Positions 1-64,000 of a DNA stretch of 64,000 bases are shown here, one piece after another. The stretch is from Thermococcus bergensis (GTDB lineage Archaea; Methanobacteriota_B; Thermococci; Thermococcales; Thermococcaceae). Below the pieces are notes generated by a model. That model did not search any database, had not been told where the DNA came from, and was given only the letters and a program-made list of their open reading frames with translations. The translations under genes and the position numbers were made by a program. The DNA lies in assembly GCF_020386975.1 (NCBI RefSeq), contig NZ_JABFNK010000005.1, forward strand, positions 806,001 to 870,000. The letters are read 5' to 3'. Numbering within the stretch: the first letter of the stretch is position 1; each line of letters opens with the position of its first letter.

Positions 1-84
1 AAGAGGTATCAGAAACTTAAACCTAACGTCCCACTGCTTATCCTGACAGTGTCATATATTGATATTTGTTTGAGGTGTTGCTTT

Positions 85-1902
85 ATGTTTGGGTACATTG
101 GGAAAATATTGAGAGTTAACTTAACAACAGGAGAAATAAAGACAGAAGAATTGAAGGAAGAAGACGCAAAGAACTTTATTGGTGGCAGAGGTCTCGCAAC
201 AAAGATTCTCTTGGAGGAAATAGACCCAAAAATTGATCCATTCAGCCCAGAAAACAAGCTAATCTTCGCCACGGGCCCCTTGACCGGGACAACCGCCCCA
301 ACCGGCGGTAGGTACATGGTGGTTACAAAGTCTCCACTAACTGGTTTTATAGCCTCAAGTAATTCTGGTGGCTTCTTTGGGCCAGAACTTAAAGCTGCTG
401 GTTATGACTTCTTGATTATTGAAGGAAAGGCAGACCATCCAGTTTACATTAGCATAAAGGACGATGACGTGGAAATTAAAGACGCTTCCCACCTTTGGGG
501 CAAGAGAGTTAGCGAAACAACTGACAAGCTCCTTGAAGAGTTCGGAGACAAGAAAGCGAGGGTTGCATGTATAGGCCCAGCTGGAGAGAAACTGGTAAGG
601 TTTGCCAGCATAATGAACGATAAACACAGGGCTGCTGGTAGGAGTGGCGTTGGTGCTGTGATGGGAAGCAAGAACTTGAAGGCTGTTGTCGTTAGAGGAA
701 CAAAGAAAGTAGAAGTAGCGGACAAAGAAAAGTTCATGAGCGTCGTTAAGGAGAAAATAAAGAAGATAAAGGAGAACCCAACTACCGGTGGAGGGCTTCC
801 AAACTATGGTACGGCCGTCTTGGTGAACATAATAAACGAAAACGGTCTTTGTCCAACAAACAACTTCCAGACGGGAGTGTTCCCATATGCATATGAGCAA
901 AGCGGTGAAGCCTTAGCCGCTAAATACCTAGTAAGAAACCAGGCCTGCTTTGCATGTCCAATTGGGTGTGGAAGAGTCACATATCACCCTGCGGTAGGGG
1001 TTACGGAAGGCCCTGAATACGAGAGCATATGGGCTTTTGGAGCCGACTGTGGCATAAACGACCTGGCAAGCATAGTTATAGCGAACCACCTCTGTGATGA
1101 GCTGGGCCTTGACACTATTTCAACGGGAACAACAATTGCGGCGGCAATGGAGCTTTATGAGAAGGGCATTATAAAGCAGGAAGAGCTTGGAGATGCACCT
1201 CCACTGAGGTTTGGCAACACTGAGACCCTTCATTACTACATTGAGAAAATTGCAAAGAGGGAAGGCTTTGGTGACAAACTGGCTGAAGGAAGCTACCGCT
1301 TGGCTGAAAGTTATGGGCATCCAGAGTACTCAATGAGCGTTAAGAAGCAGGAGCTTCCAGCTTACGACCCGAGAGGTGCAGAAGGACATGGAATTAACTA
1401 TGCAACCTCCAACAGAGGTGGATGTCACGTTAGGGGTTATATGATCAGCCCAGAAATCCTTGGTGTGCCCGTGAAGCTCGATCCACACGACGTAAGTGAA
1501 GAGAAAGCCAAGTGGGTTAAGATATTCCAAGACCTCACTGCAGTGATCGACTCTGCTGGGCTGTGTCTCTTCACGAGCTTCGCCCTAGGTGCGGAAGACT
1601 ATGCAGACCTGCTCAATGCTGCCACCGGCTTTGACTTCACGGCTGATGAGTGGCTCAAGGCAGGAGAGAGAGTATGGAACATCGAGAGAATCTTCAACCT
1701 TAAAGCCGGCTTAATCCCAGAAAAAGACGATACCCTACCCAAGAGGTTCTTAGAAGAGCCGATGCCAGAAGGACCGAACAAAGGACACGTAGTGAGACTC
1801 CACGAGCTCCTTCCAAAATACTACAAGGCCAGAGGCTGGGACGAGAAGGGATACCCAACCGAGGAGAAGCTCAAGGAGCTTGGTCTGGATAAGTATTATT
1901 AA
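85..1902 (+). CDS. aor: Tungsten aldehyde:ferredoxin oxidoreductase
   Basis: Oxidises aldehydes to carboxylic acids and passes electrons to ferredoxin, a cytoplasmic enzyme of peptide and sugar fermentation. With the ATG at 85 (GAGGTG 72-77 upstream) the product has 605 residues, the usual family length. With this start the [4Fe-4S] ligands C288, C291, C295 and C494 and the catalytic residues E313 and H448 fall exactly at the numbers known from the P. furiosus enzyme. The two DxxGL pterin-binding motifs (DELGLD and DSAGLC) are intact. The GTG at 49 would add a cysteine-rich 12-residue leader that the family lacks, so I reject it. A MoaD-like gene and a radical-SAM maturase follow, which fits a tungstopterin enzyme operon. 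Paralogues such as FOR or GAPOR are less likely given the motif match. Confidence 0.97.
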
Positions 1903-1936
1903 TTTTTCTCTTCTCCATTTATTTTGGGTGAGGAAA

Positions 1937-2185
1937 ATGGTCAAGGTAAAGGTTTTTGCTACACTCAGGAACATTGTTGGAAAGAACGAGCTCGAAGTTC
2001 AAGCCGATACTGTAGGAGAGCTTTTGGAAAAGCTCTACAGCGAATATCCCGAAATGAAAAAAGAGCTCGAAAAGGGGGTTATTATCTTGGTTAATGGAAA
2101 GAACATTGAACATCTTGAGAAGCTTGATACCAAACTCAAGGACGGGGATGTGGTGAGCATATTCCCACCAGTGGGAGGCGGTTAA
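1937..2185 (+). CDS. MoaD/ThiS-family small protein linked to AOR
   Basis: An 82-residue beta-grasp protein that ends in Gly-Gly, the tail that MoaE- or E1-like enzymes convert to a thiocarboxylate for dithiolene sulfur in molybdo/tungstopterin. The ATG at 1937 follows GGTGAGG at 1927-1933. It lies 34 bases after aor, and its stop touches the ATG of the radical-SAM gene, so the three are probably co-transcribed. The position suggests a copy dedicated to the tungsten cofactor; this is inference, since ThiS-type proteins for thiamine or thiolated tRNA look alike. Confidence 0.9.
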   Translation: MVKVKVFATLRNIVGKNELEVQADTVGELLEKLYSEYPEMKKELEKGVIILVNGKNIEHLEKLDTKLKDGDVVSIFPPVGGG

Positions 2186-3304
2186 ATGCACGAATTTCAT
2201 TGGGACAATGCAAAAATTCTCCTCCCCAAAGCCCCGGATATGAAGTACCTCTACATTGAAATAACAAACCGCTGTAATCTAAGATGTGAGATGTGTTTTA
2301 AGCAGTATTGGGAAGATGAAGAGGGGGATATGGATTATGACCTATTCTTAAAAATTCTGGATGATGCAAAGGAGTTTCCTGACTTAAAGATGATCTATTT
2401 TGGGGGTATTGGCGAGCCTCTTGTGCATCCCCGTTTTATGGATATGGTGAGGGAGGTAAAAAAGAGAGGATATGCGGTGGGTATTTCAACAAACGGCTTT
2501 CTTCTTACGGATGAGCTGATTAAGGAGCTCGTGAAGCTCAGGGTCGATTTGATTTACATTTCACTTGACGCAATCCCCACGCAACCAACAAGATTGGGGC
2601 ATATAATGCCCAGCGTTACAGTTGAACGGCTCAAAAAGTTCGCGGAGATGAAGAAACGGGAAAACACAGAAATTCCGCACGTTGGAGTTGAAGTGGTTTT
2701 GACAAAAGAGAACTACATCCAGATGGCCGAGCTGGTGAGGTATCTCTCCAGGTTTAACGTAGATGCCCTGCTTTTCTCAAACTTAATGCCAATTACAGCG
2801 GAGCATGCGGAGATGGTAATTTATGACGGAAGCGTTGACATAGACAAGGCGCTTTCCAAGCTTTATCTACAAACATACCGCGGATTTCCAGTTAAAATTG
2901 CGGAATTTAAGCTCAGGACTGAAAGACACTGTGACTTTGTCGAAAACAATGTCGCCGTGGTTAGGTGGGACGGAGAAGTTGTGCCGTGTTATCGCTTCCT
3001 TCACACATATCCAGAGTACATTTTTGGAAGGCAGAAAAGAGTGGAACCTTACTCCTTTGGCAATGTAAAAGAAAAATCCCTGAAAGAGATATGGACAAGC
3101 AGGGAATACACGTGGTTTAGGTTTAGTGTTAGAAACTCTCTCTATCCTTCCTGCACGGATTGTCCCGTTGTCGATGCGTGTGACTATGCCAAGGGCTCAA
3201 AAATGGACTGCTGGGGAAACATGCCAAGCTGCGGGGACTGTTTGTGGGCGAGAAGAATAGTTCTCTGCCCAGTTCCAAGAGAAGAACATGGAAAGTTCTG
3301 GTGA
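2186..3304 (+). CDS. Radical SAM maturase of tungsten cofactor oxidoreductases
   Basis: 372-residue radical SAM enzyme. The CxxxCxxC iron-sulfur motif is seen in NRCNLRCEMC near residues 28-36, and the C-terminal third is rich in cysteines (CTDCPVVDAC and a CGDC further on) like SPASM-type auxiliary cluster domains. Proteins of this type are regular neighbours of aor-family genes in Thermococcales and are annotated as tungsten-cofactor oxidoreductase maturases. Their precise reaction is not known to me. It starts directly at the stop of the MoaD-like gene, without a spacer, so translation is probably coupled. A tail of the same frame continues to the stop at 3304; no downstream gene belongs to the operon. 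Confidence 0.88.
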   Translation: MHEFHWDNAKILLPKAPDMKYLYIEITNRCNLRCEMCFKQYWEDEEGDMDYDLFLKILDDAKEFPDLKMIYFGGIGEPLVHPRFMDMVREVKKRGYAVGISTNGFLLTDELIKELVKLRVDLIYISLDAIPTQPTRLGHIMPSVTVERLKKFAEMKKRENTEIPHVGVEVVLTKENYIQMAELVRYLSRFNVDALLFSNLMPITAEHAEMVIYDGSVDIDKALSKLYLQTYRGFPVKIAEFKLRTERHCDFVENNVAVVRWDGEVVPCYRFLHTYPEYIFGRQKRVEPYSFGNVKEKSLKEIWTSREYTWFRFSVRNSLYPSCTDCPVVDACDYAKGSKMDCWGNMPSCGDCLWARRIVLCPVPREEHGKFW

Positions 3305-3594
3305 TATTTCATTCAGCACCATAAGATTTTTGAAAATTCAGTGGCAATGTCCTCTTTTTATTTCATTGAAGCTGCTATTGCAGTTAGTTCCTGAGCGTTC
3401 TAGAACCGTTGTTCCAATGATGAGGGGAAGAGCTATGTACGCTGCCAACTCCCCAAAACTCTCATACCAAAGCACTAAGAATCAATGAGACGAATGGATG
3501 CAACTTCAATAATAAAATATGAGGATAAATATAGCTTATAATCAACTGGCTGCCGCTTGAATAGTGCTAACCTCCAAGATTTCTCCCCCTTAGC
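3305..3594. other. Spacer with a possible degraded membrane-protein fragment
   Basis: 290 bases without a convincing gene. On the minus strand about 3345-3480 reads as a short open stretch with the composition of a transporter segment (for example ELAAYIALPLIIGTTVLERSG), closed by stops on both sides and lacking a start. It may be the relic of a permease. A short plus-strand frame across 3288-3488 has no ribosome site and overlaps the radical-SAM gene, so I do not call it. Confidence 0.3.
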
Positions 3595-4749
3595 TCAATC
3601 GGCCATTACATTTGCAATTACTTCCACGATTCTCGCCCCATTCCTCATATCAACCTTGATAATCCTCTTAACTTTTCCGTTTTTGTGTCCAACAAGGTAA
3701 CTGGTAGCGTTGTTTGTTATACATGAGTGGTTTGGTATGATGTTTATCCTGCTCCCGACCTTCACATCGGGTTCATTACTTATGTCTACTTCACCGACTT
3801 CCTCAGATAAGCCGAAGATTACGGCGTTAGGATGCTCAACTATGTGGCCAAATCCCTTAACGACTTCAATTCCATGAGCGCCTTTGTCCAACCCAAGGTA
3901 CTTGCTACCGGCATTTATTATTGCAATCTTTCCTCCAGAGTGCTGTGGTATTGAAAGTACTGTAGCCAAGACCGTTAGGGCACAGTCTTCTAATGTTGCA
4001 GAACCGAACACCATTGCCTGTAATCTATCGTAGTAAATATAGTTGCCGGGGAATAAGTGCGTGTATATAGGTTCTTCCACGTCAAACCTCAACGTTGGAG
4101 TGGAACCGGTACCAACAATTTCAGGCTCGAATCCAGCACTCCTTAAAGAGTTAACCACACCTTCGATTTTTCTTGCAACATCCTTCGCAATGTTTTCCAC
4201 TTCCTTGGGGTTGCTGGAGCCATAAACGTGTCCGGGGTGTGTTGCTACTCCTGCGAAGTTTAAGTTCTTATATCTCTCCAGAGACTTCACGAAGTCTACA
4301 ACTTTCTCCGGGCTTACTCCGAATCTATGCAATCCAACATCAACCTTGACAACGTAGTCCAAGCTGATACCGTATTTTTTGAGTTGTTCATCTAAAAACT
4401 TTGCATTTTCCTTATTGTCAATCCTAAGTATAACGCGAGTGCCACTCTCAGCAATCCTCACAACGCGTTTAAGGTTTACTTCATCAGCTACGGGATATGC
4501 GAGCATTAAAGCCTTAGCCAGCCCGCTCTCTGCAAGAACCTCCGCCTCATCTATTGTCCCACACAAGAACCCGTCGGATCCATGATCTTTTTGAAGCCTT
4601 GCAATGTACGTGGACTTGTGGGTTTTTATCATTGGCCAAAGTTTCTTGTTGTTTTTGCGGGCCTGATCTGCAACGTTTTTAATATTTTTCTCCAGCTTTT
4701 CTAAATCCACAAGAACGGCGGGTGTTGGCAGGTCGAGTATAGACACCAT
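3595..4749 (-). CDS. PLP-dependent D-serine dehydratase / D-threonine aldolase family enzyme
   Basis: 384-residue fold-type III PLP enzyme (alanine-racemase-like N-terminal barrel). The lysine in PMIKTHKS near residue 45 is the expected PLP Schiff-base residue. The C-terminal PNHSC motif supplies the HxC zinc ligands known from D-serine dehydratase. The family cleaves or deaminates beta-hydroxy D-amino acids in the cytoplasm; the true substrate cannot be read from sequence. The ATG at 4749 is preceded by GGTGGT at a good distance; a GTG at 4761 would add four residues and overlap that site. The gene stands alone and diverges from hypA. Confidence 0.85.
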   Translation of the reverse strand: MVSILDLPTPAVLVDLEKLEKNIKNVADQARKNNKKLWPMIKTHKSTYIARLQKDHGSDGFLCGTIDEAEVLAESGLAKALMLAYPVADEVNLKRVVRIAESGTRVILRIDNKENAKFLDEQLKKYGISLDYVVKVDVGLHRFGVSPEKVVDFVKSLERYKNLNFAGVATHPGHVYGSSNPKEVENIAKDVARKIEGVVNSLRSAGFEPEIVGTGSTPTLRFDVEEPIYTHLFPGNYIYYDRLQAMVFGSATLEDCALTVLATVLSIPQHSGGKIAIINAGSKYLGLDKGAHGIEVVKGFGHIVEHPNAVIFGLSEEVGEVDISNEPDVKVGSRINIIPNHSCITNNATSYLVGHKNGKVKRIIKVDMRNGARIVEVIANVMAD

Positions 4750-4881
4750 TTTTACCACCACGTAAGTTTATCTCCTCTTAACTAGAACACACCAAAGCAT
4801 TTAAGTGTTAGACCCGGACGCTGGAAAAGTTAAACATAAAACCGTCACGTAGCACTAATCCTTCTCTTTTTAACACCTTTT

Positions 4882-4905
4882 GTTTAAAACGCAACCCTTT
4901 ATAAA
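4882..4905 (+). promoter_or_regulatory. hypA promoter: TATA box with a SurR-type half site
   Basis: A TATA box (TTTATAAA, 4898-4905) stands 36 bases before the hypA start. Just upstream, 4882-4890 reads GTTTAAAAC, a match to GTTn3AAC, the core site of the redox regulator SurR, which is encoded in this window. SurR is known to activate hydrogenase genes, so the site makes sense in front of a hydrogenase maturation operon. The extended GTTn3AACn5GTT form is absent, and a short AT-rich palindrome can occur by chance, so regulation is only inferred. Confidence 0.5.
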
Positions 4906-4940
4906 CAGTACCTGTTTAGACTTTTTAGAGGGGATAGGAT

Positions 4941-5357
4941 ATGCACGAATGGGCACTCGCTGATGGGATAGTTAGAACTGCAATTGAATTCGCGAGGCAG
5001 CACGGAAAAGAAAAAGTACTGGGCATGAGGATCATCCTTGGAGAACTGCAGGATGTCAATCCGGAAGTACTCGAGTTTGCCATCAACGAAATAAAGAAGG
5101 GAACCATTGCAGAGGACGCAGAGGTTGAGTTCGTTATTGAGGAGGCAGAATTCAGGTGCAGAAACTGCGGAAACGAATGGAAGCTTAAAGAAGTCAAGGA
5201 CGGCTTTGACGAGAGAATAAGGGAAGACATTCATTTCATTCCTGAAGTAGTCCATGCTTTCCTCGCCTGCCCGAAATGCGGTAGCAGGGACTTCGAGGTC
5301 ACAAAAGGCAGGGGAGTTTACCTCGCGGCAATAAAGGTAGAGGGTGATGAGGAGTGA
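4941..5357 (+). CDS. hypA: Hydrogenase nickel metallochaperone HypA
   Basis: 138 residues. It begins MHEW, whose N-terminal amine and His2 form the nickel site. A zinc domain has two CxxC pairs (CRNCG near residue 75 and CPKCG near residue 114). The insertion between the pairs is typical of archaeal HypA. It delivers nickel to the large subunit of [NiFe] hydrogenases. The start is supported by GAGGGGAT upstream. It overlaps the next gene by four bases (GTGA), so hypA and the ATPase are translationally coupled, in line with the HypA-HypB complex studied in T. kodakarensis. Confidence 0.95.
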   Translation: MHEWALADGIVRTAIEFARQHGKEKVLGMRIILGELQDVNPEVLEFAINEIKKGTIAEDAEVEFVIEEAEFRCRNCGNEWKLKEVKDGFDERIREDIHFIPEVVHAFLACPKCGSRDFEVTKGRGVYLAAIKVEGDEE

Positions 5358-6079
5358 TCGACCCAAGGATAAAAGCCGTTGAGGCAAGGCTTGAGAACGT
5401 AAAGAGAATCATTCCCGTAGTGAGCGGCAAGGGAGGCGTGGGAAAATCAATGGTTTCCACAACTCTAGCATTAGTCCTTGCAAAGAAAGGGTATAAAGTT
5501 GGCCTTCTTGACCTTGACTTCCACGGGGCAAGTGACCACGTAATTCTCGGCTTTGAGCCCAAGGAGTTTCCGGAGGAAGACAAGGGTGTTGTTCCTCCAG
5601 AAGTGCACGGAATCAAGTTCATGAGCATAGTGTATTACTCTGAGGATAAGCCGACCCCGCTGAGAGGAATGGAGATAAGCGATGCCCTGATAGAGCTCTT
5701 GGCCATAACAAGATGGGATGAGCTTGATTTCCTCATAATTGACATGCCTCCGGGAATGGGAGACCAGTTCCTGGATGTGCTCAGGTTCCTCAAGAGGGGT
5801 GAGTTCCTAGTTGTTGCAACTCCTTCGAAGCTTGCTGTCAACGTTGTTATGAAGCTTCTTGAGCTTCTGAAGGAACAGAACCTGAAGGTAATCGGCATAG
5901 TGGAGAACATGAAGCTCGATGAAGAAAAGGAGATCGAAAACCTCGCCAAAGAGTTCGGTGTGCCCTACCTTGCCGGCGTCCCGCTCTACAGAGACCTCGA
6001 TGAAAAGATAGGCAACGTGGAAGAGCTGTTGAAGACAGAATTTGCCAGGAAGATCGAAGAAGTTGCAGATTCCCTTTAA
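5354..6079 (+). CDS. hypB: MinD/Mrp-type ATPase HypB (nickel insertion enhancer)
   Basis: 241-residue P-loop ATPase with the deviant Walker A motif GKGGVGKS near residues 26-33 and the MinD-type DxDxxG (DLDFHG) and DMPPG motifs. In Thermococcales this ATPase replaces the SIMIBI GTPase HypB of bacteria and forms a complex with HypA that raises its nickel affinity. The GTG start at 5354 overlaps the hypA stop. No CxxC scaffold motif is present, which separates it from Mrp/ApbC iron-sulfur carriers. Gene order hypA-ATPase-hycI strengthens the assignment. Confidence 0.9.
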   Translation: MIDPRIKAVEARLENVKRIIPVVSGKGGVGKSMVSTTLALVLAKKGYKVGLLDLDFHGASDHVILGFEPKEFPEEDKGVVPPEVHGIKFMSIVYYSEDKPTPLRGMEISDALIELLAITRWDELDFLIIDMPPGMGDQFLDVLRFLKRGEFLVVATPSKLAVNVVMKLLELLKEQNLKVIGIVENMKLDEEKEIENLAKEFGVPYLAGVPLYRDLDEKIGNVEELLKTEFARKIEEVADSL

Positions 6080-6100
6080 TCTCAATTTTTGGTGATAGCT

Positions 6101-6568
6101 ATGGAGGAGTTTCTTGAAGGGGCAACGAAGGTTGTTGTGTGTGGCATCGGGAACGACATCAGGGGAGACGATGCCTTTGGAGTTTACGTCGTGGAGAAGC
6201 TGAAGGAAAAGGTCTCAAACCCCAAGGTAGTGTTTCTGAACTGCGGCGAAATGCCCGAGAGCTATGTTGGGAAGATAATAAGGGAAAATCCCTCTCATGT
6301 GGTTTTTATAGACGCGGTGCATTTTGAAGGAAAGCCGGGCGAGATAGTTTTAGCCGATCCAGAGGGAACACTTGGGGAGGCTTTCTCAACCCACAAAATG
6401 CCCCTGAAGCTTCTGGTTAGCTACCTAAAGGAGCAGACAAATGCGAAGTTCATTCTGATTGGTGCCCAACCAAAACAGACCGGACTTTTTGTGGAGATGA
6501 GCGACGAGCTGAGAGAAAGCGCGGATAAGCTGGTGGAACTGTTGGCAGAGCTTTTAAAGGGCATTTAA
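6101..6568 (+). CDS. hycI: Hydrogenase maturation endopeptidase HycI family
   Basis: 155 residues with the family signature GIGNDIRGDDAFG near the N-terminus, where aspartates bind the nickel of the precursor subunit, and FIDAVHF further on. It clips the C-terminal tail of a [NiFe]-hydrogenase large subunit after metal insertion. The ATG at 6101 follows GGTGAT at 6091-6096. It lies 21 bases after the HypB-type gene and ends the operon. Which hydrogenase it processes cannot be told here, because no hydrogenase structural gene lies in the window. Confidence 0.9.
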   Translation: MEEFLEGATKVVVCGIGNDIRGDDAFGVYVVEKLKEKVSNPKVVFLNCGEMPESYVGKIIRENPSHVVFIDAVHFEGKPGEIVLADPEGTLGEAFSTHKMPLKLLVSYLKEQTNAKFILIGAQPKQTGLFVEMSDELRESADKLVELLAELLKGI

Positions 6569-6817
6569 AGTTTTTAACGTTCAAAATCGTGAAAGATGCT
6601 TTAATGAAATGTAAATTGCTCAACTTTTGAGGAAGGTCTTGAATATTTTCTGGGTATTTCTTTACTACTTGATTTGACCATAGCAGCATTTTTCATTATT
6701 TTGTAATGTCTTTGCATATAGCACAATTTTTACAAGAAAACGTTGAAAATTAAAAACCTCCCCCTTTATATACTTTAACATGCAATGACATATTAGGATA
6801 TTTGGAGGTAATGAATT
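6569..6817. promoter_or_regulatory. Promoter region of the secreted lectin-like gene
   Basis: AT-rich spacer. A TATA-like stretch TTTATATA lies at about 6766-6773 after a C-rich run, and GGAGGT at 6804-6809 is the ribosome site of the downstream gene. I see no coding sequence or RNA structure in the rest. Confidence 0.5.
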
Positions 6818-8299
6818 ATGAAAGAGAAAGTCTTATTTTCTGTTTTTTTGAGTTTGTTGATGCTATTGGCGATTAGTCCCAGAGTTTCAGTAGAAGCCGC
6901 CACCCATACGGAAGCCCTACTATATGCAGGTCAACATACGGTTGTGGGCGAAGTAGTTGTGTGGAACGACGGAGAAAATCTTTATGTGAAATACACCATA
7001 ACCGAATCAGGATGGTATCTGGTTGAGACACACTTGGAAGTAGCGACTAATTTGAGTGATATTCCACAAACCAGAAACGGCAATCCAATACCTGGGCACT
7101 TCACTTACAAGAATGAGTCCCACACTTTCGGAACGACGGAGTACACGTACGTGATTCCACTCGAAAACTGGGAAAAGGGGGATGAGCTTTACATCGCGGC
7201 CCATGCAGAGGTCGTGAAGGTTGATGAGGTCACCACTGGCAACCTCGTGTACAATGGCGATTTCGAGATCCCTGACATCCCTTATGGAGAATGGAACATC
7301 TTTGACAGCAGTGTTGTTGGATGGGGTATCGAGTGGTACGATGGCAGTGAAACATACAATGGGTACACCAGACCGGAAACTCCTTTGCTGGAAATTCATG
7401 ACCATGCCCTAGGCTTTGATGCCTACAGTGGAGACCAGTATGCAGAGCTGGATACAGACTGGGACGGACCTCACGGGAGCCTAAATGGCGAGCCGGCCTC
7501 GGTCAAGATATACTAGAACCTTGAGGTTGACTACGGAGGGTACGACGAGTACCTGCCGCCGTACACCTGCGACTTAAGCTACGCGTGGAGACCGAGGACT
7601 TCAGACAGTCAGATGGAGGTTTACTGGGGAGGATCTCTCATTGCCAGCCATGCGGATTCAGGATATGAATGGCATCATGAAGAAATCTCAGGTTTGACCC
7701 TTGATGGGATCACCGAGCTAGCATTTATCGAAACTGGAACTCCTGATTCATTAGGAATGTTCCTGGACGCAGTTAACGTCACCTGCAACGGGTATGCGGT
7801 CGTTCAGGAAGAGACAGCCTGGGCCGATGGTACTAGATTCGTGGAAAAAGGAAACTGGGGGATGTATTTCACTTACACCGTTCAGGGCTGGGAGCTGATC
7901 GATACCATTGAAGTCCCCTCAACCACTCCGGAGCCAACTTCTACTAACGTGGACCTCGAGGCAGGGCATCTCTACAAGATTGAGGCAGTCGGTACGTATT
8001 TCTTTAGACATGAGGGATCTCCAAGTGGATACCTAGCAGATGCTGAATGGGCTTATAGAAACGACGCTTACGGAACCGGATGGACAAAAGGCGACGATTA
8101 TCCAAACTCCAACGGACTGGACCTGTGCATAAACGACGACAGCACAAACATCGACTGGGGACCACTGAACGAAGATACTCACACGTACAGCATAACCTAC
8201 ATTCCGACGGCAACCGGGCCAATCAGCTTCTTCATCCGCGATAGCTACTACGGAGACAACTCCGGAAGCCTGATGGTCTACATCTATGAGTGGAAATGA
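6818..8299 (+). pseudogene. Secreted multidomain lectin-like protein split by one in-frame TAG
   Basis: One reading frame of about 493 codons is interrupted only by TAG at 7514-7516; the frame continues without shift to 8299. The product starts with a signal peptide (residues 1-28). Next come a domain with GQHTVVGEVVVWNDGENLYV, a DUF642-like beta-sandwich (NGDFE, GIEWY, QYAELD), and a piece with ETAWADGTRF. The C-terminal domain resembles PA-IL-type carbohydrate binding (DAEW, GWTKGDDY, DSYYGDNSGSL). In DUF642-like domains the residue at the TAG is usually Gln, so CAG to TAG is the simplest origin. The first part could still be secreted as a 232-residue protein. An extracellular sugar-binding role is inferred from domain type only. 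Confidence 0.75.
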
Positions 8300-8521
8300 A
8301 TAAGAGTCAAAAATTTTGTGGACTCCTTTTATTTTTCTTTCCTATTTCTGCAGGGTTAAAAACAACGTTGGGAAAACTCTTCTGAAAGGTACAAGGAAAG
8401 TTAAAGGGCTCAGAAACGGGTCCAGATCATCACATCTCAGTATTATGAAATTCTCTTCATTGCATTAATTTCTAGGTTGCTTGGTTTTAAGCTTTTTAAT
8501 CAACAGCATAAAGAGGTCGCA
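8300..8521. other. Spacer without recognised content
   Basis: About 220 bases of AT-rich sequence between two genes that converge. A T-rich stretch near 8325-8342 could end transcription of the secreted-protein gene. Nothing else could be recognised. Confidence 0.3.
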
Positions 8522-9261
8522 CTAGAAGAGCTGGATAACCTGTTCCCTGGAAAGTTTTATTTTAAAATGGCGGGGCATGAATTCGGGAAGGACAGATTTA
8601 GGCACCAGTATGATTTCCTCTAAGCCTAGAGGAGTCACCTGAGAAACAAACTCCACAACTTGATCATGCAGACTGAAAAGCCAAGCAACAGCATGTTCTG
8701 GAATTGCCTCTTCATTTAAAAGTGAAATTACGCTGATCTTAAGGGAATTCAGAGGCTCTTTCTCAAAACTTGCCAGTGATGCCCTTATGATCCTCTGCAT
8801 CATCTGATAGCTGAACTCATGGTAAAGACCCTCCAAAGTGGCCACAAGTCCCACAACTAATGTTCCCTTAGGAATTCTATCTCCCAATTCATGATATAAA
8901 TTTATCAATTTTGCAATTCCTGTTTTGTCACTCCAGTTTGGTATTTGGAGTATATATGGCTTTTCAGAGGAGAGCTCATACTTGGATCCAAAAAGGTCAA
9001 TTACGTAAACTTTCCCTTCTTCTCCAGCCTTGCTGAGATTAAGTCCCGCACATTTCAGTCTTAACTCGAGCTTTGATATAGGGAGTGTGGCGTTAAGGAT
9101 AACACAAATTGCACCCCTTTTCAGTAGCTGCTTAACTATCTTCAACCCAGCATCCAGCCTACTGACCGCCTGTCGTACGCTATTAGCAGGTTCCCTCTTT
9201 CAATAATCCCACCACCTAGAGCTACGTCAATATCATTTAGTCCAGTCTTCACAACTTTCAT
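8522..9261 (-). pseudogene. Frameshifted KaiC/RecA-like protein without Walker A
   Basis: The first 39 codons from the ATG at 9261 (GAGGAG upstream) read MKVVKTGLNDIDVALGGGI and on to GWMLG, then hit TGA. The remaining 207 codons are open in the frame reached by adding one base at about 9145-9152 (CTGGGTTGAAG). The N-terminal GLNDIDVALGGGI is the usual opening of KaiC/RadA-like domains, but where the P-loop GxxGxGKT should be the sequence reads AYDRRSVGWML, so ATP binding was probably already lost. It may be an inactive regulatory relative that has since decayed, or an intact gene with a sequencing error. No operon partner is visible. Confidence 0.65.
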
Positions 9262-9493
9262 AATCCATCTCCTCAAGATAAAATTTGCTAACATAAGGTT
9301 AAAAAAATATTATCATTGTCATACAGCTAGTGCAGAAGAAATTGTGAAGAGAAAGCGGCAAGTTGCGGTAATCTAAGGATTTCCTCACGGTTGTTTCTTG
9401 ACTCTTTATTTTAGAGTATTTTAGAGTAAAAGCTCTTCTTTAAGGCTCAAGGTTCTACGAAAGAAAGGAAATATGGTTCACCGTTTCAGAAGA
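9262..9493. other. Spacer between KaiC-like gene and tRNA-Arg
   Basis: AT-rich spacer of about 230 bases. It holds the promoter side of the KaiC-like gene (GAGGAG at 9269-9275). I see no further gene. Confidence 0.3.
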
Positions 9494-9570
<77 letters not shown>

Positions 9571-9737
9571 TCGGAGTTTATTGGGCTCGATTGCATTTAT
9601 AAATCTTACGGTTTTTGAAAATGAGTTTTGTAATACATACATAGCAAACCCCCATAAACCCGTCTATCAAACTGGTTTCTCCACGTCTCAAAATCAGAGC
9701 TTTTCAAAAAAGGGAAGTAGAAAAGCTATCCTAAATT

Positions 9738-10913
9738 CTATACTGCTATGTTGTCCTTGAGGTATTTGTATGCTATTAAAGAATACAGTGCAGTCCCTTT
9801 CCAGAGTACACTTTCATCTATGTCAAATTTTGGATGGTGGTGGGGATATACTATGCCCTTCTCTTCATTTCTAATTCCCAGGAAGATAAAGACTCCCGGG
9901 GCTTTTTGTAAGTAGAAGGCGAAATCCTCAGCTCCCATAGTGGGTTCAGCCTCTACAACCGGCCCTAAGGTTTGAGCAATTTTCATAGCGAATTCAGCAA
10001 GTTCCGGGTCGTTTACTGTTGGTGGATAAGGAGTTCTAAATAGCTCAACAGTCCCTTCACAGTCCCAAGCTTCTGAATAATGTTTCACGATTTTCTCTAT
10101 TCTGGCCATTATTTTGTTTCTTAAGTCCATATCAAAGGTTCTGAGGGTGCCCTTTATCTCTACTACATCCGGAATAACATTATACCCATGACTTGCAGTG
10201 ATAACGGGGGTAGTTATGACCGCTGGCAAGAATGGATTAACATACCTTGAAACTATTTTTTGGAGTGCGTTGTAAATATCCGCCGCAGGATTAGTAGGAT
10301 CATTTGCAAGATGCGGAGATGCCGCATGGCCACCTTTTCCTTTAATCCTTATTATGTATCCGTCGGAAGAAGCCATGATTGGCCCTTTCCTTGTGGCAAT
10401 TACCCCCGATGGCAATTGGGCCCATACGTGGATTCCAAAAATGGCATCGACGTCATCCAGGTGTCCTTCTTCTACTATCTTCTTGGCACCTGCTCCGCCC
10501 TCTTCTCCGGGCTGGAAGATTAGTTTCACAGTCCCCTCGAGCTGGTCTTTAATTTCAGCCAGTATTTTTGCCGCTCCAAGAAGCATTGCAGTGTGAGCAT
10601 CGTGACCGCAAGCGTGCATTTTTCCCGGAACTTTGGACTTGTATGGAACGTCATTCTCCTCCTGAATTGGCAGGGCATCCATATCCGCCCTTAAGGCAAC
10701 CGTTTTACCTTCTTTGCTCCCTCTCAAAATTCCAATAACACCAGTACCAGCAGTTCTGACGACTTCGTAACCAAGCTTTTTGAGCTCCTCCTCCACAATC
10801 TGAGAAGTCCTGACTTCTTCAAACCTGACTTCGGGATGCATGTGAAAATCCCTTCTCTTCTCAACAACACAAGACTCCAATTGTTTGGCAAGTTCTATAA
10901 TCTTGTCTTCCAT
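9738..10913 (-). CDS. M20-family amidohydrolase / aminoacylase-carboxypeptidase
   Basis: 391-residue zinc amidohydrolase of the M20D group that includes archaeal CpsA, hippurate hydrolase and AbgA/B. Metal-binding positions are visible: HACGHDAH near residues 100-107, the GEEGG glutamates near 138, GIHVW near 164, and the C-terminal HHHPKF histidine. It would release amino acids from N-acyl or peptide substrates in the cytoplasm. It lies 50 bases downstream of an AbgT-type transporter gene on the same strand, which suggests uptake and cleavage of an acyl- or aroyl-amino acid. The transporter is now interrupted by an IS, which may also affect expression of this gene. Confidence 0.9.
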   Translation of the reverse strand: MEDKIIELAKQLESCVVEKRRDFHMHPEVRFEEVRTSQIVEEELKKLGYEVVRTAGTGVIGILRGSKEGKTVALRADMDALPIQEENDVPYKSKVPGKMHACGHDAHTAMLLGAAKILAEIKDQLEGTVKLIFQPGEEGGAGAKKIVEEGHLDDVDAIFGIHVWAQLPSGVIATRKGPIMASSDGYIIRIKGKGGHAASPHLANDPTNPAADIYNALQKIVSRYVNPFLPAVITTPVITASHGYNVIPDVVEIKGTLRTFDMDLRNKIMARIEKIVKHYSEAWDCEGTVELFRTPYPPTVNDPELAEFAMKIAQTLGPVVEAEPTMGAEDFAFYLQKAPGVFIFLGIRNEEKGIVYPHHHPKFDIDESVLWKGTALYSLIAYKYLKDNIAV

Positions 10914-11890
10914 ACCCCCATCCTCCTAAGAGGTTTATAAACAAAGACAAAAAAGTAGAAAAATCAAAGTCTAATTGGTGCTCCTGGTCCCAATGGGAGC
11001 CCTAAAAGGTACCAGACTATTGCCATCACTATCCACGTTACTAGGAACACCATGGAGTACAAGACAGTTCTTGAAATTATTGTACCAATGCCTACATCCT
11101 TCTTGTATACGCTTGCATAGCCGAGTATAACCGGGAAGTATGACATTAGTGGAGTAACTGCGTTAGTGCTTGAGTCACCAATCCTGTAGAGCAGCTGGGC
11201 CCACTCAGGGCTGTAGCCTAGGTAGTACATCATGGGTACAATAACTGGGGCCAGGAAAGCCCACTTGCTGGAACCGCTTGTAATAAATAAGTTAATGAAT
11301 GTGGAGACGAATATTATTGCGATAAAGAGGCCAATTCCAGTGAATCCAGCGGACTTAAGGAAGTTCGCGAGCTTTATTGCAAGGATTGATGCCATGTTTG
11401 TGTGTGTAAAGGTGTAAATGAAGTTTGCTATGGGGAATACTATCACAATGTATGAAGCCATGGTCTTCATGCTTTCTACCATATAGTTGAGCATGTCGGA
11501 GGACTTCTTAACTGTTCCAACGCTTTTTCCATAGACATATCCTCCAATTACGAAAAACAGGAACAGTATTGGAACTATGCCCCTAAGGAATGTGGAAGGC
11601 ACGATTGTATTCTTAACAGGGTCCCTTAGTGGGCCGTTTGGAATTATGGTCAATAGGAACATTAGGAGGAAGTATCCTCCTGCAGCCAAAATTGCTTTCT
11701 TTAGTGCTTTCATATCTTTATCTGTAAGTGGGGTTAAGTATTCGGGTGGAACCTGAGCGTGCTCGTACTCCTCATCCCATCTGGCAAATCTTGGCATTGC
11801 GTATTTAACAGTAAATATAGTTCCCACTGCAGTAAGTACGAAAGTCGAGGCTACCATGAAATAGTAGTTTGCGGTTGGATATACATTATA

Positions 11891-12822
11891 ACCCTAGTTC
11901 CCATTAGATCGTTAGAGTTATAAGCACTTAAGTCTTTTGGTTGATTGGTGGTTGTATTGAGCTTTCAAAGGAAAATCCTGATCATAAAATCCGAAATCTA
12001 TCCGATAATCAGCAAACACTACCCGAAAAACACTCACAGGGAAATAATCAGCCTCTACGACCTGATAACCTTCGCAATACTAGCACACTTGCACTTTAAC
12101 GGAGTTTACAAGCACGCTTACAGAGTCCTAATCGAAGAAATGAAGCTGTTCCCCAAAATCAGGTACAACAAACTAACAGAACGCTTGAACAGGCACGAAA
12201 AACTCCTGCTCCTAGCGCAGGAAGAATTATTCAAAAAACACGCCAGAGAATACGTTAGAATACTGGACTCAAAGCCCATTCAGACCAAGGAGTTGGCCAG
12301 AAAAAACAGGAAGGATAAGGAGGGTTCTTCAGAAGTCATCTCTGAAAAGCCCGCAGTTGGGTTTGTTCCCTCTAAAAAAAGTTTTACTATGGGTACAAGC
12401 TGACCTGTTACTCTGATGGGAACCTGTTGGCTTTGCTGTCCGTTGATCCGGCAAACAAGCATGATGTGAGTGTTGTCAGGGAAAAGTTCTGGGTGATTGT
12501 TGAGGAGTTTTCTGGCTGTTTTCTGTTTTTGGATAAGGGTTACGTTAGTAGAGAACTTCAGGAGGAATTCCTGAAGTTTGGCGTTGTTTACACGCCAGTA
12601 AAGCGGGGGAATCAGATTAGCAATCTGGAGGAGAAGAAGTTTTACAAGTACTTGTCTGACTTTCGCAGGAGGATTGAGACTTTGTTTTCGAAGTTTTCTG
12701 AGTTTCTTCTGAGGCCGAGCAGGAGTGTTAGTTTGAGGGGGTTAGCTGTCAGGATTTTAGGGGCGATTCTGGCCGTGAATCTGGACAGATTATACAACTT
12801 CACAGGTGGTGGGAACTAGGGT
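11891..12822 (+). mobile_element. IS982-type insertion sequence
   Basis: 932-bp element bounded by inverted repeats ACCCTAGTTCCCA (left, from 11891) and its complement ending at 12822. It is flanked by the 9-bp direct repeat TACATTATA at 11882-11890 and 12823-12831, a target-site duplication. Ends starting ACCC, length and transposase type fit the IS982 family, which is known in Pyrococcus. It is inserted in an abgT-type gene in the opposite orientation. The perfect target duplicates suggest a fairly recent insertion. Confidence 0.92.
11945..12819 (+). CDS. IS982-type transposase, two frames joined by a -1 shift at A7
   Basis: The first frame (from about 11945, start uncertain) holds the N-terminal half, including LDSKP with the first catalytic aspartate, and stops at 12403. 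The second frame carries the rest (YYGYKLTCYSDGNLLALLS, then FLDKGYVS with the second aspartate, and RRRIETLFSKF with the glutamate) to 12819. The frames join at the run of seven A at 12374-12380: reading one base back gives KKKFYYGYKL, which fits the family. This could be slippage that lets a small share of full-length DDE transposase be made, an inactivating loss of one A, or a read error. Confidence 0.8.
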
Positions 12823-13428
12823 TACATTATAGTTCGGGTCTACTATTTTTACAGCCGCATCTGTGATTCCCGCAAGCAGCACGTCAGTTCCTGCGATAAA
12901 TATATTTGCAGTAAAACCTGCTGATGCTGCAACATAACCCAATATCAATCCAAAAATGGGGTCTTTTCTTCTAGAGTAGAAGAGTGCTGCCGAAAGTGGC
13001 GGAATTATTACCAAAGACGCATCTGAGGCCAAGTTTCCACAAATTCCCACAATAAATATTGCTGGGATTAGATATTTCTCTGGAACTCGGGTTAGAGTCT
13101 TCATGATTGCTGGGATAAATCCTGATCTTTCTGCAAATCCTGCTGCCATCATCATTACCAGTACCAGTCCGAGTGGTGGGAATTTTGCGAAGTTTGAGAC
13201 CATATTTGTTAGAATCCAGGCAAGACCCTCTCTGTTTAATAGGCTTACTACCTTAATTTCTTCCCCTTTTGCTGGATCTACTGCAGACACTCCTCCAAAA
13301 ATTCCGGAGAGTATAATCACTAAGAACCAGAGACCCAAGAAGATCCAAAACATGTGGGGCAGTTTGTTGCCCACTCTTTCTATCCAGTTAACAAACTTCA
13401 TTAACAATCCTTCGTTTGCTTGGGCCAT

Positions 13429-13730
13429 TCTACCACCTCTTTCTTATTTTAGTTAGTGCCAACTCAAGATGTCCATTTTTATGCACTGGCACAGATATGT
13501 TCATCAAAAGTGAATTTTAAAATCGTTTCTAAAACCTTTAGTTTCCAAAAAGAAGTTCCGTATATCCACTATTGCTGAGATACCTCCGTGAATGTTCAAA
13601 ATTGGTGAAAAATGGGCTCTTAGTATTCCAAAGGCTTTGTCATCAGGGGCAGTCGTAAGATATCAAAGGCTTAGATCACCAATGCTAACAACTTCAGAAG
13701 CCTCGAAATTTTATAAAAAGAGAAAAGGGT
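13429..13730. other. Spacer with a possible degraded coding stretch
   Basis: 302 bases. The AbgT promoter must lie at its left side. On the minus strand about 13510-13700 is open apart from one stop and reads like real protein (EASEVVSIGDLSL, stop, LTTAPDDKAFGILRAHF and on), without a start codon. I do not recognise it. A short plus-strand frame in the same place has no support. Confidence 0.25.
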
Positions 13731-15026
13731 TTATGGGTAAATCCTTGAGGGTGTTCTTGGGAACAGAGTTGCCCATCTGATGTGGTCTAGCTTCAGTACC
13801 CAAGCAACGAGCCTTTCTAACCCAAGTCCAAAACCGCTGTGTGGGACACTTCCATACTTTCTAAGGTCGAGATACCACTCGTAGTTCTTGGGATCCATGC
13901 CCTCTTCAATTATTCTCTGAACAAGCTTGTCGTAGTCGTCTTCTCTCTGGCTTCCACCGATGATTTCACCGTATCCCTCTGGGGCCAGCATGTCAGCAGC
14001 CAGGACTTTTCTCGGGTCTTCGGGGTCTTCTTTCATGTAGAAGGCCTTAATGTGCTTGGGGTAGCCGTAGACAAAGAATGGCCTGTCAAATTCATCTGTT
14101 AGAACTCTTTCCTCGTCAGCACCCATGTCCTCTCCCCACTCTATCTTGACTCCTTTGCTCTGGAGGATGTCTATGGCCTCATCATAGCTTATCCTTGGGA
14201 AGGGTGGCTCTGCGTTTTTGAGTGTTGTGAGGTCTTTTCTGAACCTCTCAACCTCACTTCTTCTGAGCTCGAGAGTGCGCTGCACCATATAACTTACAAG
14301 CTCCTCCTCGACTTTCATTATGTCCCACAGATCCATCCAAGCTGCCTCAAGCTCAAGGTGCCAGTACTCGGTGAGGTGTCTCCTTGTCCTGCTCTTCTCA
14401 GCCCTGAAGCTTGGAGTTAAGCTCCAAACCTTTTCCAGTCCAAATATTGCCGCCTCAAGGTAAAGCTGGGCTGACTGGCTGAGGTAGGCTTCTCTATCAA
14501 AGTACTTCAGCTTGAAGAGAGTTGAGCCACCTTCAACTGCGCCGGTGACCAAAATTGGTGGGAATACCTCATACCATCCATCCTGTAGGAGCCATTCCCT
14601 CGCTGCCTGTATCAAGGTCGCTTTGACCTTCATGATGTCCGCTACTTTGGGTGAACGGAGGTGCAAATGCCTCACATCTAAGAGGAATTCCTCGCTTGCG
14701 TCTTTTGTTATTGGGAAGAAGTCAACATTCTGGATGATTTCAATCTTGTCCGCCTGGACTTCAACTCCTGTTGGAGCTCTTGAGTCAACTTTAACGGTTC
14801 CTTCAATTATCACGCTTGATTCTATTCCAACCTGCTTTGCTTTGGTATAAGCATCTTCGCTGAGCTCTTTTGTAAAGACCGTTTGTACTATGCCACTTGA
14901 GTCTCTAAGGACTATAAAGACTTTACTTCCAACCTCTCTTTTTCTATAAACCCATCCGGCAAGTTTTACTCTTTCCCCTTCCATTTTTGGCTTTACATCC
15001 GCACAATAAACCTTCTCAATCATCAT
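13731..15026 (-). CDS. asnS: Asparaginyl-tRNA synthetase
   Basis: 431-residue class IIb synthetase: an N-terminal OB fold for the anticodon (VKLAGWVYRKREVGSKVFIVLRD is split by no insertion) and a catalytic domain with motif 2 around FRAEKSRTRRHLTEYW and motif 3 GLGLERLVAWV. The ending LFPRTPSRIYP is typical of archaeal AsnRS. It charges tRNA-Asn. The start at 15026 is preceded by GGGAGGTG. AspRS is the main alternative, but the HLTEYWHLE signature favours Asn. Confidence 0.93.
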   Translation of the reverse strand: MMIEKVYCADVKPKMEGERVKLAGWVYRKREVGSKVFIVLRDSSGIVQTVFTKELSEDAYTKAKQVGIESSVIIEGTVKVDSRAPTGVEVQADKIEIIQNVDFFPITKDASEEFLLDVRHLHLRSPKVADIMKVKATLIQAAREWLLQDGWYEVFPPILVTGAVEGGSTLFKLKYFDREAYLSQSAQLYLEAAIFGLEKVWSLTPSFRAEKSRTRRHLTEYWHLELEAAWMDLWDIMKVEEELVSYMVQRTLELRRSEVERFRKDLTTLKNAEPPFPRISYDEAIDILQSKGVKIEWGEDMGADEERVLTDEFDRPFFVYGYPKHIKAFYMKEDPEDPRKVLAADMLAPEGYGEIIGGSQREDDYDKLVQRIIEEGMDPKNYEWYLDLRKYGSVPHSGFGLGLERLVAWVLKLDHIRWATLFPRTPSRIYP

Positions 15027-15274
15027 AAAACACCTCCCAACATTATTTGGGTTTCAATCTTATCTTTATTAATCTATCCCAGAAGAGTCAATTATTCCAG
15101 AGGAATTTTGCAAGGAACTTTTTGCCTTTAACCTCAAATACCACTGGCATGGCTATCACATCTTTAAACCACAAAGAAAATATTTAAATCCTTCGCCTCT
15201 TCCTTTGCCATTTTGCCATAGGGTTTAAATAACTCAAGCATCATAAAGTTAATCCCCACAGGGAGGTGGTAAGA
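15027..15274. promoter_or_regulatory. Divergent promoter region asnS / mtaD
   Basis: About 250 AT-rich bases between divergent genes. The right side has GGGAGGTGG at 15261-15269, the ribosome site of the deaminase gene; the stretch TAAAGTTAATC precedes it. No clear operator was recognised. Confidence 0.4.
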
Positions 15275-16516
15275 GTGAAGGCCATCGTGGCCGATTATGC
15301 CCTCGATGTTGAGGGGATTAAAAAGAACGTTGCCGTTCTTATAGAGGAGGACAAAATAGCCGGAATTGTTCCCCGTGAAAAGCTTAATGAGTTTGACGTG
15401 GATGAGACCTTTGGGGGAAGTGGGTATCTTCTCATGCCCGGGCTTGTCAATGCTCATACTCACGTTGCAATGAATAAATTCAGGGGATTTGGCGATGACA
15501 TGCCCCTCGACAGGTGGCTTAAAGAGGTAATATGGCCAATGGAAAAGGAATGGACTGAGGAGGAAATCTACAAATGGGCATTAATAGGGATTGCCGAGGC
15601 AGTAGCAAACGGATCAACCGTAATAAACGACCACTACTTTTTTGCATGGAAAGTAGCGGAAGCGGCTGAAAAGCTGGGCGTTAGGGCTTTTATCGGGCAG
15701 ACGGTGATGGATCTTGTTGAGATGCCCATAGCGGAGCCTGAACTGGGATTTAAGTTCTTCAAACAGTGGAAGGACGGAGGTCTTGTAAAGGCAACACTTG
15801 CCCCTCATGCAACGGACACCGTTTCAGGGGATTTGTTAAAGGAAGTCAAAGAAGTTGCAGAAAAGGAAAACGCACTGATTCACATGCACGTCTCTCAAAG
15901 CAAAGAAGAGGTCCTTCGGGTCAAAAGAAGAGAAAAGATGCTGCCGGTTGAGTACCTAAAGGAAATGGGAATGCTGGGGAAGAACTTTATAGGGGTTCAC
16001 GGCGTGTACCTTTCAAAAGATGAGGTTAAAATTTACGCGGAAAGTGAAGCAACCCTTGTCCACTGTCCTATAAGTCTGGCAAAGCTTGAGGGAGAAATCG
16101 CTCCAATAATAGACCTGTGGGAGCTTGGTGGAAAAATTGCCCTTGGAAACGACTGTGCCGTGTCAAACAACTCCCTTGATATGATTCTCGAAATGAAGTT
16201 TGCGGCAATACTCAACAAGGTGAAGAGAAAAGACCCAACAACACCAACTGCAAAAGAGGTATTCTACTGGGCAACCGTTGGAGGAGCCGAAGCGCTGGGA
16301 CTAAAAGCTGGCCTCATAAAAGAAGGCTACTTAGCGGACCTGGTTCTGATAAACACAAAGAAGCTCCATTTCCTGCCGAAGGAAAACGTGCTTTCGCACA
16401 TTGTATACTCAGCGAAGGGAAGCGATGTGGAGAAGGTTTTTGTGGGAGGGGAGCTGATATACGACAGAGGGAAGTTCCTAAAAACGGAAGAAATCGAGAA
16501 GCTTCTCAACGATTAA
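15275..16516 (+). CDS. mtaD: 5-methylthioadenosine / S-adenosylhomocysteine deaminase
   Basis: 413-residue amidohydrolase of the TrzN/MtaD family. Metal ligands are visible in NAHTHVAM near residue 60, HMHVSQ near 208, and GVHGVYLS, with the later GNDCAVSNN aspartate. It deaminates by-products of SAM use, methylthioadenosine and S-adenosylhomocysteine, to inosine forms for salvage. I take the GTG at 15275, six bases after GGAGGTG; the GTG at 15266 lies within the ribosome site. Its stop overlaps the stop of the convergent trmY gene by four bases. Confidence 0.88.
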
Positions 16517-17115
16517 AGGACTCTGTCGAGAAATATGTTGACGTAGGCTATTACGTGGGACGTCAGATAGCTCTTTTTTCCCACACTAACTTTTTCCGCT
16601 ATTCCTTCAAGGAAAGCTTCATCTTCTTTTGCTAACCCTTCGTGATCCCCAAGAACAAAGGCAACGTTGCCTTCGAACTTCATTTTTTCAATCGGCTTCC
16701 CTTCTTCGTGAAGGTAGTAGAGAGTTGAGCTTTTGATAGTTTTCCGGATAATGTCTTCAAACCTCAGATTGCTCACATAAATGCCGGGAAGGACGGAATA
16801 TTCCTTTGCAGGCTCTTTTATGCCCTCGCCAACTTTTAGGGCTTTCATTATTATCTTGGCAAGGCTCATCTCATCCGGGTTTATTGTCTTAGGCTTTATT
16901 TCACTCCCCTCAAATCTGATGGTTTTTGGAGGGTTGGGAGGCCCGCTGAGGTTGAGCCACACCCTGACGTCCTTCCTAAACCCGTGAGAAAGAAGAAATG
17001 CCGAATTTAAAGACCTGCAAAGCAAATCAATCCTCCCACTTGTTCCGGGGAGGTCTTTCAGGCTAAAATCCGCTTTTGTACGGGCTTTATTGGCCTTTAT
17101 TATGAAAGTCCTCAC
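16513..17115 (-). CDS. trmY: tRNA pseudouridine(54) N1-methyltransferase
   Basis: 200-residue SPOUT methyltransferase beginning [11 protein letters not shown] at the GTG at 17115, as archaeal TrmY proteins do. FVLGDHEGL near residue 148 is part of the knotted SAM-binding region. It converts pseudouridine 54 in the T loop of archaeal tRNA to N1-methylpseudouridine. A GTG at 17124 would add three residues that homologues lack. It lies 42 bases after pdo on the same strand and may share its message. Confidence 0.92.
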
Positions 17116-17157
17116 GGGAAACACCCAAGCTGAGAAGAAAAGAAGAGTTAAAAAAGT

Positions 17158-17832
17158 TCACTCTAAAGCTTGGAGAAGCTTCTCGAGGAACATCTTCTCT
17201 GGATAAGCACCTTCGAATGAAACCTTGTCTTCCCCGTCGACTCTTATAACGACCTTTGGAACTGCCATGACGCTGTACTGGTCTGCCCACTCGGGGAATT
17301 CTATTGCCTCTATCATGTCTCCAAGGATCTTGCCCTTTCCTGCAAGTGCGTTCTCAATTGCAAACTTGTGGGCCATTCTAACTGCCATCGGGCAGTACGG
17401 GCATGTTGGGGTCACAAAGACATATATTTCAACATCCCTGTCGATGTTCCTTACTGCCTCTTTAGTCTCTTCTGAAAGGTCTGTTTCGCCTCTCGATACG
17501 TCAACAATGTCCTCTAAGAATGATCCAAACTCATGCCCTGCTGGAAGGCCAAAGTACCTAACTCCAAAGTCTTTCCCATCTTGGGTTATTATGGTTACTG
17601 GGGCTTTATCAATTCTGTACTTCTCGGCAAGCTCCTTTTCACTGTCAAAATCATGCACTTCATAGCTTATAAGGTCGCTAAGCTCGCTAATCTCTTCTAT
17701 AAGCTGCTTCAACTGGTCACAGTACTGGCAGTGCTCTTTTCCTGTGAAGACGATGAGCTTAACCGGGTTAACGAGCTTTGAAAAGAACTCCTCTTTAATT
17801 ATCTTCTTGTCTCCATCACTAATAAGTGCCAT
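17158..17832 (-). CDS. pdo: Protein disulfide oxidoreductase (double thioredoxin fold)
   Basis: 224 residues with two thioredoxin-like units, each with an active CxxC: CQYC at residues 35-38 and CPYC at 144-147. This is the archaeal glutaredoxin-like PDO that forms or reduces disulfide bonds in the cytoplasm and takes part in the sulfur response. It is divergent from surR, and two SurR-type sites lie between them, matching the arrangement in P. furiosus. The ATG at 17832 has GGAGGTG upstream. Confidence 0.96.
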   Translation of the reverse strand: MALISDGDKKIIKEEFFSKLVNPVKLIVFTGKEHCQYCDQLKQLIEEISELSDLISYEVHDFDSEKELAEKYRIDKAPVTIITQDGKDFGVRYFGLPAGHEFGSFLEDIVDVSRGETDLSEETKEAVRNIDRDVEIYVFVTPTCPYCPMAVRMAHKFAIENALAGKGKILGDMIEAIEFPEWADQYSVMAVPKVVIRVDGEDKVSFEGAYPEKMFLEKLLQALE

Positions 17833-17851
17833 TTCCCTACACCTCCAATCA

Positions 17852-17860
17852 GTTTCAAAC
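17852..17860. promoter_or_regulatory. SurR core site near the pdo start
   Basis: GTTTCAAAC matches the SurR core GTTn3AAC. It lies between the likely pdo TATA-like stretch (about 17863-17870 on the minus strand) and the pdo start, a place where a bound protein would block transcription. Function is inferred from motif and position. Confidence 0.6.
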
Positions 17861-17915
17861 TAAAGCTTTTTAACCTTTGGGTGCGATACACCCATGGTAA
17901 CTTTACAAATTTAGA

Positions 17916-17932
17916 GTTTTCAACCAAAGGTT
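17916..17932 (+). promoter_or_regulatory. Extended SurR site upstream of surR
   Basis: The sequence fits the extended consensus GTTn3AACn5GTT exactly (GTT TTC AAC CAAAG GTT). It ends ten bases before the surR TATA box (TATATAAA, 17943-17950). A site just upstream of the TATA box is the arrangement expected for activation by SurR in its reduced form. Confidence 0.8.
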
Positions 17933-17982
17933 AGGATGACGGTATATAAACTTTACGATACAGATTTGGGTAGGTGGGCAAC

Positions 17983-18675
17983 ATGTCTGAACCAGATATA
18001 TTTTACATCTTAGGGAACAAGGTGAGGAGGGACTTACTCAGCCACTTGACATGTACCGAATGCTACTTCAGCCTGCTCAGCAGCAAGGTTAACGTTTCCT
18101 CCACTGCTGTTTCAAAACACCTGAAAATAATGGAAAGAGAAGGAGTTTTGAAGTCCTATGAAAAAGAGGAAGGGTTTATTGGACCTACAAGGAAATACTA
18201 CTCCATAGCCGTTTCAAAAACGTTTCTTGTAACTGTCACACCCAATATATTCTGGTATAAAAGTCTGGATTTGGGTTCTCCCGAGAAGCTTGAAAGATTC
18301 GAAATCAGGCTTGATGAGCTTGATAAGTCCCCAAAAAGCTTACATTCCATGGTAACAGCTTTTATAGAGGCAAACAAAAAGCTGGAGCAGATAATAGATG
18401 CTTTAAAAACTATTGAGAGCTACAGAAACAACCTCATGAAGAGCATTAAGGAAAGATATTTGAAGGAAATCGGCGACATGACCCAGCTTGCTATCCTTCA
18501 TTACTTGTTGCTCTACGGTAACACAACAGTCGAGCAGTTAAGCGATGTTTTGAACCTCAAAGAAAGAGAAATTAAGGAGAAGATTGAGGAACTCTCAAAA
18601 GTGATACCGCTAAGCTTAAAAGAAGACATCATAGAAATTGATGAGGAAGAGCTTATGAAAAGAGAAGCAAAATGA
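17983..18675 (+). CDS. surR: Sulfur-response redox regulator SurR
   Basis: 230-residue ArsR-type winged-helix regulator. It has the redox switch CTEC (C24, C27) in the DNA-binding domain and a second helical region with a further winged-helix-like end. Reduced SurR binds GTTn3AAC sites and controls hydrogenases and sulfur-response genes; oxidation by sulfur releases it. The ATG at 17983 follows AGGTGGG; a GTG at 17974 lies in that site. It is divergent from pdo and followed by a ferredoxin and a flavoprotein gene, as in P. furiosus. Confidence 0.95.
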   Translation: MSEPDIFYILGNKVRRDLLSHLTCTECYFSLLSSKVNVSSTAVSKHLKIMEREGVLKSYEKEEGFIGPTRKYYSIAVSKTFLVTVTPNIFWYKSLDLGSPEKLERFEIRLDELDKSPKSLHSMVTAFIEANKKLEQIIDALKTIESYRNNLMKSIKERYLKEIGDMTQLAILHYLLLYGNTTVEQLSDVLNLKEREIKEKIEELSKVIPLSLKEDIIEIDEEELMKREAK

Positions 18676-18685
18676 GGGGGTTGCC

Positions 18686-18889
18686 ATGCCAGAAAAAATT
18701 AGGATCATTGTAAACGAGGATAAGTGCTATCTCTGCGGTGGCTGTGCTGGAGTTTGTCCGGCCCTTGCGATAAGAGTTTCCTCTTCAAGGTGGGAGTTCT
18801 TCCCCGATAAATGCATTTCCTGCAGAATATGTGTAAGTACTTGCCCTGTGGGAGCTTTAAGTGCTGAACCTCTGGAGGGAGAGCTATGA
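18686..18889 (+). CDS. 2[4Fe-4S] ferredoxin-like protein
   Basis: 67 residues with two complete cluster motifs: [12 protein letters not shown] near residues 14-25 and [12 protein letters not shown] near 43-54. It starts ten bases after surR, and its end overlaps the start of the geranylgeranyl-reductase-type flavoprotein by four bases. That coupling suggests it is the electron donor of the reductase. The role is inferred from the overlap. Confidence 0.92.
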
Positions 18890-20067
18890 GATACGATGTT
18901 GTTGTTGTCGGGGCAGGAATTGCGGGCCCAATAGTCGCTAGAAATGTTGCCAAGGAAGGGTACTCAGTTCTTCTCATAGATAAGAAGTCTGCTATAGGCG
19001 CCCCAAAGCAGTGTGCTGAGGGAATCACCATAACAGTCTTTGAGAAATACGATATTCCCTACGATAAGAGATTCATAAACCGCGAGATTTACGGAGCAAA
19101 GCTATATTCTCCGAGCGGTTACGAGCTTGAACTCAGGTACAACGATGTAAGCGGGGTTATTTTGGAGAGAAAAGTATTCGATAAAATGCTCGCTTTCTAT
19201 GCTGCAAGGGCTGGAGCCGATGTGCTCGTCAGAACTGAGGCTGTAGATGTCATTAGGGAAAACGGCGCTATAAAAGGAATAAGAGCAAAACACGAAGGAG
19301 AGCCCATTGAAATATATGCCGACGTTATTGTAGCAGCTGATGGTGTTGAGAGCACCATAGCGAGGAAGGCAGGCATAAACACCTACGCTCCACCTCACGA
19401 GTTTGACTCGGCATATGAGTACGAAATGCTCATCGAGGGATTTGATCCAGACTTGATTCACCTGTGGTTCGGAAACGAAGTGGCACCCAGAGGCTACGTA
19501 TGGGTCTTCCCGAAGGACGAGGACAGGGCCAACGTGGGCATTGGAATAAACGCCGACAACCCAAAAACAGCTAAGTACTACCTCGACAAGTGGCTCAAGG
19601 AAAACAACATCCCGGCAAAGAAACTCCTCGAAATTAACGTTGGAGTAGTCCCAGTTGGTGGTATCGTCAAGGAGCTTGCCAAAGACAATGTGGTCGTTGT
19701 GGGAGATGCTGCCAGACAGGTAAACCCAATGCACGGCGGTGGAATGGCAGAAGCCATGGAGGCAGGAACAATAGCAAGCAAATGGATAGTAAAAGCACTT
19801 GAAGAGGAAAACCTTGAACTTCTGAAGAACTATACAAAAGAGTGGTGGGAAAAGGACGGCAAAAGATTGGAAAGAGTCCTTAAAGTCAGAAAAGTCGTGG
19901 AAAAATTAACTGACGAAGATCTGGATGTATTTATCCAAGTGCTAAGCGGGGCAGATGCGGAAAAAATTGCAGGCGGCGATTATCTGGAAGTCATAAAGGC
20001 CCTCCTCAAGCATCCAAAAGTGCTCATGAGCCCAAGAAGGATAGCCCTCCTTAAGGAGCTTCTCTGA
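18886..20067 (+). CDS. Geranylgeranyl reductase family flavoprotein
   Basis: 393-residue FAD protein. It has the dinucleotide-binding motif [15 protein letters not shown] at the N-terminus, a [14 protein letters not shown] flavin motif near residue 270, and the conserved ADGVES stretch. Family members saturate the geranylgeranyl chains of archaeal lipids (digeranylgeranylglycerophospholipid reductase) using reduced ferredoxin or similar. The overlapping ferredoxin gene supports that electron source. The exact lipid substrate cannot be told from the sequence. Confidence 0.9.
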
Positions 20068-20087
20068 TTCTAACTTTTAAGTTATAA
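20068..20087 (+). repeat. 20-bp dispersed repeat, copy A
   Basis: TTCTAACTTTTAAGTTATAA. The same 20 bases occur at 52077-52096 (minus strand) and 61093-61112, each in a spacer beside a gene end. Here it sits between the convergent ends of the geranylgeranyl reductase gene and topA. Inner symmetry (TTAAGTTATAACTT) suggests a protein site or a transcript end. Confidence 0.75.
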
Positions 20088-20090
20088 CTT

Positions 20091-22244
20091 CTAACCTCTA
20101 TTTTTTCTTCGGTTTTTGTAGCAGTTCATATCAAGGCACACTTCGTATTCTCTATTGCGCTCTTTGATCTTCACTATTGGGGCATTTCCGCATTCAGGGC
20201 ATGTCTTTCCAGTTGGGATTATTTCTCCCCTTTGGAGAAGTGGATATGTGACATTGCAGTTGGGCCAGCTGGAGCAGCCTACGAACCTCTTTCCGGTTTT
20301 TCTGTTATATTTCACAACCAGGTCGCCACCGCATTTGGGACATTTCCCCACTATTATGATGTCCTCTCTCTTTTCGGCAGACTTTTTGATACTCTCCTCT
20401 TCTTCTGCAGTAAGTTCCTTTGTGCTAGCACGTTTCTTATTTTCTTTGTTTTCCTGCCTCTCAATAAACGTTTCCAGAAGTTTTTTCCCTATTTCTTTCT
20501 CTTTTTGCTTGAATTCTTTTAATATTTTTACCAGGGTTTCCTTGGACTCTTCGATAACTTTCTCCTTGCTAACTTTTTTCTGCATTATCTGTTCCATCTT
20601 TTCTTCGAACTCTCTCGTTAGTTCAACACTTATTATATCGGGAACATTATTTTCTAAGGCTTCTATCACCTTCATACCTAAGGGGGTCACCTTTATCTGT
20701 TTCTTGCCCTCTATGTAGCCCCTCGAATAGAGAGTTTCTAGGATTTGAGCCCTTGTGGCCTTAGTTCCAATGCCTAGGTCTTCCATTTTCTTGATGACAC
20801 TTGCTGGGGAATACCTTGCCGGTGGTTTGGTTTTCTTCTTCTCTCTCTTTATCTGGATAACTTTTACTCTCTCCCCTTCCTCGAACTTTGGAAGCAAAAC
20901 TTCATCAAATTTAACGTACTTGCCGTAAATCTTCAGCCATCCCTCTTTAATTGTCCTTGAGCCGCTGAGGATAAAGCGGTGGTTGTTTGAGTTTATGATT
21001 ACTTTCATACTCTCTCTTACGGCGGGGTCAGCGAATGCGGCTAAGAATCTCCTAACTATCAAATCGTAAAGATTCTGCTCATCTTTGCTTAGATCTCCGG
21101 GTTTGGGCAGCTCACCAGTTGGATATATTGCCGGGTGTGCGGGGTCGTCTTTTTTACCCTCAACCGGTTTTAAGACCCCCTTTCCCAAAAGCTCGTGAGC
21201 ATGGGGCTTATAATCTGGAATTTTAGCAAGGTTTTGGATAATATACTGATAGTTCAAATTTTCTGGAAGTTTTTGGGACGAGGTTCTAGGGTATGAGATG
21301 AAAGATTTTTCATACAAACTTTGTGCTATTTCGAGGGTCTTCTTTGGGCTGTAGCCGAAGGCAGAGTAAGCTTCCCTTTGAAGTGTCCCAAGGTCAAAGG
21401 GATGAGGGGGGTTTCTTTGCTGCTGTTTTATCTCCACTTTCTCTACAAATGCAGGTCCTTTTTTAGCCTCTTCAACGATTTTTTTGGCCTCTTCCTCGTT
21501 AAAAATGCGATCTTTCTCGTAGACGGCTGTGTATTGTTGGCCGTTTTTTTCGAGAATCATTTTTATGACCCAGTATGGCGTAGGAACGAAATTTGCGATT
21601 TCCCTTTCCCTTTCAACCAAGAACTTCAACGTCGGCCCTTGAACCCTTCCCGTGCTTAAAACTATCCACTTACCGCTGGCTTTTCTTATAGCCGAGCTCA
21701 ACGCTCTAGAGAGGTTTACTCCCCAGTACCAGTCAAGGACGTGCCTTGCTATTCCAGCATCGGCCATTCCGAAGTTAATCGTCGGCTCTAAGTTATACCA
21801 CGCTTTTAACAGGTCTTTTTTCGTGAGTGCGGAGAACTTCATTCTCTTGGCTTTTGAAGGATCAACGCCGCAGGCATATTTTAATGCCGTATACCCTATT
21901 ACCTCACCTTCGGTATCGTAGTCACACGCAACGACAAACTCATCCGCTCTCTTTGCAAGCTCTCTAAGGGCTTTTATGTAATCCTTAGCGTAGCTTTTTC
22001 CCTTTTCCGCAACATAAACGGGAACCCACTCTATATCAAAAACTGGGTAGCCGTAGGTTTTCTCCTTCGGAGCGAGAGAGAAGAGGTGTCCAACGGCTGG
22101 AGCAACTATTATCTTTTTCCCATCCCTTGTCAGCTCATAGTAGGGAACTTTACCGATGGTCTTTCTAATTGGTTTCTTTTCGGCAAGTGCATAGGCTATT
22201 TTTTTGGCTACGTTGGGCTTCTCTGCAATTATGAGCGTAGTCAT
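20091..22244 (-). CDS. topA: DNA topoisomerase I (type IA)
   Basis: 717-residue type IA topoisomerase. The N-terminal TOPRIM domain opens [13 protein letters not shown] and holds [12 protein letters not shown]. The active tyrosine is Y318 in [11 protein letters not shown]. The C-terminal region has two zinc-finger-type segments (CPKCGGD..CSSWPNC and CPECG..CLDMNC). It relaxes negative supercoils, balancing reverse gyrase. I choose the ATG at 22244 with AGAGGGAT upstream; the ATG at 22262 has no ribosome site. The two terminal zinc modules and the TOPRIM variant fit archaeal topoisomerase of the topA/III group. Confidence 0.95.
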
Positions 22245-22373
22245 GATATCCCTCTTATCCATTGTTGGAGGAAAGGTATTAAGAAGTTTTTGCTTAGATA
22301 TTTCGACAAAAAATGAGAGTTGGATCTGTATCCTTTTGCTTAGTTTTGAGTTTAAAATCTTTTCGCTAAAATG

Positions 22374-23242
22374 GGGCGTGTTTATAGTAACCTTTATTAG
22401 GGTTTTTGCCGAATTCTTTCAGGTGGTTGCCGTGATCCCCAGATGGGATCACAGACTCAAAGACCCTGAAAGCGTGGCATTCACAATTCTTGACGTTTTA
22501 GCAGACTTCGAATCAGAAGGAAAGCTGAAGAACCTGCCAAAATCCAAAAAATTTCCAGTAAAAACAATACTGGCAATACTCCTCTTTAAACAATACTACA
22601 ACCTACCCCTCAGAGACGCCCAGCACTACGGCAGAAAATTCTTCGGAGCAAACATTCACTACTCAACCCTCCACAACTGGGAGAAAAAGCTGAACCTCGA
22701 AGAACTGACAAACCACCTCCTGAAAAAACTCCAGAAATTACCCTACGCCAGCACTCAAGCAGACTCAACCATTATCACAAATAAAAAAAGGGCAGGATAG
22801 AAGTTCAGGCAATAACGAGAATCCTGCCGGGTTTACTGTATCCGGTTGCTGTGAGGATCACAACTTCTGAGAACGAGCTGATTGAACTCCTGCCGGAGGG
22901 TTCTGGGAATTTTTATGCTGATGGGGCTTATGATTCAAAGAAAGTTCTGAACACTGTGGTGGAAAAGGGTTATCGGCCGATTGTTAAGAAAACTAAGAAC
23001 CCTCCAGGTGGTTTTGGTAGTAAGAGGAGAGATAGAGTGTTTTCTGAAGAAGAGTACAGGCATAGGAATCCTCATGAGGGGTTCTGGGGTGCGTTTACAA
23101 CGTGGTTTGGCAGTAGGATCCCCTGTTTTCTGAAAAAGACTACTGTAACCCGAATCCTGCTTGGGGTAATGTGTTATGGTCTGAAAATCCTCCTCAGAGT
23201 CAAATACTGTTTAAATAACAGGGGGTGAAACTAAACACGCCC
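22374..23242 (+). mobile_element. IS5/IS4-like insertion sequence, complete copy
   Basis: 869-bp element with ends GGGCGTGTTTA and its complement. The direct repeat CGCTAAAATG at 22364-22373 and 23243-23252 is its target duplication (8 to 10 bp, depending on where the end is set). It lies in a spacer between topA and a symporter gene, so it may be harmless there. The last 161 bases of the window are a second copy in the other orientation, identical over all visible bases to this copy's right end. Confidence 0.9.
22432..23228 (+). CDS. DDE transposase, two frames joined by a -1 shift at A7
   Basis: The first frame (GTG 22432, AGGTGG upstream) covers the N-terminal helices and the first catalytic aspartate (TQADST) and ends at TAG 22798-22800. 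The second frame, read one base back from the seven A at 22783-22789, continues KKKGRIEVQAITRILPG and holds YADGAYDSKKV with the second aspartate and a C-terminal glutamate (RNPHEGFW). Both parts are needed for a working enzyme. The join has the same tract and the same register as that in the IS982-type element at 12.4 kb. Confidence 0.8.
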
Positions 23243-23305
23243 CGCTAAAATGAAATCATGTAAAAAACAATAGAAGTCAGCAATAAAAAGAAAAACTTTA
23301 AAAAA

Positions 23306-24685
23306 TCACTCAGATGTAAGCGAAAATAACACTGTTAACACTAAACTAATTACTGGTGCCCCTAAGCTTGCTACCCACCATTGTGTAATTGTCCCTGAGA
23401 GGCTTAGTATTTCTAAGATGATTCTAGCTATGCCTCCTCCAACTACTCCAGCAAATGCCCCTTTGTATGTTGTTCTGCTCCACCATAATCCAAGGGTTAA
23501 TGGGAAAAATGCTGTAGCAAATATCACATCCCATGCCAGATACAACCACTCTACAATTCCTGCCCTTGTAGTGGACAAAACGAGAGCGAAAATTCCAATA
23601 GCTAGCAAAGAAATTCTAGAGACATTTAAAACTTTTTCATCACTGGCCTGTGGGTTAATAATGTCTTTGTAGATATTTTTTGCAATTAAGGTGGCGGGTG
23701 CCAAAAGCATGCTATCTGCATTACTCATAACTGCTGCCATTAGACCAGCGACTGCTAGCCCAGAAACTCCTGCAGGTAACATCGTCTTAACGAGCATTGG
23801 TAACGCAAGTTCTGGATCGCTCAAATTGGGGAGCTTTATAGCGGCTATTGAACCTATTAGTAATGCCAAAACACCCATGATGTAATAAAAGAATCCTCCC
23901 AAAAGAGAAGAAATCTGAGCTGTCCTCTCATTCTCTGACCCGAATATTCTTTGCATCAAATCAGGTGCTGGTACATCCCCCAATGCGAACACTATGAACA
24001 ATGCCCAAAAGTCAAATGCCAAGATAATTTTTCCAAAGTCTAACAATCCGAGTTCCTGTGCTTTAGTCACCGTTGCATCGAATCCAACTGCATTAATTCC
24101 TAATATTAGGGCACCAAAAACTCCGATAAACACTAAAATGAGCTGTATAAAGTCAGTTAGAGACACTGACCAAAGACCTCCAAGAATAGTATAAACTGTT
24201 ACAATTAGCCCTGAAATTATAACTGCTGTTTTATAGTCCCATCCCCAAACCACCTGGATTAGTCTTCCTCCTGCAACTATCTGGGCTGTAATGGCAAAGA
24301 TGTAGGCCAATGCTAAAATGAAACTAACAGTTCCGCTAAGTCCTTTTCTCCCATTAAATTTTTCAGAAAAGAAGTCTGCAAGTGTTAACAGCTTCAGTCT
24401 TCTGAGAGGTTTGGCATAAAATAGACCCACAAGGATTAAAGTACTCCCTAGTCCAAGCGTAGTCGCCCAGAGTGATATCCCTTTGCCTGCATATGCTTTA
24501 GCAGCAACTCCTATGGTTATCCCTCCTCCAATCCAAGTAGCAGCAATAGTTGCAGTTGCAAGCCAAGCCTTTAACCTCCTACCTGCAACAAAGAAGTCTT
24601 CCATTGTCTTAGCTTTGTTATATGTCCAAACTCCTATTGCCAGCAACCCTATCAAATACGCCCCAAATATTACTTCATCTATCAC
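23306..24685 (-). CDS. Sodium:solute symporter family permease
   Basis: 459-residue membrane protein of the SSS family with about 13 hydrophobic segments and the conserved opening YLIGLLAIGVWTYNKAKTMEDFFVAGR. The region LMAAVMSNADSMLL near residues 313-326 belongs to the sodium site. It would couple sodium entry to uptake of an organic solute such as an amino acid or carboxylate. I take the GTG at 24685, because the GTG at 24694 overlaps GGAGGTG. An aminotransferase gene upstream on the same strand ends 44 bases before, hinting at amino-acid use. Confidence 0.88.
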   Translation of the reverse strand: MIDEVIFGAYLIGLLAIGVWTYNKAKTMEDFFVAGRRLKAWLATATIAATWIGGGITIGVAAKAYAGKGISLWATTLGLGSTLILVGLFYAKPLRRLKLLTLADFFSEKFNGRKGLSGTVSFILALAYIFAITAQIVAGGRLIQVVWGWDYKTAVIISGLIVTVYTILGGLWSVSLTDFIQLILVFIGVFGALILGINAVGFDATVTKAQELGLLDFGKIILAFDFWALFIVFALGDVPAPDLMQRIFGSENERTAQISSLLGGFFYYIMGVLALLIGSIAAIKLPNLSDPELALPMLVKTMLPAGVSGLAVAGLMAAVMSNADSMLLAPATLIAKNIYKDIINPQASDEKVLNVSRISLLAIGIFALVLSTTRAGIVEWLYLAWDVIFATAFFPLTLGLWWSRTTYKGAFAGVVGGGIARIILEILSLSGTITQWWVASLGAPVISLVLTVLFSLTSE

Positions 24686-24737
24686 GACTTTCACCTCCGA
24701 AATAGGGTGGGATTAGGGGGGGTTCTAAAAATTCTCG

Positions 24738-25910
24738 TTATTTGGATCCCAAAAACTCTTTTAGTCTCCTTACACCCTCTTTTATGTTTTCTTCAGAGTT
24801 TGCAAAGGATACTCTTATGTATCCCTCTCCCAACGATCCAAATGTGGCTCCAGGAGCTACAGCCACTCTTTTTTTCATAAGTAGCTCTTCTGCAAAATTG
24901 TAAGAGTCTTGAGAATACCCTGAGATATTTAAGAATAAATAAAATGCACCCTGAGGTTTTGTAAAAGATATATTGGGTATATCTTCCAACAGAGAGGACA
25001 ATAAATCCCTGCGTCTCTCATATTGATCAACCATCTTTTGAGCTTCTCTCTGTGAAGTAGTTAATGCGACAAATGCGGCCTTCTGGGCCATTGCTGGTGC
25101 ACATATAGCTACATGCTCCTGTAACTCCATCATACTCTCAATGACTTCGGTGTTCTTACTTATTGCAAACCCTACCCTCCAGCCAGTCATAGCATAGGTT
25201 TTTGAAAAACTTCCTATTACTATTACCCTATCACTTGCGTCTTTGGATTGTAGCATACTTTGATGGCGAAGGCCATCAAAAATTATCCCTCCATAGACTT
25301 CATCAGATATTACCACAAGGTCATAGTCCCTAGCTAACTTTGCAATCTGATTGAGAACTTTTAAAGGATAAACAGCCCCTGTTGGGTTGTTAGGTGTATT
25401 GATAATAATTGCTTTTGTTTTTTCCGATATAAGGGCCCCAATTTCTTCGATGTTTGGGATGAATGAGTTTTCTTCTCTTAATGGATAGTACTTGGGAACC
25501 GCTCCTATCATCTTAACCATGGAAGTATAGGGGGGATATCCGGGATTTGGAATTAGTACTTCGTCACCTATGTCTACCACAGCTAATAACGAAAGTAACA
25601 AAGCTCCAGTGCCACCGACACTTACAAGAACATTTTCCCAAGAAAGATCATTAATATTTTGAGTCGAACGATAGTAGTTAGCTATGGCTTCTCTTAAATC
25701 CGGATTTCCTGCATTGTGGGTGTAATGGGTGTATCCGTTTATGATTGCTTTACAGCCAGCCTCTTTTATATGTTGAGGAGTATCAAAGTCGGGTTCACCG
25801 ATCTCTAAATGAATGACATCTTTAAGGAACATTGCTTTATTGAATATTCTTCTGATTCCAGAAGCAGGGGTTTCTTTACTTCGGATAGACAATATATGAC
25901 TAATAGCCAT
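24738..25910 (-). CDS. Class I/II PLP aminotransferase
   Basis: 390-residue aspartate-aminotransferase-like enzyme. The PLP lysine lies in GSFSKTYAMTGWRVGF near residue 230, and NNPTGAVY and SDEVYGGIIF precede it as in the family. It moves amino groups between amino acids and 2-oxo acids. The partner amino acid is not predictable; archaeal members act on aromatic or aliphatic substrates. A TATA-like stretch (about 25939-25946, minus strand) lies about 30 bases before the start. It may share a message with the following symporter gene. Confidence 0.9.
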   Translation of the reverse strand: MAISHILSIRSKETPASGIRRIFNKAMFLKDVIHLEIGEPDFDTPQHIKEAGCKAIINGYTHYTHNAGNPDLREAIANYYRSTQNINDLSWENVLVSVGGTGALLLSLLAVVDIGDEVLIPNPGYPPYTSMVKMIGAVPKYYPLREENSFIPNIEEIGALISEKTKAIIINTPNNPTGAVYPLKVLNQIAKLARDYDLVVISDEVYGGIIFDGLRHQSMLQSKDASDRVIVIGSFSKTYAMTGWRVGFAISKNTEVIESMMELQEHVAICAPAMAQKAAFVALTTSQREAQKMVDQYERRRDLLSSLLEDIPNISFTKPQGAFYLFLNISGYSQDSYNFAEELLMKKRVAVAPGATFGSLGEGYIRVSFANSEENIKEGVRRLKEFLGSK

Positions 25911-26013
25911 AGAGCATCCCAGTAAATATGTATTTCTGAGAATATAAATCTTACTACGGTTTATTGGGGTTTATTTTATAAGTTTTTTAAGAAAATAGGG
26001 ATGTATTTGTATG

Positions 26014-26061
26014 TTTGTAAAAAAAGACGCCTTAATAATCTTTACAAAAAACATTTGTAAA
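26014..26061. repeat. Three TTTGTAAA boxes
   Basis: TTTGTAAA at 26014-26021 and 26054-26061 with its complement TTTACAAA at 26041-26048. They lie between the 3' end of an H/ACA RNA and the aminotransferase gene. They may be an operator, but AT-rich spacers give such words easily. Confidence 0.35.
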
Positions 26062-26093
26062 AATTTTCAGGCTTGCTTGGAAGGAGTATATTG

Positions 26094-26258
26094 AGATGTG
26101 GGCCGGCAACAGAGGCCCGCGTTCATTTATCGCGCGGGTGGATGCACCGGCCCTGTGGGCTCGGCGTGAGCACGCTCCGCTCATAGAGCCCGATACCTTG
26201 CGGAGGCGGGTTTGACCGAGCCCATGCGAGGAGACTAATTGTCCCCTCGCTGTCGGCA
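26094..26258 (-). ncRNA. H/ACA guide RNA (high-GC small RNA)
   Basis: A GC-rich island in AT-rich DNA that folds on the minus strand into three hairpins in row. The first is 26226-26250 (GCGAGG/CCTCGC). The second has lower stem GGGCTCGG/CCGAGCCC and is followed at once by ACA (26154-26156). The third has lower stem GGGCCGG/CCGGCCC, upper stem CCCGCG/CGCGGG with a K-loop-like apex CGATAAATGAA, and is again followed directly by ACA (26097-26099). Stem, pocket, stem, ACA is the hallmark of archaeal H/ACA RNAs that guide pseudouridine formation in rRNA. It lies about 30 bases after an EamA permease gene on the same strand. The targets are not determined. Confidence 0.8.
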
Positions 26259-26288
26259 TTCTAAGATATGAATGAAAGGTTAAATTCT

Positions 26289-27155
26289 TTACGCCGTTGT
26301 TATTAAGATCACACCAGCAACAGCTAACACTAATCCTAGGATTATCTTGGCGTTTGGCGGCTCTTTTAGAACTGCTATCGCAAGAAGAGAAGATATAATG
26401 GGATTTACAGCACTTACTGGGGCAGAGATTTGGGAACCGACTAGGCTTACAGACTTAACGAATGCGTATTGCCCAATTATCAATCCAAGCAAAGCTGCTC
26501 CCGAAAGTACCGCAACTTCCCTCCGCGTAATTTCCCTTAGTTCCTCCGAATATTTAGGTAGGAATGCACTAATCCCAAATGCGGCAAATATCATTCTAAT
26601 ACCAGCTAAAGAGAGAGGAGAAACTTGTGAAGAAAGAAAATCGAGCAGTGTTATTGCAATACTCCATGAAATGGGCGCTAAAAGGGCGAATACAAACCCC
26701 TTGGTATCTAGGTGCTCTTCAATCTCTCCCTTTCTAACGATGACAATTGCCAAAAATACGAGGAATGCTCCAACGATTATCTGAGCATTTATGCTCCTAC
26801 CTAAAAACAACCAGGCCCATAATATAGTCCAAAGAGGATAGGAGGATGTTATTGGGACTGTTCTTGACACCCCCATCAACCTGAGAGCACTGAAGTAGAA
26901 GTAATCACCTATAACAAAGCCAAACTGTCCAGAGATAAATGCAATCACAAGAACCTGCCAATTGAGAGATAATATCTCAGCATAGTTTCCAGTGAACAAG
27001 AACAAACAAGCGTAAAAAAGTGCCGTAATATAGAGCCTAACTATATTAACGGTGACTGCACTTTTGTTTCTCATTCCAATTTTCACTAGAACTGAAGCAG
27101 TTCCCCATCCAAATGCCGAAATCAGTGCGAGTAGTGCTCCGAGTAAGGTGTTCAT
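26289..27155 (-). CDS. EamA/DMT-family permease
   Basis: 288-residue membrane protein with ten predicted helices in two homologous halves, as in EamA transporters (drug/metabolite exporters); the FGWGTASVLVKIG opening is typical. Substrate unknown. The ATG at 27155 has no good ribosome site but lies about 25 bases after TTTTTAAAT (27176-27184), so the message may start at the ATG itself; a GTG at 27173 is possible but sits in the promoter. The H/ACA RNA gene follows downstream. Confidence 0.85.
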   Translation of the reverse strand: MNTLLGALLALISAFGWGTASVLVKIGMRNKSAVTVNIVRLYITALFYACLFLFTGNYAEILSLNWQVLVIAFISGQFGFVIGDYFYFSALRLMGVSRTVPITSSYPLWTILWAWLFLGRSINAQIIVGAFLVFLAIVIVRKGEIEEHLDTKGFVFALLAPISWSIAITLLDFLSSQVSPLSLAGIRMIFAAFGISAFLPKYSEELREITRREVAVLSGAALLGLIIGQYAFVKSVSLVGSQISAPVSAVNPIISSLLAIAVLKEPPNAKIILGLVLAVAGVILITTA

Positions 27156-27257
27156 GTTGAGAAGAGAGACCACTTAATTTAAAAACTTAACGTTTCGAAA
27201 ATTATCTTAACTCCCCCACCATAGGGCTTAAAAACTCTCGGATATTAAAAATAAAGT

Positions 27258-27316
27258 GTAGTGATGATCTCGGCAAATCTGAGCGTTGCTATGATGACGA
27301 TCTTGAGTGCTGATCT
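27258..27316 (+). ncRNA. C/D box guide RNA
   Basis: All four boxes are readable on the plus strand at the usual spacing: C box GTGATGA (27261-27267), D' box CTGA (27279-27282), C' box ATGATGA (27291-27297) and D box CTGA (27310-27313). The guide stretches are TCTCGGCAAAT before D' and CGATCTTGAGTG before D. By the N+5 rule the D' guide would place a 2'-O-methyl group on the G of a target reading ATTTGCCGAGA. Targets in rRNA or tRNA were not checked. It lies at the 3' end of the following minus-strand gene. Confidence 0.85.
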
Positions 27317-29016
27317 CATCTGATCCTAATTTCGGTGTTTCTGAGCTTTATTGGAATGTTATGCTCTGCGGATACTTCTCTTATTACCTTTTCCATGACT
27401 TTCATGACATCTTCACGCACTCTTTCGTCAGAAATAATTCCTAGCAGGGTGCTTCTTTTGTCAAAGCTTGCCTCAAGATCAACCAGCACTGTCCCTCCCT
27501 TAAACTCCCAATCAAAATTCATCCACCTAAAAACTGAATTTGGAAGCTCCGTTAGTTCTCTCTGCAGTCTTCTCCGCATTTCCTCTATTGCTGGCACTAT
27601 TTTGGTTTTCAACAGAGTCTCTTCAATTTCTCTCTTTTTTTCTTCAGTTATATATGAGAGCTCCTCAACTCCCGCTTCTCTGAGAAGCTTTTCTATCTCC
27701 TTTTCTAACTCTTCTTTCTTGCTGATTATCTGCTCGGCTACTCCCGAAACGTTCTCCTCTTCTAGGTGAAGCTCTACCCTGTGGACAGTTACATATTTGT
27801 TCAACGCTCTTCCAATCTCTCTTGCGTGCTGCCTTAGTATTTTATTGACGACGCCTTCTGCTTCTTCTTTGCTAATTCCGGAAGCTTTGCCCCAGAGTGT
27901 TAGGTTAATTTCGTGCTCTCTTCTCCCCTTTATGTCTAGGAGCATCTTCTCGATGTCGATACCTGCACTTTGAATGTCTTTGAATATCACTCTAGCATAG
28001 GTAGAGAAGTATGGCTTGATGCTTTCATGTGCTTCAACTATTATGTTGCTTTCCACTCTGCGTGGAACAACAACTTCTTCCTTCTCTTTTTTCTCTTCTT
28101 CCGGCTCTCCGGGAGCGATTATCCTGGCCTGGGCGTTATTTAAGATTGGCTTAAGCCCGGCCTTTCTCCAGATTACTGGAAGGTGTTTGTTCACAAAGTA
28201 CAGCACCCTCTTTTCCAGGGCTTCCCTTGAGCTTTTGTCTTTCTCACTCGTTCCATAAATGTTTACGCGAAGATAGATTACTCCAGAACCAACCTCTCCG
28301 ATTAGTTCCATTTTCTTTATAGAAACTCCATCCAGGGTTTTTATCTCCTCTAGGATTTCTTCCCCGTACTCCTGAATAATTGGCTTAAAGATTTCTCCCC
28401 CCACTACTTCCACTTCAATATCTGGACTGCCTGGACTGTCGGGTTTTTTCTCTACTTTGGGGATTTCTTCAGGGACTTGTTCCTCCTCGCTTTTCGGAGG
28501 AACTTCCTTTTCAGTATCTTTTTGTACTGTCTCTTGAGGTTCCACTTTTGCTTGCTTTTCTTCTCTCTTCTCGAGGACTCTCTCTAGCAATTTTTCCTTT
28601 TCCAGTAGTTCAGTGTCTTCAATTTTGCTCTCCCCGAATAGTTTCTTAAGCTCGACTTTTGGAGTCGCATTGTAAATTTCAAGATTGTCGGTTATTGAGA
28701 GCTTTAGGGATATTTCATCGAGCCCGTACAAGTCCACTACGAGTGGATAGTCCAGTATCTTCTTTAGGGTTTCAATACTGTCCTTTCCGGTTAACCTCTT
28801 TTTGGAATTCAGGAGGTCTACCTGAGCAGCCAGAAGTTTTTTTCTGTCCAGCATAATTGTTGCATAATACTTTTCTTTTTCGTCCTTGGTGAAAATTTTC
28901 AAAAATACTCCGCTAAACCCGTGATTGGAAAAAGCATTGTAGATTAAAGTAAGCAGTTCTTGTTTTTTGGTGCATACAATGTTCTCTTCTATTGGTGTGA
29001 TATCTGGAAGTTGCAT
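27316..29016 (-). CDS. Large acidic protein of unknown function (possibly DUF2226 type)
   Basis: 566 residues, no recognised catalytic motif. An N-terminal domain (about 1-140, with FSGVFLKIF) is followed by a highly charged, Glu/Lys/Pro-rich linker (about 145-205). Two alpha/beta segments and a long coiled-coil-like helix (about 430-500) end in a C-terminal domain. The N-terminal part recalls DUF2226 proteins of archaea, but I cannot confirm this. No transmembrane segment. The ATG at 29016 follows GGTGGT; an ATG at 29028 lies before it. Divergent from the DHH phosphoesterase gene. Confidence 0.75.
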   Translation of the reverse strand: MQLPDITPIEENIVCTKKQELLTLIYNAFSNHGFSGVFLKIFTKDEKEKYYATIMLDRKKLLAAQVDLLNSKKRLTGKDSIETLKKILDYPLVVDLYGLDEISLKLSITDNLEIYNATPKVELKKLFGESKIEDTELLEKEKLLERVLEKREEKQAKVEPQETVQKDTEKEVPPKSEEEQVPEEIPKVEKKPDSPGSPDIEVEVVGGEIFKPIIQEYGEEILEEIKTLDGVSIKKMELIGEVGSGVIYLRVNIYGTSEKDKSSREALEKRVLYFVNKHLPVIWRKAGLKPILNNAQARIIAPGEPEEEKKEKEEVVVPRRVESNIIVEAHESIKPYFSTYARVIFKDIQSAGIDIEKMLLDIKGRREHEINLTLWGKASGISKEEAEGVVNKILRQHAREIGRALNKYVTVHRVELHLEEENVSGVAEQIISKKEELEKEIEKLLREAGVEELSYITEEKKREIEETLLKTKIVPAIEEMRRRLQRELTELPNSVFRWMNFDWEFKGGTVLVDLEASFDKRSTLLGIISDERVREDVMKVMEKVIREVSAEHNIPIKLRNTEIRIR

Positions 29017-29140
29017 CTCTACCACCATTAGGTATATATATCAAAAGCTGAATAAAGGTTCAGGAAACTACAAAGGCTTTATACAATTTAAAGTTCATTT
29101 GGGAATATATTTAAGCATTATTGTCCTTAAGGTGGGTACC

Positions 29141-30604
29141 ATGAGAGTGTTAATACTTGGTGGAGGAACCATAGGGAGAAGTATTGCTCATGCACTTAGA
29201 GGAGAATTTGATATTGTCCTTGTTGAACAGGACGAAATTAGGGCAAAATCTCTCAGCGAGGGCGGGTTTCATGTTATTCAAGGGGATTTCACTTTTACTG
29301 CCTCTTTGTTAAAGGCGGGCATTGATAGAGCAGATTTGATAATAATAACCACAACAGACATAAATAAGATAAAAAGGGCAATACCCACAATTAAAAACAA
29401 CAATCCAGAAGTGCCGATTTTAGTCATCCTTCCTGATGATATGACCGCTGAAGACCTGACATCTCAGATAAAGGAAGAATTTGAAAGCGAGGTCAAAATA
29501 GACTATGCTATCTCCCCAAAGGAAGCCGTAATCAAGGCAGTAGTTGAGATGGTAGAGGACATAGGAACGAGGAAGAATGCAATTTTACTTTCCAAAAAGC
29601 TCTCGGAACTAAAGCAAAAGACTGACTCACTTTTAATAGTCATGCACGACAATCCCGACCCAGATGCCATGGCAAGCGCTGCAGCTCTCCAAGCAATTGC
29701 CCAAAACATGGGGCTAAAGGCAACAATTGTTTATGGAGGAGATATAACGCACCATGAAAATAGGGCGTTTGTAAATCTTCTTGGGCTTGATATGAGGAAA
29801 GTTTCTCCGGGCTCTTATGAGATTAAGAGGTACTCCGCCATAGCCCTGGTTGACTGTCAGCCCAATGGAAATGTGAGCATTTTAGACGACGAGGATATTA
29901 GGAAAATAGAGATAATTGTTGACCATCATCAGCTTCTCCAGAATCTAGAAGAAAAGCTCCCCAAGAGCGCATTTTTTGATATCAGGCCGGAGGTAAACGC
30001 TACCTCCTCAATAATGGTTGAGTATCTGAAACACCTCAATATAGAGGTCAATGAGCTTCTTAGCACCAGCCTTTTCTACGGCATCTACATAGACACAAAG
30101 AAGTTCTCAAAGCTTAGTCATACCGACCTCGAAGCTTTGGAGTTTTTGGCTGGAAAGGTGGATTACGACATACTGGAAAAGATAGAGTCTCCGGACATCT
30201 CTACCGAAACTGCAGAGGTCTTGGCCAGGGCAATCCTAAAAAGAAAAGTATACAAGAACATTGTCATTTCAAACGTAGGCTTTATAACTAACAGGGACGC
30301 CATTCCTGAATCTGCGGACTTTTTACTCAGGCTGGAAGGTGTCAATACCGTCTTAGTCTTTGGTATAGTCGATGACAGGATTGAAATTTCCGCCAGAACC
30401 AGGGACGTAAGGGTAAACATAGGCAAGGTTCTGAAGGAGGCTTTTGGAGACATAGGTAGCGGTGGGGGACACCCACAATCGGGGGGTGCAAGAATTCCGC
30501 TGGGAATCTTCAAACTTGCTAAGGACAAGGAGTCACTATTAAAATTGGTAGAAGAAGCAATAACAGAGAAATTCCTAGAGGCTCTGAATGCCAAGGAGGG
30601 CTAG
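29141..30604 (+). CDS. TrkA-N / DHH-DHHA1 phosphoesterase fusion
   Basis: 487 residues. Residues 1-130 are a TrkA-N Rossmann fold (VLILGGGTIGRSIA, then VLVEQDE). The rest is a DHH-family phosphoesterase: HDNPDPDAMAS, then DCQ, the signature IIVDHHQ, and the C-terminal DHHA1 domain with GSGGGHPQSGG. Such proteins degrade short oligonucleotides or cyclic dinucleotides; fusion to a nucleotide-sensing Rossmann domain suggests ligand control. The ATG at 29141 has GGTGGG upstream and a TATA-like ATATATTTAA near 29105. Its stop TAG overlaps that of the next, convergent gene. Confidence 0.88.
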   Translation: MRVLILGGGTIGRSIAHALRGEFDIVLVEQDEIRAKSLSEGGFHVIQGDFTFTASLLKAGIDRADLIIITTTDINKIKRAIPTIKNNNPEVPILVILPDDMTAEDLTSQIKEEFESEVKIDYAISPKEAVIKAVVEMVEDIGTRKNAILLSKKLSELKQKTDSLLIVMHDNPDPDAMASAAALQAIAQNMGLKATIVYGGDITHHENRAFVNLLGLDMRKVSPGSYEIKRYSAIALVDCQPNGNVSILDDEDIRKIEIIVDHHQLLQNLEEKLPKSAFFDIRPEVNATSSIMVEYLKHLNIEVNELLSTSLFYGIYIDTKKFSKLSHTDLEALEFLAGKVDYDILEKIESPDISTETAEVLARAILKRKVYKNIVISNVGFITNRDAIPESADFLLRLEGVNTVLVFGIVDDRIEISARTRDVRVNIGKVLKEAFGDIGSGGGHPQSGGARIPLGIFKLAKDKESLLKLVEEAITEKFLEALNAKEG

Positions 30605-30810
30605 TCTTTCTTTGCTTCTATCAATATTATGTCCCCAATTGCGGTTACCCTCTCGTAGGGAATTCCAACTTTTTCTCCGGGGAGTCCAAGTGCCAGTATT
30701 CTTCCCGCTCCCTTGTCGATCTCTATCAATACCTCATCAACGTAACCGATGTAATATCCCCTAGTGTCGTATATTTGCTTTCCGTAAAGCTTTGACAACC
30801 TCATTACCAT
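30601..30810 (-). CDS. PRC-barrel domain protein
   Basis: 69-residue PRC-barrel (RLSKLYGKQIYDTRGYYIGYVDEVLIE is the barrel start, read here in parts). Archaeal single-domain PRC proteins are common; links to RNA metabolism and cell division have been shown for some, but the role here is unknown. The ATG at 30810 follows GGTGAGTG; a longer form would start in the TATA-like AAATTTAAAAGG region. It shares a CTAG stop overlap with the DHH gene. Confidence 0.82.
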   Translation of the reverse strand: MVMRLSKLYGKQIYDTRGYYIGYVDEVLIEIDKGAGRILALGLPGEKVGIPYERVTAIGDIILIEAKKD

Positions 30811-30945
30811 ATCACTCACCGTTTGAAATTGGAGGTCTTTCCTTTTAAATTTTCTCACTCATCGCAGTGTTTTCAAGAAGGAGTTTGAAGAAAATGATTG
30901 CGAGCAAGTTTGCGGGTAGGCGAGATAGACGTCGGGCTCCACTTT

Positions 30946-31581
30946 TTACTTTACTACCTCCACTTTAACCTTTGAGCCGTCCTTTAGATTGAGCTTCTCT
31001 CTAAGGCATACGGGCGCTATTATTTCCGCGATTCTCGGCGGGTGTATCGTCCTGGAAGGGACAACTATCGCCCCTTCGATTCCGTTTATCCTGACTTTGT
31101 AAGCCTTTACGTCTCCAAAGGTTCTGCCCTCTTTTGTGAAACCCGGGATTGTTATGGGTTCCACATTGTAGAGCGCATCGTAAATCGTCTTTGGAAAGAT
31201 TACTAAGATATTCAGAGTTCCCGGATAAGGTGTAAAGCCGAGGTAATCCTTTATTCTGTTCCGGTACTGTTCCACGTAATATTTACCTTCCCCAATCCCC
31301 GAAACGACTTCTCCCAAGATAAATTTCCCATACAAAACCTTTCCAATTTCGTCGAACATTTCCTCAAGAAGCTCTAACCCTTTAGGAGTTATCTCCACAA
31401 AGGTTTTCTTTCCGGAGACTTCCTTCTTTAAATAGCCGTTTTTTTCCAGGCTTTCAAGCCTTCTCATTACTGACTGGGGAGAGGTGTTTAATTCCCTGGA
31501 AAGCTCTCTGAGAGTAACCCTGACCTTATCCCCGATGGCACCTTTCTTGGCGAGGGAAATGAGCAGCTTAATATCTTCCAT
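30946..31581 (-). CDS. ribK: CTP-dependent riboflavin kinase with winged-helix domain (RbkR type)
   Basis: 211 residues: an N-terminal MarR-like winged helix (about 1-80) joined to the archaeal riboflavin kinase domain ([19 protein letters not shown], then [11 protein letters not shown], and the ending [11 protein letters not shown]). It makes FMN from riboflavin with CTP. Proteins with the extra helix-turn-helix are known as RbkR and also regulate riboflavin genes, so this one is probably bifunctional. The ATG at 31581 follows GGGTGCTG and overlaps the end of the endonuclease V gene by 14 bases. Confidence 0.9.
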
Positions 31582-32128
31582 TTTCAGCACCCTTGGAAAG
31601 TTTATCCGCAATTCTAAGAGGTTTTGGATAGCCGTTTTCATTAATCATTTCAACAATCATCTTTGCGGAGTCAAGGTCAATTAAGTTGCCAACACTTACA
31701 TAAGCTTTTCCCACCTTTACGAAGTCTTTTGTATTGGGCAAGGGGCGTTTTGCGACTCCTATTGTGGGTTTATTGATAAGGACACCTACATGCGAAGCCA
31801 AGCCATACCCTCTTGGATGAGCCTTTCCGTGCCCCTCCACGAGGAGGACATCGAACTTTTCACCCTTTACCAGCATCAAAATTGGTCTCGTTTCTCTCAA
31901 GAAAAAGTAGGTGGGGATGTAGGGAAAATTTACCTCCGTTTCGATAACTTTCGTTTTTAAAACTTCACAGGAAGGGAAAGAACACAAAACAAAAGCTCCC
32001 TTCGCGTGGTTTCCCTTATAAGACACATCAACCGCAGCGACACTCTTAACCTCTGAGATATCCAGCGGCTGTTCTACGATTTTTCTGCTCAGCTTTCTTT
32101 GAAGTTCTGCAATCTTTTTAAGATCCAT
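31568..32128 (-). CDS. nfi: Endonuclease V
   Basis: 186 residues with the family motifs AAVDVSY (first metal aspartate, near residue 34), [22 protein letters not shown] near residues 97-118 (read here in parts), and the N-terminal QRKLSRKIV. It nicks DNA or RNA near deoxyinosine or inosine, which matters at high temperature because deamination is fast. The ATG at 32128 follows GGAGTGGAG. It overlaps translin at its start and ribK at its end, giving a tight three-gene run. Confidence 0.93.
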
Positions 32129-32738
32129 CTCTCCACTCCTCAAGCTTCTTTTCCAGGTCTTTGTTGACTTTTGCCCTTGTCAGGTCTTCAAGAGTCCTTT
32201 CCAGAACATATCTTGCCTGATCCTGCTTTTGCCTTATGTTTACAAGCCCTTTGGGATATTCAAGAGTAACAAGCTCATCGTAAACTTTCTCCATGAAAGC
32301 GTAGACTTCCTGAGCCTCCTCTAAGTCTCCTTTCAGCAAGAGAGTTAGAAAATATCTCCTTAGCTCTCCAATGAAGTCTCCAATTCCAAGGGCATAGTCG
32401 GCCTCGGGGATTCCAATCTCCTTTGGAGAGGGAAAGTCTTTTCCAAGGAGATAGCAGTAGAAAAGTAATGCCTCAACGTACTCTTGGTGTGCGCTCTGAA
32501 CGTAGCCCGTGAAGTAGAGGTCCTCATGACCTTTGAGCTTCTCTTTTAGTTTTTTAACGAGCTCTTCAGCTTTTTCCAGTCTCTCCTTTGCGGTCTTGAT
32601 CTCTCCTCTATGCAGGGCTTTTATTGAGTCTCCGCTCAGCCTTACGATGTCCCGGGTAAGCTTGAGTGCCTCCTCCCGCAGTTCATCTTTTTTATCAAGA
32701 ACTTCTCTTATCTCGGCTATTATCTCAGAAATGTTCAT
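32118..32738 (-). CDS. Translin family protein
   Basis: 206-residue all-helical protein of the translin/TRAX type ([24 protein letters not shown] near the start, [19 protein letters not shown] near residues 112-130). Translins bind single-stranded nucleic acid as rings and can have RNase activity. The archaeal role is not settled. Its end overlaps the endonuclease V start by 11 bases. It lies about 45 bases downstream of an H/ACA RNA on the same strand, so both could come from one transcript. Confidence 0.85.
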
Positions 32739-32783
32739 TCCTCACCACCGAAAAGATTTCGATTACAAGAATAAAAACCTTCT

Positions 32784-32937
32784 TATGTGGGCTTGGCGTA
32801 TCCCACCGCTGTCATCGTTAGCCTTTCGGCAACCTCAAGCGGCCCCGGAGGCCAAGCCCTGTGCGCCCGGCATCGTCCCCCAGATTCACAGCTGCCCAGA
32901 CGCTCCTCCGGTCGGGCTACCGGGCGTGTCGGATGCC
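32784..32937 (-). ncRNA. H/ACA guide RNA with two hairpins and a K-turn
   Basis: GC-rich island. On the minus strand hairpin 1 closes with CGCCCGG (32920-32926) and CCGGGCG (32864-32870), with ACA one base later (32860-32862). Hairpin 2 closes with GGGCTTGG/CCAAGCCC (32852-32859, 32789-32796) and is followed at once by ACA (32786-32788). The upper part of hairpin 2 has a K-turn-like bulge (TGAGG opposite GATGAC) for L7Ae. This is the archaeal H/ACA layout for pseudouridine guidance. Targets not determined. It may be one of the high-GC RNAs known from Pyrococcus, but I cannot name it. Confidence 0.8.
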
Positions 32938-33078
32938 ATTATAATACTCTGCAGAGAGAAATTTTAATTTTTCTATTTCCAATAACTGCCAGTTATATCT
33001 TGGCATTGACATCATGCCGAAAAATATATAAATGCACCCTCTGACTATGCACGTAAGAATTCATTTGAGGTGATGCTC

Positions 33079-34296
33079 ATGGTTGAAAAGAAGAGAAACA
33101 TCATAGTTGAAGAGCTCGTGAGGACTCCTGTTGAGATGCAAAAGGTAGAGCTCGTAGAGAGAAAGGGAATAGGTCACCCAGACAGCATAGCCGATGGAAT
33201 AGCGGAAGCCGTTAGCAGAGCCCTTTCAAGAGAGTACATAAAGAGGTACGGAATTATTCTCCACCACAACACAGACCAGGTTGAAGTTGTTGGAGGAAGG
33301 GCTTATCCAAGGTTCGGCGGCGGTGAAGTGATAAAGCCGATATACATCCTTCTCTCAGGTAGAGCGGTTGAGTTTGTTGATAAAGAAATGTTCCCCGTTC
33401 ATGAAGTGGCAATCAAGGCAGCAAAGGACTACTTAAGGAAGGCAGTTAGACACCTAGACGTAGAAGAGCACGTGGTCATTGACTCAAGAATAGGACAGGG
33501 AAGCGTTGATCTGGTTGGTGTTTTCAACAAAGTCAAGGAGAACCCGATACCCCTCGCAAACGACACATCCTTTGGTGTGGGCTATGCTCCATTAAGCGAA
33601 ACCGAGAAGATAGTCCTTGAAACTGAGAAGCTCCTCAACAGTGAGAAGTTTAAGAAGGAATGGCCAGCCGTTGGTGAGGACATCAAGGTTATGGGACTCA
33701 GGAGAGGAGACGAGATTGACCTTACAATTGCCGCTGCCATAGTTGACAGCGAGGTTCAGAACCCACAGGAGTACATGGAAGTCAAGGAGGGAATATATAA
33801 CGCAGTTAGGGAGCTCGTTTCCCAATACACAGAGAGAAAGGTCAACATTTACGTTAACACTGCTGACGACCCAGAAAACGACATCTACTACATAACCGTT
33901 ACGGGAACTTCAGCAGAGGCTGGAGATGACGGTAGCGTGGGTAGAGGGAACAGAGTAAATGGTCTCATTACTCCAAACAGGCACATGAGTATGGAGGCAG
34001 CGGCCGGTAAGAACCCCGTCAGCCACGTGGGTAAGATATACAACATCCTCTCTACCTTAATAGCAAACGACATTGCCGAGCAGATAGAAGGGGTGCAAGA
34101 AGCCTACGTGAGAATTCTCAGCCAGATAGGAAAGCCAATTGACGAGCCTCTTGTCGCAAGCATCCAGGTAATTCCAAAGCCGGGCTACAAAGTTGAGCAG
34201 TTCGAGAGACAGGCCTATGAAATCGCAGACGAGTGGCTTGCAAATATAACAAAAATACAAAAAATGATACTGGAGGACAAAGTTAACGTCTTCTGA
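33079..34296 (+). CDS. mat: Archaeal-type methionine adenosyltransferase
   Basis: 405 residues of the archaeal MAT family ([15 protein letters not shown] near residue 30, [17 protein letters not shown] near 85, [16 protein letters not shown] near 285). It makes S-adenosylmethionine from methionine and ATP, supplying the several methyltransferases and radical-SAM enzymes in this window. The ATG at 33079 follows GAGGTGAT; two earlier starts (33070, 33073) fall in that site. A TATA-like AAATATATAAAT lies near 33020. Confidence 0.96.
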
Positions 34297-34297
34297 T

Positions 34298-34426
34298 TTA
34301 GCCGGCGCTCTTTTTCATCTTTTCTTGCATGAGAATTCTCAAAATTCTTGCTTCTTCAAGCATAAGTTTTTCCTTTTGTTTCCTAATAATCTCAAGTTTC
34401 TTCTGCAAAAGCCTATCTTCCTTCAT
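34298..34426 (-). CDS. Small basic coiled-coil protein, 42 residues
   Basis: A short open frame on the minus strand, from the ATG at 34426 to TAA at 34298-34300. GGTGG lies nine bases before the start and a TATA-like AATTTTTAA near 34462. The product is one long amphipathic helix rich in Lys, Glu, Leu and Arg (MKEDRLLQKKLEIIRK, later ILMQEKMKKSAG). No family recognised. Its stop lies two bases after the mat stop, so the genes converge. Good ribosome site, promoter and helix periodicity argue for a real gene; size means the call stays moderate. Confidence 0.6.
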   Translation of the reverse strand: MKEDRLLQKKLEIIRKQKEKLMLEEARILRILMQEKMKKSAG

Positions 34427-34562
34427 AAAGAACCACCAGAACATATACGCTTTGCTTCCTTAAAAATTTTTCGATTAACGACTAATTTTACATCGACAAA
34501 AGACGTAAAAAACCATATCTTTAAAAACCTTGGGTCAATAAATTAGATAGAGGTGAGAGAAC

Positions 34563-35117
34563 ATGATAATTGCCGTGAGCGGGACACCCGGAGTTGGAAA
34601 AACAACTGTAGCAAAACTTTTAGCCAAAAAATTGGGTTACGATTACGTAGACCTTAGAGAGTTCGCCCTAAAACACGGTATCGGCGAGATGAAGGGAGAA
34701 GAACTTGAAGTTGAAGTTGATGAACTCGCCTATTATGTTGAAAAAGCGCTCAAAGACAAGGATGTGGTACTTGACGGGCACCTGAGCCACCTGATGCCAG
34801 CCGATCAGATTATAATACTCAGAGCTCATCCAAAACTGGTAGGAGAACGTTTAAAGGAGAGAGGATACAGCGAGGAAAAAATAGCCGAAAATGTCGAGGC
34901 AGAGCTCGTTGACGTGTGCCTTTTAGAGGCCATAGATGAAAACGAGAACATCATAGAAGTAGATACCACAAACAAATCTCCCGAAGAAGTCGTGGAAGAA
35001 ATCCTGGACTTCCTGAATAGGGGAATAAAAAGAAGAGTAGGCATAGTTGACTGGACTAAAGTGTATGACGAAGTACTTCCATATCTGAAACTTGGAGGTG
35101 ATGACGAATGGGCGTAG
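34563..35117 (+). CDS. AK6/Fap7-type adenylate kinase
   Basis: 184-residue P-loop kinase with GTPGVGKTT at residues 7-15 and the short lid typical of AK6/hCINAP/Fap7 ([11 protein letters not shown] near residues 72-82). In archaea and eukaryotes the family acts in late small-subunit ribosome assembly, handling AMP or ATPase steps with uS11. The start lies at the end of GAGGTGAGAG. It overlaps htpX by ten bases, so the two are co-transcribed. Confidence 0.9.
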
Positions 35118-35986
35118 GCCTGTGGATTAGAACAGGAGTTTTGATGGCATTCCTTACTGGCCTATTAATGGCTATAGGCTATGTTCTGGGCAATGAGACT
35201 GGAATGCTCTTTGCTTTCATCTTCGCTTTGATGATGAACTTCTTCAGCTACTGGTACAGCGATAAAATCGTTCTCACATGGTATAGGGCAAGAATTCTGG
35301 AAGAAGATGAAGCCCCAGAGCTCTATGAGATAGTGAGGGGATTGGCTCAAGAAGCAGGAATCCCCACGCCAAAAGTGGCAATAGTACCAACTGAAACACC
35401 AAACGCCTTTGCAACCGGCAGAAATCCAAAGCATGCTGTGGTTGCAGTCACTCAGGGGCTGTTGAGACTCCTAAATAGGGATGAACTTGAAGGAGTAATA
35501 GCGCACGAGATAAGCCACATAAAGAACAGAGACATACTCATCCAAACTCTAGCGGCAGTATTGGCTGGAGCAATAATTATGGTGGCGAGATGGGCCGGAT
35601 GGATGCTCTGGCTCGGAGGATTTGGAGGAAGGGATAGGGATAGAGACGCAGGGAGTGCTTTGGGAGCTATACTCTTGATAGTACTCGCTCCGATAGCCGC
35701 GATGCTAATTCAGATGGCAATAAGCAGGGCAAGGGAATACCTGGCAGATGAAACCGGAGCAAAGATAAGCGGAAAACCGTGGGCTCTTGCAAGGGCCCTT
35801 GAGAAGATTGAATACGCTGTCTCGATGAGACCCCTCAGAGATGGAAACCCGGCAACTGCCCACATGTTCATAGTAAACCCATTCAGGGGAGTCAGCTTTG
35901 CAGAGCTGTTCTCAACACACCCGCCAACCCAGAAAAGAATCGAAAGGCTCAGGAAGATTGCGGAAGAAATGGGAATTGCCTTTTGA
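35108..35986 (+). CDS. htpX: Membrane zinc metalloprotease HtpX
   Basis: 292-residue M48B protease. Two N-terminal membrane helices (about 8-50), the zinc motif HEISH at residues 133-137, two further helices (about 145-165 and 180-205) and the third ligand region [10 protein letters not shown]. It degrades misfolded membrane proteins, with its active site on the cytoplasmic side. It overlaps the AK6 gene; GGAGGTGATG lies upstream of its start. Confidence 0.94.
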
Positions 35987-36051
35987 TTTCATTTCTAATT
36001 TTCTTGAAACCATCGAAATTGATTTATATTTTTAAAACGTAGATTTTGTTG

Positions 36052-37068
36052 ATGATCAGTATAAAACGATTGATGCTACCGGCTCTTGTGATACTGTTGC
36101 TTTTCTCGGCCTATTATGCCAGCACCATTAGAGACGACTCTGAGAATAACTCTCAAACTTGGGATGAAAATGACCTCTACCTCTGGAGGACAAAAATTGA
36201 GCGCTTGGCTGTGAATTCAAGCTATGGAATCGGTGCAGTATGGCTTGGAAAGGACAGCATTGTGAGGGACAACTACATCCACATTGCAATAAGCCCGTAT
36301 GGAAACAAAGAAGCCCTCATGAAGGCTATTAAAGAGCAGGGCATCCCCCTTGAGGCTGTTAAAATAGAAGTCCGGGGAGAATACGACGAGGACTTCACAA
36401 AACCGGAACCTCTTTGTCCCGTGAACTATACCCACAACCGGGCGGAGGACGTTGAAGGAGATGTAAGAATATACACAAGCTTTGGAACAAGCGGGATGTA
36501 CTATCTCAAACTGCTTTCATGTGAAGAGGAGGGAAACAGGTTAAAGCTCACTTTCAAGCTGTGGAAGTGCAATCCCGCATCCATTATGTGCACTTCAGAC
36601 ATCACGTTTCCATCGTTTGAAATCAAGTTTTTGAAAGACTATCAAAACGTGGAAGTTATAGTTCTGGCAGATAGTTGGGAGGGAAAAAGAACTGGCATCT
36701 ATATATTTGATCTTTCCCGCAAGCCTCTTTGGGTTCTTTATGAAGGCTCCGAGAAAAGAGAGGAGATGTACATCTATAGAGACGGCTGGATTAGAGTTCT
36801 TTACGCCCATCCATCAAAGGAAGCACTTGAAGAGATTGGCAGCCCTTACATCCAGCTTTATCCTTGGGAGCTTTTTGAAAAGTATGGGTACAATCAGACG
36901 AGGCTTAATCAGGAAGTCTTGGCAATTGCGGAAGAAAAAGGGTACATTGCAGAGGAAAAAGAACGGCTGGTATTTGTTTACGTCCCAGACTTCAGTAAAG
37001 AAACTCTGCAAAAGATAGAGGACGATTTTGGAGAGTATGTTCAGGCAATAGTATTGAGGAGTGGATAG
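36052..37068 (+). CDS. Secreted or membrane-anchored protein of unknown function
   Basis: 338 residues. A hydrophobic N-terminal segment (about 7-22, LPALVILLLFSAYYAS) acts as signal or anchor, and the rest would lie outside the cell. Four cysteines (two CPV/SCE-type near residues 125 and 165, two CNP/MCT near 181-187) could form disulfides. No family recognised. The ATG at 36052 has no ribosome site but lies about 25 bases after a TATA box (TTATATTTTTAAA, near 36023), so the message is probably leaderless. A TTG at 36046 is less likely. Confidence 0.75.
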   Translation: MISIKRLMLPALVILLLFSAYYASTIRDDSENNSQTWDENDLYLWRTKIERLAVNSSYGIGAVWLGKDSIVRDNYIHIAISPYGNKEALMKAIKEQGIPLEAVKIEVRGEYDEDFTKPEPLCPVNYTHNRAEDVEGDVRIYTSFGTSGMYYLKLLSCEEEGNRLKLTFKLWKCNPASIMCTSDITFPSFEIKFLKDYQNVEVIVLADSWEGKRTGIYIFDLSRKPLWVLYEGSEKREEMYIYRDGWIRVLYAHPSKEALEEIGSPYIQLYPWELFEKYGYNQTRLNQEVLAIAEEKGYIAEEKERLVFVYVPDFSKETLQKIEDDFGEYVQAIVLRSG

Positions 37069-37121
37069 CTATTCAACCTTTCGAGAGAAAGCCTTAAAAA
37101 CTCTCTTCCCAGCTCAAAACG

Positions 37122-38258
37122 ATGGCCATGAGGACGCTCACTGACGTTTTCAGGGAACTTCTAAGAGAGAAGGGTATAGACAAAGTCGGGAGCCTCTCTA
37201 GAAGAATCCCCAAAAGGTCTTCAGAAAAACCGCTCCAGGAAATTGCCCTAGCCCTTCTTGAAGAAAAAGGGGTAATTGTAAAAGTAAAAGAACCCACGAC
37301 AATAGCATGGGACTTGGAAGGAAAGCCTACAAGAGGAGCGCTTTTTGCGTACATACCTTTGAGCTCTTCTCATCTCGAAAAGTTTGAAATCGTAATTACC
37401 GGCAAAGACCTCAAGGAAAAGCTTTCTCAGCTCAGCTACCCTTATTTCATAATCGACCTCATGCACTGGGAGAAGCACACGGAAAAAGAAAAGAAGAAGG
37501 TTGCCCTTCAAGCGTCTCAAAGCTACGGGGTTATTAGGGATTACCTCTGGGGTGAACGCTTGGCTCTTACGTGGGTCAACGAAGAGTTCAAGGAAATGGC
37601 GAACTTTCCATTAGATAAGGTAACTGCCTACGAGGGGCCGACGTGGGAGTTCCTCAACGAAAAGGGGATAGAAACGGTTGTGCTTCTCGATCCATGGGCC
37701 GAGAAAGACCTGAGCGAGGAGGACTTCTCAGCGGGTGCATTCATAATCGGCGGAATCGTCGATACCGGAGGAACGAAGAAGAAAACCACTCCAAAAATAG
37801 GAGAGGAGCTCGAAAAGAGAGGCATAAAAGTCCTGAGGAGAAAAATCTCGCTAAAAGGGGATATAATCGGCGTCCCCGATAGGATAAATCTTATCCTTGA
37901 AATCCTGCTCAAGATGGTTTTGGAGGGCAAACCTATGGATGATGCTGTTTTAGAAGTTCAGTCGCCACTCCACGCGAAGTGGAGACTAAGGAAAGAGCTT
38001 CCAAAGCACAAGAAGAGGTTTTTAATAGGCGGAAAGAAGTTTCTGGTTGTTGAAAAAGAGCTCTTTGATGAGTACTCAAAGTGGCTCAATATAAGGTGGG
38101 AGGACTTCGTTCAGGTCTTGAGGGAGCTTGGCTTCGTAGCCCTTGAAAGGAAGAGGATCCAGCATCTTAATAAGATCTCAACTCCCAGACTAATCAACGG
38201 TAAGCTCTACAGGGTTATTCTGCTGAAAAAGGCCATGATGCTGTGCTATAACTGCTGA
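37122..38258 (+). CDS. Archaeal Trm10-type tRNA purine-9 N1-methyltransferase
   Basis: 378 residues. The central SPOUT region with GAFIIGGIVDTGG near residue 208 and GVPDRINLILEILL near 252 matches archaeal Trm10, which in T. kodakarensis methylates N1 of A9 and G9 of tRNA. Flanking N- and C-terminal domains are Thermococcales-specific in length. The ATG at 37122 (or the ATG at 37128) lies about 28 bases after CTTAAAAAC, so a leaderless start is possible. The assignment rests on remembered family features. Confidence 0.8.
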   Translation: MAMRTLTDVFRELLREKGIDKVGSLSRRIPKRSSEKPLQEIALALLEEKGVIVKVKEPTTIAWDLEGKPTRGALFAYIPLSSSHLEKFEIVITGKDLKEKLSQLSYPYFIIDLMHWEKHTEKEKKKVALQASQSYGVIRDYLWGERLALTWVNEEFKEMANFPLDKVTAYEGPTWEFLNEKGIETVVLLDPWAEKDLSEEDFSAGAFIIGGIVDTGGTKKKTTPKIGEELEKRGIKVLRRKISLKGDIIGVPDRINLILEILLKMVLEGKPMDDAVLEVQSPLHAKWRLRKELPKHKKRFLIGGKKFLVVEKELFDEYSKWLNIRWEDFVQVLRELGFVALERKRIQHLNKISTPRLINGKLYRVILLKKAMMLCYNC

Positions 38259-38301
38259 GCTGTTTCTGTTTTTATTTCCGAAAACCTTATAACTTATGGT
38301 A

Positions 38302-38328
38302 CCGTAAGTTACTTACGGGGGCGTAAGT
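38302..38328. promoter_or_regulatory. CCGTAAG palindrome before an ATPase gene
   Basis: CCGTAAG (38302-38308), three bases, CTTACGG (38312-38318), then a third half GCGTAAGT at 38321-38328, which ends four bases before the ATG of the ATPase gene. A TATA-like CTTATAACTT lies at about 38286. A protein bound here would block the promoter or start, so it is a likely operator, perhaps of the ATPase itself. Confidence 0.5.
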
Positions 38329-38331
38329 GCT

Positions 38332-39387
38332 ATGCTATTTGACCTGAGACCCAAAAGGAGAAGGGAAGAAATATTTGATAGGGAGAAGGAATTCGAAGAG
38401 CTCGAAAAAAGCTTAAATACCTACCCACTAACCCTCATATTGGGAATTCGGCGGGTTGGAAAGAGCTCCATTCTGCAGGCTTATCTAAATGAAAATCCTG
38501 GAATTTTGATTGATTGCCGGGAACTTTATGCAGAAAGCGGACATTTAACAAAAGAGGACCTCATAAAAGAACTTCAATCAAAAGCGGGGCTGCTAGAGAA
38601 GATAACATCAAAATTCAAAATTTCACTCGACCTGAAATTCATGACTATGGAACCTAGGGAAAGTTCCTTAAGGGAAGTCTTCAAAGAACTTAACAAAATC
38701 GGGGAGGAGCTAGGAAGATTTGTAATAGCTTTTGACGAGGCTCAATATCTCCGGTTCTATGGCTCAAGAGGGGGAAAAGAACTTTTAACACTGTTCGCTT
38801 ATGCCTATGATAACCTTCCAAACCTGAGATTAATCTTAACGGGTTCGGAAATTGGACTTCTCCACGATTTCCTTGATATAACAAACTATGAGAGCCCGCT
38901 TTATGGAAGACCCGTTGGAGAGATTATTGTGGAACCTTTTAACAGAGAGACTTCTTTTGAGTTTCTCAAACATGGATTTAAAGAAGCTGGAGCTGAGATT
39001 AGCGAAGAAGAAATAAAAAAGGCCGTAGGGCTTTTAGATGGAGTACCCGGTTGGCTTGTGACTTTTGGGGTAGAATATCTAAAGGATAAGGACTTTGAAA
39101 AAGCCATCCAGAGAACATTTAAGATCGCAAGGGGTCTCGTGATCGGAGAATTAAAGGAACTGGAGCGAAGGAGCCCGAGATATGTCGAAATTCTGAATGC
39201 CATAGCCCTTGGATACAGCAGGTGGAGTCTTATACGAGACTATTTAAGGGTAAGGGGGGATAGAATACCCGAACCGAGACTTTATACGTTGCTCGAGAAC
39301 TTGAAAAAAATGAGCTGGATAATTGAGGAAAACGAAACTTACAAGATAGCAGACCCCGTTGTTGCAACTGTATTACGGGGAAAATAA
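38332..39387 (+). CDS. Archaeal STAND-like ATPase (PF01637 type)
   Basis: 351 residues. P-loop GIRRVGKSS near residues 38-46, Walker B FDEAQ near 139, and a sensor TGSEIGLL near 172; the C-terminal 80 residues form a winged-helix-like domain. This expanded archaeal ATPase family is close to MoxR/Orc-type AAA+ proteins; roles are mostly unknown, with some members linked to mobile elements or stress. A palindromic operator-like site stands directly before its start, so self-regulation through the C-terminal domain is conceivable. Confidence 0.85.
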   Translation: MLFDLRPKRRREEIFDREKEFEELEKSLNTYPLTLILGIRRVGKSSILQAYLNENPGILIDCRELYAESGHLTKEDLIKELQSKAGLLEKITSKFKISLDLKFMTMEPRESSLREVFKELNKIGEELGRFVIAFDEAQYLRFYGSRGGKELLTLFAYAYDNLPNLRLILTGSEIGLLHDFLDITNYESPLYGRPVGEIIVEPFNRETSFEFLKHGFKEAGAEISEEEIKKAVGLLDGVPGWLVTFGVEYLKDKDFEKAIQRTFKIARGLVIGELKELERRSPRYVEILNAIALGYSRWSLIRDYLRVRGDRIPEPRLYTLLENLKKMSWIIEENETYKIADPVVATVLRGK

Positions 39388-39393
39388 AAAGTG

Positions 39394-42054
39394 TCAGAAG
39401 AAGAGGATAACAGCATCGCCAACGACTGCCGTTTCTACCTCTTCACCTTCGCTGAACACTGCCTTTCTTATGACGACATCTTCCTTGTCAAGCTCAACCT
39501 TCTGCCCTTCTACTTCGAACTCGACTTTTCCTTGTTCCTTAAGCGTTCTTGCAACTTCTTCTGCATTTTCCTTAAGATAAGCAGTTATCTTTGGCACGAG
39601 CTTTCCATACTTTGGCCCAACGGTCTTGAAGTTCGGCTTGATTTCGGTTATCCTCTCCTCAAGCTCCGGCTCGCCCTTGATTATCTCGAGCTTTTCGATG
39701 TTCATTGTTCCGGCAATGTCCTTTTCAATTGCCTTAACCATGTCATAGCTGTCGGTTGCATAGATTGCCACGTGTTTGAGCTTGGCGTTCAAAGCCAGGC
39801 CGTGGGAGTTCTTGTATCTCCTCATAGCCCCAACTATTTCGCTGGCGAGCTTTCCAAGCTTTTCTGCCTCTTCATCTATTCTGTCCTCCCTATAAGTGGG
39901 CCAGCTGAGGAGGTGCACGCTTTTAGCTCCAACTTTATCCTTGAACATCTCTTGGTAGAGTTCCTCGGTTATGTGTGGAGCGAGCGGTGCAAGCAGGAGG
40001 GTTAGGTTGTATAGAAGCTCGTACAATGCGACCTTAGCCTTTAGCTTGCTTTCCTCATCTTCTCCATAGAGGCGGTGCTTTATCATCTCGAGGTAGTCAT
40101 CCGCAACCTCGTGCCATACGAAAGTCATGAGCTCTCTCGTGAGCAGGTTGAAGCGGTACTTTTCGAGCTCTTCTGTTGCGAACTTTATCAGTCTGTGCAA
40201 TCTCGAAAGTATCCACCTGTCGAGGGGCTCAAGCTCAATATCCTTGTATTTCTCGTAGTCGAAGTCCGTGATGTGTCTTTCGGCAAAGCGGAAGATGTTC
40301 CACAGCTTCTGGAGGAAGCGGTAATTGTAGTCAACTATCTCCCACTTGAACGGGTGATCCTCTCCCGGAGGTGCCAAAGCTGTCCATAACCTTAGGGCAT
40401 CTGCTCCGTACTTTGGAATCACTTCCTCCGGTGAGACAACGTTTCCATAGCTCTTGCTCATCTTTCTTCCGTCTGGTCCGGCCACCATACCGTTGATAAG
40501 GATGTCGTGCCAAGGTTTCTGCCCGGTGAGCATATAAGTTCTGAAGATGGTGTAGAACGCCCACGTCCTTATGATATCAGTTCCCTGCGGCCTCAGTGAA
40601 GTTGGGAAGTTGTGCTTGAACCACTTCTCATCTCTTTGCCACTTGCTTATGACTAAGGGGGTTATGCTCGAGTCCACCCAGCAGTCAAGGACGTCCTTTA
40701 CGCCCTCTAAGTTTGTGCTTCCACACTTCGGACACTTATCCACTGGAGGTTTGTCGAATCTTGGATCTACTGGCAGGTCTTCTTCTCTCGCTGGGATTAT
40801 CTCGCCACAATCCCTACACACCCAGAAGGGAATTGGTGTTCCAAAGACTCTCTGTCTGCTTATTACCCAATCCCAATCCATGCTCTCCGCCCAGTCCTTG
40901 AGCCTTAGGAACATGTCCTCCGGATACCACTTAATCTGCTCTGCCACTTTAACTATCTCATCCGTGAAGTCCTTCACCTTGATGAACCACTGCTTCTTTG
41001 GCAACAGCTCAATCGGCGCCATACATGAACTTCTTTCCGTGTGTCTCAATACACGGTGATGTACTTTTTCTTTCTTATAGAGAAGACCCATCTCTTCGAG
41101 GTCTTTTGCTATCGCTTTCCTTGCCTCTTCGGTCGTTAGTCCCTTATACTTGCCGGCGTTCTCGTTCATTCTGCCGTCTTCACTAATCGCTATAATCACG
41201 GGCAAGTTGTAGCGCTTCTGCCACACTACGTCCTGCTCATCACCGTAAGTACAGTTGTAAACAGCTCCCGTTCCAAAGTTCGGATCCACATCCTCATCCG
41301 CTAATATGGGTACTTCTCTCTCAAATATCGGGAGCTTTACCTTCTTACCAACCTTATCCTTATAGCGCTCATCCTCAGGGTGAACGAATACGGCTACACA
41401 TGCTGGCATGAGCTCAGGTCTTGTGGTGGCTATTGGTATGTAGTCATCTTCTCCAGCAATAGGAAGCTTGATGTAGTAGAGGTAGCCATCCTCTTCAACG
41501 TATCCTACTTCTGCCTTTGCAAGGCTTGTCCTGCACCTTGGGCACCAGTAAACCGGGTGTTTGTCCTGGTAAAGGAGACCCTTCTTGTAGAACTCGAGAA
41601 GGGATTTCTGCACCAGAGCTTTGTAGTCATCATCCATTGTGTGATATTCTAGATCCCAGTCCGCAGAATAGCCTATTCTAATGAACTGGTTCCTCATAGA
41701 TTCTATAGCCTGCCATGTCCATTCTATACACTTCTTGAGAAACTCCTCTGGCTGGTCTTTACTTATCCCAAACTCTTTCTCCACTTTAAGCTCCGTTGGA
41801 AGGCCATGGTTATCAAAGCCCTGCGGGAAGAGGACGTTGTAGCCTCTCATTCTCTTATACCTTGCCACGATGTCAATCCACGTATGGCTCAGCACGTGGC
41901 CTAAGTGCAGGGTACCGCTCGTAAACGGCGGCGGAGTATCTATGGAATAAGCCGGCCTCTTTTCATCGAGCTCGTATTTGTAGATTTTCTCCTCAAGCCA
42001 GAACTTCTGCCACTTTGGTTCTATCTCATTTGGATCGTAGGTCTTCGGGAGCAT
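39394..42054 (-). CDS. valS: Valyl-tRNA synthetase
   Basis: 886-residue class I synthetase. HLGHVLSH (HIGH signature) near residue 49, the KMSKS loop in GRKMSKSYGN near residue 535, an editing domain between them, and an HVRCxxC-like zinc segment CPRCRTSL. It charges tRNA-Val and edits misacylated threonine. The ATG at 42054 follows GAGGTGAT; a GTG at 42063 lies in that site. It converges with the ATPase gene, six bases between stops. Confidence 0.96.
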   Translation of the reverse strand: MLPKTYDPNEIEPKWQKFWLEEKIYKYELDEKRPAYSIDTPPPFTSGTLHLGHVLSHTWIDIVARYKRMRGYNVLFPQGFDNHGLPTELKVEKEFGISKDQPEEFLKKCIEWTWQAIESMRNQFIRIGYSADWDLEYHTMDDDYKALVQKSLLEFYKKGLLYQDKHPVYWCPRCRTSLAKAEVGYVEEDGYLYYIKLPIAGEDDYIPIATTRPELMPACVAVFVHPEDERYKDKVGKKVKLPIFEREVPILADEDVDPNFGTGAVYNCTYGDEQDVVWQKRYNLPVIIAISEDGRMNENAGKYKGLTTEEARKAIAKDLEEMGLLYKKEKVHHRVLRHTERSSCMAPIELLPKKQWFIKVKDFTDEIVKVAEQIKWYPEDMFLRLKDWAESMDWDWVISRQRVFGTPIPFWVCRDCGEIIPAREEDLPVDPRFDKPPVDKCPKCGSTNLEGVKDVLDCWVDSSITPLVISKWQRDEKWFKHNFPTSLRPQGTDIIRTWAFYTIFRTYMLTGQKPWHDILINGMVAGPDGRKMSKSYGNVVSPEEVIPKYGADALRLWTALAPPGEDHPFKWEIVDYNYRFLQKLWNIFRFAERHITDFDYEKYKDIELEPLDRWILSRLHRLIKFATEELEKYRFNLLTRELMTFVWHEVADDYLEMIKHRLYGEDEESKLKAKVALYELLYNLTLLLAPLAPHITEELYQEMFKDKVGAKSVHLLSWPTYREDRIDEEAEKLGKLASEIVGAMRRYKNSHGLALNAKLKHVAIYATDSYDMVKAIEKDIAGTMNIEKLEIIKGEPELEERITEIKPNFKTVGPKYGKLVPKITAYLKENAEEVARTLKEQGKVEFEVEGQKVELDKEDVVIRKAVFSEGEEVETAVVGDAVILFF

Positions 42055-42265
42055 TTCTATCACCTCTTTTGAAGATGTTTAACCTATCAAAAGCGTACCT
42101 TAAAAAGGTTAATCCTTCCGGCGGCGGTGAGAGAAAGTTCACTAACCAGAAAAGGAAGAATCTTTTTTCAATAAATTCAGCAATCGGTGTGGCGATTGAC
42201 GATATGCACCACCAGAAAATAAAGGGGATTTGGGGTTTAAAAAGTTTACTTTTTCTTTCCAAAAG

Positions 42266-42286
42266 CCTCGCCCCTTTAGGGCGAGG
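42266..42286. repeat. Hairpin at the left side of the tnpB element
   Basis: CCTCGCCC, loop CTTTA, GGGCGAGG: an 8-bp stem about 90 bases before the small gene that precedes tnpB. IS200/IS605 elements carry hairpins at both ends, so this probably marks or lies near the left end. The exact end could not be set. The rest of 42055-42378 holds the valS promoter side (TATA-like CCTTTTTAAGG near 42105) and no gene I can support. Confidence 0.5.
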
Positions 42287-42378
42287 ATGCAGTAATTGGA
42301 AAACCAGCCTAAAGGCAGGAGAGCACTCTACCAGAACACTTAAATACTAAAACATGCTACTAAATACAGGTGAGTGGA

Positions 42379-42552
42379 GTGGGAGTAATCACCATCTCCG
42401 TTGATGATGAGGTCGAAAAGAAATTTAGAGAACTCGTGGCGAAAAAATACGGGAAAATCCGAGGAGCTTTGGGAGTAGCTGTGACTGAAGCTATGAAGCT
42501 CTGGATTAAAAAAGTTGAGAGCGAGGAAAATGAAGCGGACGGTAACCGTTAA
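42379..42552 (+). CDS. Small ribbon-helix-helix-like protein preceding tnpB
   Basis: About 57 residues with the pattern ITISVDDEVEKKFRELVAKK, then GALGVAVTEAMKLWIKK, typical of short archaeal antitoxin/RHH-like proteins. Starts at GTG 42379 or GTG 42370; neither is decisive. It overlaps tnpB by 23 bases, so they are translated together. It may regulate the element. An orphan VapB-type antitoxin is the alternative, but no toxin gene is adjacent. Confidence 0.65.
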   Translation: MGVITISVDDEVEKKFRELVAKKYGKIRGALGVAVTEAMKLWIKKVESEENEADGNR

Positions 42553-43840
42553 GCTCCAGCCCTCAAAAGCCCAAGAGAAAACCCTCAAAGAGTTAGCCCT
42601 AATCAGCTCCAAAGTCTGGAATAGAGTAAACTACCTCCGCAGGCAAGAATTCTTTGAGGGAAAACCAATAGACTTCAACAAAACCGAGAAAATAGCTTAT
42701 GAAGAGTTTAAATCCGAAATCGGTTCCGCAACAGTTCAGCAAATTTGCAGGAAAAATGCTGAAGCCTGGCGTTCCTTCTTCTCCCTCATCAGGAATAAAC
42801 GGAACGGAGAACTCCCCAACTGGCTTAAACCAAAACCGCCGAACTACTTGAAAGATAATGAAAAAAGGAAAGCACTAATAGTCCTGAGGAATGACCAATA
42901 CGGGATTGAGGGGAATAAACTAATCCTCAAAGGCCTTGGAAAGTTCAAAAAGCTGGAAGTCCAGTTCAAGGGGAGAATACACTTGAAGGGAAAGCAAGGG
43001 AGATTGGAGATAACCTTCGACCCGGTAAAGCGGAAATGGTATGCTCACATCAGCATCACCGTAGAGAAGAAACTTCGGGGTGGGGAATGGGTAGAAGTTC
43101 CAAGACAGCCGTTAGGCAACCTCTCTGCAGGAATAGACCTCGGAGTGAACAACCTAATGGCCGTTTACGTTGAAAACGGGGAGAGTTTCTTAGTCAATGG
43201 TAGGCCGTTAAAATCAATAGCCTTCTACTGGCAGAAGAGGATTGCTGAGTATCAGTCCAAACTCAACAGGTCTGGGGCTAAGAAGAGTAGAAAACTCTCA
43301 AGAATGCATAAGAAGGCGAGGCTACAAGCAGGGCATTACATTAATACTGCCGTTAGGCAGACTGTTGAGAAACTTTATCACCTCGGAGTCTCCAGAATTG
43401 TGGTAGGCTATCCAAAAGGGATAGCGAGGACCTCTGATAAAGGCAGAAAGCAGAATTATCTCCTCTCCCACGTGTGGCGGTTCAATACAGTAATTCAAAG
43501 ACTCAAGGAAGTTGCTGAAGAGTATGGTATTCAAGTTTTAGTTGTCAATGAGGCTTTCACTTCTAAGACCTGCCCTGTCTGCGGGAAGCCCCATGAGGGG
43601 GCAAGGTTTGTTCGTGGTTTATTTAAGTGTCCCGGGACGGGGCTTATCTTTAACGCCGACTTGGTTGGAGCTTTCAATATCTTAAAGAAGGTTGCCAAAA
43701 CCATAACCCCGAACTTGGGCGGTTTGTATGCCCAAGGGAAGGGTAACGGGGGCGAGACCGTCCCCGAGGGGCTGAAAGCCCGCTTTAGGTTGGGCTTTAA
43801 TGAAGCCCCTCAAACCTCCCCTCCATTGGCGAGGGGTTAA
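42530..43840 (+). CDS. tnpB: IS605-family TnpB nuclease with incomplete zinc finger
   Basis: 436 residues. RuvC residues are in place: D203 (GIDLGVNN), E341 (VVNEAFTSKTC) and D377 (FNADLVGA). The zinc ribbon has C348, C351 and C367, but position 370, normally the fourth cysteine, is Thr (KCPGTG). TnpB proteins are RNA-guided nucleases that use an RNA from the 3' part of the element. Loss of a zinc ligand may weaken the protein. ATG at 42530 follows GAGGA. No tnpA transposase is present, so the element depends on one elsewhere. Confidence 0.92.
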   Translation: MKRTVTVKLQPSKAQEKTLKELALISSKVWNRVNYLRRQEFFEGKPIDFNKTEKIAYEEFKSEIGSATVQQICRKNAEAWRSFFSLIRNKRNGELPNWLKPKPPNYLKDNEKRKALIVLRNDQYGIEGNKLILKGLGKFKKLEVQFKGRIHLKGKQGRLEITFDPVKRKWYAHISITVEKKLRGGEWVEVPRQPLGNLSAGIDLGVNNLMAVYVENGESFLVNGRPLKSIAFYWQKRIAEYQSKLNRSGAKKSRKLSRMHKKARLQAGHYINTAVRQTVEKLYHLGVSRIVVGYPKGIARTSDKGRKQNYLLSHVWRFNTVIQRLKEVAEEYGIQVLVVNEAFTSKTCPVCGKPHEGARFVRGLFKCPGTGLIFNADLVGAFNILKKVAKTITPNLGGLYAQGKGNGGETVPEGLKARFRLGFNEAPQTSPPLARG

Positions 43841-43880
43841 CTCGTTGGAACCCCCGCCCTTCACGGCGGGGAGGAGGTCA
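43819..43880 (+). mobile_element. Right end of the tnpB element, probable guide-RNA scaffold
   Basis: Two hairpins in row: CCCCTC/GAGGGG (43819-43837) and CCCCGCC/GGCGGGG (43852-43871), then AGGAGGTCA up to 43880. In IS605-type elements the 3' end of tnpB and this hairpin region make the guide RNA, with the guide taken from the flanking DNA just after the end. The 16-base ending GGCGGGGAGGAGGTCA recurs at 57978-57993. Confidence 0.65.
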
Positions 43881-44627
43881 GTTAATTCCAACAAGCCAGT
43901 ATCTTCTGTCATTTGGGGCAAGTTCTCTCTTTAAATTTCCGTAGATTCTAACTTCGCTAAAGTGCTCTCTTGCTAGAAGCCTCATTTCTCTTGGGGTGTA
44001 GATTTGGAGCTCGTCATCAACGAAAAACGCTTTAGTATCTCCATTTGGCTTAGTTATCTGCACGAGCCTCTTGAAGCGGAGCTTTTGGAAAGCTGGCTCT
44101 ACCTCACGCCAATCTGTAATTACCAGCTTTTCTTCACCTTTTTGCTCGTCCCACACTATTGGGCCGTTGCTCCCTCCATAGAACCAGCATGGAAAGTCTG
44201 CGATGAACACTCCTCCTGGCCTAAGAGCTTTAACAACACCATTAAATAGCTTCTTAAGGTTCTTCTCATCGAAATACATGATGCTGGAGAAGAACATTGT
44301 AATAGCATCGAATTCATTCTCGAAGGTTATTTCAAGGGCATCTCCTTGAAGGAACTCAACGCCTAAATCTCTTTCTTCGGCTTTTCGTCTTGCAACTTTA
44401 AGCATTTCTTCATGCAGGTCTAAGCCAATAACATCATAGCCCCTCTCTGCGAGCTCAAGGGTTGGAATCCCCGTTCCACAGGCCAAATCGAGGATTCGCT
44501 TTACTTCTCGCTTTGCATCTTTTTTAAATATTTCCTCAACAAAGTCGATCTCCATCTTAACTCTCTCAGCCCTTTTTCGATAGATGGCATCATAATACTC
44601 TGCCAGAACCGTGTAGAGCTCGTGCAT
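43878..44627 (-). CDS. Class I SAM-dependent methyltransferase
   Basis: 249 residues with the SAM motif LDLACGTGIPTLELAERG near residue 50 and VIGLDLHEEML after it; the rest resembles small-molecule methyltransferases. Substrate unknown. The last codons read into the right end of the tnpB element, whose TCA supplies the TGA stop; the native C-terminus may have been slightly different. Divergent from the McrBC-like operon. Confidence 0.85.
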   Translation of the reverse strand: MHELYTVLAEYYDAIYRKRAERVKMEIDFVEEIFKKDAKREVKRILDLACGTGIPTLELAERGYDVIGLDLHEEMLKVARRKAEERDLGVEFLQGDALEITFENEFDAITMFFSSIMYFDEKNLKKLFNGVVKALRPGGVFIADFPCWFYGGSNGPIVWDEQKGEEKLVITDWREVEPAFQKLRFKRLVQITKPNGDTKAFFVDDELQIYTPREMRLLAREHFSEVRIYGNLKRELAPNDRRYWLVGIN

Positions 44628-44764
44628 GTAATCACCTTAGATTGTTGGGGTTTGATTCTTTAAAAAAGTTAAGACCTACCGTCTTTGTTTAATCCACCTC
44701 TAGAAAAATCTAAATATTTCCAATGATAAAATATAATTATGAGGGTTGTTGGGGTGTATCAGCG

Positions 44765-46306
44765 ATGAAAATAACCGTTTTCGATGGTGCCGATACTATT
44801 GGTGGAACAAAGATTCACGTTGAAGAAGGTGAAAATGGTCTCTTCCTGGACTTTGGAATGAATTTTGCAAAGTATTCTCAATATTATGAAGAATTCATAA
44901 GCGAAAGAACAGCTAGGGGAATTTATGACCTCTGGCGTCTTGGGATGATACCAAAGCTCAACATCTATCGAAAAGATCTAATTCCAGAAGATCTTTTCCG
45001 TGAGGTTGGAAGATTCCCAAGGCCCAAGGTTGATGCAATCCTCATAAGTCACGCTCACCTAGACCACGTTGGAAACGTGGCCCTTCTTGACAAAAACATT
45101 CCTATAGTGGGCTCTCCAACGACAATATCGATAATTAAGGCTTTGAATGACACGGCAGCTGGTGGGAGCCATTTTGGCATGGAGTCCCCATATTACAAAG
45201 TTAGAGTGAGGAAGGATGAGGAAGGTTATGTTTTGGAGGCAGACAGGAAGTCCCATTACTTCTCGAGGGATGTCATCCTCACTGAAGACTCACAAGACCT
45301 CTCGGATTTCCTCTTTTACAGGCCTGGACAGGAATCTCCAAGAGCTAAGAAAATTTTGCCCGGTGATGTGAAAACCGTCAATGAGGAAGATTTAGGATTT
45401 GAAATTAAGCCATTTAATGTGGATCACTCAATTTACGGTGCAACGGCTTACATAATTGAAGGGGAGATAAGCTTGGCCTATACTGGGGACTTTCGATTAC
45501 ATGGCAAAAATGGCGACAAAACCAGAAAGTTCATCAAAGAAGCAAAAAACGTGAGCATTTTGATAACTGAGGGCACAAGAGTTGGCAGGGAGGAGCATGA
45601 AAATGTTTCTGAAGAGGAGGTTTATAAGAATGCTCTAAAGATAGCTGAAGAGGCCAAGGGTCTTGTTGTGGCTGATTTTTCAGCGAGAAATTTCGAACGA
45701 CTTGAGAACTTTAAGGAAATCGCAGAAAAAACAGGACGAGAGCTTGTGATAACCGCAAAAGATGCGTACTTTCTCCATGCGCTAAAACTTGTTGATGGTG
45801 TTGATAGACTTGCAGGTCTCAGGATCTATGGAAACTTTAAAGCCACACGCCAAAAGTGGGAGGAGATAGTGGTTTGGGGCAATTATGCTGAGCAGTATGC
45901 TTCTCCATTCGAAATCAGAAAAGGACAAGAAAACTACATTCTCTGCTTTTCATTCTACGATATGCCCCATCTATTGGATGTGATGCCCAATGGAGGGGTT
46001 TACATCTATTCATCAAGTGAAGCCTTTACCGAGGAACAGACGTTTAGTTTCCTTCGCCTCTGGAACTGGCTTCAGTATTTTGGCTTTGAAGTCCATGGAT
46101 TCAGGGTTGATGCTGAAGGAAAGCCAATATTTGAAAGGGGGCTCCACGCTTCAGGACACGTTTCTAGGGAAGAATTAGAAAAAGTAATTGATGAGATTGA
46201 TCCCGATTACATCATCCCCGTCCACACGGAAAGCCGGGAGTGGTTTAAAGAGAACTGGGAAGAAAAAACTGTTATTTTAAAAAATGGTGGTAGTTGGGAG
46301 GTTTAA
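44765..46306 (+). CDS. Metallo-beta-lactamase-fold nuclease-like protein, first gene of the McrBC-like operon
   Basis: 513 residues. The metal motif HAHLDH is at residues 96-101; further ligands are likely in NVDHSIYG, YTGDFRLHG and the C-terminal IIPVHTESREWF. The order fits RNase J/CPSF-like (beta-CASP-type) hydrolases with an unusual insertion (about 150-200). It should act on RNA or DNA, but a role is not proven. The ATG at 44765 follows GGGGTG. It is the first of five closely packed genes that end with an McrB-like motor, so a defence role is plausible. Confidence 0.85.
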   Translation: MKITVFDGADTIGGTKIHVEEGENGLFLDFGMNFAKYSQYYEEFISERTARGIYDLWRLGMIPKLNIYRKDLIPEDLFREVGRFPRPKVDAILISHAHLDHVGNVALLDKNIPIVGSPTTISIIKALNDTAAGGSHFGMESPYYKVRVRKDEEGYVLEADRKSHYFSRDVILTEDSQDLSDFLFYRPGQESPRAKKILPGDVKTVNEEDLGFEIKPFNVDHSIYGATAYIIEGEISLAYTGDFRLHGKNGDKTRKFIKEAKNVSILITEGTRVGREEHENVSEEEVYKNALKIAEEAKGLVVADFSARNFERLENFKEIAEKTGRELVITAKDAYFLHALKLVDGVDRLAGLRIYGNFKATRQKWEEIVVWGNYAEQYASPFEIRKGQENYILCFSFYDMPHLLDVMPNGGVYIYSSSEAFTEEQTFSFLRLWNWLQYFGFEVHGFRVDAEGKPIFERGLHASGHVSREELEKVIDEIDPDYIIPVHTESREWFKENWEEKTVILKNGGSWEV

Positions 46307-46309
46307 CAA

Positions 46310-46651
46310 ATGTCAGTTAAAATAGCTGTTTATGGAACTTTGAGAAAGGGAAAGCCTCTACATGGATATCTGGAAGATGCAATTTTCCTTGGGGAAGACT
46401 GGATCAAGGGCTATGAGCTCTACGTTGATGGATTGCCTTATGCAGTTAAAGGCTCTGGAAAGTTAAAAGTTGAGATTTGGGAGGTTGATGAGAAAACCTT
46501 CGAGCTACTCAACAACATAGAGGTCGGTGCTGGATATATGCCCGTTGAAGTCAACACAGAGTTCGGCGAGGCCATTCTATGGGAGTGGAAGTATGAACCA
46601 AGTGGGAAAAGAATAGAAAGTGGAGATTTTGATGATGCTGGAATATGGTAG
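46310..46651 (+). CDS. Gamma-glutamylcyclotransferase-fold (AIG2-like) protein
   Basis: 113 residues with the fold signature VYGTLRKGKPLHGYL at the N-terminus and WEVDEKTFELLNNIE in the middle. Family members cyclise gamma-glutamyl amines, but many archaeal ones are of unknown use. It starts three bases after the MBL gene and overlaps the next gene by seven bases. Position in this operon suggests it takes part in the same system, perhaps as a modifying or immunity-type component; this is speculation from context. Confidence 0.8.
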   Translation: MSVKIAVYGTLRKGKPLHGYLEDAIFLGEDWIKGYELYVDGLPYAVKGSGKLKVEIWEVDEKTFELLNNIEVGAGYMPVEVNTEFGEAILWEWKYEPSGKRIESGDFDDAGIW

Positions 46652-47133
46652 ACATGCGAAAAGTGCTCCGGAGAGTGTTTTGTATGGGGGCTCCTGAAAG
46701 AGATCCAAATCGTGTTTTTGAATACATAAAAGATACTGTGCTTCATCCAGAGAAACATCCAGAACACTGGGAGGACTGGCTAAGAGCGGGAAGAAGGAGA
46801 TTTTTACTCCTTAACATCATCTACTACATTCAGCATGTTATGGGAAGGGAAGAGGGAGTTACTAGGGAGGATCTTGAGGGATTTTTGGGAGAGCTGTACT
46901 ATGTTGATAGAGAGATGTTTTCCAACATAATTAAGCCATGGAAATCCTTGGATGATACTATTAAGGAGCTTCTGGAACAGGGCCTAATCTTGCAGACACC
47001 AAAGGGTGCCTATCTCGTGAATGGGGAGAAAATACGAAATGAGGAACATTTGATCTACTGGAGAAGTGTGAAGAGGATATTTGATGAAGTCAATACACAA
47101 ATTGGAGGGGATATACAAAATGGAAGAAAATAA
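46645..47133 (+). CDS. Unrecognised small protein of the McrBC-like operon
   Basis: 162 residues, no family recognised. It is helical with an aromatic, basic middle (HWEDWLRAGRRRFLLLNIIYY) and a C-terminal part (KELLEQGLILQTPKGAYLV) that could be a winged helix. It overlaps the gene before by seven bases and the nuclease gene after by 14 bases. The start may be the ATG at 46645 or at 46654. It could be an adaptor or regulator of the nuclease complex. Confidence 0.7.
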   Translation: MVDMRKVLRRVFCMGAPERDPNRVFEYIKDTVLHPEKHPEHWEDWLRAGRRRFLLLNIIYYIQHVMGREEGVTREDLEGFLGELYYVDREMFSNIIKPWKSLDDTIKELLEQGLILQTPKGAYLVNGEKIRNEEHLIYWRSVKRIFDEVNTQIGGDIQNGRK

Positions 47134-48817
47134 GAATGAAGTGCTGCTTGACAGAGAAGAAAAATATCGTCTACAAGCCATATTAAAAAATAAAAAAGAG
47201 AAGGAATGCATGATAGAAGATAATGGAACACTGTATCTCTTTGAATGGCAGGAATACAGGATTATTGGAGAAAAGGCGTTCACATTGAGGATAGGGAATG
47301 AGAACCTTGATGCAGAGAAGATTGATGATAATACATACATAGCAACATTTCAGTTCAAGAACTATATTGGTAAGACTAATATCGAGATTCTAGAAGGTAT
47401 CAAACCAATCTCTCTTAAATTTGAAAACTTTGAAGTACTCTCAGAGAAAGTTGAAAAAATTTATAAAGACAGAGAAGACATTGTAGGAAAGCATAGAAGG
47501 CTATATAAAGCGTTGGTCGAATATATAACGGAGAAATCAATTTCTCTCCCTTTCTCGATCAGTGCCCCTACGGCATTTGAAGTTGAAGAATCCGAAGAGC
47601 CTATAAGTGAGCTCTTTGCATACCACTTTCTCATAAACAATAAAGGGAGAATAATTTCGGCCTATGAAGAAATCACAAGACGTCCTCACAGAAAACTTTT
47701 TGAGAGGGAGGACTGGCTGGACTTCTGGGAAGTAAGTGAAGTTGGTGAGGATACTCTAATTTCAATCATTACTCATCCTAAATACTTGGTAAAAGCAGAA
47801 GCTTCTTCTATTGCAATTGCAAGATACCTAAACAACCATGTTCCTACCAGAGTTATTCAGAAAGTCAAGTACGAAAGCTTTGACACTCATGAGAATAGAT
47901 TTGCCAAGCGCTTTCTCAATGATCTGATAACATGGAATGAGAGAGTTATTAATTCACTTCTAACGTCGTCATCTTTAACAGCGGAACAAAGAGAGAACAT
48001 AATTTCCAAATTAAGCTTTGTCCTTGGTGAGCTAGAATACTATGCCACACGTGATATTTTTGATGATGTGGGCGAAATGGTGATTTTTCCATACACCTCT
48101 CAAGTGCTCCTTAAACGTGAAGGGTACAGAGATTTGCTCCAGCTCTGGCAAGAATTCAGAAGTTATTCACCATTTTTTGGTGAAATGCAAAAAGCCATAG
48201 ATAACAAGGATATTGCCAAGCTCTATGAGTACTGGTGCTTTTTCAAGCTTGTAGAGGAACTTGAAAGTATACTTGGATGGAAGGGTTTGAGATTAGTAAT
48301 TGAACCGACAGGAGAACTTCACGAGAGCGATAGCAAGGAAGAAGTCTATGCTGAATTCAACAATGGTTGGAGGATTTATTATAACAAAAAGTTAACTCCT
48401 AAAAAGTGGAGTTACTCTGTCTCGCTTAGACCTGATTTTTCATTATTTGCCAGGGATCCATCAGAGCAGAAGATGAGCCTTCTAGGAGTTTTCGACGCAA
48501 AATTCAAGTTCGATGTTGTCGATATTAATAAATTCGCAGATGAAGACAAAGGAATGGAAAGAGAGCCCACTCTTCAGAGATGGGCAAAGCTTGAAGACAT
48601 CTACAAGATGCACACATATAAAGACGCTCTAAATGCCAAGTTTGCTGTAGTGTTATATCCGGGAAACAAAAGCGTGTTTTTTGGGACTAACAAAAGATGT
48701 ATTGGAGATTTAGAAAGATGTGAAGGGAAGTTTGATTTAGATAGATTATTGGACAAGAATGGTGTTAAACTTGAGGGAATCGGGTATTTGTCTATGATAC
48801 CGGAGGTGAAAGGATGA
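47120..48817 (+). CDS. McrC-like PD-(D/E)xK nuclease (DUF2357/DUF524 type)
   Basis: 565 residues. An N-terminal DUF2357-like region is followed by a nuclease core with D439 (RPDFSLF) and D459-A-K461 (GVFDAKF), the PD-(D/E)xK pattern. The same arrangement is found in proteins that replace McrC beside McrB-type motors, where the nuclease cuts DNA or RNA when driven by the motor. The ATG at 47120 follows GGAGGGGAT. Its end overlaps the McrB-like gene by four bases (ATGA), so nuclease and motor are coupled. Confidence 0.85.
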   Translation: MEENKNEVLLDREEKYRLQAILKNKKEKECMIEDNGTLYLFEWQEYRIIGEKAFTLRIGNENLDAEKIDDNTYIATFQFKNYIGKTNIEILEGIKPISLKFENFEVLSEKVEKIYKDREDIVGKHRRLYKALVEYITEKSISLPFSISAPTAFEVEESEEPISELFAYHFLINNKGRIISAYEEITRRPHRKLFEREDWLDFWEVSEVGEDTLISIITHPKYLVKAEASSIAIARYLNNHVPTRVIQKVKYESFDTHENRFAKRFLNDLITWNERVINSLLTSSSLTAEQRENIISKLSFVLGELEYYATRDIFDDVGEMVIFPYTSQVLLKREGYRDLLQLWQEFRSYSPFFGEMQKAIDNKDIAKLYEYWCFFKLVEELESILGWKGLRLVIEPTGELHESDSKEEVYAEFNNGWRIYYNKKLTPKKWSYSVSLRPDFSLFARDPSEQKMSLLGVFDAKFKFDVVDINKFADEDKGMEREPTLQRWAKLEDIYKMHTYKDALNAKFAVVLYPGNKSVFFGTNKRCIGDLERCEGKFDLDRLLDKNGVKLEGIGYLSMIPEVKG

Positions 48818-51278
48818 TAAACCAAAATAAACTTCGAGAGTTAATTAGAGAGTATTGTCGTACAGAGCTTGAAGTGGCAAAAAATGAATGGGCCGATAAA
48901 AACATTAAGGAATTTAGAGAGACTCTTGATAAAATTAAGAGAACTGGTAACTATGAACTTCTGAAAAAGGCTATTAGTTATCTGCATTCCGGGAGAAATG
49001 CTATTAGATTTCACATTAAGGATACATCCGAACTAAAACAGCTCTGGGAGAATTTCCTGAAAGAAATCGTCGAAACTGACCCAGAAGAAATTTTAAAGGA
49101 TATCGATGAACGCTTTGAGAAGTGGGAAGAAATAAAAGGCGTTGGGAAGGGGCTTGTATCTGAAGCTTTAGCTTTTTATTATCCAACTCACTTTAGCCCG
49201 TGGAATAATACTGTTGAATGGTACTTCCAGGAACTTGGGTGGAGAAAGCCAATGAAATATTCAGAAGTTCTTTCCCGCCTTAAAGAGCTAAAGAGCATTT
49301 TTGAAGAAGAATGTGATCATCAGGACATCAACTATGTTATCATAGACCATTTTGGCTGGTGGCTTCAGGTTAAAGTACAAACAAAAAATCTGTCAGAGAA
49401 GCTGGCATCGCTACTAAAACAACTTAAAGCGACCCATAACGATGAGTGGGTCTTAAAAGAGAAAGAATTTAGGGGATATCTTCAGAGAATAAAGGAATTG
49501 GCAAAGAAAGGAGACTCAATTACAGAAGAAGAGTTTAAAGAACTTCTGAATACTGTCAATAAAGTTCATGAGTTGTTGGGTGTGGAGGTATTATGGTTGT
49601 GGGGAAGTGCAAAAGCTTCAGGTGAGGTGGCACGTGACATTTTGTCTAGGCCAGATTTTCAGGAACTAATGCAGGTTGTGGAAGAAATCGATGACATAAA
49701 AGAAGTTGAGATGAATAGCGAGATTCTACAGCTAATTCTCAAAGTAATGGAAGCTCCCCACACCAAAGTATCTACACTAAGCTCATGGATTTTTGTTTTT
49801 AATCCAAAGGTATTCTTTCCCATTCACAGTCATATAATGAGCGGAGAAATTATTGAGAGATTAGAACTGAATAAGTTCTGGGACGTTCAAAAATACTCCA
49901 AAAAGAAACTTAAAAAAGTTACCGAGGAATACCTAAGGTTCCTTAGTGCTTTAAATATTGCTGTCGAGGAAGCTAGTGTTGATGACATGAGTGAGGTAGT
50001 ATTTTATTTTGCAAAGAAAGGACAAAGTGAATCAGTTACACTAAAACAGTATTTCGCTTCAAAAGGCTATCTCTACCCAGAGCATCTAGTTTCCCAGTTC
50101 TACACCGCCCTCAAGACCAAGGGCTTCGTTATCCTTTCAGGCCTCACGGGGACTGGCAAAACGAAAATTGTCCAGGAACTGGCAGAGCTTCTCGACCCTG
50201 AAAAGAAAAATTTCCTCTTCCTCCCGGTTCGCCCGGATTGGAGGGACTCAAAGCAGCTGCTTGGGTACTACAACCCATTAACCGGCGAATATCACAAGAC
50301 CAAGCTACTTGAGTTCATTCTAAAAGCCAAGGAAGACTACGAGAAGAACGGGAGGGGTGCCATGCCTACTTCGTCCTGCTTGACGAGATGAACCTTGCCC
50401 ACGTGGAGTACTATTTCGCCGACTTCCTAAGTGTTCTTGAGAGTGGGAGAGACGAAAAAGGCTTCACTAAGGAGGGAATACCCCTACACGACAGTGATGA
50501 GGTTGAAAAGTTCCTGGAAATCCCCAAAGAGCTTAAACTTCCCCCGAACCTCTACATCGTTGGAACTGTCAACATGGATGAGACAACATACGCCTTCAGC
50601 CCAAAAGTCCTCGACAGGGCTTTCACGATAGAGTTTCACGAGGTGGAGCTTGAGAAGTATCCTCCAGAAGAAAATGCGGATGATGGATCGGCCTATGGGC
50701 TTGTGGTGCCGTTAAGAGAGGCCATTCTGGAGGATCTTCGTGGCAAAGATGACCAGTTCCTTGCCCGCTCGAAAGATGAAATAAACGAGGATGTCAAAAA
50801 ACTGAAGGGTACTGAGTACTGGCAAATCCTCATTGAATTAAACAAAGCTCTCGAGCCTTACGACCTCCACTTTGGATATAGAGTAGTCGACGAAATAGCT
50901 TTGTTCTTCAAAAATGCCAAAGAAAGCCAAGAAAGAGAAATAGTCAAATTTGAGAATGACGATGAAATCTTTGACTTGGCACTTCTCATGAAAGTCCTTC
51001 CAAAGTTCCACGGGAACAGGAAGAAGCTTGAAAAGCCATTGAAGGAGGTTTTAAAGCTTTGTATGAACGAACAGGTCACCATAAAGCTCGATAGAAATGA
51101 AAACAAAATCGAGATTAAATTACCAGACGAGATTGATAAGCTCAGTAGTGATATGATTGTTGCCATACTCAAAGAGTGGGAAACTTACAAGGACAACTTC
51201 CGCTTTAAGCACATGGCTAAAAAAGTCCTCCGCATGCTGAGGCAACTCTATGAGATTGGATTCGCAAGCTTTAGTTAA
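48814..51278 (+). pseudogene. McrB-like AAA+ motor with a frameshift between Walker A and Walker B
   Basis: The first frame (48814-50391) holds a long N-terminal sensor region and Walker A GLTGTGKT at residues 443-450. The second frame, one base back, starts within HAYFVLLDEMNLAHVEYYF (Walker B) and holds the McrB-type NMDE and KVLDRAF (arginine finger) parts up to 51278. The break is near GGAGGGGTGCC (about 50353-50363); one more G would restore about 821 residues. The N-terminal region has two similar motifs (FYYPTHFSPWN and VFNPKVFFPIH), suggesting a duplicated recognition fold. If the shift is real, the motor is dead; if an error, the system is complete. Confidence 0.85.
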
Positions 51279-51545
51279 TTTTCACTCTTTTTAACTATTT
51301 TTGACAGAACTATAATTCTTTAAGTAATTCCTTTAGTTGCGGAGAATAGGAAAAACCACATTAAAACTAATTCAACAACATGAAGGACTTGCCATAGATG
51401 AATTTTCATCTAAGAGGAAATAGGTTATCAATTCTCAGGAATATTGAAATTTAAAGCCTCTCCAAAAGCGAGATTTTCTTGATCTTGATAGGTGGTTTGA
51501 AAAAAGTTATTAACCTCTTAGCCGAATGTTAAATGGTGGTGTAAA
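51279..51545. other. Spacer after the McrBC-like operon
   Basis: 267 AT-rich bases. T-rich runs at about 51281-51303 may end the operon transcript. A short stretch near 51340-51422 reads RIGKTTLKLIQQHEGLAID in one frame and then stops, perhaps the relic of a helix-turn-helix protein. TATA and ribosome signals for moaB lie at the right end. Confidence 0.35.
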
Positions 51546-52055
51546 ATGGGAGTTGAAGAGCACAAAGCCAAAGCACCCAAAAAGTTCAAGTTCGCCGTTA
51601 TAACCGTCAGCGACACCGCAAGCCGCGGAAAGAGGGAAGACCTAAGCGGTTATTACATAATTGAGGAGCTGAAAAAGGAAGGAAATGAGAACGTCTATTA
51701 TGCAGTTGTGCCGGATGAAAAGCTCAAGATAATAAAGGCTGTAATTGAAGCCCTTGAAAAGGCCGATGTTGTGATTACAACGGGCGGTACCGGAATAACA
51801 AGGAGAGACGTGACGATTGAAGCCTTGAGACCCCTCTTTGATAAAGAACTCGTAGGTTTTGGGGAGATATTCAGGTTAAAGAGCTACGAAGAAGTTGGAA
51901 CCGCTGCGGTTCTAAGCAGAGCAACCGCGGGAATAATAAGGGATAAAGAAAGCAAAGTCGTCTTCTGTCTGCCGGGAAGTCTAAACGCAGTGAAAACAGC
52001 CCTTGAAATTATCAAAAAAGAAGCCTATCACATTCTCAAACATGCGAGGGAGTAG
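51546..52055 (+). CDS. moaB: Molybdenum/tungsten cofactor protein MoaB
   Basis: 169 residues of the MoaB/MogA family: VITVSDTASRG near residue 20, TTGGTGITRRDVT near 78, and GSLNAVKTAL near the end. It adenylates molybdopterin before metal insertion; in Thermococcales tungsten is the physiological metal. It lies just upstream of moeA with a repeat-rich spacer between. The aor operon of this window is a consumer of the product. Confidence 0.95.
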   Translation: MGVEEHKAKAPKKFKFAVITVSDTASRGKREDLSGYYIIEELKKEGNENVYYAVVPDEKLKIIKAVIEALEKADVVITTGGTGITRRDVTIEALRPLFDKELVGFGEIFRLKSYEEVGTAAVLSRATAGIIRDKESKVVFCLPGSLNAVKTALEIIKKEAYHILKHARE

Positions 52056-52096
52056 TTATAAGTTATAACTTTTAACTTATAACTTAAAAGTTAGAA
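52055..52096. repeat. AT-rich inverted repeat containing dispersed repeat copy B
   Basis: GTTATAAGTTA (52055-52065), seven bases, TAACTTATAAC (52073-52083) form an 11-bp inverted repeat that begins at the moaB stop. It runs into TTATAACTTAAAAGTTAGAA (52077-52096), which is the 20-bp repeat in reverse orientation. It fills the whole moaB-moeA spacer up to the moeA ribosome site, so it could affect moeA expression. Confidence 0.75.
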
Positions 52097-52105
52097 GGTG
52101 ATAAG

Positions 52106-53296
52106 ATGAGGGAATTCAAACAGCTAACCCCCTACAGAAAAGCCCTCGAAATGATGCTGAACGATATAAAAGAGCTTGAAGAAACCGAGGAACTTCCCCT
52201 TGACGAAGCTCTCGGGAGAGTGCTTGCCGAGGATGTTGTCTCACCAATAGATTTACCCCCCTTTGATCGCTCTGCCGTTGATGGGTATGCGGTTAGGGCT
52301 GAAGATACTTTCCAAGCGAGGGAGTACGCTCCGGTGGAGCTCGAGGTTATCGATGAAATCACTGCTGGAATGGAAAGCGAGAGAGAGGTCACCAACGGTA
52401 AAGCAATAAAGCTAATGACCGGCAACAAGATGCCAAAGGGTGCAAATGCGGTTATTGAGCAGGAAAAGGTGAAGCGAGAGGAGAACAAAATCTACGTCCT
52501 CAGACCCGTTGCCCCAGGGCAGAATGTTGCATTTAAGGGCGAAGACGTGAGAAAGGGAGAAGTAGTCCTCAGGAAAGGGAGAATATTAAAGCCTCAAGAC
52601 CTTGGAATGCTCAAGGGACTTGGAATTAAAACCGTTAAGGTGAAGAGAAAGCCCAAGGTTGGGATAATGGTTACAGGTGATGAGCTAATAGAAGAGCTGA
52701 ATGAAGAAGCCCTGAGAAGTGGAAAAATCTTGGAAAGCAACTCCGCAATGCTGAAAGCTCTTGTGAGGGAATACTTTGGCGAACCGGTCTTCTACGGTAT
52801 AATTCCGGACGATGAAGAGCTCATAGGCAAAACAATTGAAAGGGCAAAAAAGGAGTGCGACCTCGTTTTAATCACCGGTGGAAGCGCCTTTGGAGAGAAG
52901 GACTATGCCCACAAGTTCGTCAACCTGCTCTTCCATGGATGCACAAACAAGCCGGGAAGACCGATAGGGTATGGCGAGAGAGTCTTCGTCATGAGCGGTT
53001 ACCCTGCTGCTGTATTTGCCCAGTTCCATCTCTACGTCAAATATGCTTTAGCAAAGCTTGTTGGGGCAGATTACAAGCCGATAAGGGTTAAGGCAAGGCT
53101 CAGGGAGAAAGTGCCATCATCTCTGGGAAGGCATGAGTTTGTGAAGGTTTACTATGAAAACGGCGAAGCTGTGCCGATTAAGAAAAAGGGAAGCGGAATA
53201 ATGAGCGCAATAGTTGAGAGCAACGCTTATCTCGAAATCCCGGAGGACAGCGAGGGGTATAAAGAGGGAGAGGAGGTCTGGGTCACGCTTTATTGA
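52106..53296 (+). CDS. moeA: Molybdenum/tungsten insertase MoeA
   Basis: 396 residues. DLPPFDRSAVDGYAVRAED near residue 50 and TGDELIEELNEEA near 196, GGSAFGEKDYAH near 257 and the C-terminal MoeA domain IV are present. It inserts tungstate or molybdate into adenylated molybdopterin made by MoaB. ATG at 52106 follows AAGGTGAT. Operon with moaB. Confidence 0.96.
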   Translation: MREFKQLTPYRKALEMMLNDIKELEETEELPLDEALGRVLAEDVVSPIDLPPFDRSAVDGYAVRAEDTFQAREYAPVELEVIDEITAGMESEREVTNGKAIKLMTGNKMPKGANAVIEQEKVKREENKIYVLRPVAPGQNVAFKGEDVRKGEVVLRKGRILKPQDLGMLKGLGIKTVKVKRKPKVGIMVTGDELIEELNEEALRSGKILESNSAMLKALVREYFGEPVFYGIIPDDEELIGKTIERAKKECDLVLITGGSAFGEKDYAHKFVNLLFHGCTNKPGRPIGYGERVFVMSGYPAAVFAQFHLYVKYALAKLVGADYKPIRVKARLREKVPSSLGRHEFVKVYYENGEAVPIKKKGSGIMSAIVESNAYLEIPEDSEGYKEGEEVWVTLY

Positions 53297-53308
53297 ATAT
53301 CTGCCTTT

Positions 53309-54373
<1,065 letters not shown>

Positions 54374-54703
54374 CTACTCAAGGGACTTCAGAGCTTCCAA
54401 AAATCTCTGCACCACTTCTTTGGGAGCATCTTTCTTGGGGCTTCTCTTCATTCTCGGCGGCTCTCCATGTTTATATCTCTCAATCCACTCAAAAACCTGT
54501 TCAAGGGCTTCTTTAAAGTTGCTTACAGGTTCAAAGGGCTCATCAAGGTAATAAATCTCTTCATCTTTGAGGTCATATATCAGAACTGCCGGGTAAAGGG
54601 TATCATCCTTACATGGGCATTCAGACTCTACGCTGACTTCAATAACAAAATCCCCTACCTCAAGAATCCCCTCCTCTTTTAGGGTTTCTTTCCACTTGCT
54701 CAT
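54374..54703 (-). CDS. Unknown acidic protein of 109 residues
   Basis: No family recognised. The middle has SECPCKDDTLYPAVLIYDL with a CPC pair, and a C-terminal basic patch (PPRMKRSPKKDAPK) followed by a helix. The start has no strong ribosome site. It lies between dys and a divergent phosphoesterase gene. Base composition is similar to its neighbours, so it seems a native gene. Confidence 0.65.
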   Translation of the reverse strand: MSKWKETLKEEGILEVGDFVIEVSVESECPCKDDTLYPAVLIYDLKDEEIYYLDEPFEPVSNFKEALEQVFEWIERYKHGEPPRMKRSPKKDAPKEVVQRFLEALKSLE

Positions 54704-54787
54704 ACGTCTTATGAATTGCTTTTCAGGTTTTAAAATTTAACCATCAAACATTTAAGCCCTCCCGTGTATTCTGTAGAGGGTGGTGAG

Positions 54788-55447
54788 ATGAGGATAATAG
54801 CGGTAACGGACATCCACGGAAGAGATAACAGGGTAAAAGAGTTCTTGGAGCACATCAAAGATGAAGAGTTCGACCTTATTATGATAGCAGGGGACATAAC
54901 TCACTTTGGAGGTAAAGAAACGGCTTATAATATTCTGAAGGAGTTCATAGGTTTCGGAAAGCTTTTTTATGCGGTTATGGGGAACTGTGATGGTAGGGAT
55001 GTCCTTGAACTGCTTGAAGAACTCAATGTCAGCCTTCATGATAAAAGGGTGGAGTTTAATGGCGTTGGCATCGTTGGAATAGGTGGCTCGAACATAACGC
55101 CGTTCTCCACTATATGGGAGTTCAGCGAAGAGGAGATTTGGGAAATTCTGACCAAAAATTATCAAGATGGCGATATAGTGCTTTCTCACGTTCCGCCTAA
55201 AAACACCAAAGTTGATAAAACTCTTGTAGGGACTCATGCTGGCAGCAAGTCATTGAGAAAGTTCATAGAGGAGAAGCAGCCGCCGTTGGTCATATGTGGC
55301 CATATACATGAGGGAACGGGGATAGATAGAATTGGAGAAACCCTGATTGTAAACCCGGGCCCTCTGGCAAAGGGACACTATGCCGTTATAGAGTTTAATA
55401 AAGAACAGAAAAAGGTGAAGGATATAATCCTTGAGAAATTCCTATGA
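54788..55447 (+). CDS. Calcineurin-like metallophosphoesterase
   Basis: 219 residues with the full metal set: TDIHGR near residue 7, AGDITHFGG near 33, GNCDGRD near 69, LSHVPP near 134 and CGHIHEG near 174. It hydrolyses phosphoesters in the cytoplasm; the substrate (nucleotide, protein or phosphodiester) is open. The ATG at 54788 has GAGGGTGG upstream. A tRNA gene follows 42 bases later. Confidence 0.88.
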   Translation: MRIIAVTDIHGRDNRVKEFLEHIKDEEFDLIMIAGDITHFGGKETAYNILKEFIGFGKLFYAVMGNCDGRDVLELLEELNVSLHDKRVEFNGVGIVGIGGSNITPFSTIWEFSEEEIWEILTKNYQDGDIVLSHVPPKNTKVDKTLVGTHAGSKSLRKFIEEKQPPLVICGHIHEGTGIDRIGETLIVNPGPLAKGHYAVIEFNKEQKKVKDIILEKFL

Positions 55448-55489
55448 CGGAAAACTTTTTAAGCTGACCTTAAAGATAAAAATCGGGAT

Positions 55490-55566
55490 GGGCCGGTAGC
55501 TCAGCCTGGGAGAGCGACGGCTTCGCAAGCCGTAGGCCGCGGGTTCAAATCCCGCCCGGTCCACCA
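55490..55566 (+). tRNA. tRNA-Ala (anticodon CGC)
   Basis: Cloverleaf with acceptor GGGCCGG/CCGGTCC, which gives the G3-U70 pair that marks tRNA-Ala. The anticodon stem ACGGC/GCCGT encloses TTCGCAA with anticodon CGC (reads GCG). The T arm has GGTTCAAATCC. Discriminator A, CCA encoded (55564-55566). No intron. Confidence 0.97.
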
Positions 55567-55663
55567 TTTTCGTTTAAGGGAATCTCAATTATTGAACAAA
55601 AATCCAAACCTCTGAAGCAAAACTTTTTTAGGTGCTTTGCCTTCATGCACTAAGGTGGTGTTC

Positions 55664-57367
55664 ATGGATAAGTATGAAGTTCTTCAAGACCTGATGAAAA
55701 GGAGAGGCTTTGCGTGGGGTAGTTTTGAAATCTATGGTGGAGCGAGAGGTTTTTATGATTACGGTCCCTTGGGAGCTACAATAAAAAGAAAAATCGAGAA
55801 GAAAATCAGAGAAGCTTTCATAAGAGAGGGCTTCTTTGAAATTGAAACGCCAGACATTACGCCGGAGGAAGTTTTTATCGCCTCTGGTCACGTGGAGAAG
55901 TTCGTTGACCCGTTAACCGAGTGTAAAAAGTGCGGCTCAAGGTTTAGAGCCGATCACCTTGTTGAAGAAGCCCTTGGCATAGACACCGAGGGGCTTAGTG
56001 CCGAGCACCTCACGCAACTCATAAGAGAGCACGGCATAAAGTGCCCAGAATGTGGCGGAGAGCTCAGCGATGTGTGGTATTTCAATTTGATGTTTGAAAC
56101 TTACATCGGGCCTTACAAAGATAAGAAGGGTTACCTGAGGCCTGAGACTGCCCAGGGGATATTCGTGAACTTCAAGCGCTTGAACAACTTCGCCAGAAAC
56201 CAGCTCCCATTTGGAGTTTTCCAGATAGGGAAGGCCTATAGAAACGAGATTTCCCCAAGACAGGGAATGTTGAGACTCAGAGAGTTTACTCAGGCAGAGG
56301 TCGAGATTTTCTTCAATCCCAATGAGACCGAGCATCCGCACTTTGATGAGGTTAAAGACGAGATTGTCAGGCTTTATCCAATAGAACACCAGCTCAAAGA
56401 CCTCGGTACGATTGAAATTACTCTCGAAGAGGCTGTGAAGAAGGGCTACGTGATGAACACATTCTTTGCCTATTACATGGGCATGGTAAAGAGAATTCTC
56501 CTCGACATAGGCATTCCCGAGGATAAAATCAGGTTCAGACAGCAACTGCCGGAAGAGAGGGCGCACTACTCAAGCGACACATGGGACGTTGAAATCCACA
56601 GCGAAAGGTTTGGATGGATTGAGTGCGTTGGTATAGCCTACAGGGGAGACTACGATCTAAGCAGACACATAAAAGAAAGCGGGGCAGATTTAACAGTTAT
56701 GATCCACTACAAAGAACCCAAGATAGTTAAAAAGCTTAAGGTTTCCCTCAATATGAAAAAAGTTGGGCCTAAACTTAAGAAAGATGCAAAAAGGATTGAC
56801 CAGAAGCTCCAGGAGATGAGCCAGGAAGAGCTCAAGAAAATAGTGGAAGGGCTTGAGCAGATTGGAAAGGTTATCATTGACGGCTATGAACTTGAAAAAG
56901 ACGACTTCATCATCAAAGAGGTTGAAGAAAAGATAACCGGCGAAAAGATAGTGCCCCACGTCTTGGAGCCGAGTTTTGGTATCGACAGGCCCTTCTACCT
57001 GCTCCTTGAGAATTCCCTAGCCGTAGACGAGGACGGAAGAGTTTATCTCAAGATAAAGAAGGACATGGCGCCAATAGAAGTTGCCGTGCTTCCTCTCGTA
57101 GCCAAGGAGCCCCTAACGAACATAGCCTATGACGTCTTCAGAACCCTGCAAAAAGAGGGCTTCATAGTGGTCTATGACGAGAAAGACACTATTGGAAGGA
57201 GATATGCGAGGTATGACGAGATAGGGACGCCGTACTGTGTGACAATAGACAACCAGACACCCGAAGACAATACCGTGACGATAAGGGATAGAGACACGAG
57301 GGAGCAGATAAGGGTAAGCATTGAGGAACTTCCGAGGAAACTGAAGGAGCTGATTTTTGGGAGCTGA
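55664..57367 (+). CDS. glyS: Glycyl-tRNA synthetase
   Basis: 567-residue class IIa synthetase of the alpha2 type: opening RRGFAWGSFEIYGGARGFYDYGP in parts, motif 2 in GKAYRNEISPRQGMLRLREFTQ near residue 200, zinc pairs CKKCGS and CPECGG, motif 3 FGIDRPFYLLLE near 442, and the C-terminal anticodon domain. Charges tRNA-Gly. ATG at 55664 follows GGTGGTG. Confidence 0.96.
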   Translation: MDKYEVLQDLMKRRGFAWGSFEIYGGARGFYDYGPLGATIKRKIEKKIREAFIREGFFEIETPDITPEEVFIASGHVEKFVDPLTECKKCGSRFRADHLVEEALGIDTEGLSAEHLTQLIREHGIKCPECGGELSDVWYFNLMFETYIGPYKDKKGYLRPETAQGIFVNFKRLNNFARNQLPFGVFQIGKAYRNEISPRQGMLRLREFTQAEVEIFFNPNETEHPHFDEVKDEIVRLYPIEHQLKDLGTIEITLEEAVKKGYVMNTFFAYYMGMVKRILLDIGIPEDKIRFRQQLPEERAHYSSDTWDVEIHSERFGWIECVGIAYRGDYDLSRHIKESGADLTVMIHYKEPKIVKKLKVSLNMKKVGPKLKKDAKRIDQKLQEMSQEELKKIVEGLEQIGKVIIDGYELEKDDFIIKEVEEKITGEKIVPHVLEPSFGIDRPFYLLLENSLAVDEDGRVYLKIKKDMAPIEVAVLPLVAKEPLTNIAYDVFRTLQKEGFIVVYDEKDTIGRRYARYDEIGTPYCVTIDNQTPEDNTVTIRDRDTREQIRVSIEELPRKLKELIFGS

Positions 57368-57412
57368 TCTCATTTCTTTTTTCTTACCATAAATGAAGCG
57401 CAGTGAAGTATT

Positions 57413-57943
57413 ATGGCAGGCAAAGTCCACCTCCTCTACAAGCGCATTCCAAACAGAATTCTTGAGAGGGACGATGAGCTTATTGCGGACTTAGGAGATA
57501 TAATCGTTGCGAAATCTAAGTTTGAGGGAATGTTAACTCCGCTTTTTGTAAACGGCGTTAAAGTTATAGAGAACGGATACACCATGATATATTTTGCCTT
57601 TATTGGCGAAAACTATGATATCTTGAAGGTTTACGACAGGGAGGGCAACTTTAAGGGCTTATACGTTGACGTCCTGGCTTATACCAAGAGGGAAGGCGAC
57701 ACCCTTGAGATGCTGGATTTGTTCCTGGACATTTTCATTTTCCCCAACGGGGAAATTTTCCTTCTTGATGAGGACGAGCTTGAGATGGCCCTTCTCTATG
57801 AGCTCATAGACAAAGAAACGTTCGACTTTGCGTATTCGAAAGCGAGGGAAATCATAGAAAAATTCAGGAAAGGATTGTTCCCTCCAGACGTTGTATGGCA
57901 GTATTCACTTTCTTCTTCTGGAGATAGTTCAAGTTCTCACTGA
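57413..57943 (+). CDS. DUF402-domain protein
   Basis: 176 residues. NGYTMIYFAFIGENYDILKVYDREGNF in parts and the middle YTKREGDTLEMLDLFLDIFIFPNGE match the DUF402 fold, found in nucleoside diphosphatases and in the FAU-1 type RNA-binding RNases. The serine-rich end is not part of the fold. Role likely in RNA or nucleotide handling. Start at 57413 lacks a strong ribosome site but the distance from glyS is only 45 bases. Confidence 0.8.
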   Translation: MAGKVHLLYKRIPNRILERDDELIADLGDIIVAKSKFEGMLTPLFVNGVKVIENGYTMIYFAFIGENYDILKVYDREGNFKGLYVDVLAYTKREGDTLEMLDLFLDIFIFPNGEIFLLDEDELEMALLYELIDKETFDFAYSKAREIIEKFRKGLFPPDVVWQYSLSSSGDSSSSH

Positions 57944-57965
57944 GCCCTTACCTTTTCTTTTGAAA

Positions 57966-57993
57966 CCTCGCCCCTCAGGCGGGGAGGAGGTCA
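57966..57993 (+). mobile_element. Solo copy of an IS605-type right end
   Basis: Hairpin CCTCGCC/GGCGGGG (57966-57984), then AGGAGGTCA. The last 16 bases (57978-57993) equal those at the right end of the tnpB element at 43865-43880. No tnpB lies here, so this is a remnant or a minimal mobile unit. A TATA-like AAATTTAAATA follows at once, next to the DUF167 gene. Confidence 0.6.
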
Positions 57994-58033
57994 AATTTAA
58001 ATACCATTTTCTCTAGATGTTCCCGGTGATTGC

Positions 58034-58312
58034 ATGATCAAGGAATCCAAAGATGGAGTGGTAATCCAGATATACGTGCAGCCAAATGCAAAGAAAACTG
58101 AAATTGAGGGCATAGATGAGTGGAGAAAAAGGCTGAAGGTCAGGGTAAAAGCTCCACCTGTGGAAGGGAAGGCAAATAAGGAAGTTGTGAAGTTCTTTTC
58201 GAAGCTTCTTGGTGCTGAAGTTATCATCATAAGGGGCGAGACAAGCAGGGAAAAAGACCTCCTTGTGAAAGGACTAAGCTTGGAGGAAGTAAAAAGAAAA
58301 CTCGGAATTTAA
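58034..58312 (+). CDS. YggU/DUF167 family protein
   Basis: 92 residues of the small conserved DUF167 family (VQPNAKKTEIEGIDEW near residue 16, VRVKAPPVEGKANKE near 38, GETSREKDLLVKG near 74). Function unknown although widespread in all domains of life. GGTGAT before the ATG. Its stop overlaps that of the convergent next gene by four bases. Confidence 0.88.
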   Translation: MIKESKDGVVIQIYVQPNAKKTEIEGIDEWRKRLKVRVKAPPVEGKANKEVVKFFSKLLGAEVIIIRGETSREKDLLVKGLSLEEVKRKLGI

Positions 58313-58665
58313 CGGTATTTAAGGAAGGCGATGTAATAGAAGGTTGCTCCAATTATGACAACCCCCGCAACGAAAAGGTAGAGGGCCTTTTCGGGCTTCT
58401 CCCTTACGCTGACCGAGTAGCACCCGTTTGAGATAAAGTATTCCACGTTTGCTTTTCTAACAAAGATATGCTCCCCTTTTGCCGTGAAGACTTCTTCACC
58501 GTTTTGATAGACTTTCAAAAACCCGTCCCGTACGCTCACCTCATAGCTCCCCAGTTTTCCAAAGCTGCCCTCACAGAAAGTCCCGGAGATAGTTTCGCTA
58601 GGATAGAGAAAGAAAGCAAGGATAAGTATCAGACCCAAGGCAAGGAGGTGCTCTTCAGCTTCCAT
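58309..58665 (-). CDS. Small membrane protein of unknown function
   Basis: 118 residues with an N-terminal hydrophobic segment (about 6-20) and a C-terminal one (about 92-112), and a short beta-rich part between them with two cysteines (near residues 32 and 82). No family recognised. The loop is most likely outside the cell. It shares TTAA with the DUF167 gene end. Confidence 0.65.
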   Translation of the reverse strand: MEAEEHLLALGLILILAFFLYPSETISGTFCEGSFGKLGSYEVSVRDGFLKVYQNGEEVFTAKGEHIFVRKANVEYFISNGCYSVSVREKPEKALYLFVAGVVIIGATFYYIAFLKYR

Positions 58666-58703
58666 GAGGAAAAATCTGTAAAAAAATTATAAAAGGTTTG
58701 GCT

Positions 58704-59711
58704 TCACTTCAAAATCCCAAGGCTCTTGTTGGTCTTCTTTATGCTCTCCCATTTGTCGGCGAGCTCGAACATAGCCCTTATCGCGTCAACGTTTTCCGGC
58801 ACAACGTCGCTCTCCTGGTGAACAGCCTGAATATAGAAGAGTCTCTTGCCTTTCACATTTATGCTCTCCTTCCACACGCCTATCTCATAGAGGTTGTTCC
58901 ACTCCCTGTGCAGGTCTCTTGCAAACTCTATCAGCTGGGCTGTACTGTCAAAGCCCTTCTCTTTCTCGAAGAGCAGAACCCTCGTGGTGTTTTCGAAGAT
59001 GTCAATGACGTCTTCCCGTGTAAGGGGCTTTTTGAGCTCCACCATTACGCTGTGGACGTGCATCAAGGTTGTAGGTACTACAAAAGCCATGGTCTCTATG
59101 TTTATTGGGATAACGGTCTGGACGTCTGGGCCGTGGTGGGAGGGAACTTCAACACTTGGCTTTATGGCGTTAACGGGACCCCTTTTTATGTCGTTTGGGT
59201 CTGCTGCACGGCGAATCATCACAGCGTAGACATAGTCGATGTAGTCCTTTATTGCGTTGAGAGTTCTTGTCAAGCCCGTGGTGTTGCAGGAGACAACCCT
59301 CACGTAGTTTTTACCCAGAGCCTGTTCATAGTTGGCCTGTGCAACGAAAGAAGCCTCCGCAATTTCCGCTTTCTCCCCGCCCTGGAATATTGCTTTAACT
59401 CCGGCTTTCTCGTAGAGGGCTTTGTTCTTCTCACCCATTCCTCCGGGGGTTGCGTCTACAATCACGTCAACTTTCTCAAGCAAATCCTCGAGGGTACCTG
59501 CTACCTCAAACCCCGCCTTCTCAAATCTGGGTAAAAATTCGCTAGATGCAGCATAGACGGGTATTCCAAGCTCCTTAGCGCGGTAGGCCTCAAAGTCTGG
59601 TTTTGTCTTTGTAACTCCTATTAGTTCCATATCATCTTGTTTTGAAACCGCATAAGCAACTCTCTTGCCTATGGTTCCATAACCGTTAATTCCTACCTTC
59701 ACCTTCGTCAC
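58704..59711 (-). CDS. gap: Phosphorylating glyceraldehyde-3-phosphate dehydrogenase (archaeal type)
   Basis: 335 residues. NAD(P) motif [14 protein letters not shown] at the N-terminus and catalytic cysteine in VVSCNTTGL near residue 140. In Thermococcales this enzyme works in gluconeogenesis, while GAPOR serves glycolysis. GTG at 59711 follows GGTGAT; earlier ATG-like starts would add a segment that homologues lack. I did not find a TATCACn5GTGATA glycolytic regulator box upstream. Confidence 0.95.
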
Positions 59712-59776
59712 TATAATCACCAATAGTTTTACAGCGGTAAAATACTTAAGCATTGTTTTCACTGGGAGTGAGAAAA

Positions 59777-59965
59777 TCAGAGATACTTCTCAAAAAACTG
59801 CGGAATCTTTTCCCTGTACTCCTCAGGCATAAGCTGGATTTTCCTTATATGTGCCGCTTCTGTAATCCAAAGCTCAACATCAGGATTTATTTTCCTGTTT
59901 TTCTCGTAAAACTCCTTAACCTCCTCGACCTTGAGTATTAAGGGGTTATTTGGTTTTTCTAACTT
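59777..59965 (-). pseudogene. C-terminal remnant of an alpha/beta hydrolase
   Basis: About 63 codons open on the minus strand without a start, ending at TGA 59777-59779. It reads PLILKVEEVKEFYEKN, then DVELWITEAAHIRKI and [16 protein letters not shown]. The pattern is that of the last part of alpha/beta hydrolases, where the histidine of AAH would be the catalytic one. The upstream part is missing; a stop and AT-rich palindromes precede. A decayed gene. Confidence 0.55.
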
Positions 59966-59977
59966 ATCTTATAAGTT
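59961..59977. promoter_or_regulatory. AACTTAT palindrome before the ParA-like gene
   Basis: AACTTAT, CTT, ATAAGTT: a perfect 7-bp inverted repeat about 45 bases before the parA-like start. It resembles the dispersed 20-bp repeat (TTCTAACTT at its left). Possible operator. Confidence 0.4.
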
Positions 59978-60020
59978 CTGACTGCTAAGGTTTATAACTT
60001 TCAAGAGCAGAGAATATTGC

Positions 60021-60770
60021 ATGCCGGTGATAAGTATTGCAAATCAAAAAGGTGGAGTAGGAAAAAGTACCACAGCAATAAACCTTTCAGCTGCTTTGGC
60101 TCTCAAAGGGAAGAGAGTTCTTCTCATCGATATGGATCCTCAAGGGGCAACAACTGTTGGTCTTGGACTTAGGGAGGCAAGTCCGACTATTTACAACGTA
60201 ATAGTGGATGAAGCGGACATTGAAGATGCAATAATCCCTACGGAAATAGAGGGGCTCGATCTGATCCCGAGCAACATTGCGCTTAGCGGTGCTGAAATCG
60301 AGCTCAGCAGTCAAATAGGAAGGGAATACATCCTGAGGAACAAACTTGCTAAAATTAAGGACAATTACGACTATGTGATAATAGACACGCCACCGTCTCT
60401 CGGCATTTTGACTATGAACTCCCTTGTGGCGAGTGATGAAGTTATAATCCCAATTCAGGCGGAGTACTATGCTCTCGAAGGTATAGGGCTCCTTTTAAAG
60501 GCTATAAAACTTGTCAGAGAAAGATTGGGTATTCCAATTGAGATTAGGGGTTTCTTAATAACCATGTTCGACAAGAGAACCAACCTATCCAAAGAAGTTA
60601 GGGAGGAAGTCAAGAGAATCTTTGGAGAAAAGGTCTTCAAGACAATGATCCCAAGAAATGTACGGCTGGCTGAAGCACCATCCCATGGAAAGCCGATTTT
60701 CCTATACGCTCCGGACAGCAGAGGTGCCAAAGCATATATGAAGCTTGCCGAGGAGGTTGATGGAGTATGA
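60021..60770 (+). CDS. ParA/Soj-family ATPase
   Basis: 249 residues. Deviant Walker A KGGVGKST near residues 10-17, DMDPQGATT near 40, and DTPPSLG near 121, all as in chromosomal Soj proteins. These ATPases segregate DNA or place other cargo. It overlaps the next gene by four bases (ATGA), whose product carries a ParB-like N-terminal motif. Thermococcales chromosomes carry several ParA/MinD-like ATPases, so the cargo is unknown. Confidence 0.92.
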   Translation: MPVISIANQKGGVGKSTTAINLSAALALKGKRVLLIDMDPQGATTVGLGLREASPTIYNVIVDEADIEDAIIPTEIEGLDLIPSNIALSGAEIELSSQIGREYILRNKLAKIKDNYDYVIIDTPPSLGILTMNSLVASDEVIIPIQAEYYALEGIGLLLKAIKLVRERLGIPIEIRGFLITMFDKRTNLSKEVREEVKRIFGEKVFKTMIPRNVRLAEAPSHGKPIFLYAPDSRGAKAYMKLAEEVDGV

Positions 60771-61087
60771 AGAAGAAAAAAGCCCTTGGAAGGGGATTGG
60801 AAGCAATAATCTCCGAGCCGATGCCCACGTTAGAGGTTCCTTCAAAGGAAGAGATAAAGGGCGAAATAAATGAAGAAGCTCTCGAAAGAAGCCTGCAGGA
60901 GGCCTTAAAGAATCCAAGGATTACCCTATGGTCTCCCGAGGCTGCAGCAGTACTTAGGTATCTTAGAAAGACCATTCCCGAGTTCAGCATATCAAACGAA
61001 GCGAGCAAGCTTCTGGAAAAAGCAATAAAAGAGAAATATCCGGAGATATGGGACATAGTCAAAAAGAAACTGAAAGAGCTCGAATAG
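60767..61087 (+). CDS. Small partner of the ParA-like ATPase with a ParB-type N-terminus
   Basis: 106 residues. It opens KKKKALGRGLEAII, close to the KxxLGRGLxALI opening by which ParB/Spo0J activates its ParA ATPase. No ParB CTPase or helix-turn-helix domain follows, only an acidic linker and a helical end (LWSPEAAAVLRYLRKTIPEF, then EIWDIVKKKLKELE). It overlaps the ParA gene by four bases. It may tie the ATPase to another cargo. Function inferred from this motif. Confidence 0.75.
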   Translation: MKKKKALGRGLEAIISEPMPTLEVPSKEEIKGEINEEALERSLQEALKNPRITLWSPEAAAVLRYLRKTIPEFSISNEASKLLEKAIKEKYPEIWDIVKKKLKELE

Positions 61088-61092
61088 CCTTC

Positions 61093-61112
61093 TTCTAACT
61101 TTTAAGTTATAA
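61093..61112 (+). repeat. 20-bp dispersed repeat, copy C
   Basis: TTCTAACTTTTAAGTTATAA, identical to copies A (20068-20087) and B (52077-52096, minus strand). It fills the spacer between the ParA partner gene and the phosphodiesterase gene and ends ten bases before the ATG at 61122. Confidence 0.75.
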
Positions 61113-61121
61113 GTGAGAACC

Positions 61122-61823
61122 ATGATAATAGCTCACAGGGGTCTTGGAGAGCCTGAAAACAGTATGCTTTCTTTTAAAAGAGCCGTTAAAAGGGGATTTG
61201 GGATAGAGTTTGACGTGTGGAGAACAGCGGATGGAGAGCTCGTAGCCATGCACGACCCGGAGATATCTATTAATGGAGAGAGATACTCCGTAAAAGAGCT
61301 CACTTTCGGAGAACTCAAAGCACTTGCAGTTTCGAGAGAGCACATAGTGAAAATAGAAGAGCTGTTTAGAAAATTTCCTGATGCTCTTTTTAATGCGGAT
61401 ATAAAGGATGCAGAGGCTGTTGAAGAATTGGGGGAGCTTATACGCAACTATGAAATTGAAAAAGTGATAGTATCAACAACAGAGATTGAAATGCTCAAAG
61501 CTTTGAGGGCCCGGGATAAAAAATTAAAGCTGGCGTTTTCTATAGTAAGACGAAGTGATGTTCCAAAAGTTCCTCTCCTTAAACGGCGTTTTAGGATATT
61601 TGCCCTTCATGTTCCTATAGACGGAATATTCTATGTAGGTTTTGCAAACTTTAGGTTTCTCCTTAAGTGGATCAGAGGCATGGGGATGAAAGTAGGCCTC
61701 TGGAGCTATGAAGTGGATGAGCTTAAATACGTCCCCTTGCTGGCTGATTTGGGGGATTATTTCATTTCCAACCGACCACTGGATGTTAAAAACCTCTTGA
61801 CCCGCCTGAAGGGGGACTTTTAG
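61122..61823 (+). CDS. Glycerophosphodiester phosphodiesterase
   Basis: 233 residues. IIAHRGLGEPENSMLSF at the N-terminus, then EFDVWRTADGELVAMHD near residue 32, carry the catalytic histidines and metal-binding glutamate/aspartate of the GDPD family. It splits glycerophosphodiesters to glycerol phosphate and alcohol; in archaea it may act on lipid head groups. I take the ATG at 61122; a GTG at 61113 is the alternative. Ribosome site weak. Confidence 0.9.
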   Translation: MIIAHRGLGEPENSMLSFKRAVKRGFGIEFDVWRTADGELVAMHDPEISINGERYSVKELTFGELKALAVSREHIVKIEELFRKFPDALFNADIKDAEAVEELGELIRNYEIEKVIVSTTEIEMLKALRARDKKLKLAFSIVRRSDVPKVPLLKRRFRIFALHVPIDGIFYVGFANFRFLLKWIRGMGMKVGLWSYEVDELKYVPLLADLGDYFISNRPLDVKNLLTRLKGDF

Positions 61824-61961
61824 TCCTGCGGTGTCATTTCTCCCTTGACAACAAAATCTCCCGTATAGAAAGCAAAATGCAAAGGGCTTCAAAGTAGGAA
61901 AATTCGGCTCGCCGTCGTCTGCTGTCCCATTTCTAAGAAACTTAGAAAGAAAAGAAAAAGG

Positions 61962-62480
61962 TCAGTTCTTGGAGCTCAAGAGTTTTAGGGTTTCCTTTAG
62001 CTGGGTGTATCCGGACTCCAAGTAGGTGTCTCCTTCTTCAGGATATCCGTCAGCATAGGCGCTCCAAGCCCTGTTTAAGTGCCTTTCGGCCTTGCTGAAG
62101 CTTGTCATGACTTCTCCGTAGAACTTGATTCCCTTTATCCTGATGGGCTGGGCCTTTTCTGCAAATGTTTCCAGTGTCTCCAAGATTTTGCCAAGTCTTT
62201 CTCTAGCCTTTTCGAGGTCAGTTTCTTTTTCTTTCATTACTTTTTCAATCTCTGTAAGTGCGTTTTCTAAGACCCTCTTGAGCTCTGCTTCTCCCCCTTC
62301 TCCTTTAGCCACGTTTCTGTGAAGCTCTTCCTTCTCTCCCTGTCTCCTAAGGACTATTCCAGCGCCCATGATGACTAAGGCGCCACCAACTACTGGCCAG
62401 AGTGGTGGATTTCTAGCGGAAGCTATAGCCCCTGTGATTAAACCGGCTGTAAGCATAACATTTCCAATTAGCTTTTTCAT
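61962..62480 (-). CDS. Membrane-anchored coiled-coil protein
   Basis: 172 residues. Two N-terminal hydrophobic segments (about 5-20 and 26-43), then a long charged helix (about 50-110) and a C-terminal helical bundle (SKAERHLNRAWSAYADGY). No family recognised. GAGGTGATG before the ATG at 62480. It lies 10 bases after the OPT transporter gene on the same strand, so it is probably a partner or regulator of it. Confidence 0.7.
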   Translation of the reverse strand: MKKLIGNVMLTAGLITGAIASARNPPLWPVVGGALVIMGAGIVLRRQGEKEELHRNVAKGEGGEAELKRVLENALTEIEKVMKEKETDLEKARERLGKILETLETFAEKAQPIRIKGIKFYGEVMTSFSKAERHLNRAWSAYADGYPEEGDTYLESGYTQLKETLKLLSSKN

Positions 62481-62490
62481 GTTCATCACC

Positions 62491-63840
62491 TCATGGTTGC
62501 AGTACTCCGGCAACGGTGAGCACTGCGAAGAGCAAGGTCATGGCAGCTTCTCCAACCATTAGACCAGCGGCAAATGGGAGGACCTTTTCAACGATGAACT
62601 CGTAGCCCTTCTTCCTCTTTGCAATCTCGTTCACAACACACCCAATTCCGTAGGGGATAATGTACAGCATTGGTAAGTACATTGAAAGGCCCACGAGAAC
62701 ACCAAGCCCTGGAACTCCGCTGAGAGAGAGCGCAAAGCCTAAGAGACCTCCAGCGATGAACTTGTCTATAGGTACACTTCCACCGAGCACTGCCTCAACC
62801 ATTGACTTGAGGGCCATTGCCTGTGGTGCTGGGACCTTCTCGTTTCCAATTCCGTAGGCGTTCCATATAAGGCCAACAACTGTTAGAGCGATTATTGGGC
62901 CAAGCCAGGCGGTTAAGAGCTCAACTTTCTGCTGTCTTGATGGGATAGCTCCGACCATGTGACCTGTCTTGAGGTCTTGCATCATATCTGCGGCACCAGA
63001 GATAGCAACACCAACGGTTGCACCCATAAGTATCGTAAGCGGCACGTTCTTGTTGGTGAGGTAGAGGAGTATCATGACTGAGACCAAGGAAAGACCTGAT
63101 ACTGGGCTCCAGTCGGTCATTCCGGTAGACATTGCCACGAGAAGTGAGGCTATGAATATCCAGGCGACACCGATGAGGGCCGTGAGGAGGCTTCTACCCA
63201 ATCCAAGGCCTCCGAGCTTGTATGCTGTCACGAGGAGCAGGAGGAATGCGAGGGTTGCTCCACCGATGAGGTAGTATATCGGCAGCTCTTCGTTGTTTCC
63301 GTTGCTGTCCTTTACCTTGCTGGCCTGTGCAAGGCTTTTCATTGCAACTGCAATAACTGGAAGTGATAGTATAAGTCCTGCTATTGAACCACCGAGGAGC
63401 ATACCTATACCAAGAGGCCTTGTCATGTTGCCGTAAACGTAGCTGCTTATAGCCGCTCCTTGAACTTCAGCGGGAAGCCATCCGAGGGCTTTGACCACCG
63501 GAGTTATGATGTAGTAGGAGAGTATACCACCGGCAAGAACTATCAAACCATTTCTTCCAGTGATTAAACCCATACCAAATACCATGAGTGAGAGAGCTAT
63601 AGTTAGGTTAATCCATTCTGGAAGGTGAAGTGCTGAGCCAAGGTCAACGACCTCGGGTATTATGTGGGGCAGTCCAAACAGTGGGAACTGCTGGATGAGA
63701 TAAATTATGGCACTGATAACCATACCAAAGAACAGCAACCTCGCCTTCTCTATACCACTACCAGGGGTTTTGAGGATGGTAGCAACTGCAGTACCTGTTG
63801 GGAACCTGAGCCTGTCTATTTCGATCATCTGCTTTCTGAG
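62491..63840 (-). pseudogene. OPT-family oligopeptide transporter cut by an IS
   Basis: A large membrane protein of the OPT family, with hydrophobic helices throughout and the family hallmark LRFPTGTAVA near its visible start. The frame runs upstream of the ATG at 63828 (LRKQM) right into the IS at 63840, so the N-terminal part of the transporter is separated and lies beyond the window. About 445 residues remain. OPT proteins import peptides or metal complexes. A downstream start at 63828 is unlikely to make an active protein. Confidence 0.88.
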
Positions 63841-64000
63841 GGCGTGTTTAGTTTCACCCCCTGTTATTTAAACAGTATTTGACTCTGAGGAGGATTTTCA
63901 GACCATAACACATTACCCCAAGCAGGATTCGGGTTACAGTAGTCTTTTTCAGAAAACAGGGGATCCTACTGCCAAACCACGTTGTAAACGCACCCCAGAA
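63840..64000 (-). mobile_element. Second copy of the IS5/IS4-like element (right end only)
   Basis: The last 161 bases equal the right end of the element at 22374-23242 read in reverse, starting with GGGCGTGTTTAGTTTC. They encode the C-terminal end of the transposase. I found no difference over the visible part. The element continues past the window and splits the OPT gene. Confidence 0.93.

Follow-up and report, generated by a model that had tools for sequence, protein, structure and literature searches.

The window, i.e., the whole stretch of 64,000 nucleotides analyzed here, spans positions 806001–870000 of contig C5 in a Thermococcaceae genome (G000). Open reading frames and Pfam domains place five plus-strand genes in it in the order MBL, GGACT, P3, McrC and McrB, where MBL stands for a metallo-β-lactamase-fold nuclease and P3 for a small protein with no Pfam match (Table 1). 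All five had been listed in this order and orientation in the first-pass annotation of this DNA. The operon is separated from a minus-strand methyltransferase gene by the divergent intergenic region. The tnpB element reported beside the operon is likewise present, with the TnpB gene at 42515–43840; relatives of this TnpB are also found near three other clusters of our survey (L032, L049 and L059).

Table 1. Features of the operon and its flanks in window coordinates, with the evidence for each assignment.
Feature	Position	Strand	Basis
Divergent intergenic region, presumed promoter	44628..44764	.	Inference from gene layout
MBL-fold β-CASP nuclease, RNase-J-like, 513 aa	44765..46306	+	Pfam, NCBIfam, alignment
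GGACT/γ-glutamylcyclotransferase-like protein, 113 aa, optional member	46310..46651	+	PF06094, 2.8e-14
P3, about 149 aa, winged-helix-like	46684..47133	+	Start from alignment of relatives; listed ORF begins at 46645
McrC-like nuclease, DUF2357 + PD-(D/E)xK	47120..48817	+	PF09823, 3.2e-34; PF04411 (PDDEXK_7), 4.1e-17
McrB-like GTPase, first part: N-terminal region, Walker A GLTGTGKT	48814..50391	+	PADLOC PDC-M26A, 1.1e-22
Frameshift region splitting McrB	50345..50390 (near 50370)	+	Frames read
McrB-like GTPase, second part: Walker B LLDEMN, NxD signature VNMDE	50388..51278	+	PDC-M26A, 9.8e-25; open frame begins upstream of 50388

The genes had been described as following one another with gaps of 3 bases or overlaps of 4–14 bases. 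We found the 3-base gap between MBL and GGACT, the 14-base overlap between P3 and McrC (McrC start at 47120) and the 4-base overlap between McrC and McrB, but the overlap of GGACT with P3 probably does not exist. The ATG at 46684 is preceded by a GGAG and lies at the residue where the short P3 relatives start, and we therefore place the P3 start there. Hence, P3 is probably a protein of 149 residues that follows GGACT after a gap of 32 bases, rather than the 162-residue overlapping protein originally proposed.

The last two genes are, by their sequence features, members of the McrBC family, in agreement with the earlier assignment of an McrB-type motor with a DUF2357/PD-(D/E)xK partner. McrC carries DUF2357 together with an intact PD-(D/E)xK nuclease motif, RPDF...FDAKF, which was also intact in 16 of 16 members checked. 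McrB matches AAA models and carries both Walker motifs and the N(x)xD signature of McrB-type AAA+ proteins, split in the window over two reading frames, the first holding Walker A and the second holding Walker B and the signature. In another assembly (L009/L053), a 5.4-kb stretch of DNA with 99.2% identity and only one indel encodes an intact McrB of 821 residues in which the motifs are found in one frame. The break in the window therefore stems from an error in sequencing, or McrB was lost recently; in the latter case, the frameshifted window allele may be inactive. As the first-pass annotation spoke of a "repaired operon", the frameshift had apparently been seen already. The L009 contig ends upstream of P3, where what is left (L009:1-87) looks like the terminal part of a TnpB element, not MBL-GGACT, and abuts P3 near its start.

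Structure predictions had been suggested for the McrB N-terminal region and for P3. For the McrB N terminus, we obtained an all-helical model, but mostly at low confidence. Two hints, the motif GxG...SExL and weak similarity to archaeal Ogg in Foldseek, pointed to a DNA-glycosylase-like (HhH) domain; the model is poor there, sequence searches came back empty, and we do not claim such a domain. The N-terminal domain also weakly resembles a domain of the protein encoded upstream of MBL in a DISARM locus described below (HMM E 2.8e-4; hhalign 67%), and a weakly similar domain is shared by a protein of the P3-TPR modules. For P3, the AlphaFold model consists of helices and a short β wing, with pLDDT values of about 75–92 for residues 50–150. 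Its best Foldseek matches were the winged helices of MarR, DtxR and RPA2, none of them at E ≤ 0.001. P3 thus has a topology like that of a winged helix in the predicted model, but no significant structural match. No P3 was found outside Thermococcaceae in 115 genomes of the phylum, and no relatives of P3, MBL or the McrB N terminus were found in viral contigs.

In MBL, Pfam identified the domains Lactamase_B_2 (PF12706, 2.3e-9) and RMMBL (PF07521, 3.1e-6). The closest NCBIfam model was the RNase J family TIGR00649 (1.4e-22), with a score of 79.8 bits that is below the 400-bit cut-off. MBL has the HxHxDH motif and the β-CASP motifs expected of β-CASP MBL nucleases, and HxHxDH, TGD, EGTR, SGH and PxHTE were invariant in a 15-row alignment that included proteins from Thermus, Rhodothermus and Methanothermobacter. 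Among β-CASP enzymes, some nucleases act on RNA and others on DNA. Because the catalytic motifs are kept even in plasmid relatives of about 35% identity, MBL likely has nuclease activity, on RNA or DNA. Distant full-length relatives with 31–34% identity are found on plasmids of Thermus, Rhodothermus and Methanothermobacter (L073–L076), where most stand alone. Avs2 and restriction genes are found close to the one in Rhodothermus, and an N-6 methylase close to the one in Methanothermobacter.

To follow the gene set across the order, we searched 94 Thermococcales genomes with P3, GGACT, MBL, McrC and PF10117, fetched 40 stretches, called genes with a simple ORF caller, clustered them and mapped the clusters. 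The exact order MBL-GGACT-P3-McrC-McrB was found nowhere else among the 94 genomes, and we hence reject the five genes as one conserved unit, as which they had been put forward. The recurrent set is MBL, P3 and McrBC. Close MBL relatives occupy 26 loci, and 14 of these have McrC within 15 kb; random placement gave an expected 0.58 and at most 6 in 200,000 simulations. This null model leaves out the clustering of defence genes in islands, and the 14 loci therefore show linkage, not function. Stretches of McrB also follow MBL or P3 in three loci, once at a contig end (L051) and twice as remnants (L038 and L049); two of the three have no nearby McrC in the count. Short P3 was found in 12 genomes, with MBL upstream in 10 and McrBC downstream in 10, one of the latter a remnant.

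This recurrent linkage bears out the earlier suggestion that the accessory MBL nuclease and the small P3 belong with the motor–nuclease pair. Measured against the refuting condition named beforehand, i.e., the first three genes occurring mostly without the motor and nuclease, the outcome is mixed: they usually occur together, but not always. About 10 of the 26 MBL loci have no McrBC (e.g., L032, L033, L034, L036, L045 and L056), and in a further group (L039, L041 and L046–L048) MBL and McrBC are present without short P3. Two of the loci with MBL-P3 and no McrBC (L034 and L056) are flanked by genes of the families f10 and f29, which L050 and L052 carry on the far side of McrBC, from which it follows that the McrBC genes were gained or lost together at these two loci.

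GGACT is an optional member, present in 13 of the 94 genomes and in only two of the 12 genomes with short P3, which also argues against the five genes as one set. It belongs to a larger accessory pool together with a class II glutamine amidotransferase, an ADP-ribosylglycohydrolase, a DUF7662 protein and a long P3, in which P3 is joined to TPR repeats (short versus long P3: hhalign 98%). The fullest operon, on the T. barophilus plasmid pTBMP1, reads MBL, DUF7662, amidotransferase, GGACT, ADP-ribosylglycohydrolase, long P3, McrC and McrB, with an HsdR-like gene just upstream. The genome that contains the window has a second module of this kind without McrBC (G000:C5:933601-940100; L032:3608-10590), made up of MBL, a DUF7662 relative, a class II glutamine amidotransferase, GGACT, ADP-ribosylglycohydrolase, P3-TPR and another small gene. 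Two GGACT copies located directly downstream of McrC-McrB (L064 and L065, in G085:C158 and G074:C1) contain three in-frame TGA codons and are apparently decaying.

McrC partners fall into two families, i.e., DUF2357/PDDEXK_7 proteins, whose gene precedes McrB, and PF10117 proteins, whose gene follows it. Wherever the GTPase signature was readable in L032–L071, NxD (VN[MI]DE) went with a DUF2357 McrC and NxxD (MNT[AS]D) with a PF10117 McrC without exception. In a published census of CoCoNuTs, the NxD signature marks a major separate branch of McrB (PMC11090510). MBL and short P3 occur with both McrBC branches, and in both P3 lies between MBL and McrBC. On the MBL tree, the partner class (NxD, NxxD or none) changes 11 times compared with a mean of 11.2 for shuffled labels; strongly supported branches alone require at least four changes for the NxD class and at least three for NxxD. 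As partner changes are as frequent as with shuffled labels, MBL behaves as a swappable cassette. It also reaches a system other than McrBC: in L043 (G017; 2475-13918), MBL and GGACT, with no P3, precede, on the same strand, DrmA (E=0), DrmB (3.8e-221), a PLD-type gene and a C5 cytosine methylase. DISARM loci of this kind number only two among the 94 genomes, with MBL at one of the two, and the MBL-GGACT-DISARM arrangement is therefore a single case.

The free change of partner on the MBL tree is also what speaks for MBL and P3 as independent passengers, which would accumulate in the variable islands where McrBC also lies but have no joint function with it. The loci without McrBC point in the same direction, as do bacterial plasmids on which MBL stands alone among defence or toxin–antitoxin genes. 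However, in many loci MBL lies on the same strand, tightly spaced and directly upstream of McrBC, and sharing of islands alone would not predict an operon order with P3 between MBL and both McrBC branches; we consider joint passage without joint work rather unlikely. A second alternative is that MBL and P3 form a regulatory unit, in which P3 would bind DNA as an autoregulator and MBL, as an RNase, would hold the toxic restriction pair at a low level, so that they would serve control and not execution. The weak likeness of the P3 model to MarR and DtxR winged helices fits this, as do RNase J as the nearest named family of MBL and the position of MBL as the first gene. Against it, MBL joins quite different systems, including DISARM, and short P3 is absent from several MBL-McrBC loci, which makes a control unit improbable in our view.

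We compared the operon with known systems. McrBC from E. coli and T. gammatolerans and McrBC1 and McrBC2 from T. kodakarensis have in common with it an McrB-type AAA+ GTPase, a DUF2357/PD-(D/E)xK McrC and the overlap of the pair. In contrast to these, the window has NxD instead of NxxD, McrC as the first gene of the pair, a different McrB N terminus and the additional MBL, P3 and GGACT. T. kodakarensis deleted for its McrBC pairs, which may be of the DUF2357 or of the PF10117 kind, is transformed more efficiently by autonomous plasmids, and growth is slower once the pairs are lost (PMC13385129). The pairs hence limit transformation, which speaks for McrBC acting in restriction in Thermococcales, where it may have other roles as well.

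CoCoNuTs (PMC11090510) resemble the window operon in the NxD GTPase signature followed by E and in an extra nuclease gene in the operon. They are described there as nearly absent in archaea, and MBL appears in that report only once, in a figure legend. CoCoNuTs also have a long coiled coil fused to McrB; for the McrB N terminus of the window operon, the model is all-helical, mostly at low confidence. In CoCoNuTs, the McrC nuclease is often missing or inactive, which is offset by HEPN or another nuclease; in the window operon, by contrast, the McrC nuclease motif is intact, a HEPN ribonuclease is lacking and MBL is present. For the intact motif and the lack of HEPN, we do not regard the operon as a CoCoNuT. 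Among the PADLOC models of PDC-M26, McrB matches PDC-M26A (7.4e-55 for the intact relative), and no match was found for McrC, MBL, GGACT or P3. With RNase J and other β-CASP nucleases (EF2904, PDB 2az4; DR2417), MBL shares the MBL and β-CASP motifs and RMMBL; it differs in scoring far below the family cut-off and is distinct from the RNase-J-like gene of about 30% identity found in nearly every genome. Likeness to DISARM is confined to the one locus with MBL-GGACT upstream of DrmA/DrmB; the window has no DISARM genes, and DrmA had no match in the window's own genome. The first-pass annotation knew of no described system with this gene set. We also found none in the open-access literature, neither for MBL-P3-McrBC nor for MBL or RNase J with McrBC, and such a system may be described elsewhere.

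The PYG1 island of P. yayanosii, to which L058 appears to correspond, carries McrBC beside GGACT, amidotransferase, ADP-ribosylglycohydrolase and TPR-P3 in its modules II and III. It has been discussed with regard to temperature and pressure adaptation: growth under high temperature and pressure was affected when the island was removed, and those accessory genes respond to both (PMC5126054). This could mean that the accessory genes form a stress or metabolic module and not a defence module, yet the report tests the whole island, MBL is absent among the readable PYG1 genes, and MBL and short P3 are linked to restriction genes, so that we regard a stress function as very unlikely.

We therefore favor, with moderate confidence, a type IV (McrBC) restriction motor–nuclease that is combined with a transferable second nuclease and its winged-helix-like partner. 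We infer that the operon has a role in defence, and the linkage of MBL to McrBC suggests that MBL acts with the pair in one response. Recognition of DNA that is foreign or modified would fall to the N-terminal part of McrB; stimulation by McrC would then let the McrB hexamer translocate with the use of GTP, and the PD-(D/E)xK domain of McrC would cut the DNA. MBL would be a second nuclease attacking the products or transcripts, i.e., 5′ ends of RNA, or DNA ends, and P3 may position or control it. GGACT would be an optional add-on from the larger accessory pool. The MBL(-P3) cassette would have been joined to two McrBC branches, and MBL-GGACT once to DISARM. What speaks against this combination of restriction with a second nuclease is that MBL also occurs without McrBC, that the fold match of P3 is not significant and that McrB is frameshifted in the window.

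The usual view of McrBC is that of a machine made of two proteins. Our analysis suggests that MBL and P3 form an add-on that different antiviral restriction systems can reuse. Tentatively, and with more doubt, MBL with P3, and sometimes GGACT, could even be an effector cassette that plugs into archaeal restriction in general, docking on such unrelated machines as NxD McrBC, NxxD McrBC and DISARM and adding a second, possibly RNA-directed attack when the DNA machine fires. If this were true, part of archaeal immunity would be modular at the level of add-on effectors, and MBL with its partner might account for additional, so far unexplained roles reported for McrBC in T. kodakarensis (PMC13385129).
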